Source: Lachnospiraceae bacterium
GTDB lineage: Bacteria > Bacillota > Clostridia > Lachnospirales > Lachnospiraceae
Assembly (NCBI GenBank): GCA_017938285.1
Contig: JAGBBW010000040.1
Span: forward strand, 1 to 36,164
Length of the DNA stretch: 36,164 nt
Direction of reading: 5' to 3'
Shown in pieces: positions 1-36,164 of the stretch. The notes below the pieces were generated by a model. The model was not told the DNA's origin. It did not search any database and was given only the letters and a program-made list of their open reading frames with translations. Position 1 is the first letter of the stretch. Each line of letters starts with the position of its first letter. The position numbers and the translations under genes were made by a program.

Positions 1-54
1 TAACCAACATACGAGGCTAACCACTTTGTGGGCGGTTGCTTCTTTTATATTTGA

Positions 55-83
55 ATTATAACATAAACAAAACAAACGTTCAA
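55..83 (-). promoter_or_regulatory. Strong sigma-A promoter reading off the left edge
   Basis: On the minus strand there is a TTGAAC -35 (78-83), a 17-bp spacer and a perfect TATAAT -10 (55-60). Transcription would start near position 48 and run leftward out of the window. The first ~48 transcribed bases contain complementary segments (AACC/GGTT and CCAC/GTGG), so the RNA may fold. The gene it drives is not in the window. Confidence 0.7.
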
Positions 84-112
84 GTATTTTATGTTCTTTA
101 TCATAAAATTTA

Positions 113-919
113 TTATATTCCAAATGTTTCTTTCAGCATACCAATCTCCTCCAACTTATACCCCTTCGCCTTCAACACTATGCAGTCCTCCCCCAGAACC
201 TCCTCTATTATCCTCTCCTCAATGGCACATCTGCGCTCAAAATGGGAAATCATATCCTCCAGGTCTTTATAACCATGTGCTCTGCCGTAGGGGGATTCCT
301 GCAGATACCTTAACATCAGCGGATACCACAGTTCCTCGCCTTTCTCATCGGTGCGCTCCCTCTTAATCTGAAGAATATTCTCTCTGATAGTATCGGACGT
401 TAGATACAACATCTGAAATCCCTTCGGCTGCAAAATTTCATACGCCTCCCTGTAAAAATCCACGATTTCCTGTTCATCCATCTGGTAATACAGCAGCATA
501 TCCTCCATGCTGTTCTGAAAGAACGAACATTCAAACAAGTTCTTTCCCGGCTTCAGCGTGCGGTACCTCTCCATAATAATATCATGAAACCGCTGAAAAT
601 CCACTCTTGCATTATAAATTTCATACTGCTCCATCCACTCATAAAATTCTCTCTGTTCCGCAAGCACTCTGGTATAAGCCGTAATGTAATACTCCCCTTC
701 CTGCTTTGTGTACTGCCGGATTTCCTGTTCCACATGGGAAAATTTCCGCAAAGCTTCTTCGAACTGTTCCTTTGTCATGTAACTGCACCACGCCAGCTCT
801 ACCGGGGAAATATCCCCCTCATAATATGCTTTATATTCCGGATATCTCTGGGAAAGCCTGCGGAGCAGGGTGGATTTTCCACTGCCCTGCAGACCTTCTA
901 TAAAAATGTTATTTTTCAT
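113..919 (-). CDS. P-loop kinase-like NTPase
   Basis: A 268-residue cytosolic protein beginning with a beta strand and a clear Walker A motif (GLQGSGKST, residues ~9-17), as in the nucleoside/shikimate/chloramphenicol-phosphotransferase type of small P-loop kinases. The rest is charged and helical, with no membrane segment and no second recognisable domain; the substrate cannot be read from the sequence. The start is well supported by AGGAGGT five bases before the ATG. The gene lies 108 bp downstream of the ABC-F gene on the same strand with no clear terminator between, so it may be co-transcribed with it and under the same attenuator. That would suggest, without proving, a role linked to drug stress. 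P-loop class is fairly certain, function unknown. Confidence 0.6.
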   Translation of the reverse strand: MKNNIFIEGLQGSGKSTLLRRLSQRYPEYKAYYEGDISPVELAWCSYMTKEQFEEALRKFSHVEQEIRQYTKQEGEYYITAYTRVLAEQREFYEWMEQYEIYNARVDFQRFHDIIMERYRTLKPGKNLFECSFFQNSMEDMLLYYQMDEQEIVDFYREAYEILQPKGFQMLYLTSDTIRENILQIKRERTDEKGEELWYPLMLRYLQESPYGRAHGYKDLEDMISHFERRCAIEERIIEEVLGEDCIVLKAKGYKLEEIGMLKETFGI

Positions 920-1027
920 ATATACCTCCTGGTATCATCCAGTCCTTTTTAATTCTTATTTTCTGATAAACACACACTCTCCTGCTTCTGCCACACAAAC
1001 CAATCTGCTTCTGAAACAGCCTTTTTT

Positions 1028-2569
1028 CTACAGTTCTCCTTCCTGCGGCTTTAGTCCTGTCTCTGTCAGTTCATACACCGTATCTGCCACTTCCCGGATA
1101 TACTTTCTGTCGTGGGAAATCGTCAGTATTGCACCACCAAAATTTTTCAGCATATTCCGGATTACCGGACTGGACAGCGGCGAAAAATTTCTTGTTGGCT
1201 CATCCAGAATCAGCACATTGCTCCCGGACATACTCATTTTCAAAAGCAGGATTTTTGCTTTCTGTCCGCCGGACAAATCCGCAATCTTATGCTGCATTTC
1301 ATCAGCGGTATATTTCATGCTGCCAAGGTACGTACGGATTCGGGAAATCTCTTCTTTATCCCCAGTTTCTGATAAAAATTCCACCGGAGTCTGTTCCATG
1401 GAAAGCAGTTCTTCATAATTCTGCGGCATATAAGAGGCCCTGATATCCTTCCGCTCCAACAGTTCCTTCGCAATCTGGCGCAGCAGGGTTGTTTTTCCAC
1501 AGCCATTCTTACCTATAATGCAGATTTTCTCTGGTCCCTTGACTCTTAGGGAAATATTCTCTGCCAGCACCCGTTCTTCCACCATAAGCTTCGGCAATGT
1601 GAAATCCAGCACCACCTTACCGGCAGGCATACTTGCTTTTTCCCCGAACTTCACAAAAATAGCGTCCTCTGTTTCCGGAATTTCGGTCATGTTTTCGTAC
1701 TCTTTTTCAAACCGGGCTTCATACGCCTTAATCCGGTGCATGGTCTTTTTTAACAATGCCCCTCCATGCGGATTCTGTCTCGTAATGACATTCTGCTGGT
1801 GTTCCACCTTCTGCTGAATCTGGCGGAATTTTTCCTGCTGTTTTTCGTACTCTGCCCGCTCCTTTCTTGCCACCTGTTCCTGATGGGCAAGACCAGAACT
1901 TCTCCGCTCCACATACTCCCGGTAGCCAGCCTTTTCCACCGTGTACTTACATTCCTGCTTCCGTTTTAACTGTTCCAGATGCACAATCTTGTTCGCCGTA
2001 TTTTCCAGCAATGTCTCATCGTGGGAAATATAAAGCACCGGAACATCACACCCGTTAATAAACTCCTCCAGCCAGTGCAGGGAATCCATATCCAGATCAT
2101 TGGAAGGCTCGTCCAGCAGAAGCACATCCGGACGTTTTAGTATGAGCCGTGCCAGCTGAAGTTTAATTTTCTCCCCGCCGGACAATTCGCCCATCTTCTG
2201 TTCCGAATAAAACAGTTCCACCGGAAGTTTTAATTTTCTTCCGGCCTCCGCCAGCTCCTGTGGCGTCAGTTCAAAAAACAATGGCAGCTGACACATAAAC
2301 TCATAGATGGATTCTGCCTTTTCCTCTGCGGAAAGCTCCTGGGCAAGATACCCAATACAACTGTTGTTGCGGATAATATCACCGGAAAACTCCACATAAT
2401 CCTCCACCAAAACCTCATCATAAATCAGCTTCAGCAACGTAGACTTTCCGTTACCCTCTTCCCCGATAACAGCCGCCCTGTCACCATCATTTAATACGAA
2501 ATTGAATTTATCTAACAGGACACGATTGTCCTTTCTATGGGTAATCGTTAAATTTTTTACCTGTAACAT
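1028..2569 (-). CDS. ABC-F family ATPase, probable ribosome protection factor
   Basis: A 513-residue protein with two ABC ATPase domains and no membrane segment, the ABC-F layout. The first domain has Walker A (GEEGNGKST, residues 36-44), signature LSGGEK and Walker B LLLDEP. A charged linker rich in E, K, Q and R follows (about residues 200-290), then a second domain with GKNGCGKTT, signature LSGGQK and LILDEPTRN. The second Walker B region lacks the usual NHLD and reads DEPTRNFSPLS, a form I associate with resistance-type ABC-Fs rather than EttA/Uup housekeeping members (family knowledge, not a search). Such proteins bind the ribosomal E site and dislodge antibiotics such as lincosamides, pleuromutilins and streptogramins. 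The RBS AGGAG is 9 nt before the ATG. A terminator ends only 17 bp upstream of the start codon, so expression is probably controlled by transcription attenuation. Confidence 0.85.
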   Translation of the reverse strand: MLQVKNLTITHRKDNRVLLDKFNFVLNDGDRAAVIGEEGNGKSTLLKLIYDEVLVEDYVEFSGDIIRNNSCIGYLAQELSAEEKAESIYEFMCQLPLFFELTPQELAEAGRKLKLPVELFYSEQKMGELSGGEKIKLQLARLILKRPDVLLLDEPSNDLDMDSLHWLEEFINGCDVPVLYISHDETLLENTANKIVHLEQLKRKQECKYTVEKAGYREYVERRSSGLAHQEQVARKERAEYEKQQEKFRQIQQKVEHQQNVITRQNPHGGALLKKTMHRIKAYEARFEKEYENMTEIPETEDAIFVKFGEKASMPAGKVVLDFTLPKLMVEERVLAENISLRVKGPEKICIIGKNGCGKTTLLRQIAKELLERKDIRASYMPQNYEELLSMEQTPVEFLSETGDKEEISRIRTYLGSMKYTADEMQHKIADLSGGQKAKILLLKMSMSGSNVLILDEPTRNFSPLSSPVIRNMLKNFGGAILTISHDRKYIREVADTVYELTETGLKPQEGEL

Positions 2570-2586
2570 AGTTCATCACTCCTCAC

Positions 2587-2617
2587 AAAAAAAGAACCAT
2601 CTGCTGCCAAATGATTC
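2587..2617 (-). terminator. Intrinsic terminator / attenuator in front of the ABC-F gene
   Basis: Read on the minus strand, GAATCATTTG (2608-2617) and CAGATGGTTC (2594-2603) form a fully paired 10-bp stem (with G-U pairs) around a GCAG loop, followed by seven T's (2587-2593). It sits between the upstream promoter and the RBS, so it must be bypassed for the ABC-F gene to be expressed. Its left arm is also complementary to an upstream segment at 2811-2818. Confidence 0.85.
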
Positions 2618-2782
2618 CGAACTATGTACCCAACCTCTATGTAAACAGGAGCTGCGCGCACTGCCCCTGTCTGACCACTGTCATGCTATTAATTTTGTGC
2701 ACGAAAAAAAGAGGTTATGATGAGATACATAATCCACTTTTGGCAACATGATAACAAAGCATCATTCCATGGGACAACCGTA

Positions 2783-2842
2783 CTATATCTGTAACGTCAT
2801 CACTCTGCATGGAATCATACCACTTAAAACCTTAAGCTTCAT
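2783..2842 (-). CDS. Possible 19-residue leader peptide
   Basis: An ATG-to-TAG ORF of 19 codons in the ABC-F leader whose codons 9-11 (Met-Ile-Pro) overlap the segment able to pair with either the hairpin arm at 2761-2771 or the terminator arm. No strong RBS is seen; it could be translated by coupling to the MRR ORF that ends 15 nt upstream. The position is mechanistically suggestive but translation is unproven. Confidence 0.3.
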   Translation of the reverse strand: MKLKVLSGMIPCRVMTLQI

Positions 2843-2857
2843 GTTTACAAAAGTCGA

Positions 2858-2869
2858 TTATCTTCTCAT
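2858..2869 (-). CDS. Three-codon leader peptide ORF (MRR)
   Basis: ATG-AGA-AGA-TAA preceded by GAGGTG at 5-nt spacing and ~22 nt after the predicted transcription start. The RBS quality makes translation plausible. Minimal ORFs in ABC-F and erm leaders sense ribosome-targeting drugs by stalling; the same role here is inference. Confidence 0.4.
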   Translation of the reverse strand: MRR

Positions 2870-2898
2870 CTTTTCACCTCTTTCACTAAAGTACTTTT

Positions 2899-2927
2899 AC
2901 TATATCATGGTATACTATTTTTGTCAA
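2899..2927 (-). promoter_or_regulatory. Consensus promoter of the ABC-F leader
   Basis: Minus-strand TTGACA (2922-2927), a 17-bp spacer and TATAGT (2899-2904). Predicted start of transcription is near 2892, giving a ~320-nt leader. It lies just downstream of the AEC transporter stop, so the ABC-F gene has its own promoter. Confidence 0.75.
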
Positions 2928-2983
2928 ATACGATTTTGTACGCTGTCAATCATCGCTGCACAACTCCTGTTCACCACTTCCTG

Positions 2984-3907
2984 TCAAAGTACCTGAATAA
3001 GCATGGCAAATACCGTCAGCGTCACAATACTGCAAATCGTGGACAGCACCACAGTTCCTGCTCCCACCGTTTCATCATGATGAAACTGGATTGCCAGCAC
3101 CGAAGTCGTTGCCGCTGTCGGGCAGGCCGCCTGAATCAGAATGACACTGCCAACAATTCCACCCACGCCAAGCAGATAGAACAGACCAAAGGTAACCGCC
3201 GGGATAAGGACAAGTCTTGTTACCACCGTAAACCAGACCTCCCGGTTTCCAAGTACAGACGTAATCCTGCTTCCGGCAATCATTATGCCAATAATCATCA
3301 TGGAAAGCGGTGTTGTCATGGACCCCACCAGACGAACGGGTTCCTGTATTACGGATGGCACCGGGACTCTGCCCAGATAAAGAAGCAGTCCAAGCAGCAC
3401 CGCATAAGTCACCGGATTTTTTCCAACACTTTTTAACACCTCCCGCAGTTTCACTTCTCCGCTCATCATTGCATAGCCCACAGACCAGACAATCACATTA
3501 AACATAGTGACAAAGGCACTGGCATAAATCATTCCCTCTGCCCCAAACAATGCCTGAATCAGAGGAAAGCCCATGTATGCGGCGTTGGAAAAGCTGCAGG
3601 CAAACCGGATGACTGTCCTGTTTTGGGACTTCATTTTCAAAGTCAGCAAAAAGCTGACTGCCATGGCAATGAGAATTGCAATGGTACTTAATCCAAATGC
3701 CAGTAAAAGATTTGATAATACCTCCGGATTAAACTCCGACAGATAGGAATTTAATACCATGGCCGGCATAATTATCATAACTAGCAGATTTGAGAGAACT
3801 TTTTTACCATCTTCCGTTACCACACCGGTTTTGCCGCAGACGAAGCCGGTTAAAATCAATATAAATAACATACTTACCTGTTCCAAGGTAATCAGTGCCA
3901 GATTCAT
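2984..3907 (-). CDS. AEC-family transporter (auxin efflux carrier type)
   Basis: A 307-residue integral membrane protein with about ten hydrophobic segments in two halves, typical in length for the AEC (auxin efflux carrier) family. The opening segment, the polar NLLVMIIMPAMVLNSY stretch near residues 40-55, and the second-half GSMTTPLSMMIIGIMIAG region match the conserved family pattern with a helix break in each half. Bacterial AEC members are permeases for small organic acids such as malate or malonate, or are uncharacterised; the substrate cannot be read here. The RBS GGGAGG precedes the ATG. It is divergent from the MerR gene at 4121 and separated from the ABC-F gene by that gene's leader, so it is probably monocistronic. 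Confidence 0.85.
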   Translation of the reverse strand: MNLALITLEQVSMLFILILTGFVCGKTGVVTEDGKKVLSNLLVMIIMPAMVLNSYLSEFNPEVLSNLLLAFGLSTIAILIAMAVSFLLTLKMKSQNRTVIRFACSFSNAAYMGFPLIQALFGAEGMIYASAFVTMFNVIVWSVGYAMMSGEVKLREVLKSVGKNPVTYAVLLGLLLYLGRVPVPSVIQEPVRLVGSMTTPLSMMIIGIMIAGSRITSVLGNREVWFTVVTRLVLIPAVTFGLFYLLGVGGIVGSVILIQAACPTAATTSVLAIQFHHDETVGAGTVVLSTICSIVTLTVFAMLIQVL

Positions 3908-3988
3908 TCTGCACCTCCCGGGTTATACCTTACTGCTAAAATAATCATCATCGTAGCCGCTCCATATTTCATAGTTTTAACCATTCCG

Positions 3989-4016
3989 ATTGTATCATAT
4001 TCTTATCAAATGTAAA
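3989..4016 (-). promoter_or_regulatory. Probable promoter of the AEC transporter gene
   Basis: Minus strand TTTACA (4011-4016), 16-bp spacer, TACAAT (3989-3994), about 82 bp before the start codon. Confidence 0.45.
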
Positions 4017-4047
4017 TCCTCTAATTCTACTTTTTTGAAATTTCCTC

Positions 4048-4078
4048 TTGACTCCTACGTTACGTCATACTTTATACT
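4048..4078 (+). promoter_or_regulatory. MerR-type promoter and operator with 19-bp spacer
   Basis: TTGACT (4048-4053) and TATACT (4073-4078) are separated by 19 bp rather than 17, the hallmark of MerR-family promoters that the activator untwists. The spacer carries the dyad ACGTTACGT at its centre. It lies 43 bp upstream of the MerR-TipAS gene and most likely mediates autoregulation of that gene and the SOD gene behind it. Confidence 0.75.
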
Positions 4079-4120
4079 ATGTCTGTCAGCTGATAAAAAA
4101 CACAAAGGAGGTAACTTTTT

Positions 4121-4879
4121 TTGAAAACCGTCCACGAAGTAAGCAAACTTGCCGGAATCAGTGTCCGCACCCTGCATTACTATGATTCCATCGGGCTTCT
4201 GTCTCCCACGGAAACTACAGAAGCAGGCTACCGGCTCTATGATGAGGAAGCCCTGGGCAGACTGCAGTGTATCCTTTTGTTCCGTGAACTGGAATTTCCT
4301 TTAAAGGACATTAAGGAAATTCTGGACAGTCCGAATTTTGAACGCAACAAAGCACTGGAGCAGCAAATTGAGTTATTAAAACTAAAAAAAGAACACATTG
4401 AGAATCTGATTGACCTGGCAACAGGTATTCGCATGATAGGAGTGAAAAAATTAATGAGTTTTGAAGCATTTGATACAAGAAAAATTGATGAATATGCAAA
4501 ACAGGCAAAGGAAAGCTACGGCACCACCCCTGCCTACAAGGAATTTGAAGAAAAAAGTAAGAACCGCTCGAAAGAGCAGGAACAGAAGCTTGGCATCGAC
4601 ATGATGAATATTTTTGCTGACTTTGGCAAACTGCTGGAGCATGCACCGGAGGATGCCGTGGTTCAGGAAAAGGTTGCAGAACTTCGTGCCTTCCTCACCG
4701 AACATTATTACAACTGTACCCCGGAAATCCTTTCCTCCCTTGGTGAAATGTATGCCGGAGGCGGCAGCATGACAGACAACATCAACGCATACGCCGGAGA
4801 AGGAACCGCAGAATTTACTGCACAGGCGATTCGGGAATACTGTGCACACTGTACAGGCGGCCAGCATAGTCTGGAATAA
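4121..4879 (+). CDS. MerR-family regulator with TipAS antibiotic-recognition domain
   Basis: A 252-residue transcription factor. Residues 1-70 form a classic MerR winged helix (VHEVSKLAGISVRTLHYYDSIGLL, then the wing with EAGYRLY). Residues ~70-110 form the long dimer helix, and residues ~140-245 match the TipAS domain (YKEFEEKS near 141, then helices through ALxEHYYNCTPEI and the C-terminal AQAIREYC). TipAS domains in TipA-like regulators bind thiopeptide or other hydrophobic ligands and switch the factor to an activator; the ligand here is unknown. The start is TTG at 4121, chosen because AAAGGAGG lies 9 nt upstream. The promoter ahead has the 19-bp spacer expected for its own control. The SOD-like gene follows after 33 bp. 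Confidence 0.9.
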   Translation: MKTVHEVSKLAGISVRTLHYYDSIGLLSPTETTEAGYRLYDEEALGRLQCILLFRELEFPLKDIKEILDSPNFERNKALEQQIELLKLKKEHIENLIDLATGIRMIGVKKLMSFEAFDTRKIDEYAKQAKESYGTTPAYKEFEEKSKNRSKEQEQKLGIDMMNIFADFGKLLEHAPEDAVVQEKVAELRAFLTEHYYNCTPEILSSLGEMYAGGGSMTDNINAYAGEGTAEFTAQAIREYCAHCTGGQHSLE

Positions 4880-4912
4880 CAAAACTACACAAGGTCTGGA
4901 GGTAACTTTTCT

Positions 4913-5407
4913 ATGCCACCCCGCAACCGTATCTCTTATTTTACATCCCTCGCAGCGCTTCCGCCCCGGGCGGCTGCCATTGTAAAAGGCAGCAACGCCT
5001 ATCCCGGCCTCTCCGGTGAGGTCCGCTTTTTTCAAAGTGCGTACGGTACTCTGGTTTCCGCAGAATTTTCCGGACTGCCTGCCGGTTCTCCACCATGCAG
5101 CAGCCCGGTGTTTGGTTTTCATATCCACAGTGGAGCACAGTGCAGCGGAACTGCGGCAGACCCTTTTGCCGATGCCCTGACCCATTATGACCCTTACACC
5201 TGTGCCCACCCATACCATGCCGGCGATTTACCGCCACTGTTTGGCAGTAACGGCTATGCTTTCACCATGTTTTTGACAAACCGTTTTTCTGTCCGGGAAA
5301 TCATTGGAAGAACCATTATCCTGCATTCCATGCCGGACGATTTTACCTCACAGCCGGCGGGTAATTCGGGAATAAAAATTGCCTGCGGGACGATAGTGGC
5401 ACGATAG
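4913..5407 (+). CDS. Cu/Zn superoxide dismutase family protein
   Basis: A 164-residue protein with the Cu/Zn SOD fold signatures in order: GFHIH (H70, H72), a disulfide-type Cys (C77), HYDP (H91, the bridging-His position), CAHPYHAGDL (H99, H102, D105), IIGRTIILHSMPDD (H138) and GNSGIKIACGTI (C158). All metal-ligand positions are present. The active-site arginine just before the last Cys in animal and bacterial SODs is Lys155 here. No signal peptide is evident, whereas most bacterial Cu/Zn SODs are exported. Clostridia encode SOD-like family members whose activity is not settled, so dismutation is inferred. RBS GGAGGTAAC resembles that of the MerR gene 33 bp upstream; the two form an operon. 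The stop is 1 bp from the end of the convergent DUF3006-like gene. Confidence 0.8.
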   Translation: MPPRNRISYFTSLAALPPRAAAIVKGSNAYPGLSGEVRFFQSAYGTLVSAEFSGLPAGSPPCSSPVFGFHIHSGAQCSGTAADPFADALTHYDPYTCAHPYHAGDLPPLFGSNGYAFTMFLTNRFSVREIIGRTIILHSMPDDFTSQPAGNSGIKIACGTIVAR

Positions 5408-5408
5408 G

Positions 5409-5588
5409 TTATTCCATCACCTCATAGGACATCATTTCATAGCGTAGCCTCGTCCCCTCGCCAACCTCTGGCAGCAGTGCCCTGGCTACGCATTTCAACT
5501 CGTCCTCCGGGCTGCTTAAATTCTTTAAATAAGCATAATCCCCATCCAGTCGTTCTACTATGTACTGCTGTTCCGCAAAAATATCCAT
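5409..5588 (-). CDS. DUF3006-like small protein
   Basis: A 59-residue protein whose core YIVERLDGDYAYLKN, followed by a short loop and ALLPEVGEGTRL, resembles DUF3006, a small beta-rich domain often annotated beside membrane or secreted proteins in Firmicutes. Its biochemical role is not known. I place the start at the ATG at 5588 because AAGGAG sits 9 nt upstream; a TTG seven codons earlier would overlap that RBS. It is the last gene of the minus-strand cluster beginning at 8285, 72 bp after the coiled-coil gene. It converges with the SOD gene with only one base between stops and no visible terminator, so transcripts may overlap. Confidence 0.6.
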   Translation of the reverse strand: MDIFAEQQYIVERLDGDYAYLKNLSSPEDELKCVARALLPEVGEGTRLRYEMMSYEVME

Positions 5589-5660
5589 CCTGTCCATCTC
5601 CTTTTCCAAACAACGCTGCCACTCACTGCCAGCAGTTTTCTTTTCGATTTTCTTACCTCT

Positions 5661-6602
5661 TTACCTTGCCCCAAGCACCAGATTTTCCCGTTCCTCCAAC
5701 AGTCGTCCAAGCTTCTCTTCCACTGTTTCCTGCTGTAGCTCCAGCTTACCAATTACCGTCATAATTTCCGTTTTGGTATGTTCCACCTGGTCTATGGATT
5801 CCTCAATTTTATCCCTGACTGTCCAGTCTGCAAACAGACCATCAAAAAAGTAATCTGCGAACTTTAGAAAATCCTCAATCTTCACCTGGATATCCGCATG
5901 GATTTCCACGTCTGCCAGCTCTGTTTTTAAGCTTCTAAGCTCCACCTGTAACTGATTAATCTGCGACTGGGCAGAATCCAGATGGTCATGCTTCATCATA
6001 TCCGTAAACAGACCTCCACCACCAAACGTATCCCAGGTCGCCCAGCTATCCGCACTGTCCAGACTGTCCAATACTGCATTCACCGTATGAAGAGCCTGCT
6101 GTCCTGCCAGAACAGCCTCCTCAATTTCTTTTTTCTGGCACTCCTGCCGGTATATCTTTGCTTCCAGCTGGAACACTTCATCTGACAATGCGGTTCCTGC
6201 CGCACATACTGCCTTTAATTTTTCTGAAAACGCACTCTCATACTCAGCTTCACATCCCTGCAGTTTTTTAATAAGCTCTTCCCTGCGAAGAAGTTCCTGT
6301 CCCACGGAATGCAGTTCTTCCTTAGCTGTTTCATACTTTACGGCTGCCTTGTATGCTTCTTCTTTTTCCTTTGTCAGCTTTTCTTCTTTTTTTCCAATTA
6401 CATTGTAAAAGAATGCCGCCAGACTACTGCCTTCCAGGCGGTCTACATCCTTTTGTTCCGCCAGTTTTACTTTTTCCAGCTGTGTTACCTTATCCTCCAA
6501 CGCCTGTTTCTGTACTCTTAAATCCTTTGCTTCTGCTTCCGCACGATGCTTTTGTATCGTCCTGTCCTTTAATTCCTGTAAATCTTCTCCAAAATATATC
6601 AT
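5661..6602 (-). CDS. Long coiled-coil protein of unknown function
   Basis: A 313-residue cytosolic protein made mostly of heptad-like, E/K/Q/L-rich helices (about residues 5-55, 75-110, 135-175 and 210-305). A non-coiled glycine- and aspartate-rich stretch near residues 185-205 (WATWDTFGGGGLFTDMMKHDHLD) breaks the coil, suggesting a hairpin that folds back on itself. There is no signal peptide, membrane segment or enzymatic motif. I recognise similar proteins with the GGG.F.D..KHdhld break as hypothetical proteins in Firmicutes, but no function. It sits between the EFR1 gene (50 bp upstream) and the DUF3006-like gene, in a cluster headed by a membrane XRE regulator. Confidence 0.7.
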   Translation of the reverse strand: MIYFGEDLQELKDRTIQKHRAEAEAKDLRVQKQALEDKVTQLEKVKLAEQKDVDRLEGSSLAAFFYNVIGKKEEKLTKEKEEAYKAAVKYETAKEELHSVGQELLRREELIKKLQGCEAEYESAFSEKLKAVCAAGTALSDEVFQLEAKIYRQECQKKEIEEAVLAGQQALHTVNAVLDSLDSADSWATWDTFGGGGLFTDMMKHDHLDSAQSQINQLQVELRSLKTELADVEIHADIQVKIEDFLKFADYFFDGLFADWTVRDKIEESIDQVEHTKTEIMTVIGKLELQQETVEEKLGRLLEERENLVLGAR

Positions 6603-6652
6603 ATTTATCTCCTATTATTTTATATACTTGTAACTATTCCGTGCCTTCATAG

Positions 6653-7414
6653 TTACATATACTTTTCTATCCTTCCCTGTTCCACCACACGCTTTCCTAA
6701 CAGTGTAACTGCCTGCTTCGGACACTCATTCACACAGCGGTAGCACATCGTACATTTTCCGGCACTGTGTATTGTGCCGTCTTTCCTGCTTAAATTGTCC
6801 ATGGGACATAACCGGATACACGTTCCACAGCCCACACACTTTTCCCGGTTGATTTTCAATTTATCTGTATAATGCCACGTTTTATGACCAAAATACAATC
6901 GCTGTCCAAATAAGCCTGCCATCCTGCTTAACATTCCAAGCCCTTCCTGCGGCGGATTGCCGCACTTTATATTGTGTACGGCAATCTTAATTTTCTCTTT
7001 CGCCTGAAAAACCAACGCCCTGTTTTCTTCCAGCGGACGCTTCAACGCTTTTTCATCCGCAATGCTGTCAGGCATTTTCAAGTGCAGTCCGCCAATTATT
7101 TCTGCTCCATACTTTTTCAGCAGTCTTGCCAGAACCCCGGCGCCGTCCCCACTGAACAGCCCCATGGTAGCAATAATAAAAATTCGTTTTCCCTGCCACA
7201 GTTCCCGGTTCTGTTCCACAAAATCCCACATAATTTTTGGAATGCTGCTGTACTGCACCGGATAAGCAACTACAAGCTCCTCTTGATTTTCTACTGCTCC
7301 TGCGGCTTCCTTTTCCTCTATGGAATGTGCCACCGCTCCCGGCTCATATTCCTGTAGAAAGGTTTCCACTGCATATTTTGAATTTCCTGTGCCGCTGAAA
7401 TAAAGTCCTGTCAT
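6653..7414 (-). CDS. EFR1-type flavodoxin-ferredoxin protein
   Basis: A 253-residue redox protein with an N-terminal flavodoxin-like domain (residues ~1-160; YFSGTGNSKYA is the FMN phosphate loop, AYPVQYSSIPKIM the next) and a C-terminal 2[4Fe-4S] ferredoxin. The clusters are CVGCGTCIRLCP and CTMCYRCVNECP (residues ~195-235), each with four cysteines. This is the EFR1 arrangement common in Clostridia, thought to move electrons in the cytosol between ferredoxin-like partners; specific partners are not known. It lies 29 bp after the small TM gene and before the coiled-coil gene. The call is solid; the physiological role is not. Confidence 0.9.
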   Translation of the reverse strand: MTGLYFSGTGNSKYAVETFLQEYEPGAVAHSIEEKEAAGAVENQEELVVAYPVQYSSIPKIMWDFVEQNRELWQGKRIFIIATMGLFSGDGAGVLARLLKKYGAEIIGGLHLKMPDSIADEKALKRPLEENRALVFQAKEKIKIAVHNIKCGNPPQEGLGMLSRMAGLFGQRLYFGHKTWHYTDKLKINREKCVGCGTCIRLCPMDNLSRKDGTIHSAGKCTMCYRCVNECPKQAVTLLGKRVVEQGRIEKYM

Positions 7415-7443
7415 TTTTTCTCATCTTCCCTATTTTATAATCC

Positions 7444-7698
7444 TCAGCCTCTGTTTTTCAAACCAGAATTGTCTGTACCTTCACCTGCGGGCTCTACCTT
7501 ATCAGTATTTGCTTCTTCACAATCCCTCTGAAACTGGTCTGCATACGCTTCCCACTGCTTTTCCTCTGCCGTCTTTTCCCCGGTAATATCCCGCCAGGCC
7601 TGCTTCATTCCATTTTTCACACCATTTTTAACTACATAATAAAGTACAATTAACAGTATCAACGCCGTACCAAAACTGATTCCTAATTCCTCCAGCAT
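7444..7698 (-). CDS. Single-pass small membrane protein
   Basis: An 84-residue protein with one hydrophobic helix near the N terminus (about residues 8-24, FGTALILLIVLYYVV) followed by a highly charged cytosolic-type tail rich in E, K, D and Q and ending in a disordered Gly/Asp/Asn stretch. There is no signal peptidase site and no recognised domain. The upstream XRE gene ends 11 bp before its start, so the two are almost certainly co-transcribed and the protein may be a target or partner of that regulator. RBS AGGAGGT precedes the ATG. Confidence 0.65.
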   Translation of the reverse strand: MLEELGISFGTALILLIVLYYVVKNGVKNGMKQAWRDITGEKTAEEKQWEAYADQFQRDCEEANTDKVEPAGEGTDNSGLKNRG

Positions 7699-7709
7699 AC
7701 GATACCTCC

Positions 7710-8285
7710 TTAGAACAATAACCAGAGCATAAACGCAGTCACGATTCCGCCAATCAAAGCTGCACCAAGTGCGCAGAATACTTTCTGGTAATTCCGTTTT
7801 CCAATTTCTCTCTGCTTATCAATTTCGTCCAGCCGCTTCCCTTCCATAAATGCAGTAATTTCCCGGTAGGTCTGGATATCCAGTGCTTTTTTCTGCTTTT
7901 CCATCTTAAATGCATAACACACAGTTACCACTGCCAGCACACCCCAGATGATGATTCCTGCCAAGCCAAGAAATTTCACCAGCGGTATCGGAGTAAACAG
8001 CATTGCTGCCATCAATACCAGATACACATAACCGCTGCGATTAAACTCCTGAATGTCCATTTCCTTAATTTGTTCCTTCATCTCTTCCAAATCTCCTTTT
8101 ACCAAATGATCGAGAGAGATGCCAAATAGTGAACTTAACATGACCAGACTTTTGATGTCAGGATAATTTTTCTCATTTTCCCAGTTCGAAATCGTCTGCC
8201 GGGTTACAAAAATTTTGTCCGCCAGTTCCTCCTGGGAGAGCTTTAACTCTGCCCTGTATTTTTTAATCTGATTACCAATTTCCAT
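7710..8285 (-). CDS. XRE-family regulator with C-terminal membrane anchor
   Basis: A 191-residue protein. Residues 1-65 are a textbook XRE/Cro helix-turn-helix (IKKYRAELKLSQEELADKIF, then TRQTISNWENEKNYPDI). After a linker come two hydrophobic segments (~residues 87-125, VYLVLMAAMLF and GLAGIIIWGVLAVVTVCYAF) and a third at the C terminus (~170-191). Membrane-tethered XRE proteins are frequent in Firmicutes and often sit with small membrane genes they control. It heads a five-gene minus-strand cluster (8285 to 5409). An 8-bp perfect inverted repeat lies 80 bp upstream and may be its operator. RBS AGGAGGG precedes the ATG. Confidence 0.85.
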   Translation of the reverse strand: MEIGNQIKKYRAELKLSQEELADKIFVTRQTISNWENEKNYPDIKSLVMLSSLFGISLDHLVKGDLEEMKEQIKEMDIQEFNRSGYVYLVLMAAMLFTPIPLVKFLGLAGIIIWGVLAVVTVCYAFKMEKQKKALDIQTYREITAFMEGKRLDEIDKQREIGKRNYQKVFCALGAALIGGIVTAFMLWLLF

Positions 8286-8364
8286 TTGCGTCCCTCCTGC
8301 TGATATGTTATAACGTGGAGATTGAACTTTCTATCAAAGGTGTTTTACAAGGGCTGTTTTTCGG

Positions 8365-8384
8365 ATGTAAAAACCCTTTTACAT
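8365..8384. promoter_or_regulatory. Perfect palindrome upstream of the XRE gene, possible operator
   Basis: ATGTAAAA and TTTTACAT are separated by 4 bp, with no T-run on either side, so it is not a terminator. It lies between the HAD gene stop and the XRE gene start, a usual place for an XRE operator. A weak promoter candidate (TTGATA ... TATAAC, ~19 bp apart) follows on the minus strand. The rest of 8286-8498 holds nothing convincing. Confidence 0.4.
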
Positions 8385-8498
8385 GCCAGCAAACCCGCTG
8401 ATTCAGCCACTTTTCATCCGGCAGCAGTATCAGGGACACTTTCTTTGTTTTCCAGTGCCAGCACTTCTCTAATACATCCATTCTACAAATGTAGAGCA

Positions 8499-9158
8499 TT
8501 ATTTTTTATCTGGATGCTCCAACAAAAAATCTTTCACCTCTTCCAGGTCAGCACACATATTCCATAAAAACTGCTTTACTTCTTCGTCCGCTTCCCACAA
8601 ATCCGGCACCATAATCACACGCATGCCTGCCCGGTGGGCAGACAACAGACCATTTCTGGAATCTTCCAAAGCCACACAATCCTCCGGCTGCTCTCCCAGA
8701 AGTTCACAGGCCCGCAGATAAATTTCCGGCTCCGGTTTTGACTTACTTACCATATCGCCACAGACAACCGCCTGAAAATAATCAAACACTCCTGCATCCT
8801 TCAAATGGTGTTCCACTTCCCACCGCGGCGAAGAGGAGGCCACTGCCAGCTTATAACCATGTTCTTTTAAATAATCCAGCAACACATACAGTCCTTTTTT
8901 CACCGGTACCTTATTGTTTGCATAATAATTATCCCGGAATTCCCTGGAATAACTGCGAAGTTCCTCCTCATGATAGCGGTCACCAAATTCCTCTATCCAG
9001 ACCTGTCTGGACCTCTCCACATTCATGCCAAGGGTTTTGATTGTCATGAAACCAGCCTTGCCAATGCCCATTTTCTCCCCGGCATAATCCCATGCCTGAA
9101 CAAAGACCCGCTCCGTATCAAACATCAGACCGTCCATATCAAATACTACTGCGTTCAT
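8499..9158 (-). CDS. HAD-superfamily phosphatase (beta-phosphoglucomutase-like subfamily)
   Basis: A 219-residue cytosolic enzyme with all four HAD motifs in order: VVFDMDGLMFDTE (nucleophile D7, acid/base D9), ASSSP near residue 107, KSKPEPEIYL near 138, and ALEDSRNGLLSA near 160. The alpha-helical cap between motifs I and II (~residues 17-85) places it with the beta-phosphoglucomutase/phosphoglycolate phosphatase group. Such enzymes dephosphorylate or isomerise small phospho-sugars; the substrate is not determinable. RBS GGGAGG precedes the ATG. It lies 49 bp after a small two-TM protein gene on the same strand and may be its operon partner. Confidence 0.88.
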   Translation of the reverse strand: MNAVVFDMDGLMFDTERVFVQAWDYAGEKMGIGKAGFMTIKTLGMNVERSRQVWIEEFGDRYHEEELRSYSREFRDNYYANNKVPVKKGLYVLLDYLKEHGYKLAVASSSPRWEVEHHLKDAGVFDYFQAVVCGDMVSKSKPEPEIYLRACELLGEQPEDCVALEDSRNGLLSAHRAGMRVIMVPDLWEADEEVKQFLWNMCADLEEVKDFLLEHPDKK

Positions 9159-9207
9159 ATTCCATATCCTCCCTTATCCAAACTTGATTGCCAGTTTTGC
9201 AAAGAAA

Positions 9208-9426
9208 CTATCTCTTTTTCTTCTTTATAAACAGCGGCAGTACCATGACAACCAGCCAGGAAATCAGTCCTATCTGGAATCCCTCCATCCAGATGTTCTC
9301 CACATTCATCTGAAACAGCTTCACTAAAATAACACCAAATGCACTATAAAATATCAGACTTCCGGCATACATAAGAAGAATTCTCTTTTTATCCGTTTTC
9401 TCCTGCTTGTCATTCTTTTCCTCCAT
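9208..9426 (-). CDS. Small two-TM membrane protein
   Basis: A 72-residue protein with a charged N terminus (about 16 residues, mostly K/E/D), two hydrophobic helices (~residues 17-36 and ~50-66) and a polylysine C terminus. The charge bias suggests both ends face the cytosol. It has no recognised domain. RBS AAAGGAGG lies before the ATG. It follows the GNAT-phosphatase gene by 30 bp and precedes the HAD gene. Confidence 0.6.
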   Translation of the reverse strand: MEEKNDKQEKTDKKRILLMYAGSLIFYSAFGVILVKLFQMNVENIWMEGFQIGLISWLVVMVLPLFIKKKKR

Positions 9427-9456
9427 GTTGTTCCTCCTTTATATTCCCAACAATTT

Positions 9457-10668
9457 TTATCCCACCAGTTTCCCGGTAATTTTTCCAATCTCTGTTTCAC
9501 CCAGACCAAGCATCTTAAAATACTGCTCCGTCGTTCCAAATTTCTTTCGGAACAACCGCAGAAACTCTTCCATAAACCATTCCCTTGGTGTTACAATATT
9601 CATGTCAATCTCCGGGAAATTTTTATGAACCAGCTCCAGACGTTCTCTGCCGTATTCCCTCGTCAGTACATAATTTTCAATAATATCACTGTCGTCCACA
9701 CCGGCATGTAAAAGCAGAATTGCTGACACCACACCTGTCCGGTCCTTTCCTGCTGTACAGTTGAACATCACACCACTTTCTGCATTTGCAATGGTTTTAA
9801 ATACCTTAGGCATACTCTTCGCACAGGCAATTGCCAGATAACTTACCGGCACAGCCTCCACCGATTCCGGTACTCCACTGCTTTCCTCCACCGGACAATT
9901 TATGTAATGAAACCCTTCCTTATTCGCAAATCCACTTGGTTTCTTCGTAGTATCTTTTTCTCCCCGCAGGTCGATTATTGTGGTAATTCCACGGTCTTTC
10001 AGCAGTTGAACATCCTCCTTTGATGGATAACACTGCACATCACTTCTCCATAAGGAATTTCTTCTGGTCGCCAGACCATCCTTTATCACATAACCGCCCA
10101 GTTCTCTTGTATTCTGGGTCGTTTTTAACATACTTTCTGTGATTGTCACCCAGAAACGTTTTGTGAAACTGCTATCCACCGGCACTTCTTTTTCAAACAC
10201 ACCGCCATTGGCAAGAATCGTCCGTTCACTGGCAATATTATTTCTGTCACAGGTAATCATGACTTTATGTAATCCAAGCTCTCTGCACTTTTCTAAATTC
10301 AGCCGCACCATTTCTTTCGCATAACCTTTTCTTCGTTCGTCCGGCCGCACAATGTAACCAAAGTGACCGCCCCAGGTACGCAGCACCGGATTTCCCAGAT
10401 GATGGCGCAGGTCTATCATGCCAACAATTTTATTATCGGAACTTCTTACTGCCAGAAATACATTGCCGGATACCCGTCCTTTTGGACAGGTGTCTGGATT
10501 TTCCATCAGGTTGACAGAGTCAATCCATACCTGTGCAGTTTCGCATTTCTCCAGAGTTCCACAGCCCGCAAAAGCATCTTCGTCCTTTGCGTCAAAAATT
10601 TCCTGCCGGAATTTCATAATGTCTTCGGCATATTCCATGGTTGGTTTTATCAGTCTGATTTCACCCAT
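9457..10668 (-). CDS. GNAT acetyltransferase fused to a tyrosine-phosphatase domain
   Basis: A 403-residue two-domain protein. Residues 1-178 are a GNAT fold (IRLIKPTMEYAEDI start, GYIVRPDERRKGYA acetyl-CoA loop around 104-117, then CDRNNIASERTILANGGVFE). Residues ~180-403 match the Y_phosphatase3 type of protein-tyrosine/lipid phosphatase: LWRSD near 207, IDLRGEKD near 232, and the P-loop CTAGKDRTG with nucleophile Cys304 and Arg310. The residue before the catalytic Cys, normally His, is Asn303. The GNAT half alone is like those annotated as acetyltransferases in Clostridia. The ORF is continuous through the junction, so the fusion is real in this sequence. What it modifies is unknown. Confidence 0.85.
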   Translation of the reverse strand: MGEIRLIKPTMEYAEDIMKFRQEIFDAKDEDAFAGCGTLEKCETAQVWIDSVNLMENPDTCPKGRVSGNVFLAVRSSDNKIVGMIDLRHHLGNPVLRTWGGHFGYIVRPDERRKGYAKEMVRLNLEKCRELGLHKVMITCDRNNIASERTILANGGVFEKEVPVDSSFTKRFWVTITESMLKTTQNTRELGGYVIKDGLATRRNSLWRSDVQCYPSKEDVQLLKDRGITTIIDLRGEKDTTKKPSGFANKEGFHYINCPVEESSGVPESVEAVPVSYLAIACAKSMPKVFKTIANAESGVMFNCTAGKDRTGVVSAILLLHAGVDDSDIIENYVLTREYGRERLELVHKNFPEIDMNIVTPREWFMEEFLRLFRKKFGTTEQYFKMLGLGETEIGKITGKLVG

Positions 10669-10733
10669 TTTAATTTTCCACCGCTTTCTTTATCCACTGT
10701 TATTTCCCAAAAACTGATTTCAAACCTGCTTCC

Positions 10734-11216
10734 TTACTCACACAAATCCGCATACTCAAACCGAATCATTTTCTTCAAGTCCACCGGACTCACTTCCACC
10801 TGATACCCGATTTTTCCACCGCTAAAGAAAATCGTTTCAAAATTCTCTGCACTGGCATCCACGGTCGTTGTAAAAAATTTCTTCATTCCAATCGGGGAAC
10901 AGCCGCCATGCACATAACCCGTCAGCGGCAAAAGCTCTTTGGACTTAATCATTTCAATGCTCTTTTCTCCCACCGCACTGGCTGCCTTTTTTAAATCCAG
11001 TTCCTGATTCACCGGAATAACAAACACAAAATTCTGCTTCGTTTTGCCTCCCACCGTTACCAGTGTTTTAAAGACCTGACTCGGATTCTGTCCCAGCACT
11101 GCTGCCACCTCTGTACCAACGGTCGTTCCGGATTCTACATAACAATAGCTCTCATACGGAACCTTTTTCTGGTCCAGCAGACGCATGACATTTGTTTTCT
11201 CCATTTTCTTTGCCAC
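10734..11216 (-). CDS. ybaK: YbaK/EbsC-type Cys-tRNA(Pro) deacylase
   Basis: A 160-residue cytosolic protein of the YbaK family, which hydrolyses Cys-tRNA(Pro) misacylated by prolyl-tRNA synthetase. Family marks are the N-terminal TNVMRLLDQKKVPYE, the VFKTLV strand with its conserved Lys, the LDLKKAA segment, and GYVHGGCSPIG (~residues 100-110), the conserved active-site loop. Length is typical. The start is a GTG at 11216, with an alternative ATG four codons later; neither has an ideal RBS. A TGGTATAAT extended -10 lies ~40 bp upstream. It is followed by the GNAT-phosphatase gene after 65 bp. Confidence 0.9.
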   Translation of the reverse strand: MAKKMEKTNVMRLLDQKKVPYESYCYVESGTTVGTEVAAVLGQNPSQVFKTLVTVGGKTKQNFVFVIPVNQELDLKKAASAVGEKSIEMIKSKELLPLTGYVHGGCSPIGMKKFFTTTVDASAENFETIFFSGGKIGYQVEVSPVDLKKMIRFEYADLCE

Positions 11217-11253
11217 TTTGGTTCACCATCCTCAACTCAAAATACTTTATCGC

Positions 11254-11259
11254 ATTATA
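11254..11259 (-). promoter_or_regulatory. Extended -10 element of the ybaK promoter
   Basis: Minus-strand TATAAT preceded by TGG, an extended -10; no good -35 is visible. It lies at the right distance before the ybaK start and inside the boundary of the transposase remnant. Confidence 0.45.
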
Positions 11260-11318
11260 CCACTAAACGAACAATATTTCCACCGTCAATTCCTTCACTT
11301 TTTTCACCATTTTATGCA

Positions 11319-11659
11319 TCAATGAAAGTGTCCTGTAACGATAACTGCATAATCTTTTTTTATGTGCTGTTTGACTTGGAAAAGATAATTGTCCATGATC
11401 ACCTGTTTATCTCCGAAAGCATGGAGGTTCTGGGAAAGACGTTTCCTTGTCCTCTTCAGGGTAATAATTTCTTTCAGTAAACGGCAATTTCACTTAAATA
11501 CATGCTGTTATCAACAAAGGTGCCATGAAGAATCTGTTGCACAAATTTATTCTTCGGACTTTTCAGGTCTTTTGAAATTTTCGAAGAATAATTTGATAAA
11601 TCCCTTTTAATTTCATACCCTAATCTGTTGTAATTAAATAAAAAAATATGAAAACTCAA
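11319..11659 (-). pseudogene. Decayed IS4-type transposase, N-terminal part
   Basis: Two overlapping minus-strand frames join to give one protein-like sequence. Frame one (11659-11474) contains SKDLKSPKNKFVQQILHGT and YLSEIAVY; a shift near 11476 leads into LKEIITLKRTRKRLSQNL, HAFGDKQVIMDNYL and KKDYAVIV, ending in a stop at 11319. This order resembles the N-terminal ~130 residues of IS4-family transposases of Firmicutes (conserved pattern K.F...ML.G....S..LSEIA..L.E..TLKKT..RLS.NL). The catalytic DDE core is absent. It is therefore frameshifted and 3'-truncated. Family assignment is by pattern recognition. Confidence 0.6.
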
Positions 11660-11687
11660 ATTATTTCATTTGAGTTTTCATATTTTT
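11642..11687. terminator. Long AT-rich bidirectional hairpin terminator
   Basis: A 19-bp perfect inverted repeat (AAAAATATGAAAACTCAAA and its complement) around an 8-nt loop, with A-run and T-run on the outer flanks, so it can terminate in both directions. It sits at the 5' edge of the transposase remnant and may have insulated the element from outside transcription. Confidence 0.75.
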
Positions 11688-11772
11688 ATCCATTTGTACC
11701 ACCCATACATGACACTTGCCTCTACTTCCCACAACCTCTTTTACCCAGTCTCTCCTTAACATATTACCCTGT

Positions 11773-11810
11773 AGAACGTCCCAAACGGATATATATGTCG
11801 GGGACGTTCT
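11773..11810. repeat. REP-like palindrome at the left edge of the AT-rich cassette
   Basis: AGAACGTCCC and GGGACGTTCT form a perfect 10-bp stem with an 18-nt loop that contains ATATATAT. GGGACGTTCT-type palindromes recall REP or insertion-element ends seen in Firmicutes (recollection, not a search). It lies 19 bp from the stop of the transglutaminase-like gene. The remainder of 11688-11828 shows no gene. Confidence 0.5.
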
Positions 11811-11828
11811 TCCAAAGTTTTTTCGCTA

Positions 11829-12578
11829 CTAACAAATTCTCTCTTCATGTCTCATTCTCATCTCTTTTTCCGATAACATATAATATCTAAACAACGTTTG
11901 TTTCGACAAATTGTATAAGTCTATCTCCCAAGTAATGTCAAAGTGCCACACTTCCCCGCCAAGCATCACCACATTCCATTCATGAGAAAACGCCATGCCT
12001 TTCTTTAATTCCTGACGTATAACCCAGTTATCTATACCTAGCTCGTCCAAAAACAATTTGAACCCTCTTGCAATTCCATCACATACAGCTTTTCCGTCAA
12101 GTAAAGAACCTAATACAGAATGTATTCGACATAAGATACGTCTATTCTCACTTTTTAACTCATCCGTAGCATATGATATATTTGCCACAAAATAATCATA
12201 CAAATATCTGATCTGTTGTTTTTTATCATTGCCACAATAAGTCTTAATATTTTCCGTAAGTGTAGCAACCTTCCTTGCAACGCGCCACTCAAATGATTTC
12301 TGTTCCTTTTCACTAAACACATAAGAGATACCCATTATAATAGCATTTCTCGAAAATACATACGTTGTATTTTCGAAATCAACATTAAAAATTTCCGGAT
12401 AATCTGCAAGAAGCAAAAAAAGGATTTTATCCATAAAATTTCTTTCTGTTTGAAGTTTGGGATTTCCAAATATTATTACACTTTTACGTTGTAAAATACC
12501 ATCATAAATCCTATCATAAATACTCTTTTGGAATTCATCTAATACTTCGTAAAATTTTTTTTCTTTTTCAACCTGCAC
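11829..12578 (-). CDS. Transglutaminase-like (papain-fold) protein
   Basis: A 249-residue protein with the Cys-His-Asp triad layout of the transglutaminase-like superfamily. Cys166 lies in DGKAVCDGIARGFKLFLDELGI, His199 in FSHEWNVVMLGGEVWH, and Asp214 in FDITWE. A helix with YLYDYFVANISYA (residues ~125-136) precedes the core, as in bacterial members that act as proteases or amidases. No signal peptide is seen, so it is probably cytosolic. The first ~115 residues do not resemble anything I know. It is the third gene of an AT-rich operon behind two zinc-ribbon proteins (gap 51 bp). The start is a GTG at 12578 with a weak RBS, so the true start could lie a little downstream. Confidence 0.75.
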   Translation of the reverse strand: MQVEKEKKFYEVLDEFQKSIYDRIYDGILQRKSVIIFGNPKLQTERNFMDKILFLLLADYPEIFNVDFENTTYVFSRNAIIMGISYVFSEKEQKSFEWRVARKVATLTENIKTYCGNDKKQQIRYLYDYFVANISYATDELKSENRRILCRIHSVLGSLLDGKAVCDGIARGFKLFLDELGIDNWVIRQELKKGMAFSHEWNVVMLGGEVWHFDITWEIDLYNLSKQTLFRYYMLSEKEMRMRHEERIC

Positions 12579-12629
12579 ACAATCCCATCCTATGTATAAA
12601 TAGTTATTTTCATTTCGCCTTATAATAAA

Positions 12630-14141
12630 TTATTCATCAAAAAAATTATAGCCTTTATCCGCGAACCGGCACACCCACTCATACGACGATTTTTTTCTTA
12701 CAATTTTCATGTCTTGATCAACTTCTGTATATGTAAAGCACGCATATGATATACCAAACAACCCTATTGCTCCAATTCCTACATAGGATAAAAAGCCTAT
12801 ATAAAGACTCAACCACAAAAGAAATTTTATTAGCAAAATACCTAAAATTGCCAACACGCACCACATACCGATAAATACTTTTACATTAAACAGTGACTCT
12901 TGATATTGTTTAGCAATCATTATGTCCTGACTATATTTATATTTTACCTTATTTAATAAAATTTCTTCATATCTTTTGTAATAATCTTCTGGCATATTTA
13001 ATTCCTTAACACTATCAAAAGCCCTCAAATAATCATCTGGTATGCTGCAGCTATCTATAATTTCTCTAGCTTTCTGTTCCCGTTCTCTATTAGCCTCCTT
13101 GATATTTCGTTCTCGTTCTTGTAGTTCCTGTTGCTTTCTTTCCTCCTCCATACGTTTTTTTTCACGTTCTATTACTTTCATCTCATACTTTTTAATTTCA
13201 CTAACACTCTTTTTCAACCAATGTAAAATTGACTCCTTATCAGTTTCTGAATAGTCAACAGCTTCTATTTCTTTAGTCATTTTTTCTAATTCATCTAAAT
13301 CCGAATATTTTCGAATTCTTTCCCATAATTCAATTTCCGTTTTATTATTAATACATAATAAACTTTCTGATTTATGTTTCTTTCCAAAGACATCGTCTGC
13401 TATACATTCTATACCACTCTGAATAATTTTCTTATCTAAATCCTCTAAATCCATCTGCGCAGCATCAAATATATTTCCCTCTTCTTCTGATGTTCTGCCC
13501 AATGCAATCGTTTGTGAATAGTACATGCCTTTATAAAATAATAAAATCCCCCTATCCTCATCTTTATCCATACCATTTTCACCTGTATAATGCCAACTGC
13601 CGAGATCCATCATAGCTTGAGGATATTTTTTATCTATCGCTAAATTCATATAACGATAAACTTTCATTTCATTACGTCCATATTTATTTGATATTGTTCC
13701 AAGATAGAACCTGCCCATAGCCCATAATGCTGCCGGGTCTCCATTTTCTGCCGCCTGTTCTACCATGCTGCAATATTTTTCCAATGTTTCGTTCGCAATA
13801 CTTGTTTTATTCTCTATGACGGTAAACAGGCCTACAATACTTATAATAGCCATTGCTACAGCATTAGGACATAGAGCACTTAACATCTTGTAATCTTTAT
13901 TCCCTATATGCCAATTTTCTTCTCCTATTGTATTTGTTATGTATACATATTCTGCACAGACATTTCCTTTTAATGCCATATCCAATATTTTCGAATATTG
14001 CTTCTGCTTTACATAAGTTCGAATTAAAATATCCTCTCTATCATAATTTTTACTTCTTATACCTTCCTTCATTTTTGCACCACAATAAGGGCAAAACCTC
14101 ATATTTTCATGTATAATTTTATTACATTTCGGACAATTCAT
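12630..14141 (-). CDS. Zinc-ribbon, SEL1-repeat, two-TM protein of unknown function
   Basis: A 503-residue multidomain protein. Residues 1-24 form a zinc ribbon (C3, C6, C17, C20; CPKC...CPYC). Residues ~125-215 contain SEL1/TPR-like repeats (NGDPAALWAMGRFYL, KYPQAMMDLGSWHYTG). Residues ~290-365 are a highly charged coiled coil rich in E, K, R and Q. Two adjacent transmembrane helices (~residues 412-462) are followed by a ~40-residue cytosolic tail. The layout suggests a membrane-anchored scaffold. It starts 10 bp after the stop of the preceding zinc-ribbon gene, so translation is likely coupled. Codon use is visibly more AT-rich than in the metabolic genes outside the island. I recognise the modules but not the whole protein. 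Confidence 0.75.
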   Translation of the reverse strand: MNCPKCNKIIHENMRFCPYCGAKMKEGIRSKNYDREDILIRTYVKQKQYSKILDMALKGNVCAEYVYITNTIGEENWHIGNKDYKMLSALCPNAVAMAIISIVGLFTVIENKTSIANETLEKYCSMVEQAAENGDPAALWAMGRFYLGTISNKYGRNEMKVYRYMNLAIDKKYPQAMMDLGSWHYTGENGMDKDEDRGILLFYKGMYYSQTIALGRTSEEEGNIFDAAQMDLEDLDKKIIQSGIECIADDVFGKKHKSESLLCINNKTEIELWERIRKYSDLDELEKMTKEIEAVDYSETDKESILHWLKKSVSEIKKYEMKVIEREKKRMEEERKQQELQERERNIKEANREREQKAREIIDSCSIPDDYLRAFDSVKELNMPEDYYKRYEEILLNKVKYKYSQDIMIAKQYQESLFNVKVFIGMWCVLAILGILLIKFLLWLSLYIGFLSYVGIGAIGLFGISYACFTYTEVDQDMKIVRKKSSYEWVCRFADKGYNFFDE

Positions 14142-14151
14142 ATTTATTTCC

Positions 14152-15957
14152 TCACTTCATGTTTTTTAACAATGTGCCTGCATCTTTTTCTCCAAAATAC
14201 TCTGCTATCTCTAAATATGGTTTCATAGTCGCTTCATCATATTCTAACACTTTTCCTGCAACATACTCTGTTCCAATGAATACAATAGCCTTAGGACACA
14301 TTCTCTTAAAAGCCGCTTTTATGTATTGCATTCCTTTTTCCCTTCTACATCCCTCATTAATATACCACATTCCCGCATGAAACAATGCATATGGAATTCC
14401 TTGCGCCGCCAGCAAGAAGACATTACTCATTATTTTTGTTTTTTCTACGATATTCGATGCTTTAGAGAATTCAAATTCATTTACTACATCCTTTGCATCT
14501 AAACATCCCTTTTCAAAAGCCTCCTCTAACTTTCCTAACATTTCATCCAGCTCTTTTGATTTCTTTTTGCTTCGAAAACTCTTCAACATTTGAAAATAAT
14601 ACTGAAACAGCACTTCCCTTCCATAATCCCCATATTCTTCTGTCATAATTCGAAAAGCTTCTGATGTCTCATTTTCCATTGCAAGTTTTTCTACTTTTTT
14701 CTGCGCTTGTAAAATCGCAGTATTAGCAAGAGCAGAAGCCACCTTATAAGCCAACTCTCTCTCCTTCTGTACATAAACCAGCTCCGGTCTTTCTGCATAG
14801 ATAAGATTATTTTCTTCCAAATTATCCATTAGTTTTTTACATTCACTTAACTTTTCCACCGAAGCACCCAAGCCCAATTTCTCTTCTTCGAGCTTATTGA
14901 GTAATTTTGCATCACGATAAGATAAAAAAGCTAATTGAACTTCTTCTTTAATACCACATATGGAAGCAAGTTCCAGTAGTTCCCTACCATAAACAGGATA
15001 CTTTTCTGAATATACACTTACATATGCAGCCAAATCAAATGGATTTTCATTCAACTTTCTAACCGCCGCATCCATATGATAAATTGTTATATTTTCATCA
15101 AGATTCACTAATTCCCAATAATCATATCTGAAATCACCTTGAGCATAATTATTATCAATTAAATACTTGCTTACTCTTTGAGCAGCACCTTCTATATGAT
15201 ATTGCCATGCTTCCTTTATTCTTTTTATAAACTCAGGCTGTTCCTTTATTTTTAGCTTTAATGCAATAATTTCTTTCGTATTTTTAGTTGCATTAATATT
15301 TCGTTTTGTAGCATTTCCAAATTCATTTACTATCGCTCCCCCAAGATTCAACAAATCAGCTTTCAATGAACCTATTATTGCACTTTTTATAGTTGTACCA
15401 CCACCAATCCAGCCTGGAACATATTCTGTTCTGGAACTGTCATTATAAGAATTCAGTTCGGCCCGAAGTTCCTCAAACTCAGAACAGCACTCCTCAAGGA
15501 ATTCACCCAACGAGTCTGCTTTACTAATCCAGTCATAGAAGTTTTCCAGATAATCTTCATATGTAATATTACAACCAAACGATTTTATAAACACCATGCT
15601 GGCGTAAACAACTGATTCATTAATTTCTTTTTGCACCGCTTTTCTTTCTTTTACAATATTATCAAATGAGGTTGCAGCAATCCAATCCTGTAGTCTAATC
15701 CATGTTTTGTTGAAAATTTTTTTAAAAAATATATATGATTTTCTTTTCAACAATGTTTTTTCCGAAAGAGTAATTTTATGTTCCCCAACATAGAAAGTCT
15801 CTTTTACCATATCTGCTTCATGATATTTTTCCCACATTTTATCAATGAGATTATCCAAAATCATCTGATTACTCAATAAAAGTTCTGTATTACAGTACGG
15901 ACATTCTAAACCAGAAAAATAGTTACTTATTTTACTTCCACATTCATAGCAATACAT
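14152..15957 (-). CDS. Zinc-ribbon protein with glycine-rich segment and helical repeats, unknown function
   Basis: A 601-residue protein. An N-terminal zinc ribbon (C3, C6, C19, C22) is followed by an alpha-helical region. A Gly/Ala-rich amphipathic stretch (~residues 183-215, GWIGGGTTIKSAIIGSLKADLL then LGGAIVNEFGNATKRN) comes next, then ~380 residues of helices with SEL1-like repeats near the C terminus (IPYALFHAGMWYINEG, CPKAIVFIGTEYVAG). No enzymatic motif was seen. I chose the ATG at 15957 because the zinc ribbon then starts at residue 3, AAGGAAG lies upstream, and the promoter at 16014-16042 would leave the upstream ATG (15999) with a leader of only ~8 nt. It heads the three-gene operon and is divergent from the XRE gene. 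Confidence 0.75.
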   Translation of the reverse strand: MYCYECGSKISNYFSGLECPYCNTELLLSNQMILDNLIDKMWEKYHEADMVKETFYVGEHKITLSEKTLLKRKSYIFFKKIFNKTWIRLQDWIAATSFDNIVKERKAVQKEINESVVYASMVFIKSFGCNITYEDYLENFYDWISKADSLGEFLEECCSEFEELRAELNSYNDSSRTEYVPGWIGGGTTIKSAIIGSLKADLLNLGGAIVNEFGNATKRNINATKNTKEIIALKLKIKEQPEFIKRIKEAWQYHIEGAAQRVSKYLIDNNYAQGDFRYDYWELVNLDENITIYHMDAAVRKLNENPFDLAAYVSVYSEKYPVYGRELLELASICGIKEEVQLAFLSYRDAKLLNKLEEEKLGLGASVEKLSECKKLMDNLEENNLIYAERPELVYVQKERELAYKVASALANTAILQAQKKVEKLAMENETSEAFRIMTEEYGDYGREVLFQYYFQMLKSFRSKKKSKELDEMLGKLEEAFEKGCLDAKDVVNEFEFSKASNIVEKTKIMSNVFLLAAQGIPYALFHAGMWYINEGCRREKGMQYIKAAFKRMCPKAIVFIGTEYVAGKVLEYDEATMKPYLEIAEYFGEKDAGTLLKNMK

Positions 15958-16013
15958 TATTTTCTCTTCCTTCCCTTCTTCGTTTGTCGTACATTCCAAG
16001 CAACTCCAGCATT

Positions 16014-16042
16014 ATTCTACAATTAATTATGACTTGTGTCAA
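16014..16042 (-). promoter_or_regulatory. Consensus promoter of the zinc-ribbon operon
   Basis: Minus-strand TTGACA (16037-16042), 17-bp spacer, TAGAAT (16014-16019). Start of transcription near 16007, about 50 nt before the chosen start codon of the first zinc-ribbon gene. Confidence 0.75.
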
Positions 16043-16051
16043 TCGCATTAC

Positions 16052-16062
16052 GCTATTATAGC
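16052..16062. promoter_or_regulatory. Palindromic operator candidate between divergent XRE gene and operon
   Basis: GCTAT-T-ATAGC, a perfect 11-bp palindrome, lies 10 bp upstream of the operon -35 and ~55 bp before the XRE start codon. Its position in the divergent intergenic region suits binding by the small XRE repressor. Confidence 0.45.
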
Positions 16063-16117
16063 AAGGTTTAATTTGACTATAAATCCCATTACAATTGTCG
16101 TATAAGGAGGATATGCA

Positions 16118-16345
16118 ATGAAACCTGAATACAAGAATTTGTACGAAAAATTTGGATTAAATGTAGTATATTATAGAAAGCGTTTAAAAATCACCCAACT
16201 GGAACTTGCTGAACTTGTCGATGTTGACAGAAGCCACATAAGTGCAATAGAACTGGGCAAAGTCGGTGTTTCCTTTGATGTAATATTTAAACTAGCAGAA
16301 GTTCTACAAATCACACCAAAAGACCTATTTGATTTCAGAGATTAA
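16118..16345 (+). CDS. Small XRE-family regulator divergent from the zinc-ribbon operon
   Basis: A 75-residue stand-alone helix-turn-helix protein (FGLNVVYYRKRLKITQLELAELVDVDRSHISAIELGKVGVSFDVIFKLAEVLQ) with no extra domain, the size of phage- and defence-associated Xre repressors. RBS AAGGAGGATATGCA precedes the ATG. It faces away from the three-gene operon with a 160-bp shared regulatory region that holds a palindrome and a consensus promoter. That is the typical arrangement for a dedicated regulator of the neighbouring cassette. It lies 175 bp from the decayed group II intron. The bases between (16346-16519) show no gene. Confidence 0.9.
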   Translation: MKPEYKNLYEKFGLNVVYYRKRLKITQLELAELVDVDRSHISAIELGKVGVSFDVIFKLAEVLQITPKDLFDFRD

Positions 16346-16519
16346 TGATTTTCTTACGGTATTATTTAATATACATAGAATACTATCACCATTTCATTCT
16401 CTCCACCCAAATCCATTTTTGAATTTTCTAGGACTGCTCATCCATTCTAGTGACACAATCCCTTATTGCTCACTACGCACCTCGTAAGCTCACACTTCCT
16501 TAGTCGCGTTACGCGGACA

Positions 16520-16605
16520 ATCGGGTAGGAGGTAGATAATTATTTTATCTACCGACCTCCCACACCACCGTACGTACCGTTCGGTATACGGCGGTTCTTT
16601 AGTTT
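16520..16605 (-). ncRNA. Group II intron domains V and VI (3' end of a decayed intron)
   Basis: Minus strand, 3' of the reverse transcriptase remnant. ACCGCCGTATACC pairs with GGT-ACGTACGGTGGT around a small loop (~16564-16597), the domain V hairpin with its typical bulge. A domain VI-like hairpin follows, made of GGGAGGTCGGTAGATAA and its partner TTATCTACCTCCTACCC (~16523-16561). The intron would end near 16520. Confidence 0.7.
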
Positions 16606-17350
16606 TCACATATTTTCAAAATAGAACTCTGTGAATGTAGGATAACCTAATTCACGGAGTTTCTTATTATTAAAGGCGGTTTGAAATATGAAATATCCAC
16701 TACAATACCAGTTTCCACTTCGCATATTGGCACATATCCATGCCTTTTCTTTTTTCTACTCCTAACCTCTTGAGTTCTTCGAACTTTGTTTTGACTTTCT
16801 TCCATTGTTTCCAATAGATTGCTCTTATTTTATGGCGTAGCCACTCGTCATTACTCCGCATCAGGCTTTTCATATCCGCCATTCCAAAGTAATTTACCCA
16901 TCCTCTAACAAACTGTGTCAGTTTCAATGCTCGGTATTCATTTCCCCATCCATTGCTTCTATCAATAAGTTCTCTGATTTTATCTTTCATCTTTGTTACT
17001 GATTTAGAGTGTACCCTAAGTCTGCATTTTCCCTTACATCTATAAAAACTATATCCAAGGTACTTGACTTTGCTGATGTGCGCCACGTTTGTTTTGGTAC
17101 AGTTGAATTTGAGGAATAGTTTTCCCTCAATGTATGGCACTATGTTTTCCAAGGTTCTTTCCGCACTTTTCTTGCCCTTGCAAAAAATCATACAATCATC
17201 TGCATAGCGAACAAATCTGTGTCCTCTACGTGTGAGTTCCTTATCCAACTCGTTCAGCATTATGTTACTTAAAAGTAGACTTAATGGTCCACCTTGTGGC
17301 ATACCGACCTCTGTCTTTTCAAACATTCCTCTGCTGATTACATATATTCT
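16606..17350 (-). pseudogene. ltrA: Group II intron reverse transcriptase/maturase, truncated and frameshifted
   Basis: The readable ORF (16700-17326) begins inside the palm domain: MPQGGPLS, the catalytic RYADDC motif, then the thumb and maturase X domain (FVRGWVNYFGMADMKSLMRSNDEWLRHKIRAIYWKQWK). In-frame residues IYVISRG continue upstream to ~17350, after which similarity stops, so the fingers and first RT blocks are missing. At 16700 an in-frame TAG appears. The neighbouring frame continues with YCSGYFIFQTAFNNKKLREL and TFTEFYFENM to a stop at 16606, which fits the normal maturase C terminus, so a frameshift lies there. The order RT, domain V, domain VI suggests a class C-like intron. Not functional. 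Confidence 0.85.
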
Positions 17351-17369
17351 GAGGATATATGTGCAGGAT

Positions 17370-17510
17370 ATTTATATACCGGCATATTCTGTGCTTCTTC
17401 CAACACTCTGCGACCTTGTTCAGGCGGCAGTTGAAAAATTAGCGGCGGAACAGAACTTTGCTCACAGAACACTTCTGCGGCAGGTTCCAATGGAACACAT
17501 CGTTTCATAA
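17370..17510 (+). pseudogene. 3' stump of an unidentified plus-strand gene
   Basis: An open frame beginning where the intron RT similarity stops encodes ~46 residues (AYSVLLPTLCDLVQAAVEKL ... RTLLRQVPMEHIVS) and ends at TAA 17508-17510, followed by hairpins and six T's. Its codon use is like the GC-richer genes outside the island. It looks like the C terminus of a gene cut by the insertion or its decay. I do not recognise the family. Confidence 0.3.
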
Positions 17511-17524
17511 TCCAGCCTCTCCTA

Positions 17525-17557
17525 TGATAGTTCTACTATCAGCATATGCTGTTTTTT
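17525..17557 (+). terminator. Possible terminator after the gene stump
   Basis: TGATAG/CTATCA (6 bp) and CAGC-ATAT-GCTG hairpins followed by TTTTTT on the plus strand, 15 bp after the stop of the stump. 17558-17665 shows no gene. Confidence 0.45.
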
Positions 17558-17665
17558 CACTACTGTTCATTCGTACCTCATAAACAGTAACGTTTTTCAC
17601 TTTTGTATATTTTATTCCCCACCGGATATCCTATCAGCATAATCATGTCGCTTGCGGAGGTAAAA

Positions 17666-18523
17666 TTGCATCCTATGGGATATTTTAAAGGCTGGTATTT
17701 CAAATGCTGTACCGATGACAAAACAATTGCGTTCATTCCCGCATATCATTACTGTGACAATAAAAAGTCCGCATCATTGCAAATTATAACTAATGATGCG
17801 GCTTTTCATATACCATTTCAGACAATCAAATATAACGACAAACCATTACACGTCAAACTTGGAGATTGCAGATTTACAGAACGAGGAATCTCTCTGAATT
17901 ATCAAAGCAACCGCCTTAAAGTTGAAGGCATCCTCCGCTTTCAACCTCTTTCTCCCATTCGTTATGACATTATGGGGCCCTTTACGCTCGTCCCATTCCT
18001 GCAATGCAGACACAGTGTTTACAGCATGACCCATAAAATCAACGGTCAACTCATGGTAAACAACCGGAACTATACCTTTCACAACGGCGTCGGTTATATC
18101 GAAGGGGACCGGGGTTACTCCTTTCCAAAACGATATATTTGGACACAGTGCTGCTTTGAACATGGCTCTTTAATGCTGTCTGTAGCCGATATCCCTATGT
18201 TAGGATTTCATTTCAACGGCATTATCGGTGTTGTTCTGTTGAATGGAAAGGAGTACCGCATCGCCACTTATCTTGGGGCAAGGATAAAACACATTGGAGC
18301 AAATACCATCACTGTCAAGCAAGGCGATTATACACTAACCGCACGACTGCAAAAAAAGAATGCACAGCCACTTTTGGCTCCTTCCAATGGCAAAATGTGC
18401 AGAACCATTCACGAAAGTGCCGTCTGCCAAACATATTATCGTTTCTCTTATAAGCAGAAGGTATTGTGCGAATTTATCAGCGACAAAGCCAGCTTCGAGT
18501 TTGAATTCACCGCCACTCGTTAA
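17666..18523 (+). CDS. Tocopherol-cyclase-family protein
   Basis: A protein of about 285 residues that matches the bacterial tocopherol cyclase family (calycin/lipocalin-like beta-rich fold). Marks are the N-terminal MGYFKGWYFKC, AFIPAYHY, the central GPFTLVPFLQCRHSVYSM, and GYIEGDRGYSFPKRYIWTQC. Plant members cyclise tocopherol precursors; in anaerobic Firmicutes the substrate is unknown and the name should be read as a fold assignment. I chose TTG 17666 because GGAGG lies 5 nt upstream and the family begins with HPM.. or similar; ATG 17645 has no RBS. It is monocistronic on the plus strand and converges with the remnant and thiC. Confidence 0.75.
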   Translation: MHPMGYFKGWYFKCCTDDKTIAFIPAYHYCDNKKSASLQIITNDAAFHIPFQTIKYNDKPLHVKLGDCRFTERGISLNYQSNRLKVEGILRFQPLSPIRYDIMGPFTLVPFLQCRHSVYSMTHKINGQLMVNNRNYTFHNGVGYIEGDRGYSFPKRYIWTQCCFEHGSLMLSVADIPMLGFHFNGIIGVVLLNGKEYRIATYLGARIKHIGANTITVKQGDYTLTARLQKKNAQPLLAPSNGKMCRTIHESAVCQTYYRFSYKQKVLCEFISDKASFEFEFTATR

Positions 18524-18644
18524 ACGGGTGGCGCGACTTCAAAGGAACTTATTCTCTGATATAAATATTTTGAAAGCTATACATCTATCTCCTGCGCTTC
18601 TTGATTCCATTTGCTCTTTAAACAGTTTAAAAACTCCTGCTTAT

Positions 18645-18775
18645 TCATGCCGTCTTCCTCCTGCTTTCAAGTTCCAAAGTCACATGGTTAATTCCGTGTT
18701 CCTTCAATTCTTCTCTGATTTTTCTTTGAAATATGAGCGTTCTCCTCTGTTCCCATATTCATTGTCACGTAATTG
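18645..18775 (-). pseudogene. C-terminal remnant of a cation diffusion facilitator, frameshifted
   Basis: On the minus strand, one frame reads NEYGNRGERSYFKEK and, after loss of one A in an A-run near 18722, another reads IREELKEHGINHVTLELES to a TGA at 18645. Joined, this matches the C terminus of CDF cation efflux transporters. A second short ORF (MNKQEFLNCLKSKW..., 23 codons) begins in the overlapping ATGA at 18648. The remnant starts right after the thiC stop. No transporter membrane part remains. Confidence 0.5.
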
Positions 18776-18792
18776 TTATGACCGTCCATACT

Positions 18793-20106
18793 TTATTTTT
18801 CCGTACAGAATTCTACTTTCCTGCCTTCCAGAATCATATTGGTTGTCCGCACGGCACACATTTTTCCGCACATCGAGCAGGTATGACGGTCTGATGGCGG
18901 CGTACTTTCAAAATATGCCCTTGCCTTTTCTTCGTCCAGTGCCAGTCCAAACATTGCTTCCCAGTCCACCTTATGACGCGCTTCCGCCATGGCATTGTCC
19001 CGCTCTCTGGCATGTGGAACTCCCTTCGCAATATCTGCTGCATGGGCGGCAATCCGGCTGGCAATGATACCTTCCTTTACATCATTCAAATCCGGAAGAC
19101 GTAAGTGCTCCGCCGGAGTAACATAGCAGAGGAAATCCGCACCGCTTGCCGCCGCAATAGCACCACCAATAGCAGAAGTAATATGGTCATATCCCGGTGC
19201 AATGTCTGTTACCAGCGGACCGAGCACATAAAATGGGGCGTTGTGACAGATTCTCTTCTGCAGCTTCATATTTGCTTCAATTTCATTCATTGCCATATGA
19301 CCCGGCCCCTCCACCATCACCTGGACATCCTTTGCCCAGGCACGTTCGGTCAATGCCCCCAGCTCAATCAGCTCCGCAATCTGTCCGGCATCCGTGCTGT
19401 CATCAATACACCCCGGCCGGAGGGCATCGCCCAGACTGATGGTAACATCATACTCCCGCAAAATTTCCAGCACTTCATCATAGTGCTCATAAAACGGATT
19501 TTCATTTCCCGTCATCATCATCCAGGCAAACAACAGGGAACCGCCCCGTGACACAATGTTCATTTTTCTCTTGTCACGCATAAAAGTTTCTACCGTTCTG
19601 CGGTTGATTCCGGCATGAATCGTCATAAAATCCACACCTTCTTCTGCATGTGCCCGGACCACCCGAAGGAAATCCTCTGCCGTGATTTCCAGTAAATCTT
19701 TTTCCAGATATCCAATGGCATCATACATCGGTACCGTGCCAATCATAGCAGGTGATTTTGCAATCAGTTCCTTGCGGAAGGTATTTGTCTTGCCATAATT
19801 ACTCAGATCCATAATGGCCTCTGCACCAAACTTTAATGCCATATCTACCTTCTGCATTTCCATCTCATAATTGTTGCAGTCTCCTGAAATACCAAGATTT
19901 ACATTTATCTTGGTCCTCAGTCCCATACCAATGCCTTCCGCAGAAATGGAAGTATGCCGGATATTACACGGAATTGCTACAACTCCCTGTGCTACCAGTT
20001 CCCGGAGTTTTTCCGGCTCCATATCTTCTTTCTTTGCCACTAGTTCCATTTCCGGTGTCAGAATTCCCTTTTTCGCTGCTTCCATCTGTGTTTTGTACTT
20101 TCTCAT
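18793..20106 (-). CDS. thiC: Phosphomethylpyrimidine synthase ThiC
   Basis: A 437-residue radical-SAM enzyme that rearranges aminoimidazole ribotide into hydroxymethylpyrimidine phosphate in thiamine synthesis. Recognisable blocks are [81 protein letters not shown] and [11 protein letters not shown]. The C terminus carries the atypical ThiC [4Fe-4S] motif [11 protein letters not shown] (CX2CX4C). Length is normal for the shorter clostridial ThiC lacking the N-terminal extension. It is the last gene of the thi operon, 43 bp after thiD. RBS GGAG precedes the ATG. Expression should fall with thiamine pyrophosphate through the riboswitch at 25300. Confidence 0.97.
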
Positions 20107-20149
20107 ATTCTGTCACTCCATTTCAATACTCATTTCACATTTAATCCCA

Positions 20150-20962
20150 TCACGACACTTTATTTTCCCCTGCAAATCGTCCTGTCAGAGCAAATCCATG
20201 ATTCAGCGGTCCGCTTCCCTTTCCTAAATCAAGTCCCGTCTCCAAAGCCCCGGAAATATACTCCTTTGCTCTCCACACGGATTCCTCCAGGTTAAATCCT
20301 TTCGCCAGATTCGATGCTATGGCACTGGACAGGGTACAGCCCGTCCCGTGGGTATTCGGATTGTTGATCCGTTTTCCTTCAAACCAGACAAACGCACTGT
20401 CTGCATACAGCAGGTCGTTGGCATCATTGACACTGTGGCCACCTTTTAACAATACGGAACATCTATAGGTATCACCAATATATTTTGCTGCTGTAATCAT
20501 ATCCTCTTTCCCATAAATGGACCTTCCCGACAAAACCTCTGCTTCCGGAATGTTAGGCGTGACAAGCACTGCCAGCGGAAGAAGTTTTTCCTTCAGGATT
20601 GTTACTGCCTCTGTCTGCATAAGTCTCGAACCACTGGTTGCTGCCATCACAGGGTCAACTACTACATTTTTTGCTTTGTACTGCTTCAGTTTTTCCGCAA
20701 TCACTGTTATCAGCTCTGCCGAAGAAACCATCCCTATTTTTACCGCATCCGGGTAAATATCTTCAAATACGGCAGCCATCTGTTTTGCTAAAAATTCCGG
20801 CGGCACCTCCAGAATTCCGGTTAATCCCATTGTATTCTGCGCCGTCAGGGCGGTTATCGCGCTCATGGCATAAACACCATTCATTGTCATGGTTTTTATA
20901 TCCTCCTGAATACCTGCGCCACCGCTGGAATCACTTCCGGCAATTGATAATGCTGTTTTCAT
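20150..20962 (-). CDS. thiD: Hydroxymethylpyrimidine/phosphomethylpyrimidine kinase ThiD
   Basis: A 270-residue ribokinase-fold enzyme that phosphorylates HMP and then HMP-P to HMP-PP. Marks are ALSIAGSDSSGGAGIQEDIKTM at the N terminus, VVDPVM (~110), VTPNIPEAEVLSG (~138), and the C-terminal NTHGTGCTLSSAIASNLAKG anion-hole/ATP loop. I place the start at ATG 20962, with GGAG six bases upstream; a GTG four codons earlier is less likely. The start overlaps the end of the upstream TenI-ThiE gene by ~32 bp, indicating translational coupling within the operon. Confidence 0.95.
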   Translation of the reverse strand: MKTALSIAGSDSSGGAGIQEDIKTMTMNGVYAMSAITALTAQNTMGLTGILEVPPEFLAKQMAAVFEDIYPDAVKIGMVSSAELITVIAEKLKQYKAKNVVVDPVMAATSGSRLMQTEAVTILKEKLLPLAVLVTPNIPEAEVLSGRSIYGKEDMITAAKYIGDTYRCSVLLKGGHSVNDANDLLYADSAFVWFEGKRINNPNTHGTGCTLSSAIASNLAKGFNLEESVWRAKEYISGALETGLDLGKGSGPLNHGFALTGRFAGENKVS

Positions 20963-22217
20963 TGCTTTCTCCACTTCTTTCTACCAGCAGCTTTGCCTGT
21001 TTCCTAAGCTTTCCTGCTGCCTCTTCCACATTTTCCGCTGCAAAAATCGCAGACACCACAGCAATTCCGCTCATTCCTCCGCCACGCAGTTTCTCCATAT
21101 TGGCTTCGGTGATTCCGCCAATGGCAACCGCCGGAATTGAAACCGAAGTACAAATCTTGCGTAGCTGCTCTGTCGTAATCCGGATGGCATCCTTTTTGGT
21201 CGGCGACGGAAATACGGCACCCACCCCAAGATAATCTGCTCCGGCTTTTTCTGCTGCCTGTGCCTGCTCCACTGTTTTAGCTGTTGCCCCGATGATAAAC
21301 TCTGTTCCGGCCCTGGCCCGGATTTCTGCCACCGGCTGGTCTTCGATTCCCACATGGACACCGTCTGCCCCACTTTTTATGGCGACCTCCACATTGTCAT
21401 TGATTATCAGTGGAACATGGTAACGGTGACACAGTTTCCTTGCCTGTATCGCTTCCTCCAGAAATGCTTCCTCGTCCATCCCTTTTTCCCTGAGCTGAAT
21501 CATGGTAGCACCGCCACGCAAGGCCTCTTCCACCTGCTCCAATAAGCTCTGTCTGCCCGTCCAGGAACGGTCTGTTACCGCATACAGCAGCAGGCATTCC
21601 CTGTTAAACTCTGGTTTTCTGTAATTCTTCATAAACTCTTCCACACTCCCACACTGCATCAGACCGCTCATCACACAGGCCCCCGCTGCTCCGGTTTCCC
21701 GTACCATCCCAATATTTTCTGCGGTGATTCCTCCGATAGCATACACCGGAATCCGGACGGCTTTGCATACTTTCTGCAAAAATCCGGTTCCCCGTCCCGG
21801 CAGCCCCTTCTTACAATCCGTGGCAAAAATATGTCCGGCAACCACATAAGTACAGCCAAGCAGCTCCGCCTCTCTTGCCTCTTCTTCGGAATGACAGGAC
21901 GCGCCAAGCACGGAGAATCCTTTTTTCTTTTCCTCTGACAGGCTTCGTAAAACTGGCAGGGGCAGATGAATCGCACCTGCTTTCAATTCCAGCGCCACAT
22001 CCACAAAACTATGTAACATACATGGTACCTGATATTTTTCACAAATGGACAGTACCTGCTTTGCCAGCTCCCTGTACTCTTCCTCTGTCAAATCTTTTTC
22101 CCTGAGAATAATTCCCGCCGGATGCATTTTTGCAATTTCTTCTATACGGTCCAAAAAACGTTCTCCGCAAAGTTTCCGGTTCGTTACACAAATCATATCA
22201 GACATACAAATAATCAT
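20931..22217 (-). CDS. thiE: TenI-like domain fused to thiamine phosphate synthase ThiE
   Basis: A 428-residue protein with two tandem TIM-barrel thiamine phosphate synthase-family domains. Residues ~8-200 resemble TenI, the thiazole tautomerase branch (MICVTNRKLC, ILREKDLTEEEY, VLGASCHSEEEA, AIGGITAENI). Residues ~208-418 are a full ThiE (YAVTDRSWTG, GGATMIQLREKG, LIINDNVEVAIKSGADGVHVG, YLGVGAVFPSPTKKDA, AIGGITEANMEKL), which couples HMP-PP with thiazole phosphate. TenI and ThiE act on the same thiazole intermediate, so a fusion could channel it. Starts at 22217, 22205 or 22196 are all possible since the region overlaps the end of thiH (TGATATG). Confidence 0.92.
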   Translation of the reverse strand: MIICMSDMICVTNRKLCGERFLDRIEEIAKMHPAGIILREKDLTEEEYRELAKQVLSICEKYQVPCMLHSFVDVALELKAGAIHLPLPVLRSLSEEKKKGFSVLGASCHSEEEAREAELLGCTYVVAGHIFATDCKKGLPGRGTGFLQKVCKAVRIPVYAIGGITAENIGMVRETGAAGACVMSGLMQCGSVEEFMKNYRKPEFNRECLLLYAVTDRSWTGRQSLLEQVEEALRGGATMIQLREKGMDEEAFLEEAIQARKLCHRYHVPLIINDNVEVAIKSGADGVHVGIEDQPVAEIRARAGTEFIIGATAKTVEQAQAAEKAGADYLGVGAVFPSPTKKDAIRITTEQLRKICTSVSIPAVAIGGITEANMEKLRGGGMSGIAVVSAIFAAENVEEAAGKLRKQAKLLVERSGESNENSIINCRK

Positions 22218-23451
22218 TCAGAACCGGCTGCAGACCCTCAGCGGCGATGTCCTGATACATAGTTTCCAGATTCCGGTCGTCATTGATTTCAAACTGCTCA
22301 TCTCCCTGCATACCGTCTGACTCCTTTCCGGTATATTTACTCTCATGGTCACCGATTCCGGTGGATACTCCGGCAGATACCTTGGTTGCCGCAATTTTTA
22401 CAATACCATTCCGGAACGTTTCACTTTCTCTGGAGGATACGGTGATTCCCACAAACGGAAGAAAAATCCGGTAAGCACAGAGTATCTGGCACAACTGCTT
22501 TTCCCCAACATCCATAGGACTTATGTTGTTATTATTCACAATCGGCCGGAGTCTTGGACAGGAAAGGGAAAATTCCGCCGAAGGATATTTCCGCTGTAAA
22601 TAATACACATGAAGCGCACTTGCCAGCGCATCTTTCCGGAAATCCGAAAGTCCCAGCAGTGCCGAAAACGCCACACCACGCATGCCGCCCATCAGCGCCC
22701 GCTCCTGGGCATCAAACCGGTACGGCCATACCCGCTTGTGTCCCAGAAGATGAAGCTTCTCATAGGCTTCCACATCATAGGTTTCCTGAAACACCGTCAC
22801 ATAATCTGCACCGCATTCATGCAGATACCGGTACTCCTCCGTATTGACCGGATAAATCTCCAGCCCCACCATGCGGAAATATTTCCTTGCCAGCTTACAG
22901 GCCTCTCCAATATATGCCACATCACTCTGCGCCCGGCTTTCCCCGGTCAGAATCAGAATTTCCTCCATGCCGCTGTCCGCAATGACCTTCATTTCCTGCT
23001 CTACCTGTTCCATGGTCAGCTTCATCCGCTTAATATGGTTGTAGCAGTTAAAGCCACAATATACGCAGTAATTTTCACAGTAATTTGCTATGTACAGCGG
23101 TGTAAACAAATACACCGTATTTCCAAAATGTCTGCTGGTTTCCTGCCTTGCCCGCTGTGCCATCTGTTCCAGAAAAGGTTCTGCTGCCGGAGAAAGCAGC
23201 GCCTTAAAATCTTCCACAGAGCAGGTTTTGTGTTCCAATGCTGCTTTTACTTCCTTTGCTGTATAATTGCTGTCATCATACGTCTTCCACTGTTCCATGA
23301 CCTTTTCACAAATATCAGACGAAATCTGCTCCATCCCCGGTAAATATTCCATACAGTTTTTCCGGAAGGATGGGTCTGTTTCCAGCCGGTGTTTTTTTTC
23401 CAGAGCTTCCGGAGATAAAAATTCTGAATCTATAAAAAACTGATTTTCCAT
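22198..23451 (-). CDS. thiH: 2-iminoacetate synthase ThiH
   Basis: A 417-residue radical-SAM tyrosine lyase that cleaves tyrosine to dehydroglycine (2-iminoacetate) and p-cresol for thiazole assembly. The cluster motif is CENYCVYC (C125, C129, C132; CX3CX2C), preceded by TPLYIAN. Further family blocks are ILTGESR (~166), SALLGLSDF (~267), FSLSCPRLRP, and the C-terminal STGIGDH. Use of ThiH rather than glycine oxidase ThiO fits an anaerobe. It lies 21 bp after thiG and its stop overlaps the start of the thiE fusion by 20 bp. Confidence 0.96.
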   Translation of the reverse strand: MENQFFIDSEFLSPEALEKKHRLETDPSFRKNCMEYLPGMEQISSDICEKVMEQWKTYDDSNYTAKEVKAALEHKTCSVEDFKALLSPAAEPFLEQMAQRARQETSRHFGNTVYLFTPLYIANYCENYCVYCGFNCYNHIKRMKLTMEQVEQEMKVIADSGMEEILILTGESRAQSDVAYIGEACKLARKYFRMVGLEIYPVNTEEYRYLHECGADYVTVFQETYDVEAYEKLHLLGHKRVWPYRFDAQERALMGGMRGVAFSALLGLSDFRKDALASALHVYYLQRKYPSAEFSLSCPRLRPIVNNNNISPMDVGEKQLCQILCAYRIFLPFVGITVSSRESETFRNGIVKIAATKVSAGVSTGIGDHESKYTGKESDGMQGDEQFEINDDRNLETMYQDIAAEGLQPVLNDYLYV

Positions 23452-23472
23452 GTCTGTGTACTTCTCCTCATA

Positions 23473-24246
23473 CTAATCATGTAAAAAACCTGTCAGTGGG
23501 TCCGAAGCAGACGCTCCCCTGGTCAGCACTCTTCCCAGCCCCGCCAGATAGGCTGCCCTGCCTGCTTCAATTGCCTGACGGAAGGCGGCTGCCATCAACG
23601 GAAGATTTCCTGCTGTGGCAAGTGCTGTATTTGCCATAATGGCTGCCGCCCCCATCTCCATTGCCTCGCATGCCTGGGACGGTCTTCCAATACCTGCATC
23701 CACAATAATCGGCAGGTCAATTTCATCAATCAGAATCTGGATAAACTCCTTTGTTGCCAGTCCCTTATTAGACCCAATCGGGGAAGCTAACGGCATAACC
23801 GCTGCCGCTCCGGCATTCACTAAATCTCTTGCCACATTCAAATCCGGATACATATATGGCATAACCACAAACCCTTCCTTTGCAAGAATCTCCGTTGCCC
23901 GTATCGTCTCCGCATTATCCGGCAGCAGATATTTGGAGTCCCGCATAATTTCCACTTTGACAAAATTTCCACATCCCAGTTCTCTTGCCAGACGGGCAAT
24001 ACGCACCGCCTCTTCTGCGTTTCGTGCGCCGGAGGTATTCGGAAGTAACGTAACTCCTTCCGGTATGTAGTCCAGAATATTTTCCTGATCCTTCGTATTT
24101 GCCCGGCGCACTGCCAGCGTAATGATTTCCGCTCCGGCATCCTTTACTGCTGCTTCAATCAGACTCAGGGAATATTTCCCGGAACCTAAGATAAAACGGG
24201 AGGTAAACTCATGACCTCCGATGATTAATTTGTCCTTTTCCTGCAT
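23473..24246 (-). CDS. thiG: Thiazole synthase ThiG
   Basis: A 257-residue TIM-barrel enzyme that combines deoxyxylulose phosphate, dehydroglycine and the ThiS thiocarboxylate into the thiazole ring. Marks are [16 protein letters not shown] at the start, LAVRRAN (~45), [21 protein letters not shown] with the Schiff-base lysine (~99), [13 protein letters not shown], and [23 protein letters not shown]. The length is that of normal ThiG, without a fused ThiS. RBS AAGGAAAG precedes the ATG. It lies between thiF (32 bp) and thiH (21 bp). Confidence 0.97.
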
Positions 24247-24278
24247 AATTACTTTCCTTTCTTTTTCAGATTAAAGTG

Positions 24279-24944
24279 CTATTCTTCCAGTTTCTTCTCT
24301 CCTGCCAGAATCCGGAGTACTGCATGGGCCTGATGTGCCGCACAAAGCATTACCCTGGAAGCAACCAGTCCCATACCATCTGCCACATCACTGACTCCAT
24401 CCCCACACAGGCAGAATTTTTCTGTCACCTGCCTTGTTCGGATGGTATTGGCCGGTCCCAGTCCTGCCATGCCCGATGCCGCCACCAGATATTTTTCCGG
24501 AAACAATTCCAGCACAGCATTTACAAGCATTGCTTTTTCTTCTGCAGCATCAAATGCCTCACAGATAATATCTGCCTCCCGCAGCAGTTCTCTGCAATTT
24601 TTTTCTGTAACTTTCCCTGTGTAATACTTCACTTCCGTATAAGGCGAAATCTCCTTCAGATTTTCTGCCAGCGCTTCCGTCTTGTAACATCCTACCTGGA
24701 AAGCCTTATACTGCTGACGATGTAAATTGGAAATATCCACCTTATCAAAATCCAGCAGAATCAGCCGCCCAACTCCTGCTCTTGCCAGAGCAATGGCAAT
24801 ATTGGAACCAAGACCTCCAAGTCCACAGACTGCCACCACTGCTTTTTCCAATTTCTTCAGTAACTCCTCCCCCTGACGCTCCGCCAGCGTGCGTCTCCAT
24901 TCCTCTTTCGTTGGAATACCCTGTGTCTTTACGGGGCTGTTCAT
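24279..24944 (-). CDS. thiF: ThiS adenylyltransferase ThiF
   Basis: A 221-residue E1-like enzyme that adenylates the C-terminal glycine of ThiS. The nucleotide-binding loop is VCGLGGLGSNIAIALARAGVG, followed by LLDFDKVDISNLHRQ with the conserved Asp, Asn and Arg-type positions. It belongs to the shorter clostridial ThiF type and lacks the CXXC zinc pairs of the E. coli enzyme. I chose ATG 24944, one base after the thiS stop, because GGAGGTGGCTGAT places an RBS inside the end of thiS; the longer reading from 24971 would overlap thiS by 26 bp. Confidence 0.93.
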   Translation of the reverse strand: MNSPVKTQGIPTKEEWRRTLAERQGEELLKKLEKAVVAVCGLGGLGSNIAIALARAGVGRLILLDFDKVDISNLHRQQYKAFQVGCYKTEALAENLKEISPYTEVKYYTGKVTEKNCRELLREADIICEAFDAAEEKAMLVNAVLELFPEKYLVAASGMAGLGPANTIRTRQVTEKFCLCGDGVSDVADGMGLVASRVMLCAAHQAHAVLRILAGEKKLEE

Positions 24945-24945
24945 A

Positions 24946-25140
24946 TCAGCCACCTCCCACAAAGCTGACAACTTCCACGGTATCTTCCTCCCGCAGCACT
25001 GTACTGTCGTACTGCGCCTTTGGAATTATTTCTCCATTCCTCTCCACGGCAATCCGCTTTGGGTCATAACTGGTGGAAACCAGATATTCCGTCAGTGTTT
25101 TCCCGGCGGCATCCACTAAAGTTCCATTGATTTTTACCAT
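24946..25140 (-). CDS. thiS: Sulfur carrier protein ThiS
   Basis: A 64-residue ubiquitin-like protein ending in Gly-Gly-Gly (VSFVGGG), the tail that ThiF adenylates and that then carries the thiocarboxylate sulfur to ThiG. The core IAVERNGEIIPKAQYDSTVLREEDTVEVV matches the family. The start at 25140 is set by GGGAGG 7 nt upstream; the open frame extends nine codons further without RBS. It is the first gene of the thi operon, 92 bp after the riboswitch terminator. Confidence 0.95.
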   Translation of the reverse strand: MVKINGTLVDAAGKTLTEYLVSTSYDPKRIAVERNGEIIPKAQYDSTVLREEDTVEVVSFVGGG

Positions 25141-25232
25141 TGCAATCCTCCCTGGGTTAAAATTCATTAAACAGTTATCACCTTCGCTGCCTCCGCAATT
25201 ACACTTTTAATCTGACACACTTTCCGTGCATC

Positions 25233-25264
25233 AAAAAAAGGAAGCCACCTGACCGGTAACTTCC
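25233..25264 (-). terminator. Expression-platform terminator of the TPP riboswitch
   Basis: Minus strand GGAAGTTACC / GGTGGCTTCC (10 bp with G-U pairs) around a GGTCA loop, followed by seven T's. It lies between the aptamer and thiS, so TPP is expected to stop transcription before the operon. Confidence 0.85.
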
Positions 25265-25299
25265 TGGAACTATACACGAATACTCGCTGCTCGCGCTCT

Positions 25300-25397
25300 C
25301 AGACTTCCCTACGTTGGCATTATCCAAATCAGGTTTATGGGTCGAAGGTCTACCTTCCTCTCAGCCTGTCCGGACATATCCTCAAGCTCCCCGCTGT
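25300..25397 (-). promoter_or_regulatory. TPP riboswitch (THI element)
   Basis: Minus strand contains the conserved THI-box blocks in order: GGGGAGCTTGAGG (P1/P2 side), GGCTGAGAGG (pyrimidine-sensor loop), GACCC, ACCTGATTTGGATAATGCC and GTAGGGAAG closing P1. It is followed by a terminator and then the thi operon, so it senses thiamine pyrophosphate and shuts the operon off. Confidence 0.96.
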
Positions 25398-25411
25398 TTA
25401 ATTGTATCTTT

Positions 25412-25440
25412 ATTGTAGACGGTTTCTTAAAAAAATACAA
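25412..25440 (-). promoter_or_regulatory. Promoter of the thi operon
   Basis: Minus strand TTGTAT (25435-25440), 17-bp spacer, TACAAT (25412-25417); transcription would start ~8 nt before the riboswitch aptamer. Confidence 0.7.
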
Positions 25441-25510
25441 GACCTATTTTCAGATTATTTTTGCTGTGAACAGCAACACGTAAACAATACCTCTGCCTCC
25501 ATCATAAATC

Positions 25511-25879
25511 CTATCCTGTTTTCACCGCCACCTGAAACTCATCCTCATACACAATCTCTCCCACAAAATTTGTATACACCACATCATACGGATGACAATA
25601 CTTTTCCAGCAGCCACATAGCCGGTTCTATCTGCCGCAGCATCTCTTTTGTGGACTCCGTTTTGAAATAAGTAATTACTGCCTGGTCCCCGGTCTGGCAT
25701 ACCGGCGGATTTGGCAGATTCTCTTCAAACCACGCATTGATTTTCTTAAACAATTCCGCATCCTGTTCTTCCATCACTCCATCGTAAATCATCCGCCAGC
25801 ACATGGCAAAAATTCCTTTCGGATACTTCGTCACATAGGACAATTCCCTGCCCTGAATACGCATATACTTGAATTCCAT
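25511..25879 (-). CDS. Hypothetical protein, 122 residues
   Basis: A cytosolic protein with no signal peptide or membrane segment, rich in aromatic residues (MEFKYMRIQGRELSY, FAMCWRMIYDG, AMWLLEKYCHPYDVVYTNFVGEI). It gives the impression of a small alpha/beta fold. I know proteins of this look only as hypotheticals of gut Firmicutes. RBS AAAGGAG lies before the ATG. It starts 36 bp after the NUDIX gene on the same strand, so the two are probably one transcript. Gene reality is supported by the RBS and the operon spacing. Confidence 0.6.
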   Translation of the reverse strand: MEFKYMRIQGRELSYVTKYPKGIFAMCWRMIYDGVMEEQDAELFKKINAWFEENLPNPPVCQTGDQAVITYFKTESTKEMLRQIEPAMWLLEKYCHPYDVVYTNFVGEIVYEDEFQVAVKTG

Positions 25880-25915
25880 GCTATCACACTCCTTTCTCGT
25901 TCCTTCTTGTTTTTG

Positions 25916-26395
25916 TTACCAGTACTCCAATAACTTCTCATCAATCGCTGCAACGCACTCTCCCTGCACCTGACTGTAAAACGCCAGCTTCTCTATTTCT
26001 TCTCTGTCTTCCCTGTACTGCTCGATGATTTTCAGCATATCCTCTGGCAGGGTCACTCCATACAGCCCGCCATACTCCTCATGCCACTCCGGATGGAAAT
26101 ATCCCGGTGCCATCTTATCGTGCATAAGCCCCAGCCAGGTATATTCCACATCCTGTAAGCCCAGTTCTTCCCATCCTTCCCGGATAATGCACTCCCGTAA
26201 CGTTTCTCCCTCCTCCATGCAGCCGCCAAAAATTTCCCAGTCCTGCCGATACCGGTTCCAGCCCATCAGATATTCCTCACCAAGTTTCACCACCAGCAAC
26301 GCATGATTCACCGGAGCATATTTCTGCTGCGCTTCTTCCTCACTTACCCTGATTACTTCCAGTAACTCATTTCCTCTGCTGTCCTTTACTATCAT
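25916..26395 (-). CDS. NUDIX hydrolase
   Basis: A 159-residue cytosolic hydrolase with a complete NUDIX box GGCMEEGETLRECIIREGWEELGL (G-x5-E-x7-REUxEExGU). It acts on a nucleoside diphosphate linked to another group; the substrate is unknown. The start is ATG 26395, with AGGAGGTG 4 nt upstream. The open frame extends 61 codons further but those residues come from the hairpin region upstream and are not protein-like. The gene lies downstream of the hairpin chain at 26450-26631 and upstream of the 122-residue hypothetical. Confidence 0.88.
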   Translation of the reverse strand: MIVKDSRGNELLEVIRVSEEEAQQKYAPVNHALLVVKLGEEYLMGWNRYRQDWEIFGGCMEEGETLRECIIREGWEELGLQDVEYTWLGLMHDKMAPGYFHPEWHEEYGGLYGVTLPEDMLKIIEQYREDREEIEKLAFYSQVQGECVAAIDEKLLEYW

Positions 26396-26449
26396 GTGAC
26401 ACCTCCTGAAAATTTTTTCATTGTATAACTCCTGAAAAAGTGACAAAGG

Positions 26450-26631
26450 GTTCTGCTTGCAGAACTCTCGCGCCGAGCGCGGTCGCTTGCGACAAACTTC
26501 ATCTTCGCGCGAGTGCAAGCGAAATTCAAAATTTCGCTTTATCTTCGCGGAGCGTTTTTTTGATATAGGAAAGAGCACTTTCCTATATCAAAAAAAACGC
26601 TTGTTAAGGAAACCATTTTCCCTAACAAGCG
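26450..26631. repeat. Run of six adjacent hairpins
   Basis: Six consecutive inverted repeats fill this stretch: GTTCTGC-TT-GCAGAAC (26450-26465), CGCGC-CGA-GCGCG (26469-26481), GTCGC-TT-GCGAC (26482-26493), AAGCGAAATT-CAA-AATTTCGCTT (26517-26539), a ~21-bp AGCG-T7-GATATAGGAAA stem (26551-26602) and CGCTTGTTA..TAACAAGCG (26598-26631). ATCTTCGCG occurs twice (26501, 26541) flanking the fourth. On the minus strand the rightmost hairpin plus T8 is a good terminator for the glycosidase gene. The others look like an extragenic palindromic element. Confidence 0.75.
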
Positions 26632-26679
26632 TGGATCAGACTCTTCGCCTAATATCATATTCAGCATAACACAGCCCCG

Positions 26680-27645
26680 TTATTTTGTCAAATACCACTT
26701 TTTAATAACGTCCTCTGCTTTCTTCAAATGAATATTAAATCCATTTTCCTTTTCTGCCTCTTCTTTTGTATCGTAAATAAACGTACTCCAATCCCACCAG
26801 AACACACCACCAAACCAATCTTGGTCTGCAAACACACTCAGACAGGAATCATAGAAGTTTGCCTGCTCGTCCTCATCATGCGGCAGTTCTTTGTGCTGGA
26901 AATCCCAAGGCATGGCAGCACAGCCATTGGCACTGCGGCAGCCGATTTCAATAAAGACAATCTTTTTCTGCCACTTTTCATAAATCCGGTGCATGTCTTC
27001 CCGAATGCGAAGCCATTCTTTCTGCATCATTTCAAAGGTAGCACCGCCTTCCTTTGCCACCGGAAAATAAGCGCTGGTGCCTACATAGTCCACTGCGTCA
27101 AACCACTTTACATCATCCTCATGTCCGTGGTTCGTGTTGTAAATCAATTCTCCGGAATAAATCTGGCGGATTTCTGCAATCAGCTTTCTCCAGTGTGCTT
27201 CCTTGCGCTCGGTTCCACACATTTCACAGCCGATACAGAGCATTTCACAGCCGGTTTCCTCTGCCAGCTCCGCATAATACTTCATATAATCGCCATAGCT
27301 CTTAAACCACTTATCCCAGTAAATATCATCCCCGGCGAAATCAGAATCTGCAAAGTTAATATAAGCACGCCATACTCCATCCCTGCAGTTTACCATCGGC
27401 TTTAAACAGACTTTCACATTATTTTTGTGAGCCAGCTCCACAGCCGCCATAATATCCCTGTCCGAACAGCTGCGGCCAAAGTCAAACTCAATGGAAGTGC
27501 TGTGGGCAGTTTCCTGGTAACAGGCCACAGCCAGACACATCCAGTTTACTCCGGTCTGATAAAGCAGCATCTGGGACTTTATACCAGCCTCAGAACGATA
27601 TTCTCCACGGTTTGCACAATATCCATACGTAAATCCCTTAATATC
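26680..27645 (-). CDS. GH113-like glycoside hydrolase (TIM barrel)
   Basis: A 321-residue cytosolic protein that resembles glycoside hydrolase family 113, whose known members are beta-1,4-mannanases/mannosidases. Features are the N-terminal GFTYGYCANRGEY, the ANN-type barrel strand VKVCLKPMVNCRDG, the candidate acid/base region LCIGCEMCGTE, AVDYVGTSAYFPV, and the candidate nucleophile in VFIEIGCRS, followed by WDWSTFIYD. There is no signal peptide, so it would act on imported oligosaccharides. I chose the start at ATG 27645, with AAAGGAG 7 nt upstream. It is flanked by terminators on both sides and so is monocistronic. Substrate specificity is inferred. Confidence 0.75.
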   Translation of the reverse strand, partial: DIKGFTYGYCANRGEYRSEAGIKSQMLLYQTGVNWMCLAVACYQETAHSTSIEFDFGRSCSDRDIMAAVELAHKNNVKVCLKPMVNCRDGVWRAYINFADSDFAGDDIYWDKWFKSYGDYMKYYAELAEETGCEMLCIGCEMCGTERKEAHWRKLIAEIRQIYSGELIYNTNHGHEDDVKWFDAVDYVGTSAYFPVAKEGGATFEMMQKEWLRIREDMHRIYEKWQKKIVFIEIGCRSANGCAAMPWDFQHKELPHDEDEQANFYDSCLSVFADQDWFGGVFWWDWSTFIYDTKEEAEKENGFNIHLKKAEDVIKKWYLTK

Positions 27646-27761
27646 CATACACACACTCCTTTGTACCATACTATTTTCTATTATACTAAATGAGCGAATA
27701 TCTTTCAACTGCTCCTTGTCAAAATTTTAAAAATGTTCACTTACCTGGGTATAATTTATAA

Positions 27762-27791
27762 AGGCAGCTGCCCCTTCCCGGACAACTGCCT
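27762..27791 (-). terminator. Terminator after the BceB-like permease gene
   Basis: Minus strand AGGCAGTTGTCC pairs over 12 bp with the segment ending CAGCTGCCT, followed by TTTATAAATTAT. It lies just past the permease stop. Confidence 0.7.
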
Positions 27792-27800
27792 CTCTTATTC

Positions 27801-29834
27801 CTACTTTTCTCCCGATCCACTTACAATCGTGTAATAAGCCCCCGCCGTCAGTTTATATACTATGGCATAAAATACACCAAACACAAGGAAACATCCCACG
27901 GTCACCAGTATCATTAATCCAAGATTTCTCATAAAGAACAGCTGTAACAGCCGGAATACAATTGGAAATGCAAATGCAAGATGTATTCCCGCAAATACCA
28001 GCGGCAAAAAGAATACCGTCAAAATCTGCGAATTGACACTGCGTTTAATTTCTCTTTTTGTCATACCCACCTTCTGCATGATTTCAAACCGTGCCTGATC
28101 TTCATAACCTTCGGAAATCTGCTTATAGTAAATAATCAGAACCGCTGCAAAAAGGAATACCACACTCAGCATGATGCCAAGGAAAAACAATCCGCCATAC
28201 ATTTCAAAAAATTCACTTCGCAGTGCGTCCTGACATTCAATACTATAGGAACCGAATACCTCTTCTTCCATTGAAAACTTTCGCAGTTCCTCCTTCAGCT
28301 CCTGCATAATATCCACATTTTCATCCGTAGATAATTCCGTCTGAAATGCATACTGCCAGTATAAAGTGCCTACCGGATATCCGCTGTCATTTACCCTGGT
28401 CAGCAGTGGTGCAGCATACTCCTCCAGATTATTTACAACAATGTATACACATGGCACAACCGATGCCAAAGCAGCCGAGTCAGTTAAAAGAAAATCATCC
28501 AGCACTTTCTTTACCATAAGCGGAAATTCCCCATCTATGGTAAACTGCTCAAATCTGCATTCCATACCATCACAGTAAATCAGACACTCTCCCTCGTTCA
28601 GTGTTTCTGCTTTTCCTTCGAATTGGTTATAATCTTCCAGGGAACAAATCAGTACTTCACAAAGTGAATCATAGATATTAATTCCAACATTTACCTGATT
28701 ATTATTGGATGTAATTAAATTTCCATTCTGCAACAGGCCACTGGTGGAAGCACTGCGGTATTCCCGTTCCCCATACTTTGTCGGAATATCCTCACCAAGT
28801 GCCCGCAGTACTGCAAAGTTTTCTTCCGTATATTCCTCCAGATCATCAAATCCAATACGCATTTCCATACTGTACGGATACCGTTCCCGTAAACTATCCT
28901 CCGCTCCGATATACAGACTGGCAGTTGAAGAAATCATAACCAGAACCATGGTGCTGAGAATACAGATGGAAGCCAGACCTGCACCATTTCGTTTCATCCG
29001 GTATACCATGGAAGAAACCGAAACAAAGTGATTTGCCTTATAATAATAGTTCTTGTTTTTCTGCAATACTCTGCAAAGCACTACCGAACCGGTGCCAAAC
29101 AACAGGTAAGTCGCAATAATTACCATAATAACGGCAATAAAGAACCAGATGAGTGCCGTCAGCGGAGCTTCAATGGAAACTGCCAGATAATAGGCAAATC
29201 CCAGCAGTACAATACCAATCAGTGCCGGAAGCCAGTTTGCCTTTGGCGGTTTCTCTCCCACTCTGCTGCTCTGCAGTAACTCCAAAGGATTCAGACATTG
29301 TACCCTGAGAATGGAATTTACCAGAAGACAAAAATAAATTCCCACATAAAGCACCGCTGTTTTAGAAAGACTTCCCACATCAATGCTTAACTGATAATCC
29401 ACACCAAGCCCCAGAATGTTTAACAGCCCCACCTCTGCCAGCTTTGAAAGTACAGCACCAATACCAAGGCCCGACAGAATCGAAGCTGCCGCAATCATTC
29501 CATTCTCCCACAGCATAATTTTCCTGATATTCCGTTTATCCATACCAAGAATGTTGTAAAGTCCAAATTCCTTGTTTCTCTGACGAACCAGAAAAGAATT
29601 CGTATAAAACAGAAAAATTAAGGAAAATACCGCAATTACCCCGCAGCCCAGGGGCAGCAGCAAGCTCAGGGTAGCTCCGCCTTTCATCCGGGAAAGCGCC
29701 GGAGAAACCGACAGAAAAGACAAAATATAATACATCATTACCATCAGGCTCCCTGTCAGAATGTACGGAATATACAACCGCTTATTTTTCCGAATGCCTT
29801 CCCAGGCCAGTTTCGAATACAGATGTGTTCTCAT
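27801..29834 (-). CDS. BceB-like ABC transporter permease (FtsX family)
   Basis: A 677-residue membrane protein with the BceB architecture: one TM helix (~20-40), three TMs within the first FtsX domain (to ~175), then TMs to ~300. A large extracytoplasmic domain follows (~residues 312-540), and a C-terminal FtsX domain has three TMs. The cytosolic box FGLYNILGMDKRNIRKIMLWE and its C-terminal counterpart FEIMQKVGMTKREIKRSV are the coupling regions. These permeases detect and remove cell-wall peptide antibiotics such as bacitracin from lipid II-cycle intermediates and signal to a partner histidine kinase. Its start overlaps the ATPase stop by 4 bp (ATGA). Confidence 0.92.
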   Translation of the reverse strand: MRTHLYSKLAWEGIRKNKRLYIPYILTGSLMVMMYYILSFLSVSPALSRMKGGATLSLLLPLGCGVIAVFSLIFLFYTNSFLVRQRNKEFGLYNILGMDKRNIRKIMLWENGMIAAASILSGLGIGAVLSKLAEVGLLNILGLGVDYQLSIDVGSLSKTAVLYVGIYFCLLVNSILRVQCLNPLELLQSSRVGEKPPKANWLPALIGIVLLGFAYYLAVSIEAPLTALIWFFIAVIMVIIATYLLFGTGSVVLCRVLQKNKNYYYKANHFVSVSSMVYRMKRNGAGLASICILSTMVLVMISSTASLYIGAEDSLRERYPYSMEMRIGFDDLEEYTEENFAVLRALGEDIPTKYGEREYRSASTSGLLQNGNLITSNNNQVNVGINIYDSLCEVLICSLEDYNQFEGKAETLNEGECLIYCDGMECRFEQFTIDGEFPLMVKKVLDDFLLTDSAALASVVPCVYIVVNNLEEYAAPLLTRVNDSGYPVGTLYWQYAFQTELSTDENVDIMQELKEELRKFSMEEEVFGSYSIECQDALRSEFFEMYGGLFFLGIMLSVVFLFAAVLIIYYKQISEGYEDQARFEIMQKVGMTKREIKRSVNSQILTVFFLPLVFAGIHLAFAFPIVFRLLQLFFMRNLGLMILVTVGCFLVFGVFYAIVYKLTAGAYYTIVSGSGEK

Positions 29835-30595
29835 CGTACATCACCGCCTGTCGCTAACATGGTCAGCGTATCAGAAATCTTCTGATACAGCTGTTCACTG
29901 GTATTATTCCCTTTGTAAATCTGGTGGAATACTTCCCCATCCTTAATAAAAAGCACCCGGCTGGCATGACTGGCTGCCTTAACCGAATGGGTTACCATTA
30001 AAATTGTCTGACCTGCCTTGTTAATCTGTCCAAACAAACGCAGCAGTTCATCCGTTGCCTTCGAATCCAGTGCTCCTGTTGGTTCGTCTGCCAGTATCAT
30101 CTTTGGTTCCGTAATAATTGCCCGTGCCACAGCCACACGCTGCTTTTGTCCGCCGGACACCTCATAAGGATATTTTTTTAACAGACCGGCAATACCAAGC
30201 TGTTCTGCAATCGGTTTTAATTTCTTTGCCATCTCTCCATAGTTCTTTCCTGCCAGCACCAACGGCAGATAAATATTGTCCTCAATGGAAAGGGTATCCA
30301 GAAGATTGAACTCCTGAAATACAAAACCCAGATTATCCCGGCGGAAAGCTGCCACCTCTGACTCTTTAATCTTTGAAAGTTCCTGACCGTCTAACAGAAC
30401 ACTTCCGCCCGTCGGCTTATCCAGTGCCGCCAGCATATTTAATAATGTTGTTTTACCGGAACCGGATTCACCCATAATGGCAACATATTCTCCCTTTTCC
30501 ACAGTAAAATTTACATTTTTTAAAACCTCTACTTTGTTTCCGCCAAAGCGGGTGGTGTAAGTCTTTTGCAGACCTTTAACCTGTAAGATACTCAT
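29831..30595 (-). CDS. BceA-like ABC transporter ATP-binding protein
   Basis: A 254-residue ATPase of the MacB/LolD/BceA group. Walker A is GESGSGKTT (~residues 40-48), the Q-loop lies in VFQEFNLLDTL, the signature is VSGGQKQRVAVARAI, Walker B is MILADEPTGALD, and the H-loop is MVTHS. It pairs with the permease immediately downstream (4-bp overlap). I chose ATG 30595, with GGAGGATTT upstream, over an in-frame codon five residues earlier. It lies 124 bp after the histidine kinase gene, and the gap holds a palindrome likely bound by the cognate response regulator. Confidence 0.95.
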   Translation of the reverse strand: MSILQVKGLQKTYTTRFGGNKVEVLKNVNFTVEKGEYVAIMGESGSGKTTLLNMLAALDKPTGGSVLLDGQELSKIKESEVAAFRRDNLGFVFQEFNLLDTLSIEDNIYLPLVLAGKNYGEMAKKLKPIAEQLGIAGLLKKYPYEVSGGQKQRVAVARAIITEPKMILADEPTGALDSKATDELLRLFGQINKAGQTILMVTHSVKAASHASRVLFIKDGEVFHQIYKGNNTSEQLYQKISDTLTMLATGGDVR

Positions 30596-30700
30596 TTGAA
30601 ATCCTCCCAAACTGTTATTCTAAGTTTTTTAAGTTCCTTCTTAGGATAACAAAACAGGAAATGTTTCACCATTGCTTTGGCTTACATTTCCTTTCTTATT

Positions 30701-30718
30701 TCTTACGGTTTTGTAAGA
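30701..30718. promoter_or_regulatory. Inverted repeat, candidate BceR-type operator
   Basis: TCTTAC-6 bp-GTAAGA lies just after the kinase stop and ~105 bp before the ATPase gene. BceR-like regulators bind such repeats upstream of bceAB. A second inverted repeat (GGAAATGT ... ACATTTCC) follows at ~30657-30692. No confident -35/-10 pair was found. Confidence 0.4.
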
Positions 30719-30719
30719 T

Positions 30720-31709
30720 TTATTCCACTTCTAATTTTCTCTGTTCCAAATCAATAGAGATGGTCGTACCTTTCTCCGGCTCCGACTCTGCTGTAATAGT
30801 ATGTCCCAGTCTCGTGCAGATTCTTTTGCACAGGTATAATCCAATTCCGCTGGCCTTTTTATCACTTCTGCCATTGTAGCCTGTGTAGCCATTTTCAAAA
30901 ATCCGTGGCAGATCCTCTGCTGCAATACCGATTCCGGTATCTCTGATACAAAGCTTTTTGGGTTCTTCCAGGAAAATAGTAATACTGCCTTCCCTCGTAT
31001 ATTTCAAAGCATTTGATAACACCTGCTCCACTACGAAACCAAGCCATTTTTCATCACTGATAACAGTTACATTTAACGGCTCGTAAACCAGGCGAAGTCT
31101 GCGGCGGATAAACTGCGTGGAAAATTTACGGATGGCACCTCTCACGATTTCATCCAGATTCTGTTCTTTGATCACATAATCTGTAGAATCTGCATCCAGA
31201 CGTAAAAACGCCAGTACCATTTCTACATACTGCTCAATGCGCTGTAAATCCTCTGAAAGCTGGCGTGAAAAATCTGTATCCTCATTCTGCAGATTCAGCC
31301 GCATGGAAGCAATCGGTGTTTTAATCTGGTGTGCCCAGACGGTATAGTATTCCATCATATTTGCATAACGTTCACTCATCTGCGTTGTCACTACTGCCTG
31401 CTGCTCACACAGTTTCTGTACCAGCTGCTGATAATCTTCCCCCTCTATCGTTTCCACCGGAGGGAGATCATAAAGCAGTTCTGCAACAGACTTCTGCAAC
31501 TCTGTCAGACGTTTGTGCTGCTGATATGCCTTTTTACCATCTGCTCCAAGAAAAAACAGTCCAATGATTGTGCACAATAATGTTGGATACCATACTGCCT
31601 CCACCGGTAAATGATACAGGACAAACATACATAAAAAGACAGCGCTAAATAATAAAAATATCGAGATTCCTTTTTTATGCTGCTTTATATATCTAAGCCA
31701 AAATTCCAT
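30720..31709 (-). CDS. BceS-like intramembrane-sensing histidine kinase
   Basis: A 329-residue sensor kinase. Two TM helices (~15-33 and ~38-54) are joined by only a few residues, so it lacks an external sensor domain, as in BceS/LiaS-type intramembrane-sensing kinases. The phospho-acceptor is His127 in WAHQIKTPIASMRL. The ATPase has an N box (QVLSNALKYTREG), G1 (IRDTGIGI) and G2 (KASGIGLYLCKRI). It should receive its signal from the BceAB-like transporter encoded next and phosphorylate the regulator encoded 30 bp upstream. Confidence 0.93.
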   Translation of the reverse strand: MEFWLRYIKQHKKGISIFLLFSAVFLCMFVLYHLPVEAVWYPTLLCTIIGLFFLGADGKKAYQQHKRLTELQKSVAELLYDLPPVETIEGEDYQQLVQKLCEQQAVVTTQMSERYANMMEYYTVWAHQIKTPIASMRLNLQNEDTDFSRQLSEDLQRIEQYVEMVLAFLRLDADSTDYVIKEQNLDEIVRGAIRKFSTQFIRRRLRLVYEPLNVTVISDEKWLGFVVEQVLSNALKYTREGSITIFLEEPKKLCIRDTGIGIAAEDLPRIFENGYTGYNGRSDKKASGIGLYLCKRICTRLGHTITAESEPEKGTTISIDLEQRKLEVE

Positions 31710-31739
31710 ATTTCCTCTTTCTCAATTACAAAACTAATT

Positions 31740-32411
31740 CTATTCCACAATATATCCCACACCAAATTTGGTTTTAATAAACTCCTTTAATCCGGCACCT
31801 TCCAGCTTTTTTCTCAGACGGTTCACATTTACCGTCAGGGTGTTTTCATCCACAAAGCAGTCTGTCTCCCACAGGCGTTCCATCAGCTTCTCCCGGCTGA
31901 CTACCTTCCCTTTAGCCTCCATCAGTGCCAGTAAAATCCGGTACTCATTTTTGGACAGTTCCATCCGTTCCCCTTCGTAAGTCAGGGTATTGTCTCCGGT
32001 ATTTAACATCAGTCCCCGATGCTCCAGAATCGTTACACCTGTTCCGAAATCATAAGTTCTCCGGAGCAGCGCCTGTACCTTGGCAATCAGAACACTCTGG
32101 TCAAAGGGCTTGGCAATAAAATCATCTGCTCCCATATTCATTGCCATAATAATGTTCATATTGTCTGCTGCTGAAGAAATAAAAATAATTGGAACCTTTG
32201 ATACCTTTCGGATTTCATTGCACCAGTGATAGCCGTTAAAAAAAGGCAGGGATATGTCCATTAAAATAATATGTGGATTTACTTCTGCAAATTCTGCAAG
32301 AACGTTGCGGAAATTCTGTACACAGCAGGCCTGTAGTCCCCACTGCTCTGCCTGAATCTGTATAGCAGCGGCAATACCAGGGTCATCTTCTACAATAAAA
32401 AGCTTATACAT
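31740..32411 (-). CDS. BceR-like OmpR-family response regulator
   Basis: A 223-residue two-domain regulator. The receiver (residues 1-115) has the acidic pair ED (8-10), phospho-acceptor Asp52 (ILMDISLPF), Ser/Thr at FISS (~78) and Lys in AKPF (~101). The C-terminal winged helix (~125-223) is of OmpR/PhoB type, with ELSKNEYRILLALMEAKGKVVSREKLMERLW and VDENTLTVNVNRLRKKL. It is expected to activate the BceAB-like genes. Its start overlaps the end of the NUDIX gene by 8 bp, so it is transcribed with the upstream genes. Confidence 0.95.
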   Translation of the reverse strand: MYKLFIVEDDPGIAAAIQIQAEQWGLQACCVQNFRNVLAEFAEVNPHIILMDISLPFFNGYHWCNEIRKVSKVPIIFISSAADNMNIIMAMNMGADDFIAKPFDQSVLIAKVQALLRRTYDFGTGVTILEHRGLMLNTGDNTLTYEGERMELSKNEYRILLALMEAKGKVVSREKLMERLWETDCFVDENTLTVNVNRLRKKLEGAGLKEFIKTKFGVGYIVE

Positions 32412-32931
32412 CGTTTGCTTCCCCCTGACTGATATATCCTATCTGTTCAAAATAGGTCTTATATCTCTGCCGGTTGGATGGTATTATTTCCTCCGAGTTC
32501 ACAAAACGGATAAACTCTTCCTCGCTCATCCAGCGATACCCTTCCGTTTCCCCTTTCTGTAACTGTACCGAGTCTTTCACAACATCTACCATACAGACAA
32601 AGGTATGAAAAAACGCCTGTTTTCTTTCATCACGACAAACCGCAATTTCTTTAAACTCATGACAGGTAATTCCTGTTTCCTCTTTCAGTTCCCGCTCTAC
32701 ACACTGCCACTTGTTTTCCCCTGCCAGTGCAGAGCCTCCGGCTGTAGCCTCATACCAGCCACCATAATTTGGTTTTTCCATGGAACGTACCATGCACAGA
32801 TAACTGCCGTCTGTATGACGCACCAGAACTTCACATACCAGATGATACAATCCCTCCGGTATGGTTTCCCCCCGGACCAGCGTAGTACCTGTCAATTCCT
32901 CGTTTTTCGAATAAGCATCCCAGAGTTCCAT
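32404..32931 (-). CDS. NUDIX hydrolase
   Basis: A 175-residue cytosolic protein. The N-terminal part (LVRGETIPEGLYHLVCEVLVRHTDGSYLCMVRS) resembles the IDI/YfcD-like NUDIX subgroup. The NUDIX box is slightly unusual: GGSALAGENKWQCVERELKEETGI, with the normal REUxEExGU present and a three-residue-longer approach to it. The substrate is unknown. The gene lies between another NUDIX gene (26 bp) and the response regulator (8-bp overlap). Such mixed operons in Lachnospiraceae may be positional rather than functional. Confidence 0.85.
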   Translation of the reverse strand: MELWDAYSKNEELTGTTLVRGETIPEGLYHLVCEVLVRHTDGSYLCMVRSMEKPNYGGWYEATAGGSALAGENKWQCVERELKEETGITCHEFKEIAVCRDERKQAFFHTFVCMVDVVKDSVQLQKGETEGYRWMSEEEFIRFVNSEEIIPSNRQRYKTYFEQIGYISQGEANDV

Positions 32932-32957
32932 TCCCGCACTCCTTTCTTTTCTGTCTT

Positions 32958-33413
32958 CTATGTACGATATTTCTCCACCAGCATTTGAATCACTCCTACC
33001 TGATGCGGTGAAATATTATCCGGCAGATTATCCAGATCAAAGAACCGCTGCTCTGAAACTTCTTCCTCCTGCACTTTCAATTCCCCCCGGTATTTCTCAC
33101 ACAGAAACACCATTTCTATACTATAAATCTCGTCACCATTTGGGTAAACATGATGCATTTTTGCACCGGATAAGCACTTAAACTCCTGAAGTTCCAGACA
33201 TTCCAGTCCGGTTTCTTCCAGCACTTCCCGGACAGCACACTCTTCAAAGCTTTCTGCCAGTTCTACCGCACCGCCCGGATATGCCCAGCAGCCGTTATCT
33301 GCACGTTTTTGCAGCAGCAGCTGTTTTTTTTCATTCAAAATCATGACACAGCCCGCCGGCATAAGAATTGGCTGATGTCCTACATATTTTCTTAAATCCA
33401 TGATGTAACCCAT
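32958..33413 (-). CDS. NUDIX hydrolase
   Basis: A 151-residue protein with a canonical NUDIX box GGAVELAESFEECAVREVLEETGL (residues ~47-70) and a preceding strand LLLQKRADNGCWAYPGG, typical of MutT-like small hydrolases of the ADP-ribose/nucleotide type. The substrate is not determinable. The start is ATG 33413 with RBS AGGAGGATCATACC; an ATG four codons later is also possible. An interrupted hairpin (33441-33468) lies between it and the upstream esterase gene without a T-run, so readthrough is likely. Confidence 0.9.
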   Translation of the reverse strand: MGYIMDLRKYVGHQPILMPAGCVMILNEKKQLLLQKRADNGCWAYPGGAVELAESFEECAVREVLEETGLECLELQEFKCLSGAKMHHVYPNGDEIYSIEMVFLCEKYRGELKVQEEEVSEQRFFDLDNLPDNISPHQVGVIQMLVEKYRT

Positions 33414-33481
33414 GGTATGATCCTCCTAACCCGCTCAACGAGGGAACCGCTTTAATCAGCGTTTCCCTATCTTCCATTTAC

Positions 33482-34408
33482 TTATCCGTTTATTACCTTC
33501 TGCAGCCATGCCAGCCTGTACTCCATACAGGTCCGCACCATCCGGCTCTCCACCGCTGTTTCGTAACCATGACAGCCTCCCTTGATTTCATGCAGTTCTG
33601 TGGAAGCTCCGGTTTCCTTGATTTTCTTATACAAATGCAAACCTTCATCCCGCAGACAGTCAAACTCTGCCACCTCCATATACATTGGTGGAAATTGTTC
33701 AAAAGAAGCTGCTTCCACAGGTGAAGCATATTCGATATGTTCTGGTGTCTGGTCTCCCAGATAACAGTGCCACATCAGTTCTGACCTCTTTGCATCCCAC
33801 ACCGGGGTATCTATAAACTTCTGCATGGACTCCGTTATCATCCTCCGGTCTGTTACAGGATAAATTAACATAACTCCAGCCGGAACGGTAAGTCCCCGGT
33901 CTCTTGCCATCAGCGTGACAGCCGCCGCCAGATTGCCCCCTGCACTGTCACCACCAAGAAATATTCTGTCTTTCTGTATCTTTAATTCTTCTGCATGCTC
34001 CAGCGTCCATTGATATGCCGCAAAGCAGTCCTCTACCGGAACTGGAAATGGAAACTCCGGTGCCAGGCGGTAATCCACATAAATTACCCTGCAGGGCAGT
34101 TTTGCCGCATATTCTTTCACTAATCTGTAATGTGCCCCGGAGGCCCGCAGCATAAATCCGCCACCATGGAAAAATACGAGACAGGGCAGGTTGTTTTCCT
34201 CCTGCTTCCTTTCCTTTGGTTCTATCACATAAACCGGAACTTCTGTCCCCTGATATCCGGAAATTTTCCGTTTCTCCACCTTTACTTTATCATCGGATTT
34301 ACACTGAAACAGCTTCAATGCCTGGTTCATGACAGGCAGAAGCCCCGGCTTCACCGGCATTTTCACTTTTGCAATCTTATACAGTTCTGAATCGATTGGA
34401 TATTTCAT
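33482..34408 (-). CDS. Alpha/beta hydrolase, hormone-sensitive-lipase family
   Basis: A 308-residue cytosolic carboxylesterase-type enzyme. The oxyanion motif is HGGGFMLR (~residues 80-87), the nucleophile Ser lies in GDSAGG (~153-158), and the acid and base regions are EFDCLRDEG and GGCHGYE toward the C terminus, all in the order expected for the HSL (bacterial lipase family IV) group. These hydrolyse short-chain esters. There is no signal peptide. It starts 26 bp after the DUF2500 gene and precedes the first NUDIX gene by 68 bp. Confidence 0.9.
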   Translation of the reverse strand: MKYPIDSELYKIAKVKMPVKPGLLPVMNQALKLFQCKSDDKVKVEKRKISGYQGTEVPVYVIEPKERKQEENNLPCLVFFHGGGFMLRASGAHYRLVKEYAAKLPCRVIYVDYRLAPEFPFPVPVEDCFAAYQWTLEHAEELKIQKDRIFLGGDSAGGNLAAAVTLMARDRGLTVPAGVMLIYPVTDRRMITESMQKFIDTPVWDAKRSELMWHCYLGDQTPEHIEYASPVEAASFEQFPPMYMEVAEFDCLRDEGLHLYKKIKETGASTELHEIKGGCHGYETAVESRMVRTCMEYRLAWLQKVING

Positions 34409-34434
34409 GCCTGCTCTCTTTTCTGTCTTCTTTT

Positions 34435-34809
34435 TTATCTTTCCCGTTCAAACCCAAGATATCTGGTTCCCTGAAAAGTCAGTCTGCCAACATCCCCTTC
34501 CACCAGCATACCAAACTCCGAACCACTGACATGCAGTTCCATCCGGTCTCCGCTTTCCACCTGAAAAGTGACATAATATGTTGTGGATGTGGAACTATGT
34601 ATCGAACTATTGCTGCTATTATGGTGATGACTCACATGCCCTCGTTTTGCAACAACCGTGGCATTCACCGTCAGTCTTGGTGAATGATTATTTTTGTTCC
34701 ACTCCCCGATTCCTTTTCCTATCGTTACAATAAATACTCCTAAAATAAAAACGAACACGATAACAAAGAAAATTGGGAAAACATTAAAAAAACCGCTACC
34801 CATCATCAT
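34435..34809 (-). CDS. DUF2500-family membrane protein
   Basis: A 124-residue protein with one N-terminal TM helix (~residues 9-31), then a domain beginning NATVVAKRGHV, a Ser/His/Asn-rich loop (HHHNSSNSSIHSSTST) and TYYVTFQVESGDRMELHVSG followed by EGDVGRLTFQGTRYLGFER, which matches DUF2500. The C-terminal domain probably sits at the membrane surface. Function unknown. RBS GGGAGG is followed by three consecutive ATG codons, so the exact start may vary by two codons. It is the first gene of the minus-strand run leading to the BceRS-like pair. Confidence 0.85.
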   Translation of the reverse strand: MMMGSGFFNVFPIFFVIVFVFILGVFIVTIGKGIGEWNKNNHSPRLTVNATVVAKRGHVSHHHNSSNSSIHSSTSTTYYVTFQVESGDRMELHVSGSEFGMLVEGDVGRLTFQGTRYLGFERER

Positions 34810-34880
34810 GCTGAATTCCTCCCTAATGCTTTACATTCTGTAGCTGTATTTCTATTCTATGCGTTTTGCATACAAATCTG

Positions 34881-35070
34881 CTACACTTTCTTCATTTCCA
34901 TGTAAGGCAGCACCTCATATCCACACTTCCGGTATACATGCACCGCGCGTTCATTCTCTTCCTCCACCTCAAGGCGGAATACAGAACCTGTATACTTTTT
35001 TTCGATAAAAGCAAAGAACCTGCTGCCGATTCCATTTCCCTGATTTTTGTTTCCATACGTTTTCCTGTCT
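34881..35070 (-). pseudogene. C-terminal remnant of a GNAT acetyltransferase
   Basis: The minus-strand frame ending at TAG 34881-34883 reads GNGIGSRFFAFIEKKYTGSVFRLEVEEENERAVHVYRKCGYEVLPYMEMKKV. These are the acetyl-CoA loop (Q.GNGIGS) and the final strands (N.RAVHVYRKCGYE) of a GNAT enzyme. No start codon or N-terminal ~90 residues are present; the frame begins next to the alcohol dehydrogenase stop. It is a truncated, presumably dead gene. Confidence 0.65.
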
Positions 35071-35079
35071 CCTGACCAC

Positions 35080-36164
35080 TTACAGACTCATTTTCAAAAT
35101 TTCCATAACATCCTGCTTATCCAGTGCCACATAGGCATACTCCAGACCGCCAAATTTTACTGCGTCCTCTGCCATTGCTTCAAAGTGTGTTTCGTCAATT
35201 CCAACCTCAGAAAGTTTCATCGGAATACCACAGTCACGGAAAAATTCTTCTGTGGCATCAATACCATAATTGGCACACTTCCAGTTATCCTCTTCTTTAA
35301 CATCCCACACATTTCTTGCATATTCCGCAAACTTTTCCACCGTAGATTCACTTAAAATGTAACGCATCCAGCGTGGAGTAACAATGGCAAGTCCCACGCC
35401 GTGGGTGATGTCATAAAACGCACTTAATTCATGCTCGATTGGATGACAGGTCCAGGCTCCTCCCTTTCCAGCAGAAGTCAGTCCATTCAGTGCCTGGGTG
35501 CTGGCCCACATCAGATTTGCCCTTGCCTCGTAATTATCCGGTTCCTTCAATGCAATTGGACAATACTTAATGCAGGTCTTTAAAATACTCTCTGCAAAAC
35601 GGTCTGTCAGATAGGCAGTCTCTGTTTTCTGGAAATACTGTTCAAACACATGGGACATAATATCTGCAGTTCCTGCGGCTGTCTGCTTTGAAGGCAGCGT
35701 AAACAGATACGTCGGATCGCAGATAGAAGCTGCCGGCTTAAAATAATGGGAAGAGGTTCCCAGCTTTTCATTGGTTGCCATATTGGAAATCACGGCATTT
35801 TTGTTCATCTCGGAACCAGTTGCCGCCAGCGTTAAAATCGTCACGATCGGAAGCACTTTTCCAATCTTACTGCTGTCCAGAACTAAATCCCAGGCATCAC
35901 CATCATAGCAGGCACCTCCGGCAATCACCTTGGAAGCATCGATAACACTGCCTCCGCCCACCGCAAGCACCACTTCAACCTGGTGTTCCTTACAAATCTT
36001 TACTCCTTCCCTTACTGATTCAATTTTCGGATTCGGTTCTATTCCGGAAAGTTCAAAAATTTCACAGTCAGAAAGCAGCTCCTGGATTTTTTCATATATT
36101 CCATTTTTCTTAATGCTGCCTCCCCCATATACAAGCAGAATCTTTTTTCCCAAAGGTTTTACCA
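35080..36164 (-). CDS. Iron-containing alcohol dehydrogenase, N terminus beyond window
   Basis: At least 357 residues of a group III Fe-dependent alcohol dehydrogenase of the BDH/YqhD type. KKILLVYGGGSIKKNGIY is the N-terminal Rossmann-like part, VVLAVGGGSVIDASKVIA binds NAD(P)H, LAATGSEMNKNAVISN is typical of NADPH butanol dehydrogenases, and the metal-binding Asp/His positions lie in the region of TADIMSHVFEQYF, WTCHPIEHELSAFYDITHG. It reduces aldehydes to alcohols in fermentation. The frame stays open to the right edge, so about 25-35 N-terminal residues are outside the window. Confidence 0.95.
   Translation of the reverse strand, partial: VKPLGKKILLVYGGGSIKKNGIYEKIQELLSDCEIFELSGIEPNPKIESVREGVKICKEHQVEVVLAVGGGSVIDASKVIAGGACYDGDAWDLVLDSSKIGKVLPIVTILTLAATGSEMNKNAVISNMATNEKLGTSSHYFKPAASICDPTYLFTLPSKQTAAGTADIMSHVFEQYFQKTETAYLTDRFAESILKTCIKYCPIALKEPDNYEARANLMWASTQALNGLTSAGKGGAWTCHPIEHELSAFYDITHGVGLAIVTPRWMRYILSESTVEKFAEYARNVWDVKEEDNWKCANYGIDATEEFFRDCGIPMKLSEVGIDETHFEAMAEDAVKFGGLEYAYVALDKQDVMEILKMSL

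Follow-up and report, generated by a model that had tools for sequence, protein, structure and literature searches.

An accessory gene cassette with a divergent XRE regulator and two zinc-ribbon proteins in a Lachnospiraceae bacterium

The stretch of Lachnospiraceae bacterium DNA analysed here, hereafter the window (36,164 nucleotides, one entire contig, G000:C14, of a 3.2 Mb genome in 154 contigs with a completeness of 86.7%), carries three co-directional minus-strand genes, termed A, B, and C, and a divergent XRE-type regulator gene, termed X, within a segment that is absent from a congener. A divergent XRE gene and a second gene encoding a zinc ribbon recur beside members of an unnamed protein family to which A probably belongs. 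We tentatively read the four genes as an XRE-repressed, horizontally acquired, membrane-directed accessory operon, in which the zinc ribbons would pair A with B and C would be an added effector, a reading we hold to be plausible though far from assured.

The ORF list and the sequence bear out the compact layout proposed in the initial annotation, with A (14152–15957, minus strand, 601 aa), B (12630–14141, minus strand, 503 aa), and C (11829–12578, minus strand, 249 aa) separated by intergenic gaps of 10 bp (A–B) and 51 bp (B–C), and with X (16118–16345, plus strand, 75 aa), an XRE/Cro-type regulator matching Pfam HTH_3 (E = 5.5e-14), diverging from A. The best start for A is the ATG at 15957, giving 601 aa, which is preferred over a TTG at 15999, with the ribosome site judged by eye. 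The unit is AT-rich, as had been stated, with a G+C content of 30.5–34.4% over 12–16 kb of the window compared with mostly 42–49% elsewhere. The divergent intergenic region between A and X spans 160 bp (15958–16117) and contains a promoter-like site directed towards A (TTGACA-17-TAGAAT, 16042–16014), the highest scoring within 11200–17600, in a scan that was no richer than shuffled sequences (27 sites versus 28.2). An imperfect inverted repeat (16012–16024/16093–16105) overlaps this promoter-like site upstream of A with one of its arms. Downstream of C lies a terminator-like hairpin of 20 pairs, three of them G-C (11642–11687, minus strand), the scan for such hairpins returning 2 sites versus 2.1 in shuffled sequences. 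A perfect 10-bp inverted repeat, AGAACGTCCC / GGGACGTTCT, is found at 11773–11810, between C and this hairpin.

The segment that is missing from the congener G202 spans 11216–18787 of the window. The G202 sequences matching window positions 9506–11215 and 18788–25426 are separated by only 120 bp, and the window therefore holds ~7.6 kb extra; in a second congener, G201, the contig ends within 30 bases of the G202 junction point. The site lies between a ybaK-like gene and thiC, both named by reading, and besides the four cassette genes the segment contains the remnant of a group II intron and a tocopherol-cyclase-like gene. We favour insertion here, rather than loss in G202, because of the low G+C content and the intron remnant, with the direction resting on one draft congener. 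The absence of the segment from G202 agrees with the earlier description of a mobile-looking island, and the dead group II intron proposed on one side of the cassette is present at 16525–17326 (minus strand), with matches to Rfam RF00029 (16525–16596) and to RVT_1 and GIIM (16703–17326) in surroundings where the frames are stop-broken. The dead transposase proposed on the other side (11217–11660) is unconfirmed: the minus frames are stop-broken, but neither the DNA nor one 52-aa piece matched anything in the plasmid collection. The tocopherol-cyclase-like gene (17603–18523, Pfam E = 2.9e-8), which shares the segment with the cassette, had no match in three congeners.

Protein A begins with a zinc ribbon (residues 3–22; C3, C6, C19, and C22, with x12 between the pairs), followed by a beta hairpin, helices, a Gly motif, a further helix, and TPR-like helices. 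The Gly/Ala-rich segment ascribed to A is real, with a motif comprising W183, G185–187, G196, A200, and N204, and with P306 posed among the TPR-like helices. No Pfam cut-off is passed by A (best E = 0.19), and its tail appears weakly Sel1-like by eye, with no match at all to Pfam Sel1. The SEL1/TPR-like helices claimed for both A and B stood only in part, Sel1 being weak in B (15.1 bits against a Pfam cut-off of 30.7, E = 0.035; best PDB Sel1 chain E = 0.011) and absent from the Pfam matches of A. The structure predicted for A is of low quality, with a mean pLDDT of 56.8, and the order of secondary structure elements after the zinc ribbon, in a model that shares the alignment, resembles that of L111, a family member discussed below. 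Direct searches with A returned its own match only among 200 genomes of the host's own family, its own match and two genomes with a zinc-ribbon match among 392 genomes of the order (E up to 0.01), no matches in plasmids, phages, and viral contigs, and nine stretches in genome contigs, none of them confirmed. A phmmer search of the ORFs of 13 loci matched A to L122 (E = 2.4e-7), which may rest on the zinc ribbon, the alignment not having been inspected.

The Gly-rich stretch of A resembled another motif, and a pattern search on this basis gave 14 viral loci, one of which, L076, encodes a protein of ~730 residues, with a BLASTP E value of only 0.013 against A. Relatives of the L076 protein occur on three phage-labelled scaffolds, two Acinetobacter plasmids, and in 7 of 196 genomes of the order, and a search of 215 pattern stretches with a three-row alignment placed the family in 13 genome contigs, with hosts assigned to Clostridium, Anaerovibrio, Pseudoflavonifractor, Oscillibacter, Oscillospiraceae (two), Flavonifractor, Clostridiales, Intestinibacter, Eisenbergiella, Mediterraneibacter, and Lachnospiraceae (two). 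A first family profile built without A scored A at 8.3 bits in hmmsearch, below one of 2000 shuffles, and gave no match in the genome of A itself; hhalign of A against the family gave an E value of 0.00058 but a probability of 29%, with 261 columns in order. A profile of 23 proteins, again without A, gave A 22.2 bits compared with 9.8 for the best of 2000 shuffles, and 22.3 bits once the first 30 residues of A were removed; a profile of 35 proteins without A gave 20.0 bits compared with 10.9 for the best of 2000 shuffles. Additionally, an alignment of 14 rows, A itself among them, has seven invariant columns (G, G, G, G, A, N, P), all of which A keeps (G185, G186, G187, G196, A200, N204, and P306). 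Judged on these alignments, A is probably a far-diverged member of an unnamed helical GGGFG-motif family, an assignment that is likely rather than certain. A is a far outlier, searches started from A or from L076 having failed to link the two. The collinear core and the invariant residues are common to A and the family, as is the divergent XRE gene of some members; however, TTIKS replaces FGxxG after GGG in A, and A has no membrane helix of its own, whereas many family members carry C-terminal membrane helices.

The family set comprises 36 genes including A, with L115 dropped as near-identical to L113, and eight of these encode an N-terminal zinc ribbon (A, L106, L121, L122, L123, L156, L157, and L159). 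Its distribution is patchy, a profile that includes A finding the family in 17 of 392 genomes of the order (own included) and in 15 of 174 genera. Named examples, WP_107010041 and WP_333656889, are both annotated as hypothetical protein. With 24 of the 36 members scanned, no core model of the family was found in Pfam, NCBIfam, PHROGs, or PADLOC; each matched library family covers at most four members, the repeated ones being zinc ribbons or unnamed PHROGs, and the best match of L122 falls on its zinc ribbon. Matches to single members include YARHG (2.3e-20), bPH_3 (1.2e-6), and LeoBC (4.9e-6), given irrespective of their position within the protein. The model of L111 (mean pLDDT 74.8, pTM 0.53) runs from a beta hairpin through helices and a low-quality Gly-motif stretch to a long helix and TPR-like pairs, with no significant match to this fold in PDB or BFVD and a best E value of only 0.034 for the family profile against PDB sequences. 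On an Acinetobacter pittii plasmid (L090:1–6692), a family gene lies 1.6 kb from a CBASS-like set of nucleotidyltransferase, ThiF, JAB, and SAVED genes.

Among the 35 family genes preceded by 400 bp of sequence or more, a set that excludes L163, nine have an XRE gene diverging from them within 700 bp upstream, compared with 6 of 367 controls, namely the other ORFs of at least 250 aa in the same loci and in the transglutaminase loci (Fisher P = 3.5e-7, or 2.4e-6 without the window). These P values are not exact, given that the family genes are related to one another and that the same loci supplied the XRE profile. An earlier count that kept L115 gave 9 of 27 versus 6 of 314. One of the six control positives is the head gene of a cluster holding a family gene (L123), and two others, adjacent to family genes in L105 and L120, were read as WYL-type regulators. 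No divergent XRE gene is found at 26 of the 35 family genes, and four of the nine XRE-linked genes are of Oscillospiraceae type.

This XRE linkage, together with a patchy distribution that lies partly on plasmids and phage-labelled scaffolds, is also consistent with an anti-phage or toxin-type system in which A, with or without C, would harm the cell or phage once XRE control is lifted. The plasmid copy 1.6 kb from the CBASS-like set fits such a role, as do the single weak PADLOC matches among the 24 scanned members (five families with one member each, the best being LeoBC at E = 4.9e-6), but among A, B, and C the best PADLOC 2023 match is that of A to PtuB at E = 0.0078, with none for B and C, and no toxin or antitoxin model is matched above its cut-off, X missing all those for antitoxins (best Y4mF, 46.9 versus 71.65). 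Furthermore, no trend towards defence genes appears among the neighbour matches listed: for the 24 neighbourhoods, the 25 of 154 PADLOC families listed are mostly regulators, with single matches such as those to an oligonucleotide cyclase, E1-E2, PD-T4-6, and PDC-S03, of which the first two fit L090. An anti-phage or toxin-type role is somewhat unlikely in our estimation. The neighbour scan covered 127 of 129 listed neighbours in 24 loci, one very long and one short protein being left out, and 25 of 113 Pfam families were listed. Pfam LGT was matched by three of the 127 neighbours, with Lgt-type genes near family genes at L123:7453–8735, L088:5330–6645, and L103:6812–7687, preceded in L123 and L088 by a gene for a small Cys-rich protein.

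Matching zinc ribbons had been claimed for A and B, and the cysteine pairs are indeed found in both, with a spacing of x12 in A and x10 in B (C3, C6, C17, and C20), the latter just over the Pfam cut-off for Zn_Ribbon_1 (25.7 versus 25). B continues into weak Sel1-like helices, a coiled coil judged by eye, and C-terminal membrane helices, with hydrophobic stretches at residues 420–438 and 444–468 in addition to one at 91–109. No full-length relative of B was found in genomes of the genus and order, plasmids, phages, or viral contigs. Four genomes of the genus gave its own match only, 17 of 392 genomes of the order (own included) gave matches with E up to 0.001, mostly to the N-terminal zinc ribbon or Sel1, plasmids and phages gave nothing, and 13 stretches in viral contigs were not confirmed; two short matches to the B C-terminus, in L010 and L012, lie in stop-containing frames. 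That the C half of B is the C half of one-chain family members is not claimed, because B, whilst the best of 1001 against L103 (14.8 versus 10.8 bits), comes only 86th when scored with a profile made from nine C halves.

A second zinc-ribbon gene lies downstream of four of the eight zinc-ribbon cores (L121, L157, L159, and the window) compared with none of the 28 others (Fisher P = 0.0012), and of three of seven when the window is left out (P = 0.0053); these counts are small, with a partner defined as an N-terminal zinc ribbon within the next two co-directional genes at gaps of up to 300 bp, and with genes near contig ends scored as partnerless. The order in L121, XRE(−), core(+), partner(+), is that of the window. 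By reading and hydropathy, the partner in L157 combines a coiled coil with two membrane helices and an additional domain, the L121 partner has one strong membrane stretch, and those in L159 have none, and the homology signal between B and the partner zinc-ribbon proteins is not above local shuffles. L123 is arranged differently, with genes for an XRE protein, for a zinc-ribbon protein with RCC1 repeats, for a Cys-rich protein, and for an Lgt homologue ahead of the core. An XRE gene, a zinc-ribbon core, and a zinc-ribbon partner are therefore supported, on small numbers, as a recurrent two- to three-gene pattern. The recurrence of the XRE–core and core–partner layouts, along with the short intergenic gaps (10 and 51 bp) and the similar zinc ribbons of A and B, speaks against a chance assembly of unrelated accessory genes without joint function at a hot spot between the ybaK-like gene and thiC. 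Such an assembly, in favour of which stand the intron remnant and the tocopherol-cyclase-like gene in the same segment and the failure to find the A-B-C-XRE set anywhere else, we hold to be distinctly unlikely.

On its match to PDB 9crn (residues 5–223, E = 3.4e-9), C is a transglutaminase/papain-like fold protein, with the Cys-His-Asp triad proposed at C166, H199, and D214 aligning with the Cys, His, and Asp of this solved relative. Whilst the catalytic residues and the fold region are like those of 9crn and the NCBIfam MAG6410 family, C falls below the Pfam and NCBIfam cut-offs (Transglut_core, 16.6 bits versus 23), lacks a C-terminal region of ~90 residues that its nearest relatives have, and has no visible signal peptide. 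C has many, scattered relatives (in 172 of 392 genomes of the order, own included, E up to 1e-8), and none of 20 C-relative neighbourhoods holds an A-family gene, these being 20 of the 21 best places besides C itself, with G500 left out and some contigs short. Among the 35 other family loci, a clear C-type protein is found only in L102, a distant one (E = 3.4e-6) whose start looks signal-like, a match of a short L121 ORF (E = 0.0035) looking like chance. As C is seldom beside relatives of A and common elsewhere, it is best described as a loose accessory in the cassette. The co-occurrence expected of the four genes thus holds for the XRE linkage and the zinc-ribbon pair and fails for C, and the notion of a single conserved four-gene system is not upheld. 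A single protein encoded at L018:1501–2967 combines, as read, a zinc ribbon with a hydrophobic stretch and a transglutaminase-type domain, and matches C with a phmmer E value of 6e-10.

Two of the 20 C-relative neighbourhoods, L055 and L059, have consecutive kinase, vWA, and PP2C genes, with L059 additionally encoding TerD and a zinc-ribbon plus BspA-repeat protein, all by reading. The clusters, in which BspA-repeat and transglutaminase-type genes join the kinase, vWA, and PP2C genes, span L059:45–7977 and L055:8571–14469, with TerD in L059 only. By analogy with these TerY-P type operons, the cassette could be a stress-signalling add-on in which C, like some of its cytosolic relatives, would act as a regulated protease linked to the sensing of metals or stress, and A and B would provide scaffolds. 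Both operons share with the cassette a transglutaminase-type gene lacking a signal peptide, L059 also has zinc-ribbon proteins alongside, and in a tree C falls outside the starred clade to which the genome's own paralogue belongs, but the branch is long and its placement in the tree poorly resolved. Moreover, in contrast to these operons, the four cassette proteins have no Pfam match to a kinase, PP2C phosphatase, vWA, or TerD, the other window genes being read by eye with 16703–17326 and 17603–18520 scanned. We consider this stress-signalling reading improbable.

The initial suggestion that no named system has this composition agrees with our searches, which gave no clear PADLOC match and no description of the set or the family in the literature covered, short of most subscription papers and including PMC3710099 in part; the portion of that paper covered links transglutaminase, zinc ribbon, and Sel1 to HEPN domains. 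The weight first given to the Gly segment and to the matching ribbons of A and B was also justified. In the XRE-repressed accessory operon that we prefer, X would repress the A-B-C operon and let go under stress or invasion. The core of A would comprise a beta hairpin, a helical domain, an invariant Gly hinge, a small-residue helix, and a TPR-like array, with the zinc ribbons pairing A with B and B holding the complex at the membrane. Once X has let go, the Gly-hinged core may exert its effect on the membrane or serve as a scaffold, and C, a cysteine-protease-fold effector added in this lineage, may cut or cross-link a protein target. No fold match was found pointing to membrane action or defence. 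A more specific variant, which we think unlikely, is an XRE-controlled membrane-acting conflict module, in which the Gly hinge and small-residue helix would rearrange into the membrane alongside exchangeable, ribbon-paired partners and a transglutaminase-fold effector; were this true, the zinc ribbons would serve as a plug by which partners are exchanged.

Whichever role the cassette has, we found no core model of the GGGFG-motif family in four curated libraries and no solved relative, yet the family is present in diverse Clostridia, Anaerovibrio, and Acinetobacter plasmids. A divergent XRE gene is far commoner at its genes than at other genes of the same loci, and the paired-zinc-ribbon pattern provides a handle for finding more such loci.
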